This document shows positions 1 through 46,868 of a DNA stretch of 46,868 bases, piece after piece. The number at the start of each line of letters is the position of its first letter. Position 1 is the first letter of the stretch. Both the position numbers and the translations under genes were made by a program. The stretch comes from Betaproteobacteria bacterium (GTDB lineage Bacteria > Pseudomonadota > Gammaproteobacteria > Burkholderiales > Ga0077523). The notes beneath the pieces were generated by a model that worked only from the letters and a program-made list of their open reading frames with translations, was not told the origin of the DNA and searched no databases. The stretch covers positions 1 to 46,868 of the forward strand of contig JANXYG010000085.1 of assembly GCA_025350245.1 (NCBI GenBank), written 5' to 3'.

Positions 1-333
1 CGATCATCGGCGCGGTGTACTCGCTCAAGCCACCGGCCTGCACATCCATGCGCTGGCGCAAGGTCGGGCTCGACGGGGTCTGGGCGATCCCCAGCGCTTC
101 GCGGAAGAACCGGTCCCCGCGCACGTTCTCGATGGCATCGATTCGCGCGTCAAATCCAGTCGGGGCGCAAACGGCGCGGCCAGCACGATCCAGAGCTGTT
201 TGCGCGTTTCGTACACACCGATCTCGGACAACTCTTTCTTCCTGATCTGGGCGCAAAAACGCCTGGCAAGAAGCGCCTCCAGCCCGGTACGGAGGCTCGG
301 CCCGGAAACCGTGATGACCTGCGCCTGTGTCAT
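1..333 (-). pseudogene. IS1380-family transposase remnant, cut by the left edge
   Basis: Reading leftward, an ATG at 333 opens a frame that stays protein-like to about position 155. Recognisable sequence then continues in a different frame, with IENVRGDRFFREALGI and PSSPTLRQRMD, and leaves the window at base 1. From memory of the family, these two motifs belong to the segment of IS1380-type DDE transposases just before the catalytic core. A change of frame is needed near 155-165, so the gene is broken or the copy is degraded. The catalytic core, if present, lies outside the window. A second fragment of the same family, covering the N-terminus, occurs at 41507-41647. The family call rests on motif memory only. 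Confidence 0.55.
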
Positions 334-336
334 CCG

Positions 337-468
337 CTAGCCAGTGGCATTGAGCGCTGCCTCGAGCGCCTCGCCCCGCGCCAAGCGCGACGCCGCGGCG
401 TCCAGCATGGCCTGGGGAACCAACGCGGGTGCCTTGGCCGCGCACGTGTTGGGCGCGGATGTGAAGGG
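337..468 (-). pseudogene. C-terminal fragment of an unidentified protein
   Basis: An open frame with coding-like, alanine- and leucine-rich composition ends at a TAG at 337-339, three bases from the ATG of the transposase remnant. It contains AAKAPALVPQAMLD and ends EAALNATG. Going upstream it meets a TGA at 469-471 that is part of a GGGTCAGGTCTTG repeat copy, and it has no plausible start with a ribosome binding site. It looks like the tail of a gene cut by the repeat. I do not recognise the protein. Confidence 0.25.
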
Positions 469-570
469 TCAGGTCTTGTATGACAACATCCACCTGAGAA
501 ATGTCGGGGTACTTGGACGAGGTCTTGCCCCGAGCAGGTGAATCGTCCGACGAACCCGGAGAGAGTGCTG
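466..570. repeat. Degenerate GGGGTCAGGTCTTG repeat, two partial copies
   Basis: GGGTCAGGTCTTGTA lies at 466-480, and GGTCTTGCCCCG at about 520-531. The second is followed by bases resembling those after the copy at 3141 (a shared stretch reading CGAACCC then GAGAGTGC). A TGCAAGACCCGGAG near 572 resembles the inverted end of the element. The copies lie between the transposase remnant and the 3' end of the first PEP-CTERM gene. Confidence 0.6.
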
Positions 571-589
571 CTGCAAGACCCGGAGTCGC

Positions 590-1426
590 TCAGGTCGTGC
601 CGGTCTTCAACCGCCGGCGGGCTCGTCCACCACACACAACCCCGAGAACCGCAACACCCGCCAGCGTGAGTAGGCCGGTATCCGGCTCCGGCACGGCAGC
701 GATGGTCATGGAGGTCAGATCGAAATCGCCGGTTCTGGAACCCGGGAAGACTTCCACGATCTTCCCGGTGCTGTTGTCCAGCGTCCACTTGAGCGTGGAA
801 AAATGGATCTGGTTGATGGCGCCGGGCCCTGGCGCGAGTCCGGCAGTCTCGACAAAGGTCAGGTCGCCCTTGTTCAACCAGGAGCCGATCGTCGGATCCG
901 TCGAGCGGCTCAGGTCCGCGCTGATCGCGGTGTGCGTCTGGCCATCGTCCAATCCATAGCCGGCAAAGGCATACACGTACTGAAAGTAACCGCCGCCCCC
1001 ACCGATGTCGTTGAAGACCGAGGCCTGGCTCCGGGGCAGGTTGCCTGCAAAGCTGCCGCTCGTCGGTCCGGTCCAATGGATGTCGAACGTCGTGGTCACC
1101 CAGTTCTGGCCGGTGGCCGCGAATGGAGCAGCGCTGAAGGCGTCGGGCGCGCCGTGCACATCGATGGTCACCGTTCCGGTCATGCTGTAGCCACCATCGC
1201 TGGGTTTCCCGAAGCAGCCGGATGTCATCGAGCCATCCCGGGACAGCTCAACGTCGAAGACGCAACCGGCCCCGGCGACGTTGAACACGGTCTTGGCGCT
1301 GGCCGCTGCCGGTGTTCCCACCAGAGCCGCAGTCAGCAGCGTCAGGAACACCTTCCAGGCAGCATTGAGAGGGGTGAAAGCGCTAGCGCTTGCAGCTGCA
1401 GGCGTGGAACTGCCGAGGCAGTGCAT
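590..1426 (-). CDS. PEP-CTERM sorting domain protein 1
   Basis: A 278-residue exported protein. The start ATG at 1426 is preceded by GGAG with a 7-base gap. The N-terminus has a hydrophobic segment around residues 26-45 ending in alanines, fitting a signal peptide. The C-terminus carries VPEPDTG, a hydrophobic stretch and an arginine cluster (GRARRR), the tripartite PEP-CTERM signal recognised by exosortase and arginine-type sorting enzymes. Such proteins are usually surface or exopolysaccharide-associated. The body is rich in Gly, Ser and Thr, with no catalytic motif I recognise. No exosortase gene is in the window, so processing must depend on an enzyme elsewhere. Confidence 0.85.
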   Translation of the reverse strand: MHCLGSSTPAAASASAFTPLNAAWKVFLTLLTAALVGTPAAASAKTVFNVAGAGCVFDVELSRDGSMTSGCFGKPSDGGYSMTGTVTIDVHGAPDAFSAAPFAATGQNWVTTTFDIHWTGPTSGSFAGNLPRSQASVFNDIGGGGGYFQYVYAFAGYGLDDGQTHTAISADLSRSTDPTIGSWLNKGDLTFVETAGLAPGPGAINQIHFSTLKWTLDNSTGKIVEVFPGSRTGDFDLTSMTIAAVPEPDTGLLTLAGVAVLGVVCGGRARRRLKTGTT

Positions 1427-1944
1427 TGTTATTCTCCATGGTTGACTGACTCGGGCAGTGAGTGGGCGCAACGGACAAACGTTACCACAGCCCGGATATA
1501 CGGCCGACCGCGCTCGGGGTCTGGTCTTGGTTGCGGCATGGCAATGTTGCAAGTTCCAGCGGGTGAGAGTCCCGCCCAGAAAGCCGCTAGCCACGGGTCT
1601 GGTATCGAGCCTTGCAGGCGCACCAGCGATGGGGCGCTTGATGCGTAGGCACGAAAGCAAGCGAGGCGCAATGGTACCGGGTGAAGCCGGCCGTGAAGGT
1701 GGAAAGTCCCGAAATGACCGCATTGGGAGTGGCCGACAGTTTCAAGACGCTGGCAGGCAACAGTGGCGCAGGCGACAAGGCAAGGCTGCGCTGCCGCCCC
1801 GGGATGGAAAGCCGCATCGAGCTTGACGAGGAGCAGGCAGTAACCATGGAGATCCGGGCACCGGCGCGGGGCAGTGCGCACCCTCCGACAAGTCTAGAAA
1901 GCGAGGGCGGTGGGGTCCGGAAGTCGGCGGCACCCATAGTAGCG

Positions 1945-2070
1945 ATGAACGCCGGTAACGCGGCGGGAGCGAAGGGGTGCCGGTGCGAGACAACGGATAG
2001 GGGAAACATGGCCCGACACTGAGCGGACTCTGCCCATGACAACCAAACTTATCCGTTTCACGCAGCGGGG
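1945..2070 (+). pseudogene. N-terminal stub of a group II intron maturase/reverse transcriptase
   Basis: ATG at 1945 starts MNAGNAAGAKG and reaches a TGA at 2020-2022 after 25 codons. Introns of this class commonly start their maturase with a similar Met-X-X-Gly-Asn-Ala...Gly-Ala-Lys-Gly motif (recalled, not searched). After the stop, another frame starting at 2036 reads MTTKLIRFTQR, which resembles the next part of such proteins. About 30 bases later the sequence is already intron domain IV/V. The reverse-transcriptase, maturase and endonuclease domains are therefore all gone, probably by one internal deletion plus a frameshift. Confidence 0.6.
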
Positions 2071-2098
2071 AAATCCCGCTGCCGATGACTCGTACTGG

Positions 2099-2174
2099 GA
2101 GCCGGATGGTGTAACGCTTCAAGTCCGGTTCTGCGAGGGCGGTGGGACGGATCGGCTAGCCGAGATTCCCACCG
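2099..2174 (+). ncRNA. Group II intron domains V and VI
   Basis: Domain V spans 2099-2131: GAGCCGGAT on the 5' side pairs with GTCCGGTTC on the 3' side, and contains the AGC triad. Domain VI follows, with CGGTGGGA (2140-2147) pairing with TCCCACCG (2167-2174) around an inner self-complementary TCGGCTAGCCGA (2152-2163). Unpaired purines between the two stems could supply the branch-point adenosine. Both domains look intact, so the ribozyme could in principle still fold. Confidence 0.75.
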
Positions 2175-2313
2175 CTACTCTCCCTCCGTGCATCCCGATC
2201 GCCGGATTGACGCCACGCCTGCGCTGCTGCAACACTTGCACTTGCCGCTGGCACGATATGGCGATCGACAGGCGGCCAACGTTTTCCTGACAGTAACGAA
2301 TGAGGAGCAAAAG

Positions 2314-3132
2314 GTGGATCAACAACGCAGGATGGTCTTTCGTGGTGTCGCGGCGTTTGCAGTGGCCGGAACACTGCCCGGTGGACTTGTCGTGGCCGGC
2401 GCCAGCCATGCCGCGGCAGAGGGCGCGCCGAGCGGCGTCAAGGCCCTGATCTACGACGTGTTCGGCACGCTGGTCGACTGGCGCACCGGGGTGGCTCGCG
2501 AGTCACGCGCAGTACTCGAGCCGCTCGGCTTTCATCTCGACTGGATCGCGTTCGCCGATGCCTGGCGCGCGGAGTATCAACCGGCGATGGAAGAGATCCG
2601 GTCCGGTCGCATCCCGTTCTCGCGCCTGGACGTCATTCACCGCCGCATGCTCGACCGTATCCGGCCCCGGTTCGGCCTGGACAATCTCGACGAGGCCGTG
2701 CAGCGCGAACTCAATCTGGCCTGGCACAGGCTCGACGCCTGGCCGGGCGTCACTGCCGGACTCACGCGGTTGCGCAGCCGATATCTGCTGGCACCGTGCT
2801 CCAACGGCAACATTTCGTTGATGATTGATCTTGCCCGCCGCAACCAGTTTCCGTGGGATGCGATCCTCGGCGCGGAGATCGCCGGCGACTACAAGCCGAA
2901 GCTGCGCGTGTATCAGGTCGCCGCCGAGGCGCTGGGCATTGAGCACCACGAATGCATGATGTGCGCTGCGCACAGTGGCGACCTCCAGGCGGCCGCACAG
3001 GCGGGATTGAGCACCGCGCATGTTTCGCAGCCCGACGAATTCGGCCCGGGCACCGGCGAACTGGCGCCGACCGTTCCCGTCGACGTGACCGCGCGCAACT
3101 TCACCGATCTGGCCGACAAGCTGCTGGCTTGA
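2314..3132 (+). CDS. Haloacid dehalogenase type II (HAD superfamily) with a Tat-like signal
   Basis: A 272-residue HAD hydrolase related to L-2-haloacid dehalogenases, which replace a halogen on a 2-haloacid with hydroxyl through an aspartyl ester. Motif I is IYDVFGTLVDWR with nucleophile Asp48. Motif II is CSNGN, and the lysine motif is GDYKPK. The GTG start at 2314 is chosen because GAGGAG lies 7 bases upstream; further in-frame extension would run into the intron. The N-terminus reads RRMVFRG followed by a hydrophobic run and ASHAAAE, which fits a Tat signal and export of a folded enzyme. The family is mostly cytoplasmic, so export is notable. Substrate is uncertain; other HAD phosphatase-like activity is possible. 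Confidence 0.85.
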   Translation: MDQQRRMVFRGVAAFAVAGTLPGGLVVAGASHAAAEGAPSGVKALIYDVFGTLVDWRTGVARESRAVLEPLGFHLDWIAFADAWRAEYQPAMEEIRSGRIPFSRLDVIHRRMLDRIRPRFGLDNLDEAVQRELNLAWHRLDAWPGVTAGLTRLRSRYLLAPCSNGNISLMIDLARRNQFPWDAILGAEIAGDYKPKLRVYQVAAEALGIEHHECMMCAAHSGDLQAAAQAGLSTAHVSQPDEFGPGTGELAPTVPVDVTARNFTDLADKLLA

Positions 3133-3140
3133 GCCTGCGC

Positions 3141-3159
3141 GGGGTCAGGTCTTGCCCCG
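3141..3159. repeat. GGGGTCAGGTCTTG repeat copy
   Basis: GGGGTCAGGTCTTGCCCCG begins nine bases after the dehalogenase stop codon. GGGG and CCCC at its ends can pair, so a short hairpin is possible and might end transcription. Homology to the copy at 520 extends for some tens of bases downstream. Apart from this repeat, 3133-3379 shows no gene. Confidence 0.75.
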
Positions 3160-3379
3160 CGCATCCGAGCTGGCCGGCGAACCCTGAGAGTGCGTTGCCT
3201 TACCCTGAGTTCGATGCCCCTGCGCGATTGACCGCTGACCGCCCCGTTGTTACTCTACATACTGACGAGAAGAGAGATTTTTCCTTCTTGTGTACAGATC
3301 CTCGGCGCATTGCTGAATGCGAGCGTTTCGGCGTTGTGGCCGTCGCAGGTCTTTCGCACTCCCTGAAGGAGGCCCGAAC

Positions 3380-4087
3380 ATGAAACGCGTTTCACTCCTC
3401 GTCGCCGCGGCGACGTGTGTCTTCACCGCCACCGTCCAGGCCGCGGTCACCGCCAGCTTCGACAATCTGCCCACCGCCCCCGTCCTGACCGACGCCACGG
3501 GCCTCTTCTTCGCTAACAACAACAGTTTTGATTACCAGGGCGTGACCTGGGATGCCCGCTTCAGGGTGGTCGGCGACGCCTATCGCATCGCGCCGCCGGA
3601 CGGCCCGCTGTTCGGCCTGCCGAAATCACCCCACTACTTCGTCACCAACGAGACGGGCACGGTCGGTGGAGCGTTCACCAACGATGGCCTGCTCATGAGC
3701 ACGGCGCTCGTGCTGACCGAGGCATGGTTCGGGCAGAACGAGTACTACGGGTTCGGCGGTGGCGCCGATGAAGTCACCATCCACGCGCTGCACGGATCGA
3801 GCATCCTCGGGTCGGTCTCGCTTGCCTTGCCCGATGACACCCTGGGCCAGCCCGAGCCGTTGCGCAAGATCGACACCTCCGCGTTCCTGTCGCTGTCCGG
3901 CATCACGGGTTATCGCATCGATCGGCATGCGCAGGGTCAGTTCTCCGATAGCTGGGTCGCGGACAACTTCGTGTTCCAGTCGCCGGTGCCGGAAGCGTCG
4001 ACGACGTTGCTCCTGATGTTGGGGTTGGGTGGCTTGATCGCAGTGCGGGGTCAGGTCTTGTACCGTGCACACAGATTGCCTGCTTGA
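3380..4087 (+). CDS. PEP-CTERM sorting domain protein 2, tail altered by a repeat
   Basis: A 235-residue exported protein. ATG at 3380 follows AAGGAGG with an 8-base gap. Residues 1-22 form a clear signal peptide ending VQAA. The C-terminus has VPEAS, then a leucine-rich transmembrane stretch, then AVRG. After that the frame runs into a GGGGTCAGGTCTTG repeat, so the last 11 residues (QVLYRAHRLPA) are encoded by repeat DNA and replace the usual basic end. Whether the sorting signal still works is unclear, since only two arginines remain beyond the hydrophobic stretch. The body has no recognised catalytic motif. Confidence 0.8.
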   Translation: MKRVSLLVAAATCVFTATVQAAVTASFDNLPTAPVLTDATGLFFANNNSFDYQGVTWDARFRVVGDAYRIAPPDGPLFGLPKSPHYFVTNETGTVGGAFTNDGLLMSTALVLTEAWFGQNEYYGFGGGADEVTIHALHGSSILGSVSLALPDDTLGQPEPLRKIDTSAFLSLSGITGYRIDRHAQGQFSDSWVADNFVFQSPVPEASTTLLLMLGLGGLIAVRGQVLYRAHRLPA

Positions 4088-4119
4088 CCCTGACCCTGCG
4101 ATGCTGCAAGACCTGACCT
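4047..4119. repeat. GGGGTCAGGTCTTG inverted repeat pair
   Basis: GGGGTCAGGTCTTG at 4047-4060 is matched in inverted orientation by CAAGACCTGACC at 4107-4118, enclosing about 45 bases. The pair forms a long hairpin that includes the stop codon of the PEP-CTERM gene. It lies between two convergent genes, so it may act as a two-way terminator. The complete unit resembles a small palindromic or MITE-like element. Confidence 0.75.
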
Positions 4120-4135
4120 GGTACTGCAAAACTCC

Positions 4136-5060
4136 CTAAACCACCACCACCACCAGCAGCACCGCACCGGCGGTCTTGCGGGCCTCCATGTCGCGGTGAG
4201 CCTGCGCAACGTCGTCGAAGGCGTAGTCGTGATGTCGATCGGCAGTGATCGTGCCGTCGGCGAGCGCCGAGAACAGCGTCTTCGACATGGCGTCGCGATC
4301 AGACCCGGTAAAGTAGTGAAATACGCCCGGGCGCGAGATGCTGTTGGATTTTTCGAACAACAACGAGACTCGAAACGGTTCGATGGGGCCGGAAGACTGT
4401 CCGAAGTTCGCGAGATGACCCCGGATCGCCAGGCACTGCAAAGAGCCGAGGAAGGTGTCCTTCCCGACGGAATCGTAGGCCACGTCGGCGCCCCGTCGGT
4501 CGGTGATGGCCAGTACCTTGTCGACGAAGTTCTCGGTGCGATAGAGGATCGAGTGGTCGCAGCCGTTGGCCGACGCTATCCGCGCCTTCTCCTCGCTCCC
4601 GACGGTGCCGATGACCGTGGCTCCAAGGTGCTTCGCCCACTGGCACAGCAGCCGGCCCACGCCGCCCGCCGCCGCATGAACCAGGACCACATGACCGGCT
4701 TGCACCGGGAAGACCTGGTGCGCCAGCATCTGTGCCGTCAATCCCCGCAGGAGCGTGGCGGCCGCGGTCCGATCGTCCAGCGAGTGCGAGCGAGTGCGGC
4801 AGCCGAACGAGCAAGCTGCTGTCGATGAGCCGTACGCTCGCGTAACCGCTGTATCCCCGCGTGATATAGCCGACGCGGTCCCCGGCGCTGAAGTCATCGA
4901 CGCCGGGCCCGACGGTCTCCACGACGCCGACCGCTTCGAGCCCCGGAATGCCCGGCAACTTCAGCGTCTGGTACTCGCCGGACCGGACATAGCAGTCGTG
5001 AAAGTTGACGCCGATGACGGTCTGCCGAAGGCGGACCTGTCCATTGCCCGGCGCCCCCAC
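4136..5060 (-). pseudogene. NADPH:quinone oxidoreductase, truncated and frameshifted
   Basis: A zinc-free quinone reductase of the MDR superfamily, which would reduce quinones or enones with NADPH. The N-terminal frame (from 5060) has GVNFHDCYVRSG and GLEAVGVVETVGPG. The C-terminal frame (to 4136) has AAAGGVGRLLCQWAKHLGA, the nucleotide-binding motif, and ends in a valine run. The frames are separated by an exact 10-base tandem duplication, AGCGAGTGCG twice at 4779-4798. Removing one copy joins LPHSL directly to DDRTAAA and restores one frame. The first 20 or so residues of the family are also missing: sequence becomes recognisable at KEVGAPG, directly beside a repeat copy at 5069-5087. Probably non-functional. 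Confidence 0.8.
4779..4798. repeat. 10-base tandem duplication causing a frameshift
   Basis: AGCGAGTGCG occurs twice head to tail within the quinone reductase pseudogene. Ten is not a multiple of three, so the second copy shifts the frame. The duplication is perfect, so it is either recent or prone to slippage. Confidence 0.85.
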
Positions 5061-5068
5061 TTCCTTTC

Positions 5069-5087
5069 GGGGTCAGGTCTTGCCCCG
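5069..5087. repeat. GGGGTCAGGTCTTG repeat copy
   Basis: GGGGTCAGGTCTTGCCCCG, identical to the copy at 3141, followed by ACCTGACC at 5091-5098, which could pair with part of it. It lies exactly where the quinone reductase homology begins and 20 bases from the stop codon of the aldo/keto reductase gene. Confidence 0.75.
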
Positions 5088-5107
5088 TACACCTGACCTC
5101 GCCCCCT

Positions 5108-6145
5108 TCAACCCGCCGGATTCGGATACCGCAGCTGAATGTGACCGATCTCTTCCAGTGTTTTCGGGTCGAGCGCGAACTGCGCGCCGGCGATGTCTTC
5201 CTTCAGTTGCGCCATCGACGTCGCGCCGATGATCGACGCGCCCAGAAACCAGCGGCTGGCTACGTAACCCAGTGCCAGTTGCACCAGCGTGATCCCGCGC
5301 TGCTTGGCGAGCGCTGCGTAGGCGTCCACCGCATCCGGCACCACCGCCTTGCGAAAGCGGATGCCCAGCCCTTCGAACAGCGTGAAGCGCGCGTCCGCGG
5401 GCGTGGCGCCACCGAGATATTTTCCGGAGAGGATGCCGGCGGCGAGCGGGCTGTAGGCGAGTAGCGACATCTTCTGCCGGAACAGCGTCTCGGCGAGGTC
5501 GTTGTCCACGTTGCGCGAGAGCAGGCTGTAGCTGTTTTGCAGCGTCACGGGCCCGGGCACCCCCAGCTCTTTCGCGACCCGCCAGAATTCGCACAAGCCC
5601 CAGGCGGTCTCGTTCGAGAGGCCGTAGTGGCGAATCTTGCCGGTCTTGATCATCGCGGCCATGCCCTCGACCTGCTCGTGGATCGATGGGCCGCCCTTCT
5701 CCTCAGACGGATCGAACTCGGTCGCGCCGAACATCGGCACGTTCCGCTGCGGCCAGTGGATCTGATACAGATCGATGTAGTCGGTTTGCAGTCGCGCGAG
5801 GCTGGTGTCCACGGCTTCGGCGATCACGCCCTTGGTCAGGTCGGTGCGCCCGCCACGAATCCAGTCGCGGCGGCCGGGCCCCGCAACCTTGGTTGCGATG
5901 TAGAGGCGATCGCGCTGCTGCCGCGCGAGCCAGGTGCCGAGATACTTTTCGGTGCGCCCTTGCGTCTCGCCATTCGGCGGCACCGGATACATCTCCGCCG
6001 TGTCGATGAAGTTGATGCCCTGCGCGACCGCGTAGTCGAGTTGCTCGTGCGCTTCGGCTTCAGTGTTTTGCTGGCCCCAGGTCATGGTGCCAAGGCAGAC
6101 CCTGGAAACGTTCAGGTTCGTGCCGGGAAGTGTCAGGTATTGCAT
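5108..6145 (-). CDS. Aldo/keto reductase, Tas-like
   Basis: A 345-residue NADPH-dependent oxidoreductase with a TIM-barrel fold, reducing aldehydes or ketones. It resembles the Tas/YajO group in length (about 345) and sequence: LGTMTWGQQNTEAEA near the start, the catalytic Asp/Tyr region NFIDTAEMYP, the lysine motif IATKVAG, the HWPQR loop and a C-terminal IIGATS cofactor motif. The start at 6145 (MQYLTLPG) fits the family; an in-frame extension to 6229 exists but looks non-coding. No strong ribosome binding site precedes it. It is intact, unlike the adjacent quinone reductase, and probably has a general detoxifying role. Confidence 0.88.
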   Translation of the reverse strand: MQYLTLPGTNLNVSRVCLGTMTWGQQNTEAEAHEQLDYAVAQGINFIDTAEMYPVPPNGETQGRTEKYLGTWLARQQRDRLYIATKVAGPGRRDWIRGGRTDLTKGVIAEAVDTSLARLQTDYIDLYQIHWPQRNVPMFGATEFDPSEEKGGPSIHEQVEGMAAMIKTGKIRHYGLSNETAWGLCEFWRVAKELGVPGPVTLQNSYSLLSRNVDNDLAETLFRQKMSLLAYSPLAAGILSGKYLGGATPADARFTLFEGLGIRFRKAVVPDAVDAYAALAKQRGITLVQLALGYVASRWFLGASIIGATSMAQLKEDIAGAQFALDPKTLEEIGHIQLRYPNPAG

Positions 6146-6278
6146 GGGAGGCCCTGGGTCGAAGACAAGGACCTCCAGGGTACCGGAAACTCGCTCGGCA
6201 TCAGGTGTTGCGTCGCGTATCCGGAACATCCGGGGTCTGCCGTCGACGCCGACCGGGTGACGGCAGACCCCGCGCCGG

Positions 6279-6419
6279 CTATCTCTGGCGCTTGGTCCGG
6301 CGCATGGTGACGCCGAGCAGACCCAGCCCGGCGATCATCATCGCGATGGTGTCGGGTTCGGGCAGCGCGCCCGCCGCAGGCGTCGTTCGATGCGAAACAA
6401 CCAAGCTGTTCAGTTTCAT
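6279..6419 (-). CDS. 46-residue PEP-CTERM stub protein
   Basis: A tiny gene that is easy to miss. ATG at 6419 is preceded on the minus strand by GGGGGA, a fair ribosome binding site, and TAG is at 6279-6281. The protein starts MKLNSLVVSHRT, then goes straight into LPEPDT, a hydrophobic segment with two Met-Met/Ile turns, and the basic end MRRTKRQR. It is thus a nearly bare PEP-CTERM sorting tail without a passenger domain. It may be what is left after an internal deletion, since both the start region and the tail look normal, or a real small membrane peptide. No stop codon or frameshift interrupts it. Confidence 0.6.
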   Translation of the reverse strand: MKLNSLVVSHRTTPAAGALPEPDTIAMMIAGLGLLGVTMRRTKRQR

Positions 6420-6504
6420 GAGGTCCCCCGAGGATGCCCGCATGTACGGAGCTTACCCAAATCTACCGCAATGACAGGTTCATGCGCAATCGCGTTGGTC
6501 ACCT

Positions 6505-6599
6505 GGGGTCAGGTGTTCGCCCCGTGCACCTTGACTGGCCAATTGAGGCGGAGAATGTGGTGGTGTAAAATCGGGGTCAGGCCTGCATACATGCATATT
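6505..6599. repeat. Two GGGGTCAGG repeat copies
   Basis: GGGGTCAGGTGTTCGCCCCG at 6505-6524 and GGGGTCAGGCCTGCATACAT starting at 6573 are variants of the same family in direct orientation, about 50 bases apart. The second contains a near-palindromic ATACATGCATAT. The 6420-6704 interval holds these repeats and the ribosome binding site of the next gene, and no other feature I can support. Confidence 0.65.
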
Positions 6600-6704
6600 G
6601 CGACACTGCCTGTGGATCTCGTTTCCGCAAGCAAGGCGGGATCGACACTCGCGATGATCGGCTCATATATGTTGACGTTGCGCTCGCCCGGGAGGAGGGC
6701 ACGA

Positions 6705-7523
6705 ATGACAAACAGGTTCATGACCGCGACCATGCTCGTCGCAACGTTGGTGATGTGCGGCGCGTGGCCCGCCATCGCCGCCCAGGGGCGCTCGCCGTGC
6801 CCACCACCACCGAAGCTCGAAGCCAGCTCGACCTCGGTCGACACCAAGACGGCGCTCGATCTCGCCACCAGGATACTGGGCAAGATCAACATCGACGCCA
6901 ACTTCAAGTCCACGCGTGACAGCATCTTCAAGGACAATCCGCGCGCTGATCAGGCGGCGATCGTGCTCACGATGGCCAACACGTTGTGCGAGATGATCTG
7001 GTCCGACACGACGCTGAGCGGTGGCGAGAAGGCCACCCGCTTCCAGGCCATGATGCAGGACATGCTCTCGCGTGCGTTGGGCCCGGCACCGATAGCGAGG
7101 ACGGACGCGCCGAAACGCAGTCGGTTCGATGGGTGGGGCGACAGGATCGTCCTGGCCGCTGCCGATCCGCTGCCCCGGCAACTGGTGGAGCTGAACGAAC
7201 CGGTTTTCAAGCTCCCGGAGACGCAGACGGGATTCCTGCGCGACCCGCCCTTCTACGTGACCGACGCTAACAAGTACTTCGTGATCGTGGGCTCGGCGCA
7301 ATCGCGCAAGGAGGGGCTGAGCCTCATGAACCGGTTCAAGGCGAAGGCACCGCAATACGACTTCGCCTTGTATGGCCCTTATGGCGACAACCCCTATTTC
7401 GGGGTCATGATGGCGAGCTGGGTCCCGCGGGATGTCGCCGCCGAGGCGCTGCGGCTGGCGCACCGGGACGTCGTGCCCGACGCGTATCTCTGGGCTTGCC
7501 GCTCCACGGGTGAACGCTGCTGA
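6705..7523 (+). CDS. Secreted SPOR-like domain protein
   Basis: A 272-residue exported protein of unknown function. ATG at 6705 follows GGAGGAGG with a 6-base gap, a very strong site that fixes the start. Residues 1-28 form a signal peptide ending PAIAAQG. The C-terminal 75 residues (YFVIVGSAQSRKEG, then a pattern of short strands and helices to YLWACRS) resemble a SPOR domain, which binds denuded peptidoglycan glycan strands. The middle part (about 45-130) is predicted mostly helical, with no motif I recognise. A cell-envelope role is inferred. Confidence 0.65.
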   Translation: MTNRFMTATMLVATLVMCGAWPAIAAQGRSPCPPPPKLEASSTSVDTKTALDLATRILGKINIDANFKSTRDSIFKDNPRADQAAIVLTMANTLCEMIWSDTTLSGGEKATRFQAMMQDMLSRALGPAPIARTDAPKRSRFDGWGDRIVLAAADPLPRQLVELNEPVFKLPETQTGFLRDPPFYVTDANKYFVIVGSAQSRKEGLSLMNRFKAKAPQYDFALYGPYGDNPYFGVMMASWVPRDVAAEALRLAHRDVVPDAYLWACRSTGERC

Positions 7524-7633
7524 CGGCGTCCTCTCCGTCTGCCATCGCCAACCGGCGACAGGCGGCGCCCGTTCGAAATCGACGTTGCCCGTTGTCGCGG
7601 GCGACGACTTTCCATTGCATAGCGAGGCAAATC

Positions 7634-7930
7634 ATGAGCATGAAGAAGACCGACCTTTACAAGAATCTGGCGAAGAAGGTCGATGGCAAGATGAAAGCGG
7701 CGGTACCGTCGCAACGGTTCGCCCAGGGCGCCGCCGGTCTTGCGAAAAAGGCGGACAAGGCCACGAGCGATTCCGCTGGCAGGCTGGTGGCCGTGTCGTG
7801 CCGCCTGCCCGCCGAGCTGGTCAACCGCCTGCGCAAACACGCGGCGGGCCAGGAAGGTGGCATCAGCGTGCTCATCGCCCAGGCTGTGGATCTCTGGTTC
7901 GAGTCCGCGACCGGTGGCAAAGCGCTGTAG
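7634..7930 (+). CDS. Ribbon-helix-helix-like small protein
   Basis: A 98-residue basic protein. ATG at 7634 has AGG seven bases upstream; the region before it is not obviously coding. The N-terminal half is lysine-rich (MSMKKTDLYKNLAKKVDGK). The C-terminal half, SCRLPAELVNRLRKHAAGQ followed by a second helix ending LWFES, fits a short strand plus two helices as in Arc/MetJ-type DNA-binding proteins or antitoxins. It lies 110 bases downstream of the SPOR-domain gene on the same strand. No toxin gene is next to it. Function unknown; DNA binding is inferred. Confidence 0.55.
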   Translation: MSMKKTDLYKNLAKKVDGKMKAAVPSQRFAQGAAGLAKKADKATSDSAGRLVAVSCRLPAELVNRLRKHAAGQEGGISVLIAQAVDLWFESATGGKAL

Positions 7931-8012
7931 CGCCCGCAAAATCCCGCCACCGCTGGCTGCTCCGGAACACCACTGGCGAAGAAGCTCGGCTTCGAGGCAT
8001 CGAATATCGAGC

Positions 8013-8031
8013 GGGGTCAGGCCTGTATCCC
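8013..8031. repeat. GGGGTCAGGCCTG repeat copy
   Basis: GGGGTCAGGCCTGTATCCCC, the same variant as at 6573, lies two bases beyond the stop codon of the broken surE fragment and 80 bases after the ribbon-helix-helix gene. Confidence 0.6.
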
Positions 8032-8033
8032 CA

Positions 8034-8398
8034 CTATAAACCCGCCAACCCCTTCGCCAGCGCCCCCATGCCCTCGCGCCAGGTGATGTCACTGTCCAGC
8101 GGACTTACCGTGATCCAGCCGTTGTAGGCGGCGCCCACGTCGGTGTCGAGATCGGGTGGTTCGGTGGGTTCGTGGGTGAAGCTCAGCCACGCATACGGAA
8201 AATTGCGCGGATCGATCCACGCATCCACGTTGAGCTTGACCTTGCCCCAGCGCCCTTGCGGGACGGCGCGCACGTGCCGGCGTAGGTGAGGTCTTCCGCC
8301 AGGTTGGAACCGCGATTCACGCCCGACAGCACCAGCGTGGGCGGTGAGTTCTTCGTCGGTGAACTGGCGCGCGAGGCGCTCCATGACCGCCAGGCACG
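8034..8398 (-). pseudogene. surE: 5'/3'-nucleotidase SurE, broken fragment
   Basis: SurE is a metal-dependent nucleoside monophosphate phosphatase. Leftward from about 8398 the piece [14 protein letters not shown], which includes the family's GVNRG-N metal and substrate motif, sits in one frame. The C-terminal part ([13 protein letters not shown], then DVGAAYNGWITVSPLDSD) is in another and ends at 8034. The whole N-terminal half with the catalytic NDDG motif is absent, as is a stretch between the two recognisable blocks. The upstream end abuts an acyl-CoA synthetase fragment on the opposite strand. Confidence 0.75.
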
Positions 8399-8753
8399 GT
8401 GCTGTGCGGCGCCGCGCCGGTCTACGTCGACGACGTCAAGCGCGCCCTGGGTGTGCTGGGGCCGCGCTTCTGGAATGGTATCCGCGCGAAGTCGAGGAGG
8501 TGCTGCTCTCGGATGCAGCAGTCGCCGAGGTTGCCGTGGCCGGCCGGCCCATGAATGGGGCGAGCGGGTGGTGGCCTTCGGGGTCGCTGGTGCGGGCGTG
8601 ACGCCCACCCCCGAAACCCTCGACCCGCTGTGTCTTGCTAACATCGCGAGGTTCAAGCGCCCGAAGCAATACGTCTTCGTCCCGGAACTCCCGAAAAACC
8701 ACTACGGGAAGGTGTTCGAGACCGAACTGCGCGCGCGACTGTCCGCGACGTGA
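8396..8753 (+). pseudogene. Acyl-CoA synthetase (AMP-binding), internally deleted and frameshifted
   Basis: Three blocks in three frames match the ATP-dependent acyl-CoA ligase family. [19 protein letters not shown] is from the middle of the adenylation domain. [20 protein letters not shown] is from the C-terminal subdomain. [13 protein letters not shown] with [15 protein letters not shown], including the catalytic lysine region, ends at 8753. The first and second blocks are joined with roughly 150 residues missing between them. It lies just upstream of the thiolase gene, so it was probably once part of the same fatty-acid pathway. Confidence 0.78.
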
Positions 8754-8803
8754 TGTCACCCGTCGCCGGTGCCTCGCCGGCGGCGCCAACCGAGGAATCC
8801 GCC

Positions 8804-9982
8804 ATGACCCAGGCCGTTATCGTCTCCACCGCCCGCACGCCGCTTTGCAAATCGTGGCGTGGCGCCTTCAACATGACCCATGGCGCCACGCTCGGCGGTC
8901 ATGCCGTGCAGCACGCCGTGGCGCGTGCGAAGCTGGATCCGGCCGAGATCGAAGACGTGCTCATGGGCTGCGCCAATCCCGAAGGCGCCACCGGTGGGAA
9001 CATCGCACGCCAGATCGCTCTGCGTGCAGGTTTGCCGATCACCACGTCCGGCGTCACCGTCAATCGCTTCTGCTCGTCCGGCCTGCAGACCATCGCCATG
9101 GCGTCGCAGCGCATCATCGCCGGCGAGGCCGATATCTTCGTGGCGGGCGGTGTCGAGTCGATCTCGTGCGTACAGAACGAGATGAACAAGCACATGGCCA
9201 CCGACGACTGGCTGCGTGAGCACAAGCCCGAGATCTACTGGAACATGCTGCAAACCGCCGAGATGGTGTCGAAGCGTTACAAGATCGGGCGCGAGCCGCA
9301 GGATCGTTATGGCGCCCTGAGCCAGCAGCGCGCCGCGGCAGCGCAGGCGGCGGGCAAGTTCAACGACGAGATCGTGCCGATCAACGTGACGATGAAGGTC
9401 GTCGACAAGAACACCGGGCAGGAATCCACGCGCGAGCACACCGCCACCAAGGACGAAGGCATCCGCGCCGACACCACCTACGACGGCGTGTCGCAGATCA
9501 AGCCGGCGGTCGAAGGTGGCGTCATCAGCGCCGGCAACGCGAGCCAGTTTTCCGACGGGGCGTCGGCCTGCGTGGTCATGAGCGATACCGTGGCGGCACG
9601 CAAGGGCCTGAAGCCGATGGGCATCTTCCGCGGCTTCGCCGTCGCCGGCTGCGAGCCCGACGAGATGGGCATCGGCCCGGTGTTCGCCATCCCCAAGCTG
9701 CTGGCGCGCACCGGCGTCAAGCTCGAGGACGTCGGTCTGTGGGAACTCAACGAAGCGTTCGCCGTGCAGGTGATCTACTGCCGCGACCAGCTCGGCATTC
9801 CCGACGATCGCCTCAACGTGAACGGCGGCTCGATCGCCGTCGGTCATCCGTACGGCGTCACCGGCGCGCGGCTGGTCGGCCACGCGCTCATCGAAGGCAA
9901 GCGCCGCGGCGTGAAGTACGCCGTGATCACCATGTGCGTCGGCGGCGGGATGGGCGCCGCCGGCTTGTTCGAAATCATCTAG
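8804..9982 (+). CDS. Acetyl-CoA acetyltransferase (thiolase)
   Basis: A 392-residue thiolase, performing the last step of beta-oxidation (3-ketoacyl-CoA plus CoA to acetyl-CoA) or the reverse condensation. ATG at 8804 follows AGGA with a 7-base gap. The nucleophilic Cys90 is in NRFCSSGLQ. The [10 protein letters not shown] motif gives the active-site His, and [10 protein letters not shown] gives the second Cys. Length and all motifs are normal. It is the first intact gene after two pseudogenes and is followed by an acyl-CoA dehydrogenase on the same strand, which supports a degradative role. Whether it prefers long-chain, branched or cyclic substrates cannot be told. Confidence 0.93.
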
Positions 9983-10004
9983 ATGGCTTGCCGACCACTG
10001 GAAC

Positions 10005-10223
10005 ATGGCTAGTCGCAAATCCAAAGCCACCGCGAACGAAGCGTTCGGTCGCGATCTCTTGCAGTCGGTGAGGGAGATGAAGGCCGGGCAACGCGCGCGT
10101 GTCACAGTGGTCGAACCCGATGACATTGCTCGATCAGGTCAGATCGTTGACACCCGTATCGCGCTGGAAACGCCGACCTCTGGTGAAGCGCTCCCCGTAA
10201 CCAAAACGTCCAACCATCCATAA
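10005..10223 (+). CDS. Small protein resembling the N-terminus of a HigA-type antitoxin
   Basis: A 72-residue frame between the thiolase and acyl-CoA dehydrogenase genes. The segment FGRDLLQSVREMKAGQRARV resembles the start of short HigA-like helix-turn-helix antitoxins, which normally continue into an HTH with a TLQDWEQGRR-type motif. Here the sequence instead runs into DDIARSGQIVDTRIALETPT, without an HTH, and ends at TGA just before the next gene. It is probably a truncated antitoxin. No toxin gene is adjacent, and no good ribosome binding site is seen. Confidence 0.4.
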   Translation: MASRKSKATANEAFGRDLLQSVREMKAGQRARVTVVEPDDIARSGQIVDTRIALETPTSGEALPVTKTSNHP

Positions 10224-10227
10224 CCCC

Positions 10228-12036
10228 ATGCAAACCCGCATCATCAACCGCCGCGACCTGGACTTCGTTCTCTACGAGTTGCTGGATGCGGGCAAGCTGA
10301 TCGAGCGCGACCGCTATCGCGATCACTCGCGAGAAACCTTCGACGCCGCCATCGATTCGGCGGAGCGCATCGCCACCGAGTTGTTCGCGCCGCACAACCA
10401 CAAGGCCGACGAGAACGAGCCGCGCTTCGAGAACGGCAAGGTCACCATGATCCCGGAGGTGAAGACGGCGCTCGACGCCTTCAATGCCGCCGGTTTCATC
10501 TCGGCCAGTTTCGACGCCGAACTGGGCGGCATGCAGTTACCGGTGACGGTGGCGCAGGCCTGCTTCGCCATCTTCAATGGCGCCAACATCGGCACGGCGG
10601 CCTATCCGTTTCTCACCATCGCCAACGCCCACCTGCTGTCGGTGTTCGGGTCCGAGGCGCAGAAATCCACCTGGCTGCCGCATCTGCTGTCGGGCCGCTG
10701 CTACGGCACGATGTGCCTGTCGGAACCGCAGGCCGGCTCATCGCTGTCCGACATCGCCACCCGTGCCGAACCGCAGCCCGACGGCACCTATCGGCTGTTC
10801 GGCCAGAAGATGTGGATCTCCGGCGGCGAACACGAGCTGGCCGAGAACATCGTGCATCTGGTGCTCGCGCGCATCAAGGGCGCGCCGCCTGGCGTGAAGG
10901 GCATCTCGCTCTTCCTGGTGCCGAAGTTCCTGCTCGACGACGATGGTTCGATCGGCGCGCGCAACGACGTCGTGCTCGTAGGCCTCAATCACAAGATGGG
11001 CTACCGCGGCACCACCAACTGCGTGCTCAACTTCGGTGAGACCACCGGCGCCGTGGGCACGCTGGTGGGCGAAGCGCACCAGGGCTTGTCGTATATGTTC
11101 CACATGATGAACGAAGCCCGTGTGGGTGTCGGCCTGGGTGCCGTGATGCTCGGCTATTCAGGCTACCTGCATTCGCTCGCCTATGCGCGCGAACGCTCGC
11201 AAGGTCGGCCACCCCTGTCCAAGGATCCGGCGCGCCCGCCGGTGAAGATCATCGAGCATCCCGACGTTCGCCGCATGCTGCTGGCGCAAAAAGCCTATGT
11301 CGAAGGCGGACTGGCGTTGTGCCTGTATGCCGCGCGCCTGGTCGACGACGAAACCAGCGCCCCGGACGAAAAGACGCGCCGCGATTCCAAGCAGTTGCTC
11401 GAAGTGCTCACGCCGATCGTGAAGGCCTGGCCGTCGCAATGGTGCCTGGCCGCCAACGATCTCGCGATCCAGGTGCATGGCGGCTACGGCTACACCCGCG
11501 AATATCCGGTCGAGCAGCTCTATCGCGACAACCGGCTCAATCCGATCCACGAAGGCACCAACGGCATCCAGGCGCTCGACCTGCTCGGGCGCAAGGTCGG
11601 CATGGACGACGGCATGGGCATCCAGCGGCTGGCCATGGTCATTGATCGCACGGCCCGTGCGGCACGCGCCTGCAACTCGGCCGAACTGCAACGCTTCGGT
11701 AGCGAGCTGACCGACGCCTTCGCCAACGTGATGGAAGTCGTGCGCAATCTGCTGTGCGCCACCGACAAGGGCCACGCCGAGACGGCGCTCGCCAACGCGC
11801 ACGTGTTTCTCGAGATGACCGGGCATGTGGTAGTGGCGTGGCTGTGGCTCGAGCAGGCGCTCATTGCGCTGCGCAAGCTGGCCGACACCGATGCGCTCGA
11901 CCGCGATTTCTATCAGGGCAAGCTGCAGACCTGCCGGTATTTCTTTCGCTGGGAGCTGCCCAAGACCACGCACTGGTACCACCTGCTCAACGAGCTGGAC
12001 CCGACCTGTCTGGAAATGCAGGACGCCTGGTTCTAG
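10228..12036 (+). CDS. Acyl-CoA dehydrogenase, DmdC/AcdB-type large form
   Basis: A 602-residue FAD enzyme that introduces a 2,3-double bond into acyl-CoA and passes electrons to electron-transfer flavoprotein. The length and the C-terminal extension beyond residue 460 place it with the roughly 600-residue group that includes 3-methylmercaptopropionyl-CoA dehydrogenase. CLSEPQAGSSLSDI and KMWISGGEHE are the FAD and substrate binding motifs. PIHEGTNGIQALDLLGRK holds the probable catalytic base Glu442. DLAIQVHGGYGYTREYP is also typical. It lies five bases after the small antitoxin-like gene and in the same direction as the thiolase. Specificity within the group is broad, so the substrate is not assigned. 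Confidence 0.92.
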   Translation: MQTRIINRRDLDFVLYELLDAGKLIERDRYRDHSRETFDAAIDSAERIATELFAPHNHKADENEPRFENGKVTMIPEVKTALDAFNAAGFISASFDAELGGMQLPVTVAQACFAIFNGANIGTAAYPFLTIANAHLLSVFGSEAQKSTWLPHLLSGRCYGTMCLSEPQAGSSLSDIATRAEPQPDGTYRLFGQKMWISGGEHELAENIVHLVLARIKGAPPGVKGISLFLVPKFLLDDDGSIGARNDVVLVGLNHKMGYRGTTNCVLNFGETTGAVGTLVGEAHQGLSYMFHMMNEARVGVGLGAVMLGYSGYLHSLAYARERSQGRPPLSKDPARPPVKIIEHPDVRRMLLAQKAYVEGGLALCLYAARLVDDETSAPDEKTRRDSKQLLEVLTPIVKAWPSQWCLAANDLAIQVHGGYGYTREYPVEQLYRDNRLNPIHEGTNGIQALDLLGRKVGMDDGMGIQRLAMVIDRTARAARACNSAELQRFGSELTDAFANVMEVVRNLLCATDKGHAETALANAHVFLEMTGHVVVAWLWLEQALIALRKLADTDALDRDFYQGKLQTCRYFFRWELPKTTHWYHLLNELDPTCLEMQDAWF

Positions 12037-12100
12037 CCGATCTCCGTCGAGTCCGTAGCACTTCGCCCGCCGATGGCAGCGGGCGAACGTCCCGTTTCCG

Positions 12101-13522
12101 CTACCCGAACTTCTTCAACCTGAACACGTCATCCCCCGGCGTGCGCGGAATGATGATCTGCACGAAATGGGTCGAATTGCGTCGTAGCCATCGCTTCGTC
12201 TGGTCGCCTTCCACATGGATGGGCACGTTGCCGGAACTGGCGTCGGCGGGTTCGAAGTAGCTGATGTTCCTGCCCGGCGGGGCGGCGGAGATCGACAGGA
12301 ACAGTGTGGCCGGGTCCTGCGGCGGGACCAGCGGGTAGTAGCCCTCCTCCAGGTCGGTGCGATCGAAGTACACGTTGCGCGACGCCTTGTTGAGCGAGTT
12401 GACCTTCACGTCCTCGATCACGTGCGAGTGCAGGTAGATGTTGGCCTCGTCGTCGCGTTTGGCGGTGTTGGAATAGAACTCCAGGAAGTAGTCGGGCACC
12501 GGCTGGCCGATGTCGTCGATGACGTAGAAGTTGCCCTGCATGTACTGGTGATAGAACTCCGCCTCCTTGCCGGGCGCCGTCTTGCTCCGGGCGGCGGTGG
12601 CTTCGGTGAGGGCGTCCCACGCGGTGCCAATGGCCTGGTAGTCGGCGGCTGTCTGGCAGCCCAGCGCCTGAAGGATGAGTTGTCCGAGCTGAGCCTTCTC
12701 GGTTGCGGTTTCGAGAATGTCTTCCTTGCTGTCGTCGGTGCTGCGGTCCGGATCGATGATCGAGCCGTGGGTACGGGTCGGGAGCACCGCGAGCGGCACG
12801 TCGAACTCGAGGCGGGACTCCCACGGCTGGAACATCTGCGCCGGATCGGTGTGGCGGAAGTCGATCGTGACGCCGCGCGCATTGAGGTTGGCGGCGCAAA
12901 CGCGCACGGTGCCGTCGGCGCCGTTCTCGTTCACCAGTTGGCGCAGCAGGCTGGCATACGGATGGGTGCCAACGATCACGAACGGCCACACGAGATCGGC
13001 GCCGTAGTAGCGATCGGCGCCGGCGCCGGGCAGCCGCAGCACGTCGCGCTGGGCCAGATCCCACTGGTACGACGACCCGAGCTCGAGGTCGTTCAGGATG
13101 CCGGTGCCGGTCTGGAAACCGTTCTTGTAGCCCTTGAACACGCGGCCGAGCAGGCTCTTGCCGGTGGCGGCGAGCTTGGAGCCGTAGTTGGCCGGCGCGA
13201 GCATGATCAGGCGTTTCATCGGGCACTTCACAGCATTCCCGCGGTACCAGGACGTCAGCCATTCGCGCGCGACTAGGCCGCCGGTGCTGTGCACGATCAC
13301 GTCGAAGCTCGCGGCCAGGTCGCCGCTCGCGATGAGTTGATCGATCACCTGGCCCATGCGCTTGCCGACGTCGGCCACACGCACGTCGTCGTCGAGCGAG
13401 ATGTAGTCGCCCAGCCAGAGTTCCTTCGGCACGTAGCCGTTGGCCGCGAGAAAGGTCGCCAGCGGCCGGAACGATGCCGAGGTGTCGCTCCAGCCGTGGA
13501 TGATCACTACCTGTCGCCCCAT
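12101..13522 (-). CDS. Alpha/beta hydrolase, lipase-like
   Basis: A 473-residue hydrolase. The nucleophile elbow VHSTGG places Ser79, and IIHGWSD near the N-terminus is the oxyanion region. THGSII around residue 255 may supply the catalytic His. No signal peptide is visible, so it is predicted cytoplasmic unless exported by another route. The C-terminal 180 residues contain beta-rich sequence unlike the core, possibly a separate accessory domain. It is convergent with the acyl-CoA dehydrogenase and ends 65 bases from it. It starts 26 bases after the di-haem cytochrome gene, so it is likely the last gene of a leftward operon with the cytochrome and the GMC oxidoreductase. Ester substrate unknown. 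Confidence 0.8.
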   Translation of the reverse strand: MGRQVVIIHGWSDTSASFRPLATFLAANGYVPKELWLGDYISLDDDVRVADVGKRMGQVIDQLIASGDLAASFDVIVHSTGGLVAREWLTSWYRGNAVKCPMKRLIMLAPANYGSKLAATGKSLLGRVFKGYKNGFQTGTGILNDLELGSSYQWDLAQRDVLRLPGAGADRYYGADLVWPFVIVGTHPYASLLRQLVNENGADGTVRVCAANLNARGVTIDFRHTDPAQMFQPWESRLEFDVPLAVLPTRTHGSIIDPDRSTDDSKEDILETATEKAQLGQLILQALGCQTAADYQAIGTAWDALTEATAARSKTAPGKEAEFYHQYMQGNFYVIDDIGQPVPDYFLEFYSNTAKRDDEANIYLHSHVIEDVKVNSLNKASRNVYFDRTDLEEGYYPLVPPQDPATLFLSISAAPPGRNISYFEPADASSGNVPIHVEGDQTKRWLRRNSTHFVQIIIPRTPGDDVFRLKKFG

Positions 13523-13547
13523 TGCGTTCTCCGTTCTTGTTGTCGGG

Positions 13548-15989
13548 TCAGAAGTGCTTCAGGAATTCGATCAGCGCGAGCTTGTCGTCGTCGGGTAGCC
13601 CGGGCTCGTCGTCGGCGAAGCGGGTGCCGAAATAGTGGCCGCGATTGACGATGAAGTCCGGGCACTTGCTCATGTCGAGCAGCGGATCCACGAGGTTGCT
13701 CAGCACGGCGGTGGCCTCGGCGTAGGTGGCGTCCTTGGGTAGGGCCTTCAGGTCCTTCTTCACCTTGAGCAGCAGGCTGATCAGCTTCTTGTCGTGCTTC
13801 ACCCGATCGGCGAAGCCGGCGTTGTCGGGCCGCAGGTTGAGGTTGGCGAGCAGGTTCACCGGCGTGCCCTTGGGGATCGGGCCGATCTCGATGCCGTCCG
13901 CGCCCCACAGCCATGGCTTCACCTCGCGACCCTTCTCGCGCAATTCGGCGAGCCAGCCCGGCAGATAGCCGGCCGGCACCCGCAGGAAGCTCGCGTTGGT
14001 GGTGCGGTCCATGCGACCCGGGACGCGATCACCCAGTACGAGGTCCTTGTCGCGCGTTTCTGGCCATAGCATCTGGTGGATCGAATCGTCGAAGGAACGC
14101 ATGCGCGCCTCGACCGACGGACTCGGCTCGAAATGGCCGACCGTGTTGTTGAGCAGGAACGGCGCCGTGGACCATACGCTCACCAGCGACGCCGGGCGCG
14201 TGTAGCCGCGACCGCCGGCGGGCATTTCGTATTGCCGCGCCTCGCCGGTGACCGGGTGGTACACGGTGATGGTGCCGACCGAAGGAAGATCCTTGTAGGT
14301 GCGCGACGAGAAGTTATCCCAGATGTTGTTCTCGATCGCATTGGTGGCGAGCGGGCTGCAGGCGTTGGTCTTGAGCAGCGTCACGGGTATGCGGACGTCG
14401 GTGGACAGGAAGTTGTCGTCGAGGAAATCGGGCGCGAGCACGATCTCGCGCATGCGGCTCTTGAACTGGTCGCTCTTGGTCCAGGCCCAGTAACGATTCC
14501 AGCAATCGAGATAGCCCTTGCCGGAACAGCCGCGCGGATCCAGGCCTGGCGCCGGGGTCGGAATCTTGCTCGAATGACAGCGGGCGCAGCGCTCGGCGAA
14601 CACTTCCTTGCCGCGGATCAGCACCTGCTCGTCATGCGTGAGATAGGCGTCACCACCGGGCGCGTCGGCCAGCTTGTGCGGGGCAGTGCTCTTGAGAAAG
14701 AACAACGCCATGTCGACGGTCTGTTGTTCGGTGGCCTGCCAGTAGGATGAATTGCGCCGCGCCACCGCGATCTCGATCGGGCTGACGGTCTTGCCGCCGA
14801 TCAGCGGGTTGAAGTGCGTCAGCCATTCTTCGCTGAACAGGCCGATGTTGAGATACACGCGGTTGAGTGCGCCGAGCGCTCCCACCGAATCGGAGCCGTC
14901 TTTCAGCACGCGCGGCGAAAACACCGTGGCGGGTGCCTGGTAGAACTCGGTGAGCGGGCCTGCGTTCACGAAATCGTTGAACTGCTTGTTGTTCAGTCCG
15001 CCACCCGCCAGTGTTTCCTGACCCCAGCGCTTTGCCACACCCAGACGCGCGCCCAGCGCATACACCGCGTTCATCGTGCGCGGATTGTTGATGTTGTCGC
15101 TGGAGACCAGCGAGGTGTCGACCGTTCCGGGGCGCGAGGTGTGGAACAACTGGAAGACGAAGTTGGTGCGGTCGGCGTCCCACGAGAAGATGCGGTCGAG
15201 CCAGAAATACTGCGCGCCCACGTTCGAGCTCAGGTTCTGCCATTGTGGATGTTCGGGGTCGGCCGGCGGCTTCACCGGGTTCGGGCCGACGTGGCAGAAC
15301 GCGCACGACATGCCCACGCGGTAGGGCTTCACCAGGTCTTTCGAGAGATAGTAGGTGGGGTCGTCGTAGTAGCGCTTCGGATCCCACTTTTTTGCGGCGG
15401 CGGCGTCGAAAGCCGGGTTCGGGAACAACCGCATCCCGACGATGCCGGTGGCGTAGCCGTAGAACGAACTGTTGGCGATGTTCTTGCCGCGCGCACCGAG
15501 GGCGACACCGGGATACTTCGTGGCGTTCTCGAACGGGTCGGGGGCGCAGCCAGGGCCGCGCTGGTCGAGCCACAGACCGAAGCGGTCCGGGTCGGGGCCG
15601 GTGGCCTTTTCGAAGCAGGGTTCGTTGACCAGCCCCAGATAGTTCCAGCGGTTGTCGCGGCCGTAATGCAGGCTCGGGTGCGACGACAGGGTCTTGAGGA
15701 AGTCGAGATTGCCGAAGCTGGTGGCCGAGATGCCGTCCCAGAAGCGGTCGTTGCCGCCGGTCCACACCAGCCAGGTGTTGCGGCCCTTCACCTCCGCCGG
15801 CGTCAAGGCGATACCGCCGTCCATGTCGTGGAAGAAGTCTTCGTCAGCCGCGACGAACGAGTCGGGGCCGCGTTGCGCGACCCGGGCTTCATCGAGCAGA
15901 TGGCCCGATCGCTGATGCGCGCAGCCGACGATGAATGCACACGCCAGCGGCAGCAGCACCGCGCCACGCCACAGCAGTTTCTGGTTCAT
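13548..15989 (-). CDS. Large di-haem cytochrome c lipoprotein
   Basis: An 813-residue exported haem protein. ATG at 15989 follows AGGAGGAG with a 7-base gap. The N-terminus is a lipoprotein signal with lipobox IVGC (Cys23), so it should be anchored to a membrane on the periplasmic side. Two CxxCH haem-binding motifs are present: CAFCH at 229-233 and CARCH at 468-472. Wide spacing and large size recall the cytochrome c peroxidase and rubber-oxygenase (RoxA) type of di-haem proteins, but I cannot assign it to either. The next upstream gene encodes a Tat-exported GMC flavoprotein, so the cytochrome may accept its electrons, or it may be an oxygenase in its own right. Confidence 0.8.
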   Translation of the reverse strand: MNQKLLWRGAVLLPLACAFIVGCAHQRSGHLLDEARVAQRGPDSFVAADEDFFHDMDGGIALTPAEVKGRNTWLVWTGGNDRFWDGISATSFGNLDFLKTLSSHPSLHYGRDNRWNYLGLVNEPCFEKATGPDPDRFGLWLDQRGPGCAPDPFENATKYPGVALGARGKNIANSSFYGYATGIVGMRLFPNPAFDAAAAKKWDPKRYYDDPTYYLSKDLVKPYRVGMSCAFCHVGPNPVKPPADPEHPQWQNLSSNVGAQYFWLDRIFSWDADRTNFVFQLFHTSRPGTVDTSLVSSDNINNPRTMNAVYALGARLGVAKRWGQETLAGGGLNNKQFNDFVNAGPLTEFYQAPATVFSPRVLKDGSDSVGALGALNRVYLNIGLFSEEWLTHFNPLIGGKTVSPIEIAVARRNSSYWQATEQQTVDMALFFLKSTAPHKLADAPGGDAYLTHDEQVLIRGKEVFAERCARCHSSKIPTPAPGLDPRGCSGKGYLDCWNRYWAWTKSDQFKSRMREIVLAPDFLDDNFLSTDVRIPVTLLKTNACSPLATNAIENNIWDNFSSRTYKDLPSVGTITVYHPVTGEARQYEMPAGGRGYTRPASLVSVWSTAPFLLNNTVGHFEPSPSVEARMRSFDDSIHQMLWPETRDKDLVLGDRVPGRMDRTTNASFLRVPAGYLPGWLAELREKGREVKPWLWGADGIEIGPIPKGTPVNLLANLNLRPDNAGFADRVKHDKKLISLLLKVKKDLKALPKDATYAEATAVLSNLVDPLLDMSKCPDFIVNRGHYFGTRFADDEPGLPDDDKLALIEFLKHF

Positions 15990-16056
15990 GTTGCTCACTC
16001 CTCCTCTGGTTCGACGCACCGCCTGCCTGCCGGGCGTGATCGCTGCAAAAGAAATG

Positions 16057-18135
16057 TCACATCGCTCGCGCTGGTACCGCGCCCGATTTCGCGTCGGCGA
16101 TCACGGCGTCGGACGCCTTCTCGCTGATCATGTAGACCGGCGTCACGATGAAGAAGCCGGGAATGCGTGGAAAGATCGAGGCGTCGACCACGCGCAGGCG
16201 CTGCACGCCGTGCACGCGGAAGTTGCTGTCGACCACGGCCAGCGGATCGCTTGCCGTGCCCATGCGGTTGCTGCATGAAGCGTGGTGTCCCCAGGCTTCG
16301 TTGCGAACGAACCTGCCCACGGCCTCGTCGCCGTCGACCGCGGGGCCAGGCAGGATCTCGTTGGCGATGGCGTCGCGTGCGCGGTAGTTGAGCCGCCGCG
16401 CGAATTGCACGCCATCGACAACGGCCTGAAGGTCTTTGCCGGCGGTGTCGTTGCCCTCGGCGAAATAGCGGAAGTTGATGTCGGGCGTCTGGCGCGGATC
16501 GTTCGACCGGACCTCGACACTGCCCGCGGTGTTGGCGGTGTGCGCTTTCAGCACCGCCCACGTGAAGTAGTTCTTGTATTGCGAAGCCGCCGCCGAGTAG
16601 CCGGGGTAGTAGCCCTTGAAATAGCCGGGAAAGCCGAACACGAACAGGTCCGGCAGCGGCACCGCCGGTGACGAACGCTTGATGATGGCTAGCACCGTGC
16701 CGTTGGAGGTGTAGACGCCGCGGCCCTGCCGCCACTGATCGAGACACTTGTCCGGCGGATCGTCGGCGGCCGGCGGCTGGAACTTGCAGCCGTTGAGCAG
16801 CGCGAAGTCGGATTTCATGCGGCTCACCACGCCGACCTCGTAGCGATCCTGCAGGTTGCGGCCGACGCCCGCCAGATCGACCCGGACCGGAATGCCGGCG
16901 CGATCGAGCACGGCCTTCGGGCCGATGCCCGACAGCATCAGCAGTTGCGGACTGTTGAAGGCGCCGGCGGAGAGGATCACCTCGCGGCGCGCGAACGCCG
17001 CGGCCTCGGTGCCGTTGCTGGCGGTGGCGCTGCGCGGGTCGGCGCCGTAGAGGCTGGCGCCACTGGTGTAGGCCACGCCCGTGGCGCGGTTGTCACCGTC
17101 GAACAGCACCTCGCGGGCCAGCGCGTTGGTGCGGATGATCAGCCGATCCGGGCATTGCTGCTCGACCTCGCGCAGGTAGTCGCGCGTGCCGCGGCGATGT
17201 CCGCCGTTGGTGGCGAGCGGGGTGACGAACAGGCCCTCGCTGTTGCGGCTGTCGAAGCGCCAGTCGTTCGGGTCGAGTTGCGTGTCGACGGTGGTGCGAA
17301 GCCCGGCCGTGCCTTCCTTGATGGCCTCGAGCGCAGACTTCTTCACCACCCTGAGCAGTTGCGAATCCTGGGTGAGCAGGCCAACGTCGGGTTTTTCGGT
17401 GGTGAGCCAGCCATCGAAGCCGTGCCGGGCGGCGTTGCGCGGGTCCATCAGCACGTTGGCGTAGCGGCAGCGCTCCATGCGCTCGAAGTAGCCGCGCATG
17501 CGCTCGCCTTGCCACGAGGCGTCGCCGGTGAGGCTGGCGATGCCGTCCCAGTCGGCGTTGTGCGGGTAGACGGTGATCATCGCGTTGTGCGCGGTGCAGC
17601 CGCCGAGCGCCCCGGCGCGCGGATAGAGCACGCCGTCGCGATCGGCCACGAACTTGCTGTCGCGGCGCTGGGTGTCGGTGTCGCCATAGTGGCGCACGAA
17701 GAAATTCCAGGAGAGCATCGGGTCTTCGGAGGCGCGGCCGTGAAACAGCGGCACGCTGTAGTTGAGGTTTTCGCCCCCGGCGACATCGCGCAGCGGATCG
17801 CCGCCGGCTTCGAGCAGCAGCACAGTGAAGCCGGCGCGGGCGAGATTGGCTGCCAACGGGCCGCCGCCGGCGCCGGAGCCCACCACGATGTAGTCGAACT
17901 CGCGGCCGTCGGAGGACTGTAACGGCGGGCAGGTCCAGCGGCTGGCGAGCGATGGTTCCGGGCGACGATTGCCGAGCGCCTCGCAACCCGCCAACGCCGA
18001 TACCGCACCGAACCCCACGGCGGCGCGCAACAGGCCGCGTCGCCGATCGGATACATCGTCGCCCGTGCGCGGATCGGCACCGGCGATTTCTGGCGGGTTC
18101 GGACCCGGGTGGTCCGGTCCGCGGGACATCGTCAT
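16057..18135 (-). CDS. GMC family oxidoreductase, Tat-exported lipoprotein
   Basis: A 692-residue FAD alcohol dehydrogenase/oxidase of the glucose-methanol-choline family. ATG at 18135 follows GGAG with a 7-base gap; a second ATG lies two codons on. A Tat motif RRRGLLR at residues 31-37 is followed by a hydrophobic stretch and the lipobox ALAGC (Cys51), so the folded flavoprotein is predicted to be exported and lipid-anchored. FDYIVVGSGAGGGPLA binds FAD, AGAFNSPQLLMLSGIGP is the second GMC signature, and GHHASCSNRMG holds the active-site His. It is 67 bases upstream of the cytochrome gene. It probably oxidises an alcohol outside the cytoplasm and gives electrons to that cytochrome. The substrate could be a polyol, sterol, terpenoid or polymer end. 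Confidence 0.88.
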   Translation of the reverse strand: MTMSRGPDHPGPNPPEIAGADPRTGDDVSDRRRGLLRAAVGFGAVSALAGCEALGNRRPEPSLASRWTCPPLQSSDGREFDYIVVGSGAGGGPLAANLARAGFTVLLLEAGGDPLRDVAGGENLNYSVPLFHGRASEDPMLSWNFFVRHYGDTDTQRRDSKFVADRDGVLYPRAGALGGCTAHNAMITVYPHNADWDGIASLTGDASWQGERMRGYFERMERCRYANVLMDPRNAARHGFDGWLTTEKPDVGLLTQDSQLLRVVKKSALEAIKEGTAGLRTTVDTQLDPNDWRFDSRNSEGLFVTPLATNGGHRRGTRDYLREVEQQCPDRLIIRTNALAREVLFDGDNRATGVAYTSGASLYGADPRSATASNGTEAAAFARREVILSAGAFNSPQLLMLSGIGPKAVLDRAGIPVRVDLAGVGRNLQDRYEVGVVSRMKSDFALLNGCKFQPPAADDPPDKCLDQWRQGRGVYTSNGTVLAIIKRSSPAVPLPDLFVFGFPGYFKGYYPGYSAAASQYKNYFTWAVLKAHTANTAGSVEVRSNDPRQTPDINFRYFAEGNDTAGKDLQAVVDGVQFARRLNYRARDAIANEILPGPAVDGDEAVGRFVRNEAWGHHASCSNRMGTASDPLAVVDSNFRVHGVQRLRVVDASIFPRIPGFFIVTPVYMISEKASDAVIADAKSGAVPARAM

Positions 18136-18288
18136 TCGGGAACTCCAGACGATTGCACGATGGAAACGATGATAGGCGCATGCCATCGCCATCCGCAAAC
18201 AAATACCTGTGCATCCGCCTCGATTCCGGTGCGGTGCGGATGAAGCGATATCATGCGCAGCGCTCCATCCAGGAGCGGGGAGCCAAAC

Positions 18289-19065
18289 GTGTCGGTGCTG
18301 AAACTGTTCGATCTGAAAGGGAAGGTCGCCGTGGTCACCGGCGGCTCGCGCGGGCTCGGCCTGCAGATGGCCGAAGCGCTCGGCGAGGCCGGCGCATGGG
18401 TCGCCATCAGCGCCCGCAAGGCGCACGAGCTGGACGCCGCAGCGCAGCATCTGAAGGCGATGGGCATCGAGGTGCTGACCCACGCCTGCGATCTCGCCGA
18501 TCCGGCCGCGGCGAAGCCGCTGGTGGACCAGGTGATCGGCGCCTGGGGCCGCATCGACATTCTCGTGAACAACGCCGGCACCACCTGGGGCGCACCGGCC
18601 GAGGACCATCCGCTGGAGGCCTGGAAGAAGGTCATCGACCTCAACCTCACCGCGATGTTCGTGTTGTCGCAGTTGGTCGGGAAGACCGTGATGATTCCGC
18701 AGGGCAGCGGCAAGATCATCAACATCGCTTCGATCGCCGGCTATTCCGGGACCGATCCGCACTTCATGCCCACCATCGCCTACAACACCAGCAAGGCCGG
18801 CGTGATCAACTTCACCAAATCGCTCGCCTGCGAATGGGCACGCTACGGCGTGCACGTGAACGGCATCGCGCCCGGGGTGTTTCCGAGCCGCATGTCGAAG
18901 GGGATGATCGACCGCGCCGAGCAATACATCCTCGATCACACGCCGCTGCGGCGGATGGGGTCGGATCAGGACCTGAAGGGCGCGACGCTGCTGCTGGCCT
19001 CGGCCGCGTCCGACTTCATGACCGGCGTCACCATTCCGGTCGACGGCGGGTTCGCGGCGCTATAG
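18289..19065 (+). CDS. Short-chain dehydrogenase/reductase
   Basis: A 258-residue NAD(P)-dependent SDR. The GTG start at 18289 is chosen because GGGGAG lies 6 bases upstream; an in-frame ATG at 18253 lacks this. TGGSRGLG (17-24) binds the cofactor and NNAG stabilises the fold. Ser148, Tyr165 and Lys169 (in YNTSK) form the catalytic set. The C-terminal DFMTGVTIPVDGGF is typical of the FabG-like group. It is divergent from the GMC oxidoreductase gene, with about 150 bases between starts, and heads a tightly packed four-gene operon. It probably interconverts a hydroxy and a keto intermediate of the same pathway. Confidence 0.9.
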   Translation: MSVLKLFDLKGKVAVVTGGSRGLGLQMAEALGEAGAWVAISARKAHELDAAAQHLKAMGIEVLTHACDLADPAAAKPLVDQVIGAWGRIDILVNNAGTTWGAPAEDHPLEAWKKVIDLNLTAMFVLSQLVGKTVMIPQGSGKIINIASIAGYSGTDPHFMPTIAYNTSKAGVINFTKSLACEWARYGVHVNGIAPGVFPSRMSKGMIDRAEQYILDHTPLRRMGSDQDLKGATLLLASAASDFMTGVTIPVDGGFAAL

Positions 19066-19067
19066 CG

Positions 19068-19475
19068 GTGGTATACCCCACCGGTTTCACCATCGACATC
19101 CCATACGCCGCGCTGCTCGGCATCCACCGGATTTCCGAGACGCCGGGCAGCGTGGTGGTCGGTATGACGGTCACGCCGCAGCACATGAACAGCTGGGGCG
19201 TCGCGCACGGCGGCGCGGTGATGTCGCTGCTCGACGTGACCATGGGCATGAGTGCGCGCTCGACCGACCCGGCGTCGAACGGCGCCACCACGGTCGAGCT
19301 CAAGACCAATTTCATTGCCGGCGCCAACGGCGATCTGCGGGCCGTTGGCCATGCCCATCGGGCCGGGCGCTCGCTCGTGTTCGTGGAAGGCGAGGTCCGC
19401 GACGCGGACGGCAGGCTGCTCGCCAAGGCCACCGGCACCTTCAAGCTTCGATTCCCCGTCGTGAAAGAAAAATAG
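19068..19475 (+). CDS. PaaI-type hotdog thioesterase
   Basis: A 135-residue hotdog-fold protein that should hydrolyse acyl-CoA or aryl-CoA thioesters. GTG at 19068 is two bases after the preceding stop codon, indicating translational coupling. NSWGVAHGGAVMSLLD contains the conserved HGG segment plus the acidic residue used in catalysis by the PaaI group. VELKTNFIAGA is the second strand motif. The length is normal for the family. It may release CoA from a stalled intermediate of the pathway. Confidence 0.85.
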   Translation: MVYPTGFTIDIPYAALLGIHRISETPGSVVVGMTVTPQHMNSWGVAHGGAVMSLLDVTMGMSARSTDPASNGATTVELKTNFIAGANGDLRAVGHAHRAGRSLVFVEGEVRDADGRLLAKATGTFKLRFPVVKEK

Positions 19476-20432
19476 ATGGCCCTGGATCCGCAAGTGCAAG
19501 CCCTGCTCGACGCCGCCGTGAAGGCGAACCTGCCACCGCTGTGGCGGCTCACGCCGGACCAGGCGCGCGCGCAATATTTGCAGCGTGTTCGTCGGCTCGA
19601 GCCCAAGGATGAGACTATCCACCGCGTCGAGGATCGGGCCATTGGCGGCACCGACCAGCAGATCGCCATCCGCATCTACCGGCCGCGCGACACCGAGACC
19701 GGCGAACTGCTGCCGGTCCTGGTGTGGTACCACGGTGGCGGCTTCGTTATCGGCTCGCTCGATACGCATGACACCGCCTGTCGGCGCCTCGCCCGCCTCG
19801 CCGACTGCATGGTGGTGGCGGTGGACTATCGCCTCGCCCCGGAATGGAAGTTTCCGGCGGCGGTCGACGACTCGTTCGCGGCACTGAAATGGGTGGCGGC
19901 GCACGCGACCGAGATCGGCGCCGATGCCACCCGCATCGCGGTCGGCGGCGACAGTGCCGGCGGCAATCTCGCCACGGTGTGTGCACTGATGGCGCGCGAT
20001 GCCGGATTCCCCAAGGTGGCGTACCAGTTGCTGTTCTATCCGTGCACGGCACCGGAGCCGGAGACGCCCTCGCATCACAAGTTCGCCGACGGCTACATCC
20101 TCACCCGTCAGACCATCACCTGGTTCTACAAACAATATCTGCGGTCGCCGAAAGACATGCGGGATTTCCGCTTCGGCCCTCTGATCGTCGACGATCTTTC
20201 GCAAATGCCACCGGCGTTCATCTTGGTGGCCGGTTACGATCCGCTGCGCGACGAAGGCGTGCAGTACGCCACGCGGCTGGTCGAGGCCGGCAACGCGGTC
20301 ACGCTGGTGAACATGCCGGGCATGGTGCACGGTTTCATCCTGATGGGCGGCGTGCTCGACGGCGCGGTGCAGGCACTCGAACAATCCGCCGCCGCGTTGC
20401 GGTCGGCGTTCACTCCCAGGGGCAGGCGATGA
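19476..20432 (+). CDS. Alpha/beta hydrolase, hormone-sensitive lipase type esterase
   Basis: A 318-residue carboxylesterase of the HSL (family IV) group. ATG at 19476 directly follows the thioesterase stop. HGGGFVIGS (from 86) is the oxyanion-hole motif and GDSAGG places the nucleophile at Ser160. YDPLRDEG gives Asp255 and MVHGF gives His285. No signal peptide is seen, so it acts in the cytoplasm on short-chain or bulky esters. The next gene overlaps its stop by four bases (ATGA), so the two are coupled. Confidence 0.92.
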   Translation: MALDPQVQALLDAAVKANLPPLWRLTPDQARAQYLQRVRRLEPKDETIHRVEDRAIGGTDQQIAIRIYRPRDTETGELLPVLVWYHGGGFVIGSLDTHDTACRRLARLADCMVVAVDYRLAPEWKFPAAVDDSFAALKWVAAHATEIGADATRIAVGGDSAGGNLATVCALMARDAGFPKVAYQLLFYPCTAPEPETPSHHKFADGYILTRQTITWFYKQYLRSPKDMRDFRFGPLIVDDLSQMPPAFILVAGYDPLRDEGVQYATRLVEAGNAVTLVNMPGMVHGFILMGGVLDGAVQALEQSAAALRSAFTPRGRR

Positions 20433-21178
20433 GCGATCTCGAAGGCAAAGTGGCGTGGATCACCGGTGCCGGCAGCGGCATCGGGCTGGCGGGCGCGCAG
20501 GCGCTGGCGGCAGCCGGGGTGACGGTGGTGATGTCGGGGCGGCGCGCCGACGTGCTGCGCACCGAAGCGGCGGCGATCATCGCGGCCGGTGGCAAGGCCG
20601 AAGTCGAGAAACTCGACGTGACCGATGCCGAGGCGGCAACGCGCGTGGCCAATGCCATCCTCGCCCGGCACGGCAAGGTCGACATCCTGGTCAACAGCGC
20701 CGGCATGAACATCCCCAACCGTTTCTGGAAGAACGTGAGCACCGCCGGCTGGACCGACGTGCTGCGCATCAATCTCGACGGCAGCTTTTTCTGCATCGCC
20801 GCGATCCTGCCGTCGATGCGCGAGCGCAAGGACGGCCTGATCATCAACATCTCGTCGTGGGCCGGCAAGTTCGACACCTACATGACCGGTCCGGCCTACA
20901 ACGCCGCCAAGCATGCCGTCGTGGCGATGACCGCGCACCTCAATCACGAAGAATGCGTCAACGGCATCCGCGCCTGCGCCCTGTGCCCGGCGGAGGTCTC
21001 GACGCCCATCATGGAGAAGCGCCCGATTCCGCCCTCGGCCGAAGAGCGGGCGAAGATGCTGCAGCCCGACGACCTGGGCCGCACCATCCGCTTCATCGCC
21101 GAGATGCCAGCGCACACCTGCATCAACGAGCTCATCATCAGCCCCACCTGGAACCGTATCTTCATCGGGGCTGTTTGA
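20429..21178 (+). CDS. Short-chain dehydrogenase/reductase
   Basis: A 249-residue SDR, last in the operon. Its ATG at 20429 overlaps the esterase stop in an ATGA. Motifs are TGAGSGIG (12-19), NSAG (89-92, in place of the common NNAG), Ser143, Tyr157 and Lys161 (YNAAK). The C-terminal part (CALCPAEVSTPIMEKRP, then ELIISPTWNRIF) follows the pattern of clan members acting without the usual VDGG end. The operon therefore has two non-identical dehydrogenases, suggesting two oxidation steps or two stereoisomers. Confidence 0.9.
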   Translation: MSDLEGKVAWITGAGSGIGLAGAQALAAAGVTVVMSGRRADVLRTEAAAIIAAGGKAEVEKLDVTDAEAATRVANAILARHGKVDILVNSAGMNIPNRFWKNVSTAGWTDVLRINLDGSFFCIAAILPSMRERKDGLIINISSWAGKFDTYMTGPAYNAAKHAVVAMTAHLNHEECVNGIRACALCPAEVSTPIMEKRPIPPSAEERAKMLQPDDLGRTIRFIAEMPAHTCINELIISPTWNRIFIGAV

Positions 21179-21181
21179 CAG

Positions 21182-21262
21182 AGTGACGCCCACCCCCAGG
21201 CTGCGCTGCGCTGCGCCTTCCCCCTCGAGAGGGGGCGCGCCGTCCTCGGGGAACCCTGTGGG
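21182..21262. repeat. Dispersed 80-base repeat, copy 1
   Basis: GTGACGCCCACCCCCAGG, a GC-rich stretch with CCCCCTCGAGAGGGGG hairpin, and TCCTCGGGGAACCCTGTG match in reverse orientation the segment at 25731-25809. It fills the gap between the SDR operon and the first amidohydrolase. The central CCCCCTC/GAGGGGG palindrome can form a stem-loop, so it may terminate the SDR operon. Confidence 0.75.
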
Positions 21263-21305
21263 CGGCGCCCCTTCGGTTGACGGGTGAGATGCTCTTTCTC
21301 TTCCC

Positions 21306-22553
21306 ATGATCCGCACGCTATTCACCAACGTGAAGGTCCTCGACTGCACCGGTGCGCTGCCGTTCGCGGGCGAGGTGCTGGTCGAGGCAAACCGCATCGC
21401 GGCGATAGCGCCGGTTGGCGTGCCCATCGTCTGCGACGACGCGGTTCGAATCGATGGCGGTGGCGCCACGCTGATGCCGGGCCTGATCGAGCCGCACTCG
21501 CACCTGAGCTTTGCCGACACCGCTGTGACGGTGGAGCTGGGCTTCATCCCGCCCGAAGAGCACATGCTGCTCACGGCGCGCAACGCCCGCCGCATGCTCG
21601 ACCAGGGGTTCACCAGTTGCAACAGCGCGGCGTCGGCGAAGCCACGCCTCGACGTCGCCTTGCGCGACGCGATCGACCGCGGCGACCTGCCCGGGCCGCG
21701 TACGCTGGCCGCTTCGCCGGAGATGACCGTCACCGCGGGCCTGGGCGACGTGCGCCTCGCGCACCTGTATCGCGAGAACTTCGCGGTGATCCGCGACGGC
21801 GCCGAGGGCTTCCGAAAGTTTGCCCGCGAGATGTGCCGCGAAGGCGTCGACACGCTCAAGATCAACGTCTCCGGCGATGCCGGCACACCGGCCTCGCCGG
21901 CCGACAGCACCGTCATGACCGAAGCCGAGATCGACGCCGTGTGCGATGTCGCGCGAGCGCACGGTCGCCGGGTGGCGGCGCATGCGCGCAGCGCGCAATC
22001 GGTGCTGCTGTGCGTGAAGCACGGCGTCGAGATCATCTATCACGCCACGCTGTGCGACGAGGCCGCGCTCGATTGCCTCGAAGCCGCGCGCGATCGGGTG
22101 TTCGTGGCGCCGGTGCTGGGCCACCTGTATGCCACGCTGCACGAGGCCGGCGCCTGGGGCGTGACCGCGGCAATGGGGCGTTCACGCGGCCTCGATCGCG
22201 AGATCGAGGCCGGTATCGCCAACATGCGGGCGCTGAAAGCGCGCGGTGTGCGCGTCCTGCCCGGTGGCGACTACGGCTTCGCGTGGAATCCGATCGGCGC
22301 CAACGCCCGCGACATCGAGCACTTCGTGAAGCTGATCGGGTTCTCGCCGATGGACGCCATCGTCTCCGCTACCCGGCTCGGCGGCGAGATCATGATGCGC
22401 GGCAACGAGCTCGGCCAGGTGAAGCCGGGCTTCCTCGCCGATCTGCTGCTGGTTGACGGCAATCCGCTGGCCGGCGTGGCGATCCTGCGCGACGCGAAGC
22501 GACTGCTGGCGATCATGAAGGACGGGGTCTTGCACAAGATGCCGATGCGGTAG
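21306..22553 (+). CDS. Amidohydrolase 1 (metal-dependent, prolidase/imidazolonepropionase-like)
   Basis: A 415-residue amidohydrolase with a TIM-barrel metal centre. HSH at 64-66 provides two metal ligands after LMPGLIEP. GVDTLKIN may provide a bridging lysine as in carbamylated members. HARS and IIYHAT give further His ligands and GGDYGFAWNP the conserved Asp. FLADLLLVDGNPL is the characteristic C-terminal strand. It should cleave a C-N bond (amide, peptide or ring) in the cytoplasm. The gene is 150 bases upstream of a close paralogue on the same strand, so the pair arose by tandem duplication. Substrate unknown. Confidence 0.85.
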   Translation: MIRTLFTNVKVLDCTGALPFAGEVLVEANRIAAIAPVGVPIVCDDAVRIDGGGATLMPGLIEPHSHLSFADTAVTVELGFIPPEEHMLLTARNARRMLDQGFTSCNSAASAKPRLDVALRDAIDRGDLPGPRTLAASPEMTVTAGLGDVRLAHLYRENFAVIRDGAEGFRKFAREMCREGVDTLKINVSGDAGTPASPADSTVMTEAEIDAVCDVARAHGRRVAAHARSAQSVLLCVKHGVEIIYHATLCDEAALDCLEAARDRVFVAPVLGHLYATLHEAGAWGVTAAMGRSRGLDREIEAGIANMRALKARGVRVLPGGDYGFAWNPIGANARDIEHFVKLIGFSPMDAIVSATRLGGEIMMRGNELGQVKPGFLADLLLVDGNPLAGVAILRDAKRLLAIMKDGVLHKMPMR

Positions 22554-22703
22554 CACGGCACCGGCCATCGCGTCAGGCGCCGCGCCGTCGCGTTTGCCCT
22601 GGTGGTTTCGCCGGCTCATGCCGACAGACTCGACGCCTCCCCGGTTTTGGGCTTCTAATGTGGGTCAAGAGCCACCGACCCGGGCCGACGAGGAGAAATC
22701 ACC

Positions 22704-23981
22704 ATGGGCAAGACACTGTTTCGCAATGTCAACATTCTCGATTGCACCGGCGCGCCGCCGTTTCCGGGGCAGGTGCTGGTGGAAGGCAATCGCATCCGCG
22801 CTGTTGCGCCGCAAGGCAGTCCGCTCGCCGCCGATGGCGCCGAGGTGGTCGACGGCATGGGCGCCACGCTCATGCCCGGACTCATCGAGTCGCACTCGCA
22901 CCTGAGCTTTCTCGATGTGGCCACGCTCGAATCGCTCGGCTTCACGCCGCCCGAGGAACACATCCTGGGCACGGTGCGCAACGCGAAAAAAATGCTCGAT
23001 CAGGGCTTCACCGCCTGCAACAGCGCCGCCGCGGCCAAGAGCCGGCTCGACGTGGTGCTGCGCAATGCGATCGACGCCGGCGAGTTTCCGGGGCCGCGCA
23101 CGCTGGCGGCGAGCCCCGAGATGGCGACCACCGCGGGGCTGGGCGATGTCCGCCTCGGTCACATGCATCGCGAGACCTTCGCCATCATCTGCGACGGCGC
23201 CGACGAGTTTCGCAAGACCGCCCGCACCATGGTGCGCGAGGGTGTCGACACGCTCAAGATCAATCCGTCCGGTGATGAATTCGTGCCGCATTGCCGCGCG
23301 CACCAGACGGTCATGACCGAGGCCGAGATCGAGGCCGTGTGCGAGGTCGGCCGCATGCACGGCAAGCGCGTGGCCGCGCATGCGCGCAGTGCGCAATCGG
23401 TGAAGCTGTGCGTCAAGCACGGCGTCGAGATCATCTATCACGCCACCCTCTCCGACGACGAAGCGCTGGCCGCGCTCGAAGGCGCGAAGGATTGGGTGTT
23501 CGTCTCGCCGACGCTGGGCATCACCCACACCACGCTCTACGAGGCGGGTGCCTGGGGCATCACCACCGCTATCGCCGAGAGCATGGGCATGCGCCGCGAG
23601 CTCGACATCGCCATCGGCAACATGAAGGAGCTGAAGCGGCGTGGCGTTCGCGTCCTGCCCGGCGGCGACTACGGCTTTGCCTGGAACCCCATCGGCACCA
23701 ACGCCCGCGACATCGAGCACTTCGTGAACCTGCTCGGGTTCTCACCCATGGACGCCATCGTCTCGGCTACCCGGCTGGGCGGCGAAATCATGATGATGGG
23801 CAACGAACTCGGCCAGGTGAAGCCGGGCTTTCTTGCCGATCTGCTGCTGGTGGACGGCAATCCGCTCGCCAACGTGAAGCTGCTGCAGGACCGCAACAAC
23901 CTGCTGGCCATCATGAAAGACGGTGCGTTCCACAAGACCATGGCGGCACAGGCGCAGGGGGCACAGCGGCAGACGGCTTGA
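22704..23981 (+). CDS. Amidohydrolase 2, tandem paralogue
   Basis: A 425-residue paralogue of the preceding amidohydrolase, alignable from the first residues (LFRNVNILDCTGAPPF against LFTNVKVLDCTGALPF). HSH is at 64-66. TLKIN, HARSAQSV, IIYHATL and GGDYGFAWNPIG are conserved. ATG at 22704 follows GAGGAG with a 9-base gap. It differs from copy 1 in the segment after TLKIN (SGDEFVPHCRAHQ), next to the substrate pocket, and has ten extra C-terminal residues. Diverged pocket loops on a shared metal core suggest different substrates. Confidence 0.85.
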   Translation: MGKTLFRNVNILDCTGAPPFPGQVLVEGNRIRAVAPQGSPLAADGAEVVDGMGATLMPGLIESHSHLSFLDVATLESLGFTPPEEHILGTVRNAKKMLDQGFTACNSAAAAKSRLDVVLRNAIDAGEFPGPRTLAASPEMATTAGLGDVRLGHMHRETFAIICDGADEFRKTARTMVREGVDTLKINPSGDEFVPHCRAHQTVMTEAEIEAVCEVGRMHGKRVAAHARSAQSVKLCVKHGVEIIYHATLSDDEALAALEGAKDWVFVSPTLGITHTTLYEAGAWGITTAIAESMGMRRELDIAIGNMKELKRRGVRVLPGGDYGFAWNPIGTNARDIEHFVNLLGFSPMDAIVSATRLGGEIMMMGNELGQVKPGFLADLLLVDGNPLANVKLLQDRNNLLAIMKDGAFHKTMAAQAQGAQRQTA

Positions 23982-24181
23982 GGGCCGTAGTCGGGGGCAC
24001 TTGTCGGCGGCGAGTCAGGCGACCCGCCTACCGGCCAATAGCGACGGTGCCTGTCCGCTGGGCAGGTGGGGTCATTAGTGCAGGGCGTCGCCGCAACGAC
24101 TTGCGCGCCGGTTAGCTGCGCTGTGTCAGTAGTAGGCTTGCAGTGCCTGAGTTCAGAAATGGTCATCCGTCCGAAAGCCGG

Positions 24182-25178
24182 TTACTTCAGTCCAAGTCTG
24201 GACATGAGTTCCGAGTGAGTGATCGGGCGTTCGTACGCCGACGAAAAATCCTTCGGAAACCATACCAGCTCCAGGCGGATCACCTTCTCGACCGGGCACA
24301 CGCGATCGATCACGATCGCACAGCGGGTCTTGTCGTGTCGCACCGTATAGTCGGTAAGAGGGAAGTCGTACCAACTGATTTCGAAATAATCAAGCCAACG
24401 GATGTCGCTCGGCGACGCCGGCCGCTTGGAGTCGGTGATTGGGGGAGTGCCTGTCTTCTCGGCGCGTTCGAGGTCGGCGTCGGAGACGAAGGCGCCACCT
24501 TGTCCAAGGGTGCCGGACGGGGGTGGGATTGTGGGCGTGGCGGCGCCAACCGAAGGGACCAACACGATTTTGTTGGTGGGGCAGACGCCCTCACCCGAGC
24601 ACTGCTTGCTGTAGCCGGCCGCGAGAACAGCCCGCGCGCGCTCGAAGTCGATGCTGTTCGCAGCGATCGGCAGCGTGGACTTGCGGTCCGGAAGCACGAA
24701 CGCCAGTTGATTGCGAATGCAGGCATTGATGCCGCCTTCGTGCTCCGGCGCGGAGCATGGGCTCTGGATCGTGGGCGCATTCCCGTAGCAATTGCCGCTC
24801 GATGTCGAGCAGCAGTGGCTTCAGCTCGATGTGCTGGTGAAAGTTGAGCGCGAGGATCTCGGCGAAGACAGCCTTCTCTGACCAAGTGATCTCGGCCTTG
24901 GCCTTGACCACCTTCTCGGCTACCGTCTTGAACATCTCGGCACGCACCGAGGTCTCGGCCTGCTCGCGCTGGTTGAGGAGCTGCGATTCGGTGGCGGATT
25001 TCTGCAGATAGTAGCCGGTGAAGCCGACCGCGGCGGCGATCGCGACACCGCCCACCTTGGACAGAAAATCCGCGATCTGCCCGAGGCCGCCGAGCGCCGA
25101 CTTCGCTTCGGGCGACAGCGGCGGAATGCCGCCGCCCGCGGGCGCACTTGGCGGCGGGCGTGGATCGGAGTCTGCCAT
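24182..25178 (-). pseudogene. Membrane protein of unknown function, frameshifted
   Basis: Two frames join near 24795. The first starts at ATG 25178, behind GGGAGGT with an 8-base gap. It reads MADSDPRPPPSAPAGG, a proline-rich head, then a membrane segment around GGVAIAAAVGFTGYYLQ and a helical region to LLLDIERQLL. The second continues in the +1 frame with CYGNAPTIQSPCS, GGINACIRNQLAFV and a C-terminal domain ending SRLGLK at 24182. One base gained or lost would unite them into a protein of about 330 residues with one membrane anchor. It could be a true frameshift or a sequencing error; I do not recognise the family. Confidence 0.55.
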
Positions 25179-25263
25179 TCGCGGGACCTCCCTGTCGGAG
25201 CGAAGTTCAGGGTACTGAACTTCCTCACGGGCAACAAGGGCGGTCGGGGTGTCGGTCGGGGCG

Positions 25264-25548
25264 TCACGACCCGGGCCGGCGCTCGAGGCGGGCGACCGCG
25301 GCCGAGAAGATCTGCAAGGCTTCCTTGGCAACGTCGCAACTGTAGTTGTCGAGCTGCAACGATGCCGAGTTGATCACGATGAACATCGTCTCTGCGCGGC
25401 GACGGATGTCGTGCTCGCCGTTCAATGGAATCCGGGCGCACCAGTCCGGGATGGCGCTGGCGTGTACCAGTGTCTGCACGTATTCCCCGACAAGCTGCAA
25501 TACCTGTTGGGTCGAGTCGGCGATGCGGATCATCTCGAGCATGTCCAT
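25264..25548 (-). CDS. Hypothetical 94-residue protein
   Basis: A small soluble protein starting MDMLEMIRIADSTQQ at 25548, where AAGGA lies 7 bases upstream. In-frame sequence further upstream looks non-coding. It is predicted mainly helical, with two cysteines and a C-terminal EALQIFSAAVARLERR. No export signal or known motif was recognised. It lies 85 bases upstream of the frameshifted membrane-protein gene on the same strand, so the two may be co-transcribed. A CGTGAC-N4-GTCATG palindrome is 135 bases upstream of its start. Confidence 0.5.
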   Translation of the reverse strand: MDMLEMIRIADSTQQVLQLVGEYVQTLVHASAIPDWCARIPLNGEHDIRRRAETMFIVINSASLQLDNYSCDVAKEALQIFSAAVARLERRPGS

Positions 25549-25682
25549 CGATATCCTTCCGGTTCGGCGGTGAGCGGGGGCGACGCACCGGGTGCTTGCA
25601 TTGCGGATGAATGCATCGGCACCAGTGGTCATAGCTTAGCCATGCCTGCCGATCCGGAAAGTGCCCGCGGTCATGAGCTTCT

Positions 25683-25698
25683 CGTGACCCGGGTCATG
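25683..25698. promoter_or_regulatory. CGTGAC-N4-GTCA palindrome, site 1
   Basis: CGTGACCCGGGTCATG. GGTCATGAGC also occurs directly repeated at 25669-25678 and 25692-25701, giving several half-sites close together. The arrangement (CGTGA, six bases, TCACG-like) resembles Crp/Fnr-family operators. It lies upstream of the 94-residue protein gene. Confidence 0.4.
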
Positions 25699-25730
25699 AG
25701 CGCGCACACCGGCGTCGGCCCGTCAGCACC

Positions 25731-25809
25731 ACAGGGTCCCCCGAGGATGCTGCGCTCCCTTCGAGGGGGAAGCCGAAGCGCAGCGCAGGCCCGGGGTGGG
25801 CGTCACCCC
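25731..25809. repeat. Dispersed 80-base repeat, copy 2
   Basis: Reverse-orientation counterpart of 21182-21262. It contains ACAGGGTCCCCCGAGGA, CCCTTCGAGGGGG and GGGGTGGGCGTCAC. It ends at the stop codon of the sensor kinase and may help end its transcript. Confidence 0.72.
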
Positions 25810-27660
25810 TCAGATGGGCATCGTGATGGTGATGCTCGTTCCGTGGCCGGCCGTGCTCGCGATATCGAGCCGGGCGCCGGCGAGATCGGCCTGCTCGCGC
25901 ATCCCCGGCAGCCCGAAGTGTCCCGGCCGTGCGGCGTCCACGTCGAAGCCGACACCATCGTCGCGGATGTTCACGGTCAGGATCCGGGTTTCGTCGTCGA
26001 CCGGCCCGCCGACCGTGCCGTCGAGCCGCGCGGTGACGTCGACGCGCGTGGCGTTGGCGTGTCGTTCGACGTTGCGCATGGCCTCTTCGACGATCCGGTA
26101 GAGTGTCCCGGCGCGCTCATCGGCGAGCGCATCCACCGCGATCTCCGAGTGGAAAGCGGCAGGGACGCCACGCCGCTCCTCGAATCGCTGCAGCAATTGA
26201 CGGATCGCGGAGCCGAGACCGATGTCGCGCACGTTGTTCAGGCGCAGCCACGCGATCGCCGTTCGTGCCTCCTGCAGGCCTTGCAGCGCGACCGCTTCCG
26301 CGTTGACGATCTCCTCTCGCAGCATGCCGGGGTTGGTGTCGGCAAGCTTGCGCAGCAGCCTGATTTCGGTGAGCAGCGCCATCATGGAGTGAGCGAGCGT
26401 GTCGTGCAGATCGCGCGCCATGCGCAGGCGCTCCCGCACCACGGCCGCATACCTGGTCTCCTCGGTCATGCGTTCGATCTGGCGCGTGCGCAATGCCACT
26501 CGCGCGTCGAGTTCCACATTGAGCGCCCGCAGCCCGGCGCGCTCGCGCTGCAGATCGTCGAGCAGCAGTCGCAGCGAGTGCCCGATCCGCGCGGCCTCGT
26601 CCTGACCTGCCGGGACCGACAAGGTGGTGGTCTTGCCGAACCGGATGTCGTCGGCGGCCCGCGCGATGCGCGCAAGCTCCCGGGTGAGTCGGTTGGTGGC
26701 CCAGATGCCGATGGCGGCGGCAACCAGTCCCAGACCCACCAGGGTGACGAACAGTCTGCGGGTGAAGGCATCGACATCGGCAAACGCCGACTCGGCATGC
26801 TCGCGCACGACCACCACCCAGCCAAGCCCCGGAAAATCGTCCACGCCGTCGCTCACCGCGTATCCGACCACGTAGGAAGCGCCGTCGTCGCCGCGCGCCA
26901 CGAACTGACCGGTGGCGCCGGCCCTGGCTGCGCCCGGCACCTTCAGACGCCGGCCGAGCAGCGCTGCCGGGCCGAGCAGCACAGTGCCATTCGCATCGAG
27001 CATCAGCGACTGGATCGGTCGCTCGGACTTGAGGCCCACCGACAGGATGCTTTCCAGGCGCTGAGCCCATTGCCACGCCAGCCTGATGTCGACCACACCG
27101 AGGAGTCGGCCACGCGCATCGCGCACCGGGGCTGCCAGGTCGAGGAGCTGGCTTGGTTCGCCGGTCGCGCGCCGGGTGTCGGCCGGGTCCCCGGAGGCTT
27201 CGGCGCCGATCTCGCCGACCCACGCCGCGTCGCGACCGTGCACGAACCACGCCGCGCGCGCGACGCTTTGCCCCTCGACGCCGCCACCCGTGGCAACGCG
27301 GACGATGCCTTCGGCGTCGGCGAAGGTTGCCCATTCGATCTCCGGCAACGTCTGTTGCATCTGCTGGATGAAGGCAGCGCGCTCGGACGGGGTCTGCCGG
27401 GTCGCGAGCGAGCCGAAGACCTGGGCGGTGCCCTTGACCCACTGCAGCCGGTCGTAGAGGTTGTTGTCGAGCACATTGGAAATCTGGACCGCGTATTGCC
27501 GGTAGAGCGCCCCGGTCTGCGCTTCGAGGCGTTCGCGCGCGATGGCGCCGACCCAGATGCTCATCGCGAGCGCGCCCAGAACGGCCAGCGTGGTCAGCAT
27601 CCAGCCGATCGCACTCGCGAGCGAGCGCCGCGGATCGAGCCACTCGAGGGAAAGACGCAC
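25810..27660 (-). CDS. Membrane sensor histidine kinase, NarL/DesK type
   Basis: A 616-residue kinase. The GTG start at 27660 is chosen because AAGGAG lies 6 bases upstream; an in-frame ATG at 27750 would add 30 residues of unlikely sequence. A membrane helix at about 17-40 is followed by a large periplasmic Cache-like sensing domain, a second helix (LFVTLVGLGLVAAAIGIWA) and a HAMP-like linker. The phosphoacceptor motif DLHDTLAHSMM of the HisKA_3 family comes next. The ATP-binding domain has EEAMRNVERHA (N box), DDGVGFD and GLPGMREQA (G boxes). It is divergent from the response-regulator gene and should phosphorylate that protein. Confidence 0.93.
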   Translation of the reverse strand: MRLSLEWLDPRRSLASAIGWMLTTLAVLGALAMSIWVGAIARERLEAQTGALYRQYAVQISNVLDNNLYDRLQWVKGTAQVFGSLATRQTPSERAAFIQQMQQTLPEIEWATFADAEGIVRVATGGGVEGQSVARAAWFVHGRDAAWVGEIGAEASGDPADTRRATGEPSQLLDLAAPVRDARGRLLGVVDIRLAWQWAQRLESILSVGLKSERPIQSLMLDANGTVLLGPAALLGRRLKVPGAARAGATGQFVARGDDGASYVVGYAVSDGVDDFPGLGWVVVVREHAESAFADVDAFTRRLFVTLVGLGLVAAAIGIWATNRLTRELARIARAADDIRFGKTTTLSVPAGQDEAARIGHSLRLLLDDLQRERAGLRALNVELDARVALRTRQIERMTEETRYAAVVRERLRMARDLHDTLAHSMMALLTEIRLLRKLADTNPGMLREEIVNAEAVALQGLQEARTAIAWLRLNNVRDIGLGSAIRQLLQRFEERRGVPAAFHSEIAVDALADERAGTLYRIVEEAMRNVERHANATRVDVTARLDGTVGGPVDDETRILTVNIRDDGVGFDVDAARPGHFGLPGMREQADLAGARLDIASTAGHGTSITITMPI

Positions 27661-27678
27661 CAGCCGCTCCTTCAACGT

Positions 27679-27694
27679 CGTGACGGCAGTCACG
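27679..27694. promoter_or_regulatory. CGTGAC-N4-GTCACG palindrome, site 2
   Basis: CGTGACGGCAGTCACG, with perfect inverted half-sites, lies 19 bases upstream of the predicted kinase start and 172 bases upstream of the regulator start. A further half-site CTCGTGAC follows at 27699. Position and symmetry suggest an operator in the divergent control region. Confidence 0.5.
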
Positions 27695-27865
27695 TCAACT
27701 CGTGACTGCCGAGCCTCGCTTGCCCAAGGAAGCCATGGATACCATAGCATCAGGTTCTGGTGCAGGGCGAGTGCGGGCCCGTCTCCGTTCGTGCCAACGA
27801 AGACCCGGCCCCCCGACTATCCGGCATTGTGTGAAACTGGGCTTATCGACTCGATGGAGATGACG

Positions 27866-28609
27866 ATGACTAGCGCGGTCGACGCGGCGAATCCGCAGCG
27901 AACCGGCAGGCGGATCCGCGTGATGGTCGTCGACGATCAGGCGATCATTCGCCGCGGGCTCGGGTTGATGCTCGCGCTCGAATCCGACATCGAGGTGGTG
28001 GGGCAGGCCGGCGATGGCCAGGAAGCGGTCGAAATGGCCGGGGTCACCCGTCCCGACGTGGTGCTGATGGACCTGCAGATGCCCCGGTTGAGCGGGGTGG
28101 CAGCAACCCGTTTCATCACGTCGGCGCTGACGGGAACGCAGGTGGTGATCCTCACCACCTTCGACACGGACGATCTCGTGTTCGAGGCGATCCGCGCCGG
28201 CGCGCAGGCCTATCTGCTCAAGGATGCCGATGAAGCCGAAGTGCTCGACACGATCCGCGCCGTGCATCGCGGGGAATCCCGGCTCGCGCCGCATATCGCC
28301 CGCAAGGTCATGGATCAGTTTCGTCGTCTGCCGCCCGGTGCCGCGCTCGCCACGCGATCTGCCGCCGCGACGGCGGATCCGAACCGCGCGCCGACCGACG
28401 ACGAAGATGCGGAGGCGGGCAGCGATGCGCTCACCAAGCGCGAGGAGCGCATCCTGTCGCTCATCGCGGAGGGTCGCAGCAACAAGGAGATCGCCGGCAT
28501 CGTGTTTCTCGCCGAAGGTACGGTGAAGAACTACGTGAGCCGGATCATGAGTAAGCTGCACGCCGGCACCCGCATCGAGCTCGCCGTGAAAGCGCTGCGT
28601 CCGAAGTAA
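27866..28609 (+). CDS. LuxR/NarL-type response regulator
   Basis: A 247-residue two-component regulator. The receiver domain has acidic Asp23/Asp24, phosphoacceptor Asp69 in VVLMDLQMPRLSG and the conserved LLKDADE lysine. The C-terminal LuxR-type helix-turn-helix is LTKREERILSLIAEGRSNKE followed by IVFLAEGTVKNYVSRI. The linker (about 150-185) is rich in Ala, Asp and Pro. ATG at 27866 is chosen because GGAG lies 6 bases upstream; ATGs at 27854 and 27860 are alternatives. It is divergent from its probable cognate kinase. Confidence 0.93.
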   Translation: MTSAVDAANPQRTGRRIRVMVVDDQAIIRRGLGLMLALESDIEVVGQAGDGQEAVEMAGVTRPDVVLMDLQMPRLSGVAATRFITSALTGTQVVILTTFDTDDLVFEAIRAGAQAYLLKDADEAEVLDTIRAVHRGESRLAPHIARKVMDQFRRLPPGAALATRSAAATADPNRAPTDDEDAEAGSDALTKREERILSLIAEGRSNKEIAGIVFLAEGTVKNYVSRIMSKLHAGTRIELAVKALRPK

Positions 28610-28610
28610 C

Positions 28611-28642
28611 GGCGTCGAACCATCTCGGCGTCGAACCATCTC
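28611..28642. repeat. 16-base perfect tandem repeat
   Basis: GGCGTCGAACCATCTC occurs twice head to tail immediately after the response-regulator stop codon. It is a short local duplication of no clear function. Confidence 0.8.
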
Positions 28643-28696
28643 CCTGTCATCCGCCGCGGCAAAAGCGCGCCGACCTTCCCGGCCCGGCGCGCGTCC

Positions 28697-29890
28697 ATGC
28701 AACCCGACTCCCCCGACGCCATGAATCCACCACGAATCGCTGCGCGGGCCGACGCCAGTCCCGCGCGCCGCCGGTCCGCCGGCAACGACGAGGAGGAGGA
28801 ATGCATCCTCGTCCTGCAAGGCGGTGGCGCGCTCGGCGCCTACCAGGGCGGTGTTTTCGAAGCGCTGTGCGAGTCGTATCGCGAACCGACGTGGCTCGCC
28901 GGCATCTCGATCGGCGCCATCAATGCCGCCCTGATCGCCGGTAATCCGCCCGGCGCCCGCACCGCCCGGCTGCGCGAGTTCTGGGATCTGGTCAGCGCGT
29001 CCGGCGGGCTGTATGCGTTCGTCGCGGATGAGTCGGTGCGCGAGACCCTGAACGATGCCAGCGCGGCAAGCGTGCTGTTGTTCGGCGTTCCGGGATTCTT
29101 CGTGCCGCGTGTGCCGGCCGCGCCGTTTCAACCTCGTGGCACGCCGGCGGCGATCAGCTACTACGACACGGCGCCGTTGCGGCAGACGCTCGAGCGTCTG
29201 GTGGATTTCGATCGGATCAACTCGGGTGCCACCCGGTTATCCGTCGGCGCGGTCAACGTGCGCACCGGCAACTTCGCGTATTTCGACTCGGCCAGCCAAC
29301 CCATCGACGCGCGCCACGTCATGGCGAGCGGCGCGCTCCCGCCCGGATTTCCGCCGGTCGAGATCGACGGTGAACACTACTGGGATGGCGGCCTGGTCTC
29401 GAACACACCGCTGCAATACGTGTTGGACCGGCCGGGCACGCGCCGTCGCACCGTGTTCCAGGTCGATCTGTTCGCCGCGCGCGGCGCACTGCCGGCCACG
29501 ATGGCCGAGGTGACGGAGCGGGAGAAGGACATCCGCTTCTCCAGCCGCACGCGACTCAACACGACCAATGAGCTCGACCGGCAGTCGATCGCCCAGGCGG
29601 CACAGCGGCTGCTCGCCAAGCTGCCGGCGGCGCTGCGCAACGACCCCGATGCGCTGGCACTCGCGGCCCTGCGCGGCGAGAGCGCCGTCGACGTCGTGCA
29701 CCTGATCTACCGCAGCAAGCACTACGAAACGCAGGCCAAGGATTTCGAGTTCTCGCGCCGGTCGATGCTGGAACACTGGGAGGCCGGCCGCACGGACATG
29801 GCTCGCACGCTGCACGATCCGCGCTGGGCCAACCGTGGTGCGGACCGGTCCGGCGTGCGAGTGTTCGACCTGACCGCCGCGCCGGCATGA
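28697..29890 (+). CDS. Patatin-like phospholipase
   Basis: A 397-residue lipid acyl hydrolase with a Ser-Asp dyad. LQGGGALGAYQGGVFEAL is the oxyanion loop, GISIG places nucleophile Ser71, and HYWDGGLVSNTPL gives the Asp. The C-terminal 110 residues extend beyond the patatin core, as in members with a DUF3734-type tail. The start is uncertain: ATG at 28697 or 28721, neither with a clear ribosome binding site. The residues before 30 are low in complexity. No signal peptide is seen. Its stop overlaps the start of the next gene (ATGA). It may act on membrane lipids or storage polymer granules. Confidence 0.88.
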   Translation: MQPDSPDAMNPPRIAARADASPARRRSAGNDEEEECILVLQGGGALGAYQGGVFEALCESYREPTWLAGISIGAINAALIAGNPPGARTARLREFWDLVSASGGLYAFVADESVRETLNDASAASVLLFGVPGFFVPRVPAAPFQPRGTPAAISYYDTAPLRQTLERLVDFDRINSGATRLSVGAVNVRTGNFAYFDSASQPIDARHVMASGALPPGFPPVEIDGEHYWDGGLVSNTPLQYVLDRPGTRRRTVFQVDLFAARGALPATMAEVTEREKDIRFSSRTRLNTTNELDRQSIAQAAQRLLAKLPAALRNDPDALALAALRGESAVDVVHLIYRSKHYETQAKDFEFSRRSMLEHWEAGRTDMARTLHDPRWANRGADRSGVRVFDLTAAPA

Positions 29891-30540
29891 CGCGATTCAT
29901 CGCGCCGTTCCGCGCCCGGCCGCGACTGGTCGTGTCGATGATCGCGGGCGTGGCCGTGACCGTGTTCCTGCCTGGCACGCAAAGCATGGTGACCCGCGGT
30001 CTGTTCGGCTGGAACGTGGCGGTGTGGCTGTACCTGATCCTGGTCGCGGCGATGATGCATCGTGCCGATCACAACCGCCTTCGGCGCGTGGCGCAGGCCC
30101 AGGCCGAAGGCGCCGCCGTCGTGCTCGGCGTCGTCATTCTGGCGGCCGTCGCGAGCATGGCCGGGATCGGGGTCGAGCTGGCGGCGGCCAACGTGCCGGG
30201 CGCGCCGCACGCGCTGCCCCATGTGCTCTTCGCTCTCGCCACCGTCGCCGGTGCGTGGCTGCTGGTGCCGACCATGTTCGCCCTGACCTACGCGAGCAGG
30301 TACTACCGAACGGCGCCGGCAAGCGGCCTGACGTTTCCGGATACCGAGCCCGGTTTCAAGGCGCACTACGGCGACTTTCTCTACGTGGCGTTCACCATCG
30401 CCGTGGCCGCCCAGACCGCGGACGTGAGCATCTCGACCGCATCGATGCGGCGGCTGGTGCTGCTCCAGTCGGTGCTCGCGTTCGTCTTCAACACCGCGAT
30501 CCTGGCATTGACCGTCAATATCGCGGCCGGCATGTTCTGA
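29887..30540 (+). CDS. DUF1345 integral membrane protein
   Basis: A 217-residue multi-pass membrane protein. Hydrophobic segments are near 15-32, 42-57, 77-97, 110-135 and 190-215, so four or five helices are likely. GDFLYVAFTIAVAAQTADV is the conserved region I associate with the DUF1345 family, for which no function is known. ATG at 29887 overlaps the stop of the phospholipase gene by four bases, so the two are translationally coupled and may work together at the membrane. Confidence 0.82.
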   Translation: MTRFIAPFRARPRLVVSMIAGVAVTVFLPGTQSMVTRGLFGWNVAVWLYLILVAAMMHRADHNRLRRVAQAQAEGAAVVLGVVILAAVASMAGIGVELAAANVPGAPHALPHVLFALATVAGAWLLVPTMFALTYASRYYRTAPASGLTFPDTEPGFKAHYGDFLYVAFTIAVAAQTADVSISTASMRRLVLLQSVLAFVFNTAILALTVNIAAGMF

Positions 30541-30599
30541 GCATCCCCGGCGCGGCCACGATTCGGCCGGGCAAGGCGTCGTGAACCTGCCGCTGCGAT

Positions 30600-30615
30600 C
30601 GTGACCGCGGTCACG
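30600..30615. promoter_or_regulatory. CGTGAC-N4-GTCACG palindrome, site 3
   Basis: CGTGACCGCGGTCACG is perfectly symmetric, with a further half-site CGTGACC at 30622. It lies about 150 bases upstream of the stress-type membrane protein gene. Interval 30541-30767 has no other feature. Confidence 0.5.
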
Positions 30616-30767
30616 CGACATCGTGACCATCGGTAGCTGCTTTCGATCCCGGTGCCCGATAGCCTTCGATCATGGCCCGGCCCGCGAGTCCTCATGCCGC
30701 GCGTGGACAGTGACCGAGCGCCTGGCCGTGCAGCTTCCCGATAGCCGACCCGAGAAAGGAAACGATC

Positions 30768-31367
30768 ATGGATACGATCACGACGTATGCGACCAAGACC
30801 AACATCGCCGTTGCCGTGTTCGACCGGCACCCCCAGGTGGAAGTCGCGGTGAGAGCGCTGCAACGCGCCGGTTACTACATGAGAAAAATCTCGATCATCG
30901 GCAGGGTCAGCGAGAACCGGGATGGCGTCGTCGGATTTCTCAGCACCGGCTACCGGTCCAGGATTTTCGGCAGGCATGGCGCCCTGTGGAGCGGCTGGAT
31001 GGGCGTCCTGGTCGGCTCCGCCATGATGTTCGTTCCGCTGGTCGGTCACGTCGTTGTTCTGGGCCCGCTCGCTTCCACCCTGCTTCGCGGCATTCAAGGC
31101 GTCGTCGCGGAGGACGGCGTTAGCCCGCTTGCCGTTGCATTGATGGCGACCGGAATATCGGAGGATTCGGTGCTGCGCTACCAAGCGGCGCTCGAGGCCG
31201 GCAAATTCGTGCTGGCGGTGCACGGTGACGCTGAGGAGGTCGAGCGTGCCTACCGGCTCCTCGATGGCTCGGGCTTTTCCTCGTTCGACCGCCACGCGAC
31301 CGAAGCAGAAATGAGGCACATGGTTCACGATGATCGGCAGCGGTTCGAGTCGCGGCCGGTGTCCTGA
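30768..31367 (+). CDS. Stress-type membrane protein with YflT-like N-terminus
   Basis: A 199-residue protein. ATG at 30768 follows AAAGGA with an 8-base gap. The N-terminal part (NIAVAVFDRHPQVEVAVRAL and GYYMRKISIIGR) resembles the short alpha/beta domain of general-stress proteins of the 17M/YflT type. A central hydrophobic stretch, GWMGVLVGSAMMFVPLVGH, with glycine-rich flanks probably inserts into the membrane. The C-terminal part (KFVLAVHGDAEEVERAYRLL) repeats the domain pattern. Its last 43 bases overlap the 3' end of the opposing transporter gene. A role in stress response is inferred from resemblance only. Confidence 0.7.
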   Translation: MDTITTYATKTNIAVAVFDRHPQVEVAVRALQRAGYYMRKISIIGRVSENRDGVVGFLSTGYRSRIFGRHGALWSGWMGVLVGSAMMFVPLVGHVVVLGPLASTLLRGIQGVVAEDGVSPLAVALMATGISEDSVLRYQAALEAGKFVLAVHGDAEEVERAYRLLDGSGFSSFDRHATEAEMRHMVHDDRQRFESRPVS

Positions 31368-32554
31368 ACCGCCCTCTTGCGCACTGCCAGATACACGCTC
31401 GCCGTGATCGTGCCGCACAGGCCGATCGCCGCGCAGAACATCGCCAGGCTGCCGAAGCCGAAGTTGCCGATCAGCCAGCCGCCTACCGCCGATGCGCCGA
31501 GCCAGCCCATGCTCGCCGTGGTCACGTTCGCGCCCAGCACCGCGCCGCGCATGTCGTCTGGCACGCCCGAGAGCAGCGCCATCAGCGATGGACGGCCGAT
31601 CGCGTTGAAGAACGAATAGCAGAAGCCCAGCCCCACCGAGATCCACAGCCCGGCAGGCCATGCGAGCAAGGGCAGTGCGAGCGCTGCCGTCAGGAGCGAT
31701 GCGACGGCGAAGGTGCCGGCGCGATTGCGCACGCGATCGGCGATGCGCCCGCCGATCACGCTGCCGATCACGTTGCCCAGTGCCACCAGGGCCAGGCAGA
31801 CGGCGAGCTGCTTGAGCGACACGCCGTAGCTGGTTTGCAGGAAGGTGGCGAGGTACACCGTGGTTGCCGCGAAGCACAGGCGCTCGGTGGCGCCGGCGCC
31901 GAGCAACAGCAGCAGATGCGGCTGCAACAGGCGGCGCCAGGGCACGCCACCACTCGCATTGCCGGCTGCCTTTTTCGTGTCGCCGGGCCGTATCTGCCAC
32001 CACAGCAGTACCGCCACCGAGATGGCGAGGATGCCGTGAGTGGCGGCGGCACCCCGCCAGCCGCCGAAATCCCCGACGAATGCCATCAGCGGCGCGCCCA
32101 GCAGCAGCGACATCGACTGCCCGGTCATCACCCACGACAGTGCGCTCCCGCGGCGCTCGATCGGCACCCGGTCGGCCACCGCCGCGAACACCGTGCCCAT
32201 GAATGCGCCACCACAGATGCCGGTGGCGCATTGCCACACCAGCGCCTCCGTGAAGCTGCCCGACTGGCTGAACCCGAAACGCGCCAGCGCCAGCATCGCC
32301 ACCGAACCGATGATGATCGGCCGGCGTCCGATACGATCCGATGCCGAACCCGCGAACAGCGACGACACGCCCCAGAACACCGCCTGGATCGCGAGCAGCG
32401 TCGCCACCGAGCCCAGGTCGCGATGGAAGTCCGCGCCGATCGCCCGCAGGAACGGCGCCAGCGAACTGCCGGCGGTGGTGATGACGAAAGTGGCGAGGCT
32501 GGCGGCGGCGAGCAGCGTGCGCAGGCCGGCTTCGGGGTGGGAATCGGAGGTCAT
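31325..32554 (-). CDS. MFS transporter
   Basis: A 409-residue major facilitator with about twelve hydrophobic segments. The loop SASDRIGRRPIII between helices 2 and 3 matches the family signature, and a related GGRIADRVRNRAG occurs between helices 8 and 9. The length is normal. It may export a drug or metabolite, or import a substrate; the group cannot be told. Its 3' end overlaps that of the stress protein gene tail to tail by 43 bases. The 32555-32848 interval upstream holds a promoter region and an inverted repeat but no gene. Confidence 0.9.
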   Translation of the reverse strand: MTSDSHPEAGLRTLLAAASLATFVITTAGSSLAPFLRAIGADFHRDLGSVATLLAIQAVFWGVSSLFAGSASDRIGRRPIIIGSVAMLALARFGFSQSGSFTEALVWQCATGICGGAFMGTVFAAVADRVPIERRGSALSWVMTGQSMSLLLGAPLMAFVGDFGGWRGAAATHGILAISVAVLLWWQIRPGDTKKAAGNASGGVPWRRLLQPHLLLLLGAGATERLCFAATTVYLATFLQTSYGVSLKQLAVCLALVALGNVIGSVIGGRIADRVRNRAGTFAVASLLTAALALPLLAWPAGLWISVGLGFCYSFFNAIGRPSLMALLSGVPDDMRGAVLGANVTTASMGWLGASAVGGWLIGNFGFGSLAMFCAAIGLCGTITASVYLAVRKRAVQDTGRDSNRCRSS

Positions 32555-32778
32555 GGACGAAGCGGGGCGGGAGGCAGCGACATCGTACTGGGTAAGGGAA
32601 GGGGTGCCTTCCTCGCATCAGGTCGAGCGACCGACGGCGTCAGCTGTTGGTAAACTTCTCGGCATCCGTGTGGGACATTTCCGGACATGCTTCCAAATTC
32701 GTCTATCGCGGTGGTCGATCCTGGCAAGGTTCGAGACTGCCAGACCGAAAAGTGGTGTTTTGAGCCAAAAAGTGAAGG

Positions 32779-32841
32779 GTGACGAGTGAGCCACGACCCT
32801 CCCACGGTAATGGTGGAGAGTGACCCTTTGTCACTCGTCAC
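32779..32841. terminator. Inverted repeat after the FAD oxidoreductase gene
   Basis: GTGACGAGTGA (32779-32789) pairs with TCACTCGTCAC (32831-32841), an 11-base perfect stem with a 41-base loop. It lies eight bases beyond the stop codon of the leftward operon. There is no T-run, so rho-independent termination is uncertain; RNA stabilisation is also possible. Confidence 0.4.
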
Positions 32842-32848
32842 GCGCCGT

Positions 32849-34897
32849 TCAGGACGTGATGATGCCCTGATTCAGCGGGCAGCCCAGTATCGTATTCGCC
32901 GCCTGAATGCCGGACCACACGGCGGCTTCGATGCAGCCCGCGTTGTACCCGTTCTGGATCCAGTCCCCGGTGATGAGCAGGTTCGCAAAGCCCGATCCGT
33001 TCGCGGGCAGTCGATATTTCGCGGTGCCGATGAGCGCTTGCACATAGCGCTCGGATGGATCCACGTTCGCACGTGCATGCCTGTCCACCACGTCGCTTGC
33101 CGGTAAGCCACCCGGCCCCGCCAATGGCCACAGTGTCTGTATGTCGCTACTGAGCATTTTAGCGGCAGTGGCTTCCACGTGCGCCTTGGCCCGAGCGGGG
33201 AACCCGTCGTCGCTCTGATCGGGAATGCCACCGACCATTGGCCCGCAGAAGTAAGCGAGACTGCCTGGCCTGCTGCCGTCCCAGCTCTCGAAGCGCATGA
33301 TGTCGGTCATGTCTGCCCACGTGTCCAGCGGCTCCACCCAGGCGTCGAGGATCGGACTGGCCTCGCCGCAGCCCAGCTTTGCGGATTCACGCGTGATGCA
33401 CCACCCAAGCTGCTTGATGTCGCGCTTAAGCCAGAGCTGAAGCGACTGGGTGCTGATCGTTTTCACCTTCGCCACCATCTGCGCCCAGGCTGGCGATGCG
33501 GCGACCAGCTCTGCGCACAGATAGGGGACCGCCCCGAGTGAGATGCCGAACACCGCTACGTCGAAGTCCTTATCGGCCTCTAACGTCACCGGCTCCACGT
33601 CACGCCAAGCGGTCCAGAACGATTCCAGATCGGCCTTGCACGCACGCAGCGCATCGCCCTCGACCAATTGGTCGTAGCAGGGCTCGTTCGGCCAGCAAGG
33701 CAAGGGCAGGCCGTGGGGCGCGGCATCGACCATAACCGGCACGAGCGGTCGATAGGGGCCGGCCTTGACCGTGGCCTGCCGGCCCATGTGAATCCGCGCC
33801 ACGCGCGACTTGTCGGCAGAAAGCTCGAGGTTGGTCACCTTGTGGAAAAACTGAATGTCAACGCCACGCTTGCACAGCACTTCGTAGATCGGAGCGAAGA
33901 TGGTATCGCCCATTCCCGCTCTCATCTTGTAGAAGAACGAGCCTTTGAAGCTGAAGCACATGCGCAGGATGGTTCGCAGTGCCGGCGCCGCCGCGAAATT
34001 GGGCCGCCGCACGTCGCCGTCTTCATAAGCGAAGGCAAAGTTGTACATGCCGCGCAGCAAGGGATTCTGATCGAGATCGGAGATCCTCCACCCGCGGGCG
34101 TACTTGCTGAGCCAGCGGGCAAAGTCTATCTCCTCGAGTTTCTCCAGGTCTTCATAGCTTTTGATGGGCTCGGCCTTCAAGCCACGCAGGATCGTCGCCC
34201 CCATCCCTATCAGCAGCAGCAGGCGGCGCAGATCGAGGCTCAGCGTGCCGCTCTTGGCCAGATATTTCTCGATCAGTTCGATGAGCTGACTCAGCGTGAT
34301 GTTCAGCTGCGGTGCATACGCTTCGTCAGCGACGCTGGGCGCCAGCTCAGCGAGTCTGGTGCGGAGCTTGCACCCGGCCTCATCATTGGGCATGCTCAGA
34401 TCGAGATAGTGCTTCCAGTTGGCGTTGATCCAGGCGTACAACGCTGCAATCGTATCCCCCAGCGGGGGCACATTACCTCCACCCGGCTCGCCGGGATTCG
34501 GGGGGATGCAGAACATCCAGGGGTTCCACCGGTCGTCGACACGATCATTGACCCCGACATAGTTCTGCTGGGCGAAGGCCGCCTTCCAGGTGGGAATGGG
34601 CGAATCCGGCGGTCGCTGTGCTTCGCGATAGGCTTTCCGGATCAGCTGGAAGGCGTTCTCGTAGTAACCCAGCCAGATGTGCAGGCCGTGCTCGATGATC
34701 CGGTTGGTGGTGCCGGTGCGCCCGGCGGCTCCCTTGCCGCCCAGGCGCCAGCCGAGCTGATAGATGGTGATACTCTCGAAGTTGTCACGCCAGTTGGGGT
34801 GATCGGTGAGTTGCATGGCTACCGTGACCGCCGACACGCCGCCGCCCAGAATGACGATCCGCTTCTTCGCAGCGGGTGAGATGGCCTGCGCGTTCAT
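32849..34897 (-). CDS. FAD-dependent amine oxidase/desaturase-like protein
   Basis: A 682-residue flavoprotein. RIVILGGGVSAVTVAMQL near the N-terminus is a Rossmann dinucleotide motif, followed by YQLGWRLGGKGAAGR and EHGLHIWLGYY, as in flavin amine oxidases and phytoene-desaturase-like proteins. The C-terminal NLLITGDWIQNGYNAGCIEA is the second FAD-binding motif. The middle 350 residues are unlike the amine oxidases I know and may define the substrate. ATG at 34897 overlaps the stop of the upstream decarboxylase-like gene (ATGA), so the two are coupled and perhaps act on the same compound. No signal peptide is seen. Reaction unknown: desaturation, amine oxidation or isomerisation are all possible. 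Confidence 0.78.
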   Translation of the reverse strand: MNAQAISPAAKKRIVILGGGVSAVTVAMQLTDHPNWRDNFESITIYQLGWRLGGKGAAGRTGTTNRIIEHGLHIWLGYYENAFQLIRKAYREAQRPPDSPIPTWKAAFAQQNYVGVNDRVDDRWNPWMFCIPPNPGEPGGGNVPPLGDTIAALYAWINANWKHYLDLSMPNDEAGCKLRTRLAELAPSVADEAYAPQLNITLSQLIELIEKYLAKSGTLSLDLRRLLLLIGMGATILRGLKAEPIKSYEDLEKLEEIDFARWLSKYARGWRISDLDQNPLLRGMYNFAFAYEDGDVRRPNFAAAPALRTILRMCFSFKGSFFYKMRAGMGDTIFAPIYEVLCKRGVDIQFFHKVTNLELSADKSRVARIHMGRQATVKAGPYRPLVPVMVDAAPHGLPLPCWPNEPCYDQLVEGDALRACKADLESFWTAWRDVEPVTLEADKDFDVAVFGISLGAVPYLCAELVAASPAWAQMVAKVKTISTQSLQLWLKRDIKQLGWCITRESAKLGCGEASPILDAWVEPLDTWADMTDIMRFESWDGSRPGSLAYFCGPMVGGIPDQSDDGFPARAKAHVEATAAKMLSSDIQTLWPLAGPGGLPASDVVDRHARANVDPSERYVQALIGTAKYRLPANGSGFANLLITGDWIQNGYNAGCIEAAVWSGIQAANTILGCPLNQGIITS

Positions 34898-35841
34898 GAC
34901 GGTGCGCGCCACACTTCCGTGCAAGTATCGATCTGGAAGTCGAAAAGCGCCCAGTACGCTACCTCCACCGGTACCGGGCCGGCAACCAGGCCTAGGTCCG
35001 CGCGCAGCGGATGGCTGGCCCAGTCTTCGAAGAAGATCTCGTAGCGATGCAGATACACGCGGGCCGAGTGGAACCGAGTCATCCAGGTTGTGGTCATCTG
35101 AATCGACTGGAAGCACGCATGGTCCGGGTCGACCGCATCGCGAAACTGCTTGAGAAAGACCATCGGAATCGGCGCGGAGATCAGACCGAGCAATCGGTCC
35201 GCATCAAGGCCGGGCGCAGTATCCGCGCCGATGCCAAGCCGCTCCACCAGCGCCTTGACTAACTGGTCGAAGTCGCCCACTTCCTGGTAGGGCGTAGCGG
35301 AGGGGCTCCTGCCGCCGGTCGCGATGCGCGCCTCGAACAAGCGTGCCCGCTGCGCCTGGCAATCGGGACTCAGCTCCTTGGCCACCACCGCCTCGACATG
35401 CATGGCCTCCGGGGCGAGTGGGCCATCGGGAATTTCGAACCAGCCGAGCTCCTTGGGAAAGCCGTAGATCTCCCGTCCCATGGCCATGGCATAGGAACTG
35501 TCGACGACCATGTACGGGTGATACCAGAGCAGCTGCAAGCGTTTCCTGTCGAACACCAGCATCCACACCGCGCCTTCCTGCTCCGAGTACCAGCCGCGAT
35601 CGTGATCGGGCGGGTACTTGGCGTACATGCGTGCGAGCCGGTTGAACACGAACAGCACGTGCGCCACCGCCGGTACGAAGTCCTGGGTGCCGCTCGGCTT
35701 ATTCAGGTAGCGGTCGCAGATGGCCTGAAGCTTGGCCTTGTCGGCCTTCACCGCGAAGCCGAAGAACTGCACGCCTTCCGCAACGTACGGCGGCACGAAT
35801 ACCTGCTCGCCGCCTCTGGCAATGTAGTTGGGCTTGTCCAT
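34894..35841 (-). CDS. Acetoacetate decarboxylase-like protein
   Basis: A 315-residue member of the acetoacetate decarboxylase superfamily. GREIYGFPKELGWFEI (from 122) matches the Schiff-base lysine region: Lys130 fits the catalytic lysine, but the neighbouring lysine that lowers its pKa in true decarboxylases is Glu131 here. Such relatives often do aldolase or dehydratase chemistry or only bind ligand. Arg and Glu residues typical of the pocket (for example WYSEQEGAVWML) are present. It starts 58 bases after the cyclase gene and its end overlaps the flavoprotein start by four bases. Confidence 0.75.
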   Translation of the reverse strand: MDKPNYIARGGEQVFVPPYVAEGVQFFGFAVKADKAKLQAICDRYLNKPSGTQDFVPAVAHVLFVFNRLARMYAKYPPDHDRGWYSEQEGAVWMLVFDRKRLQLLWYHPYMVVDSSYAMAMGREIYGFPKELGWFEIPDGPLAPEAMHVEAVVAKELSPDCQAQRARLFEARIATGGRSPSATPYQEVGDFDQLVKALVERLGIGADTAPGLDADRLLGLISAPIPMVFLKQFRDAVDPDHACFQSIQMTTTWMTRFHSARVYLHRYEIFFEDWASHPLRADLGLVAGPVPVEVAYWALFDFQIDTCTEVWRAPS

Positions 35842-35899
35842 GTTGCCGGCCCTCCGATTGGTTTGATGCTCGACGTCCGATCCTGCGTCAGGCTTGCAT

Positions 35900-38800
35900 T
35901 CAACTGTGGCCCGGCATCACCTCGAGCGCGGCGCGAGCCGCCGTCAAGTCCGGTGTCGTCGCCCCCGCCGGATAGCGCGCGACAAGCGCGGCCAGCGGAC
36001 TGCCGCGCAGCGTATCGTGTCCCTGGCGCCCCAGCGCGAGGTGCAACGCCGTCGCCGCGCGCAGGCGCGGCGCCAGAACAGCGGGGGCTTGCGGCAGATC
36101 GACGGCCCGGCGATAGCAGGCGATTGCATCGGCCGGATGCCGCGCCTCCAGCAGCGCACCCTTGATCCGCCACAGTGCGCTCTCCGATACCCCCTCCTTG
36201 TTGGCGCGAACGGTTTCGAATGCGCGATCGAGGCTGGCCTGAGCCTCGTCCAGGCGACCCGCCATCGTCAGGACCTCGGTGAGCAAGCCGTAGAAGTGCG
36301 GCAGGCTCACGCCGGCACCGGCAGCCGCGTAGCGCGCGATGCCTGTCTGCATCTGGGCGATCCCTTCGTCGACCTTGCCTGCATGGGCCATGCCCCAACC
36401 GCTCACGATGACACCGGCTGCCAGCCAGTACTGCTGCTGCTGCTCGAGGCTGAAGGCGACCAGATCCTCGGCCGCCGCTCGCGCCTGTTCGGGCTCGTTG
36501 CGATAGGAGTGCAGCAGCGTGCGGAACGCCTTCGGCCAGGCCGTGGTGAAGGGATGATTGAGCGGTTCGGCCGTACGCACGGCGGCTGCGAGCGCCGCCG
36601 TGGATTCGTCAGGGCGCCCCAGCATCCACAACGTGAAGCTCAGATAGCACTGCGCAGTCACACCCGGGTCCTGACCGAACAGCAGCGCGTGGCTAGCGTG
36701 TCGCACCGGATCGTACAGCGCTGCCGCCGTCTGCAACTCTTCTCGCGCTGCCTCCACATCACCCAGCCAGTAGTGGCTGTTGCCGAGCGAATAGCGCGCT
36801 TCGATCAGGAAATGGTCGTTGCCCGTGAGCTTGCCCAGCGCCAGCATTTCCTCGGCGTAGCGCCGCGACAACTCGAGTTCGCCGCGTACCAGGAAGAACA
36901 CCCAGGACCCGGTGAGCACCGGGAACGTGTCGGGGTCCCCGGATGCCGCCTCGCACAACACACGGCCGCGCTCGAACACCCCACCGACTTCGGCGGCGGC
37001 AAAGCCGGCGGTGGCGATCAGCGCCGGCCCGAGCACGCTGAGCAATCGCAGCTCACGCTGCCGGCGCTGGTCGACGTCATCGCTCTGATCGAGCAGCGCA
37101 CGCCCGGCACGCAGATGCGCCGCTGCCTCGATGTTGGCGGAGCGGGCAAAGGCGCTCATCCCGGCCGCCAGCCAGTAGTCGATCGCTTTGTCCGCCAAGC
37201 CCCCGAGCTGACAGTGGTGCGCGAGCAGCTCAGGCTGGTTGGCAACCGTCTCCGGGGACGCGGTCTCCAAGGTCACCACGACCCGGCGGTGAAGCTCCTG
37301 CCGCACGCGCCGCAACAGCGACTCGTAGGCAGCCACCTGCACCAGCGCATGCTTGAACTCGTACAGGGTGTGCGGCGCGCTGCCGCCGGCAAACACCAGA
37401 CCCGCGCCGATCAGGCGCTCCAGCCCGCCGCGCACTTCGGCTTCCGCCACGTTGGCAATGCCCAGCAGCACCGAGTACTGAAAGCGCCTGCCGATCACCG
37501 CCGCCCGCTGCGCCAGCTCCTTGGCCGATCCCAGCCGGTCCAGCCGCGCCATGAGCGAGTCCTGCAGACTGGTCGGCACCTGCGTCGGTGTGGGCGTGGG
37601 TGTCTGTTGTTTGTCGGCGCCCGATTCCAGCATAGCCTTGGTCAGTTCCTCTGCGAACAGCGGGATGCCATCGGAGGTGCGCGCAATCTGCTCCGCGATC
37701 GCCGGCGACAGCTGCTGCTTGAGGGTCACGCGGGCGATGAGCGCTTTCAGGTCTTCCCCCTGCAAGCGCTCCAGTTCCAGGTTGCACGACACATGTTCGT
37801 TGCCCCACGCGGGCGTGAACTCTGGCCGGCAGTTCATCACCATCATCACCGAATCGGGTATGCGCTCTTCGATGAGCCGTCTGACCAGCTCCAGCGTGGT
37901 CGCATCCGCCCATTGCAGATCCTCCAACACGATCAGGTGCGGCCTGGCGGCTTGGCGTACCAGCGCGAGCAGCAGCTTCAAGGTTTCTTCGCGTAGCAGT
38001 TCGGGACCCATGGGCGGGAGCGCATAGCGCGGCTCGAACGCGATCCCCATCAACGAAGCGATCAGCGGCACTGCCGCGGCCAACTCGACCTCGCGCTTGT
38101 TCAGGAACAGCTCCAGGCGATCGAGCCGATCGTCCGCGGTATGCGCATCCGCCAGGCCCAGCAGCCTGGTAAGCGCCTCGACAATCGGATGCAGCGTGGT
38201 GTTGAGGTGATACGGAGAGCATTCGCAATCGGTGAGCGTCGCGTCCCCGCGCAGGGCATCCTCGGCAATCAGGCGCGCCAGGCGCGACTTCCCGATGCCG
38301 GCTTCCCCGCGAATCAATACCACCCCGGAGTCGCCCGCGCACGTTTTTCGCCACAGCTCGCGCAACTTCGCGAGCTCTTCGCGCCGCCCGACGAACGGTG
38401 TCAGGCCGCGTGCCGCCGAGGCATCGAAACGCGACCGCGTGACTTTATCGACGACCTGGAAAAGCTCGATGGCCTCCGAGACGCCTTTCAGCTTGTGCGT
38501 ACCCAGCTCGACGAAACTGAAGAAGCCTTCCACCAGACCGTGCACCGTATCGCTCACCACGATGGTGCCGGGTGCTGCGAGGCTTTGCAGCCGAGCCGCG
38601 ATGTTGGGCGCTTGACCCAGCGCGAGGTCGTCCTTCGTGGCGTCGGGGCCGACCCCGCCCGCCACGATCATGCCGGCGTGAATTCCCATGCGCACTTCGA
38701 TCGGCCGCCCCTGCGGACCGAGCCCGGCGTTGTGCCGCTGGACGGCAGCGAGGATCGCCTGGCCCGCCAGGATTGCCCGCCGCGAGTCGTCCTCGTGGGC

Positions 38801-39100
38801 TGCGGGATAGCCGAAGTAGAGCAGAATACCGTCGCCGAGATACTGCGCCACATGGCCTTCCAAGGGCTTGATCGCGGCGACCGTCAGATCGTGATACTCC
38901 TTCAGGAGATAAGCGTACTCCTCCTGCCCGAGCGCCTCGCACAGCCCGGTCGAATCGATCAGGTCGCAGAACAGCACGGTGAGGTGGCGCTGCTCGGCCG
39001 ACCTGTGGATCGCGGCAGAGGCAGGGGAAAGCGGTGCGCCGCAACTCCCGCAGAAGCTGGCTTCGACCACCTGGGCACCGCAGGAAGAGCATTTCACCAT
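35900..39100 (-). CDS. Class III nucleotidyl cyclase fused to an AAA/STAND-type ATPase and TPR-like repeats
   Basis: A 1066-residue multidomain signalling protein. ATG at 39100 is preferred, with GGAG 9 bases upstream; ATG at 39115 would add five residues. Residues 4-20 are a zinc ribbon (CSSC and CGSC). A class III adenylate/guanylate cyclase domain spans about 37-215, with metal Asp46 in LFCDLIDST, Asp90 in QYLGDGILLYFG, and Asn166/Arg170 in NIAARL. An ATPase domain follows with Walker A GEAGIGKS (265-272) and Walker B-like LIVLEDLQWAD. A Thr-Pro repeat linker (QQTPTPTPTQVPTS) leads to a C-terminal alpha-solenoid of TPR-like helices. All key cyclase residues seem present, so it should make cAMP or cGMP. 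It lies inside an operon with metabolic enzymes. Confidence 0.9.
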   Translation of the reverse strand: MVKCSSCGAQVVEASFCGSCGAPLSPASAAIHRSAEQRHLTVLFCDLIDSTGLCEALGQEEYAYLLKEYHDLTVAAIKPLEGHVAQYLGDGILLYFGYPAAHEDDSRRAILAGQAILAAVQRHNAGLGPQGRPIEVRMGIHAGMIVAGGVGPDATKDDLALGQAPNIAARLQSLAAPGTIVVSDTVHGLVEGFFSFVELGTHKLKGVSEAIELFQVVDKVTRSRFDASAARGLTPFVGRREELAKLRELWRKTCAGDSGVVLIRGEAGIGKSRLARLIAEDALRGDATLTDCECSPYHLNTTLHPIVEALTRLLGLADAHTADDRLDRLELFLNKREVELAAAVPLIASLMGIAFEPRYALPPMGPELLREETLKLLLALVRQAARPHLIVLEDLQWADATTLELVRRLIEERIPDSVMMVMNCRPEFTPAWGNEHVSCNLELERLQGEDLKALIARVTLKQQLSPAIAEQIARTSDGIPLFAEELTKAMLESGADKQQTPTPTPTQVPTSLQDSLMARLDRLGSAKELAQRAAVIGRRFQYSVLLGIANVAEAEVRGGLERLIGAGLVFAGGSAPHTLYEFKHALVQVAAYESLLRRVRQELHRRVVVTLETASPETVANQPELLAHHCQLGGLADKAIDYWLAAGMSAFARSANIEAAAHLRAGRALLDQSDDVDQRRQRELRLLSVLGPALIATAGFAAAEVGGVFERGRVLCEAASGDPDTFPVLTGSWVFFLVRGELELSRRYAEEMLALGKLTGNDHFLIEARYSLGNSHYWLGDVEAAREELQTAAALYDPVRHASHALLFGQDPGVTAQCYLSFTLWMLGRPDESTAALAAAVRTAEPLNHPFTTAWPKAFRTLLHSYRNEPEQARAAAEDLVAFSLEQQQQYWLAAGVIVSGWGMAHAGKVDEGIAQMQTGIARYAAAGAGVSLPHFYGLLTEVLTMAGRLDEAQASLDRAFETVRANKEGVSESALWRIKGALLEARHPADAIACYRRAVDLPQAPAVLAPRLRAATALHLALGRQGHDTLRGSPLAALVARYPAGATTPDLTAARAALEVMPGHS

Positions 39101-39158
39101 GACGTCACACTCCATTTACGCAGGTGCAGCCGTTCAGGGCTGCGGGCCGCGATGCCGC

Positions 39159-40046
39159 TCAGGGCTTCTTGGCGCAGCCGATGCCGTAGACCCAACTGCC
39201 CCGGCGCAGCGCGCGATACTGGTGCTGTGCACCCAAGACATTGGCATGCGATACATCGCTGCGCAAGCGCAGCTTGTGCAGCATCCGACTGATCGGCACC
39301 CCCGCCAGGGACAGCATGTAGAGTCGCCGCAGAGAGCGATGCATGTTGGCGGTGACGTCGCGCACTTCGAACTGCGCCAGCCCGGCCTCCAGGGCGTGCC
39401 GAGCGTGCTCCTGCGCGGTATCGAGATCCGACAGCATCCAGCTGCTCAGCCATCGACCCAGCAGCGCTTCGTCCGCGGCACGCAGCGGGCGCCGCGCTCG
39501 CATGTATTCCCCGATCACCAGCCGACCACCCGGCCGCAGCACCCGTGCGCTTTCACGGTAGAACGCCGCCTTCTCCCGCGCGTGGCACACGCTCTCGAGC
39601 GCCCAGACCACGTCGAAGCTGGCATCGGGAAATGGCATGGCGGTGTAATCCGCCTGCTTGACGGTGACAGCGTGCGACACACCGCGCGCCGCCGCGAGAC
39701 GGCGCGCGCGCTCCACTTGCGTGCGCACCGGGGTAATCCCCACCACCGTCGCGCCGCGCTGCTCGGCGAGCCAGACGCTGCTGCCGCCGATCCCGCACCC
39801 GGCATCGAGCACCCGCTCGCCGCGATGAATGGCGGCGATGTCGGCGAGCACCCGGTTGGTGTTGAGCAACGATCCCGCGTGCGAGCGCCGCTGCCCGGCG
39901 TCGTGGTACCCGAAGTGGATCGCGTTGTTCTCACCGTTGAGCCACATCCAGCGGTAGTCCCACCGGGTACCGTCGTAGTACCTGATGACCGACTGCAGCT
40001 GTTCTTGGTGTTGCTGCTCGTTGCTCATTAGACTGGTTATGCCCAT
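39159..40046 (-). CDS. SAM-dependent methyltransferase
   Basis: A 295-residue class I methyltransferase. VLDAGCGIGG (79-88) is the SAM-binding motif I, ITPVRTQVERARRLA gives motif II and MPFPDASFDVVWALE motif III. The N-terminal YYDGTRWDYRWMW with AIHFGYH resembles small-molecule C- and O-methyltransferases of the sterol, tocopherol and geranyl diphosphate group, which place the substrate over this lid. The start is uncertain between ATG 40046 and ATG 40028, neither with a good ribosome binding site. It is first in a four-gene leftward operon and 58 bases upstream of the cyclase-ATPase gene. Terpenoid or quinone methylation is a guess. Confidence 0.85.
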   Translation of the reverse strand: MGITSLMSNEQQHQEQLQSVIRYYDGTRWDYRWMWLNGENNAIHFGYHDAGQRRSHAGSLLNTNRVLADIAAIHRGERVLDAGCGIGGSSVWLAEQRGATVVGITPVRTQVERARRLAAARGVSHAVTVKQADYTAMPFPDASFDVVWALESVCHAREKAAFYRESARVLRPGGRLVIGEYMRARRPLRAADEALLGRWLSSWMLSDLDTAQEHARHALEAGLAQFEVRDVTANMHRSLRRLYMLSLAGVPISRMLHKLRLRSDVSHANVLGAQHQYRALRRGSWVYGIGCAKKP

Positions 40047-40229
40047 GTCCTGGAAAGCCGGTTAGTCGATGAAAATACACCCTTCCCCTAGCAGGGGCAA
40101 GCGACATGACCACGACGGTTCTGGGCGAAACCGGCTCACAAACAGCAAGTGCAGCGCCGCTATTTGCGCGTCCGGTGCGGCGTGTTGGCGGGCGCCGGCG
40201 TCGGGGCGCTGCAGAACACCAACACCAGT

Positions 40230-40559
40230 TCACATGTTGCGAACAAGACGCAGGGTTGAAGGGTCGAGGTGAACAGCGCCGTGCCTGGCGGCGTCACGGA
40301 CGAACAGGCGGCTCGGGCGGGCGGAGCCCTGGCAGGTCGTGGCTTGGACCGCATCCTCGTCGATCAGCGTGGGCGGCAACATGCGGGGCGTGCCGTTGCG
40401 TCCCATCTCGGGTGCCTGGGTGTCGTCGCTCTCCGCGGCGAGCGCCGAGCCGGTGTTGGCGGCAACGGCAATGAGCAAGACAACGATGAGGTGCGTTGCG
40501 TTGATTCCGCTTTTCTTCGGGGATTGGGTGGAGGGCCCGCGTACGATGTTGGTGTTCAT
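40230..40559 (-). CDS. Small secreted protein of unknown function
   Basis: A 109-residue protein. ATG at 40559 follows GGGAG with an 8-base gap. A signal peptide with hydrophobic core IVVLLIAVAANTG ends ALAAES. The mature part is short, polar and contains one cysteine, no recognised motif. It is on the same strand as the methyltransferase, 183 bases upstream of it, with no gene between. Could be a genuine small periplasmic protein; coding status rests on the signal peptide and the ribosome binding site. Confidence 0.5.
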   Translation of the reverse strand: MNTNIVRGPSTQSPKKSGINATHLIVVLLIAVAANTGSALAAESDDTQAPEMGRNGTPRMLPPTLIDEDAVQATTCQGSARPSRLFVRDAARHGAVHLDPSTLRLVRNM

Positions 40560-40804
40560 GTTCGTTCTCCCGATGCGATCTGTTCAGTGGTTGGCCTGCT
40601 GCTCCTTCCCGAGGCGCCGTATTGCGTTGCGCGTCGAGTTGGTGCCATTCTGGAGATCGGGTCCGGCCAGCGCATTGCGAAATTGCCTGGCCGGCTGTGG
40701 GAAATTCACACTGAACTGCAGGAGGGGAGCGGAACGAACGCGGCAACGGGGGGGCCTCGTCAGGCCGGCGTGTTCCGCCCCGGTTGAATGGTGATGGCCA
40801 ACCG

Positions 40805-41449
40805 CTACCAGTGCGACGGGATCTTCTTGCGGATGACGATCCGCTTGTCTTCCATGTCGATGTACCCCCCGCGCGCCAGGTCGGTGAGGATGCGACTCAC
40901 CATCTCGCGAGAGGCGCCGATGCGGTTGGCGAGTTCCTGTTGTGTCGGACGAGGCTCGACTACACGCGTGCCTTGAACCTCGACCCCCAGCTCATCGAGA
41001 ACGCGCACGAGTCGGCCGAAGACGTCCAGCAGTGCCAGCGTCCGAACGCTTTCGGTGAGCCTGCGGACGCGTCTGGCCATGCCTTTCAGCAATTGCAAGG
41101 CCATGTCGGGATCTGCCGTGATGGTTTCCTGCATCAGCGACTTCTGCAGCGAAATGAGCTTGCACGGCTCCATGGTCGCTACCGACGCGGAGCGAGGGGT
41201 ATCGTCGAGGAGGGCGAGTTCGCCGAAGTATTCGCCAGGGCCCATGGTGGAAAGAACAACTTCCTTCCCTGCCTCGTCACTGAGATAGGCCTTGACCATG
41301 CCGGAAACGATCACGAACAGAGTACCCGCCTCGTCGCGTTCATTGATGATGATGGCACCCTTAGGGTAGGTGCGGGTCAAGGCTTGATCACTCAACCGTT
41401 TGATCTGAGCCTCGGACAGCCCTTCGAACAATGACACTTTGTTCAACAT
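40805..41449 (-). CDS. Crp/Fnr family transcription regulator
   Basis: A 214-residue regulator. The N-terminal cyclic-nucleotide-binding beta-roll is seen in GTLFVIVSGMVKAYLSDE and GPGEYFGELALLDDTPRSAS, which includes the phosphate-binding cassette. The dimer helix follows, then the winged helix-turn-helix PTQQELANRIGASREMVSRI. The GELALLDDTPRSAS cassette has the Glu and Arg-Ser of cAMP-type sensors, so it may bind a cyclic nucleotide, interesting given the cyclase gene about 2 kb away. It lacks the Fnr cysteine cluster. Start ATG at 41449 has only a weak ribosome binding site. Confidence 0.9.
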   Translation of the reverse strand: MLNKVSLFEGLSEAQIKRLSDQALTRTYPKGAIIINERDEAGTLFVIVSGMVKAYLSDEAGKEVVLSTMGPGEYFGELALLDDTPRSASVATMEPCKLISLQKSLMQETITADPDMALQLLKGMARRVRRLTESVRTLALLDVFGRLVRVLDELGVEVQGTRVVEPRPTQQELANRIGASREMVSRILTDLARGGYIDMEDKRIVIRKKIPSHW

Positions 41450-41506
41450 GAGATGTTCTTTCGACTTTCGACTGCTGGATTCTATACGCCCGGTCCCGAT
41501 CGGCCC

Positions 41507-41647
41507 ATGTCGAGGGGGGGCGCCGACAATTTCGGCACGCGCCCGATCCTTGTGAAGCAACTGGACTATGACCTGACTCCCACCGCCGGACTGGCGCTGG
41601 TGGGTCACTATCTCAACACCGTGTCGCCAGGGGATGGTGCGCGATGA
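41507..41647 (+). pseudogene. IS1380-family transposase N-terminal remnant
   Basis: A short frame reading NFGTRPILVKQ and YDLTPTAGLALVGHYLN, then stopping after GDGAR. From memory this matches the N-terminus of IS1380-type transposases, of which another part is found at the left end of the window. About 47 codons remain and nothing further of the element is recognisable. The 41450-41788 interval has no other gene. Confidence 0.45.
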
Positions 41648-41788
41648 CGAGTTCCCGGTAGCCGAGTGATGACACGGTCGCCGGTATATCGGGTGGCCGC
41701 TGTCGTGCCGAGCCGTGATCAACACATCTCCAGGCAAGCGCCGCACCGGTAAGACCGGTTGGAAGCCCGGCGTGTCAACGTCGAGAAT

Positions 41789-42114
41789 TCAGAACGCGTA
41801 CCCGACGCTGATCTGGAGGCCAGACACGGCAGGACGCACCAGATATTCCCGCCTGGTCGTGATGTAGAAGTATTCCGCACGCAGGAACAGGCCGGCATCG
41901 AAATCTCGCTGGAGGCCAAGGCCCACCTTGACCGCCGAGAAGCCCCGACCTGTCGATACGGTTATTCCAAGGCCGTCGCTGGCAGTGCCGGCGCCGTTAA
42001 GCCTTCCGGCACCAGCCCGAAGGAACAGCCGCCAGTGGTCGTCGAGATAAATGCTCGGCAGGAACGAGATGGTCCAGACCCGCTGTGCCGGGCGCTCGGC
42101 CCGCTGGCGGGAAG
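41789..42114 (-). pseudogene. Outer-membrane beta-barrel protein, C-terminal fragment
   Basis: Reading leftward from the end of the deacylase gene, the frame has alternating hydrophobic strands (RVWTISFLPSIYLDDHW, LFLRAGAGRLN, LFLRAEYFYITTRREYL) and ends LQISVGYAF. The terminal aromatic residue and strand pattern fit the last strands of an OmpA/opacity-type barrel, whose final phenylalanine is the insertion signal. There is no start codon, ribosome binding site or signal peptide, so only about the last 95 residues remain. The missing part was probably lost where the deacylase stop now lies. Confidence 0.5.
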
Positions 42115-43152
42115 TTAGCTGTGCGAGTACGGCCGCATCACCACACCCACCACATCGCCCTTGCGAACGCGGCCGGATCCAGGCGCCATCCAGACCAGTC
42201 CGTCGCTGCGATACTCGACCGGCATCGGCTCGCGCGCCCACTCCTCGATGAAGTGCAGGTGCCCGGCCAATTGGCCAGCCCGCACTTCCGCACCGGCGAG
42301 GTCCATCGGTTCGAACAGCCCGTCGCTCGGAGCGAAGACATATCCCGTGTGGTCGCGCACCTCCATGTGCCGGGTGCCGGGGTGGCCGTCGAGTTGCGAG
42401 GTGTCCGGAGTGCCATCGATCATGCTCATGCCCTTCAACACGTTCAGCAGCGCACGCTCCGCAATGCGCAATCCGTCCACACTCACCCGGCCGTAACCGC
42501 CCAGTTCCGACGAGATCGCCAGCACCCGGCGCCGCTCTGCCGCCGCGGCGAGCGTGCTGGTTTCGTCCACACCCGAGAACACGACGTTGTAGGGGGCGCC
42601 GAAGTTCTCGGCGAGCGTGAACGTCTGCTTCAGGATGTCCGGGTCGTCGGTGTGGTGCATGCAGGTGCTCAGCGCGGCCTCCATGGCGTTTCCGGCGGCA
42701 TGGATGTCCACCGACACGCCAACGCGCGTGAGGATCTCGGTGTCGATGAAATGCGCCAGCATCTGGCAGAAGCTGCCGCGCGGATCGCCCGGCAGGCAGC
42801 GATTGAAATCGCGACCGTCGAGGGGGCACATGCGCCGCCCCGCCAGCGCGGCCGGCAGATCCACGGCCGGCATGAGGATCAAGCGCCCGCGCAGGCTCTG
42901 CGGGTCCAGCCGACGTGCCAGCCGCGACACTGCGATCTGGCCTTCGTATTCGTCGCCGTGCACGCCGCCGGTGAACAGCACCGCCGGGCCGGGCGCGCCG
43001 TTGACGACGGCAATGGGAATCTCGATGGTCGACCACGCGCCACCGTCCCGCGATTGTGGTACTCGCAGATAGCCGATCTGCCGGCCAGGCCGGTCGAAAT
43101 CGAGGTCGTGAAAGATGCGGCTCTTCGGCGTGTCGACAGCAATGATCGTCAT
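42115..43152 (-). CDS. AstE/AspA-type zinc deacylase
   Basis: A 345-residue zinc carboxypeptidase-like amidase that removes an N-acyl group, related to succinylglutamate desuccinylase, aspartoacylase and the ectoine-degradation deacetylase DoeB. GGVHGDEYEG gives zinc ligands His65 and Glu68, SVDIHAAG gives His151, and DGRDFNR (112-118) binds the substrate carboxylate. A conserved Glu in SSELGG may be catalytic. ATG at 43152 follows AAGGA with a 7-base gap. No other ectoine gene is nearby, so substrate is open. Confidence 0.88.
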   Translation of the reverse strand: MTIIAVDTPKSRIFHDLDFDRPGRQIGYLRVPQSRDGGAWSTIEIPIAVVNGAPGPAVLFTGGVHGDEYEGQIAVSRLARRLDPQSLRGRLILMPAVDLPAALAGRRMCPLDGRDFNRCLPGDPRGSFCQMLAHFIDTEILTRVGVSVDIHAAGNAMEAALSTCMHHTDDPDILKQTFTLAENFGAPYNVVFSGVDETSTLAAAAERRRVLAISSELGGYGRVSVDGLRIAERALLNVLKGMSMIDGTPDTSQLDGHPGTRHMEVRDHTGYVFAPSDGLFEPMDLAGAEVRAGQLAGHLHFIEEWAREPMPVEYRSDGLVWMAPGSGRVRKGDVVGVVMRPYSHS

Positions 43153-43258
43153 CGCGGTGTCCTTGAGATGGGGCGGATCGGGGTGCGGGAAGGGTAGCAC
43201 CGCGCAGGCGAGGTGCCGGCGCCGGCAGCACGCGTCGTTTCAGCTATTTTAGCTATAT

Positions 43259-43286
43259 CAGACAAATTGTACCGATTGGCTATAAT
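43259..43286 (+). promoter_or_regulatory. Sigma70-type promoter of the antitoxin-toxin pair
   Basis: Minus 10 is a perfect TATAAT (43281-43286), and minus 35 CAGACA (43259-43264) matches four of six, spacer 16. AGCTAT occurs at 43242-43247 and 43251-43256 and GGCTAT overlaps the minus 10, giving spaced repeats that could bind the antitoxin for autoregulation. It is the most AT-rich spot nearby and lies 33 bases before the antitoxin start. Confidence 0.65.
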
Positions 43287-43318
43287 GCACGAAACAACCG
43301 GAGAGGGAGAGGCTTGGC

Positions 43319-43669
43319 ATGACCACGCTGACATTCCGCAATAGCCAGGGCGAACTGGTCGATCTCCCGACCGTCACCGCCAGCCGGTTCAAGAACGAGT
43401 TCGGTGCCAACTTCGAGAAGGCCGCCCTCGGCGGGGCAATCGCGATCACCAGGCACGATCAGCCCAAAGCCGTGCTGCTCTCCTACGCCGAGTTCGAATC
43501 CCTGGTCAAGGCGCGCTCCCCTGCTCTGGACGATTTGAGCGCGCAGTTCGACGGCCTGCTCGCGCGCATGCAGACGCCCAAGGCAAGAAAGGCGATGGCG
43601 ACCGCCTTCAACGCTTCACCGGCCAGCCTGGGCCGCGCGGCGGTCAAGGCGGCGGCCAAGAGGCGCTAG
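43319..43669 (+). CDS. Phd/YefM-type antitoxin
   Basis: A 116-residue antitoxin-like protein. The N-terminal 60 residues (VTASRFKNEFGANFEKAALG, then AITRHDQPKAVLLSYAEFE) follow the Phd/YefM fold, which dimerises on DNA and represses its own promoter. The basic C-terminal tail (KAAAKRR) and the helical part from 75 are where such proteins bind their toxin. ATG at 43319 has GAGAGG upstream. It is 34 bases upstream of a zeta-like toxin gene. Phd proteins usually pair with Doc or RelE-type toxins, so this partner is unusual. Confidence 0.85.
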   Translation: MTTLTFRNSQGELVDLPTVTASRFKNEFGANFEKAALGGAIAITRHDQPKAVLLSYAEFESLVKARSPALDDLSAQFDGLLARMQTPKARKAMATAFNASPASLGRAAVKAAAKRR

Positions 43670-43703
43670 GAACCAGCGGGCGAGGGGCGAAGCCAAAGCC
43701 ACG

Positions 43704-44339
43704 ATGGCTCTGCCCGAAGCGCCACACATCTACGTTCTGGCCGGCGTCAACGGCGCAGGCAAAAGCAGCATCGGCGGCGCGGCGTTTCGTGCGTTCGGCG
43801 CTGATTACTACAATCCGGACGAGGCCGCCCGCGCCCTCATGGCCGCCAATCCGGGTCTGACCCAGGCGGATGCCAACGCCGCCGCCTGGCACCAGGGAAA
43901 GCGGCTGCTGGAGCAAGCGGTGGCGAGACGCCTCGGCTTCGCGTTCGAAACCACATTGGGCGCCAACACCATTCCGCGGTTGCTGTCGGAAGCGGCTTCG
44001 CGGGGCATCGACGTCCATGTCTGGTACGCCGGTCTGACCAGCCCGGAGCTCCACATCGAGCGGGTGCGCGCCCGGGTTCGCCAGGGTGGCCACGACATCC
44101 CCGAAGCTGACATTCGGCGCCGCTACCAGCACAGCCGCCTGAATCTCATTCATCTGCTCCCCCAACTTGGGGCGCTGCGGGTGTACGACAACAGCGTGGA
44201 GGCCGACCCGGCCGCCGGGCGGGCGCCTGCCCCAGTTCTGGTGTTGCACCTCGACCACGGAAAAATCATGGGGCCCACGGATTTGTCGAAAACACCCCAG
44301 TGGGCCAAGCCGATCGTCGCGGCGGCGCTGAAGTGGTAA
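43704..44339 (+). CDS. Zeta-toxin-like kinase
   Basis: A 211-residue P-loop protein. Walker A is GVNGAGKSS (14-22). NPDEAARAL and FAFETTLG are the conserved substrate-binding segments of zeta toxins, which phosphorylate UDP-N-acetylglucosamine and block wall synthesis. VWYAGLTSPELHIERVRARV with RYQHSRLN is the arginine-rich lid typical of the group. The gene lacks a strong ribosome binding site, normal for a toxin kept below its antitoxin. The partner gene encodes a Phd-type protein instead of epsilon. It could alternatively be a housekeeping-like P-loop kinase. Confidence 0.85.
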   Translation: MALPEAPHIYVLAGVNGAGKSSIGGAAFRAFGADYYNPDEAARALMAANPGLTQADANAAAWHQGKRLLEQAVARRLGFAFETTLGANTIPRLLSEAASRGIDVHVWYAGLTSPELHIERVRARVRQGGHDIPEADIRRRYQHSRLNLIHLLPQLGALRVYDNSVEADPAAGRAPAPVLVLHLDHGKIMGPTDLSKTPQWAKPIVAAALKW

Positions 44340-44342
44340 TCC

Positions 44343-44363
44343 GGGGTCAGATACCGTCTTGCA
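44343..44363. repeat. GGGGTCAG repeat copy, diverged
   Basis: GGGGTCAGATACCGTCTTGCA has the family start and end with a short insertion. It lies three bases after the toxin stop codon, again at a gene end. Confidence 0.5.
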
Positions 44364-44478
44364 CGGCCGCACCACGGCTGCGGGTCGTCACCAACAGGCC
44401 TTTGCATCGTCGAATCGGGCAGGTGCACAAGCACCCCGTCGCTGCGCGAGCGCCCGGGCGGCTCGTGCCTTGGGAAAG

Positions 44479-44494
44479 CCTCGATGCATCGAGG
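44479..44494. promoter_or_regulatory. 16-base perfect palindrome
   Basis: CCTCGATGCATCGAGG is fully self-complementary and lies 21 bases upstream of the ATG of the next gene. It could be an operator, or form a hairpin in the leader that masks the ribosome binding site. Confidence 0.45.
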
Positions 44495-44515
44495 TACTTG
44501 CGGTAGATTCCCCGC

Positions 44516-44905
44516 ATGAGGAACTCCCTTGAACTCGCCGACTCGCGCATCAGCGGCATCGCGCTGTCGGATGGCATCGCAACCGTCCACTTCTCGCATG
44601 GCTACATTCACAAGTCGGCGGGATCGCCGGGAAAGGATCGGGGGACGGGCTGGAGCCAGGAAGCGCAATTGGTTTTGTCGGAAGTCGCGACGCTCGGATC
44701 GATGCCGTCGCTGCCGAACACGATCGCCGAAGGATTCCTCGAGGTGGGCGGCATCCGGCACGACCTCATCCCGCTGCCGTTCAAGCGTAGAGTCGGCGCC
44801 AGGCTCCACCTCGTATTCGTCGATGGTGGTCATCTGGAGTTCGCCGGCATGAAGCCGTACGTCGAGCTGCTGGGGATGCCGATCTACCTGGAGGACTTTT
44901 CGTGA
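44516..44905 (+). CDS. Hypothetical 129-residue protein
   Basis: A soluble protein of unknown function. It starts MRNSLELADSRISGIALSDG at 44516 and has a beta-rich pattern (TVHFSHGYIHK, RVGARLHLVFVDGGHLEFAG, PYVELLGMPIYLEDFS). It resembles short uncharacterised proteins found next to YbjQ genes, but I cannot name the family. No export signal is seen. Its stop overlaps the GTG start of the next gene, so the two are coupled. Confidence 0.65.
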   Translation: MRNSLELADSRISGIALSDGIATVHFSHGYIHKSAGSPGKDRGTGWSQEAQLVLSEVATLGSMPSLPNTIAEGFLEVGGIRHDLIPLPFKRRVGARLHLVFVDGGHLEFAGMKPYVELLGMPIYLEDFS

Positions 44906-45243
44906 CACCTGAACGGATTGTTACCGCCACGACCTTCGAACTGCCCGGTTGCCGCGTGGTGAAGTGCCTCGGCATGGTTCGCGGGCTCACCGTTCGAACG
45001 CGGTCGTTGCCCCTGACCATCGTCGGCAGCCTGCGCACGCTGTTCGGCGGCAGGGCCGGCATTTTCGCCGAGCTTTGCGAGTCCGCTCGGGAGGAGTCAT
45101 TTCAACTCATGCTCACCCACGCCAAGCGCATGGGCGCCAATGCCGTGGTCGGCGTCCGCTACGACACCGGGCCGATGGTCGGCGCCGCGGAGGTGCTGTG
45201 CTACGGCACGGCGGTGGTGGTGGAGCCGGCTGACCGGACTTGA
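44902..45243 (+). CDS. YbjQ/UPF0145-like protein
   Basis: A 113-residue protein with the YbjQ-type pattern: a central helix (SFQLMLTHAKRMGANAVVG), a strand VRYDTGPM and a last strand EVLCYGTAVVVE. Family members form ring-shaped pentamers and are often annotated heavy-metal binding, with no proven function. The GTG start at 44902 overlaps the previous stop (GTGA). Both genes are probably one operon with the palindrome upstream. Confidence 0.8.
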   Translation: MTPERIVTATTFELPGCRVVKCLGMVRGLTVRTRSLPLTIVGSLRTLFGGRAGIFAELCESAREESFQLMLTHAKRMGANAVVGVRYDTGPMVGAAEVLCYGTAVVVEPADRT

Positions 45244-45274
45244 CCCGGGGAGGAGCCGGGTTGCCCGCCTCCGC

Positions 45275-46468
45275 TCAATTCGACTCCTTGATCAACCGCC
45301 CGCTCGCCGCCTGGATCGGCCGCGCGTTCATCGGGTAGAGCCGGCTGAAAATGGCGATCTGTTCGGTCGAGACCGGCACCGGGTTCTTCATCACCATCCA
45401 GAGCACGCCTTCGCTGCACGGCGGTGTGGTCAGCGAACCCATATAGGTGAAGTAGCCGCGTTGTGCCGGCAGCAGCGTATTAAGGTCGAGCATCGGCTTG
45501 GCGGGCACTTCCTCGCCCTTTTCGAGCGGCAGGTTGTTCCACACGGCCTGCACGATGGGTTGCGCGTTGCCGCGTTCGAGCAGCACCGCCACCACCGCGA
45601 GGCGGCCGTCGATGTCCTTGTGCACCATGTGCACGACCATGTCGAACTGCTTGCCGTCGATGCGCTCTTCCGACGGCCGATGAAAATGAAACTGCATCAG
45701 GTCGTAGCGACGGCCCAGCACTTCGATCGAGTTGCCCTGGGCTACGTTGACCTGCACGGTGTGGCCATTGTCGATCACGCGGAAGGCGCTCGGCTTGTAG
45801 TCGAACTGTACCGGGTCCAGGCTCACCCGGATGCCGTCGCGAATGTCGATCGGACTTTGCCGTTTGCCGGTCGCGCACTTGGAGAACTCGGGGTTCATCT
45901 CGCCCCAGCCGTCCGGGCCGCCGCTGCCGTCGTAGCTCCAGTGAACCGGATGGGGTGGTTCGGCGCTCTTCGCGGCGGCTTCCTTGCGGGCGTCGGCCAT
46001 AACCCGTCCGGGAATCGGCGCGATCGTGTACGGGCGCGGCGGAAGCGGAATCGGCGGCGGGGGCCTGGCGCCAGCGGGTGAACTGGCCTTCGAGGCCACA
46101 TTCACCTGCTCGTTCGGTGGCGTCTTGGGGTGGCTCAATCTCGCAGCGAGCTTGTCGCGCAGCACGTCCACCGGGTCGCGCGCAGCGATTTCCCTGGCGG
46201 ACTCCTTGCCGGTGACTTCTTTCATGACGGGTTTCGTGTCAACTGCCTCGACCTTCGCCTCGGCGTTTGGCGCTCGTTTCGCTTCCGTTTTTGCCTCGAC
46301 CTTTGCCTCGATCTTCGGCTCCGCCTTGGCTTCGGCGTTCGCAGGCGCCGGCTTGGGCACCGCCTCGGCATGTTCCGCGGCGAGCACCGGTGCGAATGAC
46401 ATCGATGCGGCCATGCTGAAAATGGCATTCGCCAGAAGGCGACGGGTAAAGCGATGAGAAGTCGGCAT
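45275..46468 (-). CDS. Alpha carbonic anhydrase with a repetitive N-terminal extension
   Basis: A 397-residue exported enzyme that interconverts CO2 and bicarbonate. Residues 1-31 form a signal peptide. Residues about 43-75 are a repeat of Glu, Ala and Lys (EAKVEAKTEAK), and 134-155 a proline-rich linker. The catalytic domain starts near 173 (HPVHWSYDG). Zinc ligands are His261 and His263 in QFHFHRPSE and His280 in VVHMVHKD. RQSPIDIR and GSLTTPPCSEGVLW are family signatures. Usual bacterial alpha enzymes are 220-260 residues, so the first 140 mature residues are extra and might bind the wall, a partner or polyanions. The start at 46468 gives a proper signal peptide. Confidence 0.93.
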   Translation of the reverse strand: MPTSHRFTRRLLANAIFSMAASMSFAPVLAAEHAEAVPKPAPANAEAKAEPKIEAKVEAKTEAKRAPNAEAKVEAVDTKPVMKEVTGKESAREIAARDPVDVLRDKLAARLSHPKTPPNEQVNVASKASSPAGARPPPPIPLPPRPYTIAPIPGRVMADARKEAAAKSAEPPHPVHWSYDGSGGPDGWGEMNPEFSKCATGKRQSPIDIRDGIRVSLDPVQFDYKPSAFRVIDNGHTVQVNVAQGNSIEVLGRRYDLMQFHFHRPSEERIDGKQFDMVVHMVHKDIDGRLAVVAVLLERGNAQPIVQAVWNNLPLEKGEEVPAKPMLDLNTLLPAQRGYFTYMGSLTTPPCSEGVLWMVMKNPVPVSTEQIAIFSRLYPMNARPIQAASGRLIKESN

Positions 46469-46679
46469 GGCGGGTCCCGGGCACGAAAGGAAAGTGCGTC
46501 AGCTGGATATCGGCCCCCGGCTGGCAAACTTGAAGCGAGGTTCAATCCAGCATTCAGTCTGAGCATCGTCGTGAACCGGAGCACGCGAATGCGGTAGTCT
46601 CACCGGAGGGCGCGGCACCGGGTGTCGTCGCATCGATGGGCGGCAACGCGACCCGCGGCAGACCGACAAAAGGACGGCA

Positions 46680-46868
46680 ATGAGTAAAGACACAAGTTCG
46701 ACAGAGCTGGCATCGAGCGCTGTTCGGGCGATGCGGCGGCTTGCACCAGTCGCGATGCTCTGCCTGTCGGCCGCTGGCTGCTCGACGTCGGTGGTGCTCA
46801 AGGACGCGGTCCTGGGGGCTTGCGGAACCAGCACTGTCTTCATGGGCGACTGGTGGGCACGCGTGCCC
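46680..46868 (+). CDS. Lipoprotein, partial at the right edge
   Basis: ATG at 46680 follows AAGGA with a 5-base gap and the frame stays open to the window end (63 codons). A signal with two arginines, then VAMLCLSAAGC, matches a lipobox with Cys34, followed by STSVVLKD. The protein is probably a membrane-anchored lipoprotein; nothing can be said about its function. It is divergent from the carbonic anhydrase gene, with 211 bases between starts that show no other feature. Confidence 0.7.
   Translation, partial: MSKDTSSTELASSAVRAMRRLAPVAMLCLSAAGCSTSVVLKDAVLGACGTSTVFMGDWWARVP

Follow-up and report, generated by a model that had tools for sequence, protein, structure and literature searches.

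The core of the module described here is a pair of enzymes, a flavoprotein of the amine-oxidase/phytoene-desaturase fold (FAD) and a protein of the acetoacetate decarboxylase fold (ADC), with a class III cyclase as its partner in this genome; not all four genes that stand together here belong to that core. Pairing of FAD and ADC with a swappable signalling protein suggests an undescribed link between a small molecule and cell signalling. As read from sequence, the case consists of the gene run, the pairing of ADC with FAD, the recurrent adjacency of signalling genes with changing outputs, and a concentration of cNMP-binding proteins in cyclase-type loci. The reading given most weight, tentatively and at somewhat less than even confidence, is that FAD-ADC is a mobile two-enzyme unit which may make or tune a ligand that is read by a signalling partner with lineage-varying output.

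The four-gene run

The window, that is, the whole stretch of 46,868 nucleotides analysed here, carries all four genes of the run on the minus strand according to its open reading frames and a reading of the sequence. The arrangement described in the earlier note, one strand with spacings of 58 and 58 bases and a 4-base overlap, is borne out.

31325 to 32554, minus strand: MFS transporter (PF07690, 5e-48), downstream of the run
32849 to 34897, minus strand: flavoprotein (FAD), amine-oxidase/phytoene-desaturase fold, 682 aa, core enzyme 1
34894 to 35841, minus strand: ADC-fold protein (ADC), 315 aa, Schiff-base-type lysine K130, core enzyme 2
35900 to 39100, minus strand: class III cyclase - AAA_16 - TPR (STAND-type) signalling protein, swappable partner in this genome
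39159 to 40046, minus strand: SAM methyltransferase (MT), first gene of the run, inconstant in the module
40072 to 40100, minus strand: candidate promoter ahead of MT, TTGCCC (first base 40100), 17 bases, TATTTT (first base 40077)
40805 to 41449, minus strand: Crp-like regulator (PF00027, HTH_Crp_2), candidate cyclic-nucleotide reader

The cyclase starts at an ATG behind GGAG, leaving the 58-base gap (the longest ORF begins at 39115), the gap between ADC and cyclase is also 58 bases, and the flavoprotein ATG shares 4 bases with the stop of ADC (ATGA); the 755-aa flavoprotein ORF that reaches 35116 is only the longest open frame. The candidate promoter is weak, with 8 of 12 matches as read by eye, under the threshold of the promoter scan. 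Upstream, a small ORF with a signal-like N-terminus (40230-40559) lies between MT and the Crp-like gene, which has its likely start at 41449, ends 758 bases upstream of MT and is probably its own transcription unit. At the other end, 294 bases with a weak terminator-like hairpin (32779-32794) separate the flavoprotein from the MFS gene, a possible member of the run; such hairpins are no more frequent than in shuffles. An Rfam search of 28000-46868 returned nothing at gathering thresholds. A patatin gene is found about 3 kb away.

The two core enzymes

The flavoprotein matches PF01593 (2.8e-8) and PF13450 (4.6e-6). Its AlphaFold model (pLDDT 89) has rice phytoene desaturase as top PDB fold match (5mog, E 7.5e-18; TM 0.53 normalised to the query, 0.75 to the target), with amine oxidases close behind. 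By sequence, the FAD profile matched nothing in the PDB at E 0.001. The FAD domain motif and the overall fold are shared with HpnE and with the phytoene and zeta-carotene desaturases (CrtP, CrtQ), but the protein scores far under the family cut-offs (54.6 against 283.05 for HpnE, 30.5 against 622.15 for the zeta-carotene desaturase model), exceeds the matched desaturase structure by about 200 residues, the model showing helices at 146-254, and is further set apart by its pairing with ADC.

The ADC matches PF06314 at 1.1e-8 (35.4 bits, gathering cut-off 29.8) and, by fold, 3c8w. Its motif GREx(Y/F)GFPK, the lysine of which (K130 in the window) we take to be the Schiff-base lysine, aligns with 3bgt and 3c8w. 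K130 is conserved in 30 of the 31 rows aligned, and without exception in the 26 that served for the model. In true acetoacetate decarboxylase a second, pKa-lowering lysine adjoins the Schiff-base lysine, and 3bgt and 3c8w read PKK at this place. The second lysine is absent here: the window has E131, and the 31 aligned rows hold Y, Q, E, G, S, A, T, F, M, V or R, and no K, after K130. Fold and motif are common to the acetoacetate decarboxylase superfamily (ADC, MppR, Swit_4259 and the Streptomyces bingchenggensis aldolase-dehydratase), from which the window ADC differs in E131, in some 50-70 extra residues and in its flavoenzyme partner.

Linkage to signalling genes across bacteria

One of the searches for relatives covers the best 80 of 553 and leans to Oxalobacteraceae. 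In unannotated loci, genes were called by simple ORF choice and domains by our own profiles, seeded from Pfam-confirmed examples or from the window proteins, those for MT and several others starting from a single sequence; Pfam models were applied there only where a Pfam match is given. The 89-locus set used for gene densities leaves out L017, L018 and L086 (fragment or duplicates), and the 149-locus set further leaves out L158, L221 and L222, which repeat the genomes of L078, L056 and L034.

In several phyla ADC either adjoins FAD or is fused to it. ADC was detected in 101 of 149 FAD loci and is fused to FAD in 61, the ADC count being inflated perhaps by L167 and a few similar frames and deflated by missed divergent ADC domains. 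Two very long ADC or FAD frames, suspected at first to be new fusions, are not counted as evidence: the additional part of L167 (1334 aa) appears to be an overlapping FAD-gene frame, and the additional part of L179 (1910 aa) is without any match. In ten fusions tested the ADC-like region was weak or undetectable and had no lysine motif, and a Rufibacter gene adjoining FAD showed no likeness to ADC. Three Massilia loci carry FAD without detected ADC, the nearest histidine kinase being 3.7-4.8 kb away.

A signalling protein longer than 350 aa lies within 3 kb of FAD in 107 of 149 loci (84 of the 109 with enough flank), and in 43 of 53 clusters with enough flank when the loci are collapsed at 55% FAD identity. 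The remaining 42 of 149 have no such gene in that range, L016, L164, L184 and L186 being among the loci that have ample flank yet lack a signalling gene. Over 89 loci the density of signalling genes is 0.248 per kb within 1.5 kb, against 0.018-0.065 farther out. A sample unselected for likeness to the window, composed of four other Pseudomonadota matches and 40 Myxococcota regions (L158 included; the Myxococcota regions taken in order of E-value, places distant from contig starts being somewhat favoured), gave 0.174 against 0-0.042 per kb farther out. For all listed Myxococcota places, the L034 genome left out, a signalling gene was found within 3 kb in 37 of 55 loci (22 of the 29 with enough flank); in the Pseudomonadota sample this held for only two of four.

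The partner changes from lineage to lineage. Outputs comprise cyclase, Ser/Thr kinase, histidine kinase, diguanylate cyclase, in some loci as a lone 7TMR-DISM-diguanylate cyclase (e.g. L013, L067, L068), and once a sigma54 activator of STAND type (L097). On a quick FAD tree, with partners counted to 5.2 kb, the partner type changes at least 11 times (coarse) or at least 24 times (fine). The cyclase is one of several interchangeable partner types. The earlier note's interpretation is borne out in part: a lack of conserved linkage in other genomes, which would have refuted it, is not what was found, since FAD, usually with ADC, stands beside a signalling partner in about ten phyla. MT is inconstant. 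It (PF08241, 1.8e-24), with weak resemblance to the NCBIfam sarcosine/dimethylglycine and geranyl-diphosphate methyltransferases, all far below cut-off, has a profile match within 4 kb of the core in five of 149 loci, window included. On that count MT was dropped from the core, and with it the idea of a constant four-gene unit.

The closest surveyed relatives of the window FAD (44%), ADC (38%) and cyclase (39.6%, best segment) are all found on a single Bacteroidota contig, L024, and are ordered there as in the window; L026 and L034 also reach 44% identity to the window FAD. ADC gave no match in 11 congeners of the window, and a scan of genome contigs with ADC alone gave none either. Because of the order and identity shared with L024 and the absence of an ADC match in the congeners, the FAD-ADC-partner unit seems, as judged from sequence, to move together.

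The same lack of ADC among the congeners would also fit the explanation that FAD-ADC has no functional tie to the partner and just happens to lie in signalling-rich or mobile regions, adjacency being hitch-hiking. Along these lines, cyclases of this kind are common, 57 of the 398 Pseudomonadota genomes searched giving a match (the window's own among them), and, in agreement with the earlier note's view that they normally stand alone, FAD or ADC occurred in none of the 20 loci of close cyclase homologues. On the other hand, signalling-gene density drops steeply with distance within the same loci, the linkage recurs across most of the FAD clusters, and FAD-ADC and partner are neighbours on the same strand in, e.g., the window, L024, L034 and L068, so that a purely accidental association is considered very improbable.

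The cyclase partner

The partner in the window matches PF00211 (1.3e-14), AAA_16 (PF13191, 6.7e-25) and TPR (7.5e-8). Class III cyclases use two metal-binding Asp, a transition-state Asn and Arg, and, for adenylyl cyclase specificity, a purine-selecting Lys/Asp pair. Both metal Asp and the Asn/Arg pair are present in the window protein, with Gln at the purine Lys position and Asp at the Asp position, the predicted product being cAMP or cGMP. The cyclase-AAA-TPR region of the TOMM system kinase/cyclase fusion protein (TIGR03903) aligns over residues 28-1013 of the window protein with 517.5 bits; the window cyclase remains, however, under the cut-off of 705.75, has no Pkinase match and has ADC and FAD as neighbours. 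AAA_16-TPR-like sensory architecture is used for small-molecule sensing in MalT-type STAND regulators. The partner's sensory architecture is alike, but MalT-type output is a LuxR-type HTH, in place of which a cyclase, kinase or other domain is found here.

A ligand-specific sensor clade for linked partners was sought and found unsupported, because the window cyclase, in its sensory half, resembles the unlinked cyclase L105 nearly as closely as it does the linked L024; for the L097 partner the closest sensory halves are those of unlinked cyclases. Most other linked partners have other linked ones as best sensory-half matches, a result given no weight, as the unlinked set was small and made up of cyclases.

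A Pycsar-like anti-phage system using cyclic nucleotides was considered in view of a weak match of the cyclase domain to PADLOC PycC models (best 4.7e-17) and of the nearby patatin gene. These matches reflect the shared class III cyclase domain, however, and no Pycsar effector match was obtained among the 7 proteins scanned, ADC and FAD being without PADLOC match. Furthermore, FAD had no match in 50,697 phage records, and the partner is often something other than a cyclase. The Pycsar-like reading was rejected on the PADLOC result, that is, likeness of the cyclase domain alone and no effector match, and its probability is put very low.

The Crp-like regulator and the direction of control

The Crp-like protein (PF00027, 3e-23, plus HTH) has an intact phosphate-binding cassette, GEYFGELALLDDTPRSA. 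cNMP-binding proteins occur in nine of 37 loci with a cyclase, against one of 112 others (Fisher p 1.3e-5, a test that ignores relatedness and relies on a profile seeded from seven of the ten proteins then found with it). Crp-like genes adjoin the cyclase in L022 and L026 and share the locus in L159 and L193, and same-genus paralogous cyclases stand tail-to-tail with Crp-like genes. A CRP-site search found no 8/10 match ahead of MT; in 28001-46800 there are two such matches, at 30600 and at 41567, the latter upstream of the Crp gene. The suggestion that Crp is the reader thus fared unevenly, favoured by the clustering of cNMP-binding proteins in cyclase-type loci and not by the sites before MT; it is plausible, on sequence grounds, that the Crp-like protein reads the cyclase's nucleotide.

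The same evidence bears on the opposite wiring, in which the partner would respond to a different cue and, through its messenger, turn FAD-ADC on or off, via Crp-type transcription or directly on ADC, the enzymes being the output. In two related myxobacteria (L182, L200) a cNMP_binding domain is fused to ADC, which fits control of the enzyme better than an upstream enzyme, though the fused domains belong to one lineage (69% identical) and lack the usual Glu of the phosphate-binding cassette. The Crp-like genes beside or near the cyclase and the sigma54-activator partner of L097 would also suit such control, but no 8/10 CRP site precedes the window run, and it is hard to see how diguanylate-cyclase partners would act on one enzyme pair alone. 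Sensor acting on enzyme is nearly as likely as enzyme acting on sensor, and is carried here as a serious possibility at about one chance in three.

Neighbouring genes and substrate

Neighbours with isoprenoid or hydrophobic roles (polyprenyl synthetase, FadL/TodX, RPE65, MpaB/Lcp, P450) are found in some loci, each in few only. The presence of polyprenyl synthetase, FadL, RPE65 and MpaB/Lcp suggests that the substrate of FAD-ADC is hydrophobic and isoprenoid-like. Import and catabolism would be another use of such genes: the unit might sense, take up (FadL/TonB) and degrade an external hydrophobic compound, with the sensor as inducer-responsive regulator. In line with this, five loci (L016, L020, L076, L083, L091) have FadL/TodX-type genes in the vicinity of FAD-ADC, TonB receptors adjoin it in Pseudoalteromonas, Catenovulum and Aliiglaciecola loci, and the window has its MFS gene. 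The polyprenyl synthetase of other loci points to synthesis instead, and no degradative enzyme family is prominent among the 25 commonest in 113 scanned neighbours, which leaves catabolism an unlikely explanation.

Proposed mechanism

In the preferred reading, in which the enzymes lie upstream, the desaturase-fold flavoenzyme and the ADC-fold enzyme would act on one hydrophobic, probably isoprenoid-derived, small molecule, and the sensory part of the partner, in the STAND proteins the STAND half, would respond to substrate or product, the direction being from enzyme to ligand to sensor. The output domain differs between lineages; in this genome the AAA_16-TPR half would gate the class III cyclase domain, and the predicted cyclic nucleotide may be read by the Crp-like protein. 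This direction is favoured because a lone diguanylate cyclase partner has no evident way to target one enzyme pair, as we infer.

A bolder form would make FAD-ADC the synthase of an isoprenoid- or apocarotenoid-like signal, comparable in role to LuxI or RpfF, which would have passed horizontally among about ten phyla and been coupled to whichever receptor chassis each host has (cyclase, Ser/Thr kinase, histidine kinase, diguanylate cyclase, sigma54 activator); this is rather doubtful, at roughly one chance in five. RpfF/RpfC and RpfF/RpfR pair a DSF signal synthase with a receptor, RpfF being a crotonase-fold enzyme that makes fatty-acid signals. They place one synthase type beside receptors of differing output, a hybrid histidine kinase (RpfC) or a c-di-GMP protein (RpfR), and the Rpf-like trait of an enzyme gene beside a sensor across lineages is present here at the level of gene neighbourhoods. 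In contrast to Rpf, the module has a flavoprotein of desaturase fold together with a protein of ADC fold, the partners include STAND cyclases and kinases, and no Pfam match to the RpfF crotonase fold was found in the four proteins of the run.

Significance

A literature search limited by licence to part of the published work found no apparent description of a FAD-ADC-signalling module. A fixed enzyme pair beside a signalling protein of repeatedly changing output is the pattern expected of a signal synthase with its receptors, or of enzymes under unusually varied control. To our knowledge, many STAND cyclases and kinases and 7TMR-DISM receptors have no known ligand, and either way the module offers a testable handle on these ligands. 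If the product were an isoprenoid signal, a chemical class would be added to bacterial communication, and the soil and water genera concerned would include Duganella, Janthinobacterium, Shewanella and Pseudoalteromonas, and also myxobacteria.

The gene run in the window

The window is one contig of 46,868 bases, in an assembly totalling about 4.0 Mb, and carries the following features.

39159-40046, minus strand: SAM methyltransferase, first gene of the run
35900-39100, minus strand: class III cyclase-AAA_16-TPR protein
34894-35841, minus strand: acetoacetate-decarboxylase-like (ADC-like) protein
32849-34897, minus strand: flavoprotein
40805-41449: Crp-like gene, 758 bases upstream of the methyltransferase gene
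40230-40559, minus strand: small 109-aa ORF, N-terminus signal-like, lying between the Crp-like and methyltransferase genes
28697-29890, plus strand: patatin-like phospholipase
43704-44339, plus strand: Zeta-toxin/AAA_33-like P-loop kinase ORF
45275-46468, minus strand: eukaryotic-type (alpha) carbonic anhydrase

The first four genes had been described in the earlier note as a run on one strand, and strand and spacing bear this out: two intergenic gaps of 58 bases each, then a 4-base ATGA overlap. Downstream of the flavoprotein gene, on the same strand and 294 bases away, lies an MFS transporter gene, with a weak terminator-like hairpin in between. The patatin-like phospholipase shows weak likeness to CBASS phospholipase effectors; a patatin gene is also present about 3 kb from the flavoprotein gene of Rufibacter (Bacteroidota, locus L023).

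The ADC-like protein and the flavoprotein as core

The core of the module is the ADC-like protein plus the flavoprotein. Matches to the ADC-like protein were obtained in 4 of 59 other genomes among the relatives, in none of 11 genomes of the window's genus, and in 2 of 368 other genomes drawn from the class; three of these genome matches (L013, L014, L015) are single-frame fusions of the two core proteins. On plasmids, tblastn located the two genes as direct neighbours in Azospirillum and Catenovulum; in Qingshengfaniella they are fused, and the order there (L022) is flavoprotein-ADC fusion, adenylate/guanylate cyclase with the AAA_16-TPR architecture of the window protein, and Crp/Fnr regulator. 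The core neighbour in Azospirillum (L020) is a kinase-AAA_16-GAF-PAS-histidine kinase. In Rufibacter, a kinase-AAA_16-GAF-cyclase gene is divergent to the flavoprotein gene, and the gene on the other side of the latter has no likeness to the ADC-like family. Three flavoprotein paralogues stand consecutively in an Acidobacteria MAG (L062, 5743-12118), and one ADC-like gene is flanked by two flavoprotein paralogues in L019 (6629-12321).

As to whether the four families of the window co-occur elsewhere, the placement of the core beside a signalling protein recurs, but the methyltransferase is only an occasional member: 5 of 149 loci, the window counted, have a similar gene no more than 4 kb from the core. 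The clearest such case is L216, in which a flavoprotein-ADC core, a kinase-AAA_16 protein and a methyltransferase are consecutive on one strand.

Signalling partners of the core

A first survey scanned one genome per species with the flavoprotein alignment and retained the best 80 of at least 553 relatives, by likeness; domain calls in the surveyed loci came from our own profiles, most of them built on domains that Pfam had confirmed, with Pfam checks. In most surveyed loci this profile scan placed a large signalling protein close to the core. The partner types comprise cyclase-AAA_16 proteins, Ser/Thr kinase-AAA_16 proteins with or without GAF-cyclase or GAF-histidine kinase, an AAA_16 protein with a sigma54-activator front (one locus, L097), 7TMR-DISM-diguanylate cyclases and 7TMR-DISM-histidine kinase-receiver proteins. 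Shewanella sp. ANA-3, for example, has a diguanylate-cyclase partner, and Duganella a histidine-kinase partner. Across 89 loci, a set leaning towards Oxalobacteraceae, signalling genes reached a density of 0.248 per kb in the innermost 1.5 kb around the core, against 0.065, 0.042, 0.055, 0.047 and 0.018 per kb in the farther bins, and 66 of these 89 loci had a signalling gene of more than 450 aa within 3 kb.

A second survey, picked independently of likeness to the window and of the genes next to each match, took flavoprotein matches from Pseudomonadota (4 of 397 other genomes) and from Myxococcota, where 49 of 329 genomes matched, that of L034 among them. Its density set of 44 loci, made up of 4 pseudomonadotal and 40 myxococcal regions, gave 0.174 signalling genes per kb in the innermost 1.5 kb, then 0.018, 0.011, 0, 0.042 and 0 farther out, and 30 of the 44 had a signalling gene of more than 350 aa either between the core genes or no more than 3 kb away. 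A signalling gene lay within 3 kb in 2 of the 4 Pseudomonadota loci and in 37 of all 55 Myxococcota loci (L034 genome excluded), or 22 of the 29 myxococcal loci with at least 3 kb of flank on both sides.

For the combined set the corresponding figures are 107 of 149 loci and, with at least 3 kb of flank on both sides, 84 of 109. Collapsing at 55% flavoprotein identity leaves 57 of 77 clusters with a signalling gene (43 of 53 with enough flank); the commonest linked type, a STAND-cyclase alone, accounts for 20 of the 77, which equals the number of clusters with no partner. The 42 of 149 loci with no signalling gene of more than 350 aa within 3 kb include short contigs as well as amply flanked regions. 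Linked partners occur in the named phyla Pseudomonadota, Bacteroidota, Chloroflexota, Myxococcota, Acidobacteriota, Cyanobacteriota, Planctomycetota, Verrucomicrobiota and Candidatus Rokuibacteriota, and in one further locus (L100) titled Eremiobacteraeota. The outputs change along the flavoprotein lineage, with at least 11 partner-type changes in a coarse and at least 24 in a fine classification on a rapidly built tree of 92 flavoproteins, which counts partners to 5.2 kb and is subject to long-branch warnings.

The cyclase family and its linkage

Viewed from the cyclase side, the link to the core is not general. The window-type cyclases form a large, often multi-copy family, which at E 1e-60 has matches in 57 of 398 Pseudomonadota genomes (the window's own counted), and around close homologues at 20 loci (10-20 kb each, one of them an own paralogue) neither a flavoprotein nor an ADC-like gene was found. 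The best same-genus matches outside the window genome reach 36-37% identity, so that an orthologue of the window cyclase seems to be absent from the genus. Among the surveyed flavoprotein loci, the closest relatives of cyclase, ADC-like protein and flavoprotein all lie on one Bacteroidota contig (L024) in the same gene order, which suggests from the sequences that the three genes travel together. The cyclase there is 39.6% identical to that of the window in its best segment (40.7% over the TPR half), the ADC-like protein 38% and the flavoprotein 44%, a value also reached by L026 and L034 in another alignment. For the TPR half, L024 ranks first and an unlinked cyclase second, which gives no support for a dedicated sensor clade.

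Chemistry and possible substrate

The predicted structure of the ADC-like protein (pLDDT 90) matches the ADC family (3c8w, 3bgt, MppR, Swit_4259). Of 31 diverse members, 30 retain the Schiff-base-type lysine of the motif GREx(Y/F)GFPK. The residue after it is Glu in the window and Lys in none of the 31 rows, in place of the second, pKa-lowering Lys of solved ADC relatives, so that simple acetoacetate decarboxylation by the window protein would be unlikely. Ten further fusions have lost the motif, and their ADC-like part gives a weak match or none. The flavoprotein (pLDDT 89) is structurally nearest to phytoene desaturase, followed by amine oxidases, and the window methyltransferase stays below the cut-off for likeness to known families throughout.

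A polyprenyl synthetase identified by Pfam lies near the flavoprotein gene in L160 and L178, and relatives of it do so in L181, L218 and L219; a saccharopine-dehydrogenase-like protein accompanies it in all of these except L218, and such loci possibly represent a terpenoid pathway in Pseudomonadota and Myxococcota. FadL/TodX channels are core neighbours in five loci, RPE65 adjoins the core in L019 and lies seven genes off in L099, an MpaB/Lcp oxygenase is a neighbour in L025 (Pfam) and L056 (profile), and P450 accounts for 2 of 113 neighbours. Taken together, these neighbour types, each found in few loci, point to a core substrate that may be isoprenoid-like or otherwise hydrophobic.

Candidate cyclic-nucleotide readers and the possible direction of the signal

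Proteins with a cyclic-nucleotide-binding (cNMP) domain occur within 6 kb of the core or inside it in 9 of the 37 cyclase-bearing loci versus 1 of the 112 remaining loci (Fisher p = 1.3e-5, a value that ignores relatedness and comes from a profile seeded from 7 of the 10 proteins found). They are distributed as follows.

Window, L022, L026, L159, L193: Crp-like proteins
L194: kinase with a cNMP domain
L198, 3536-4828, plus strand: cNMP-EAL protein
L199, 3579-4730, plus strand: cNMP-EAL protein
L182, L200: cNMP domain fused to the ADC-like protein itself

The cNMP-EAL fusions near the flavoprotein gene possibly place c-di-GMP breakdown under cNMP control. In L182 and L200, Pfam supports both the cNMP domain (1.7e-10, 3.4e-11) and the ADC domain (1.1e-13, 2.4e-13); these cassettes lack the usual Glu and, at 69% identity, belong to one lineage. 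L182 is the sole cNMP locus outside the cyclase set, and is cut by the contig end beside a kinase-AAA_16 fragment. Paralogous AAA_16-TPR cyclases stand tail to tail with Crp-like genes in four same-genus genomes (L231, L232, L233, L234), and these stretches contain no flavoprotein or ADC match, so that cyclase-Crp pairing extends more widely in this cyclase family. Relatives of the window Crp-like protein at 57-58% were found in three congeners; near them, the other window proteins gave no match in conserved order.

The sequences themselves show the enzyme pair and its fusions, the signalling gene beside it, the varying outputs and the concentration of cNMP proteins at cyclase loci. Beyond this, it can be envisaged that the ADC-like protein and the flavoprotein act in sequence on one hydrophobic compound, and that the sensory part of the partner would respond to their substrate or product; in the window genome the response would be a cyclic nucleotide, read by the Crp-like protein as the earlier note had proposed. 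Such a direction, from enzymes to sensor, is tentatively favoured, since the messenger of the diguanylate-cyclase partners has no evident route to a single enzyme pair. The same partners count against the reverse direction, in which the partner's signal controls the enzyme pair; the cNMP-ADC fusion speaks for such control, and on balance this order of events is somewhat less likely than the first. A feedback loop would be compatible with both the diguanylate-cyclase partners and the fusion.

Within the full texts accessible under licence, the literature search turned up nothing that apparently describes a module of this kind. RpfF with RpfC or RpfR constitutes a synthase-receptor pair. The flavoprotein-ADC core with its partner bears a resemblance to this arrangement, but employs other enzymes and a wider range of partners.
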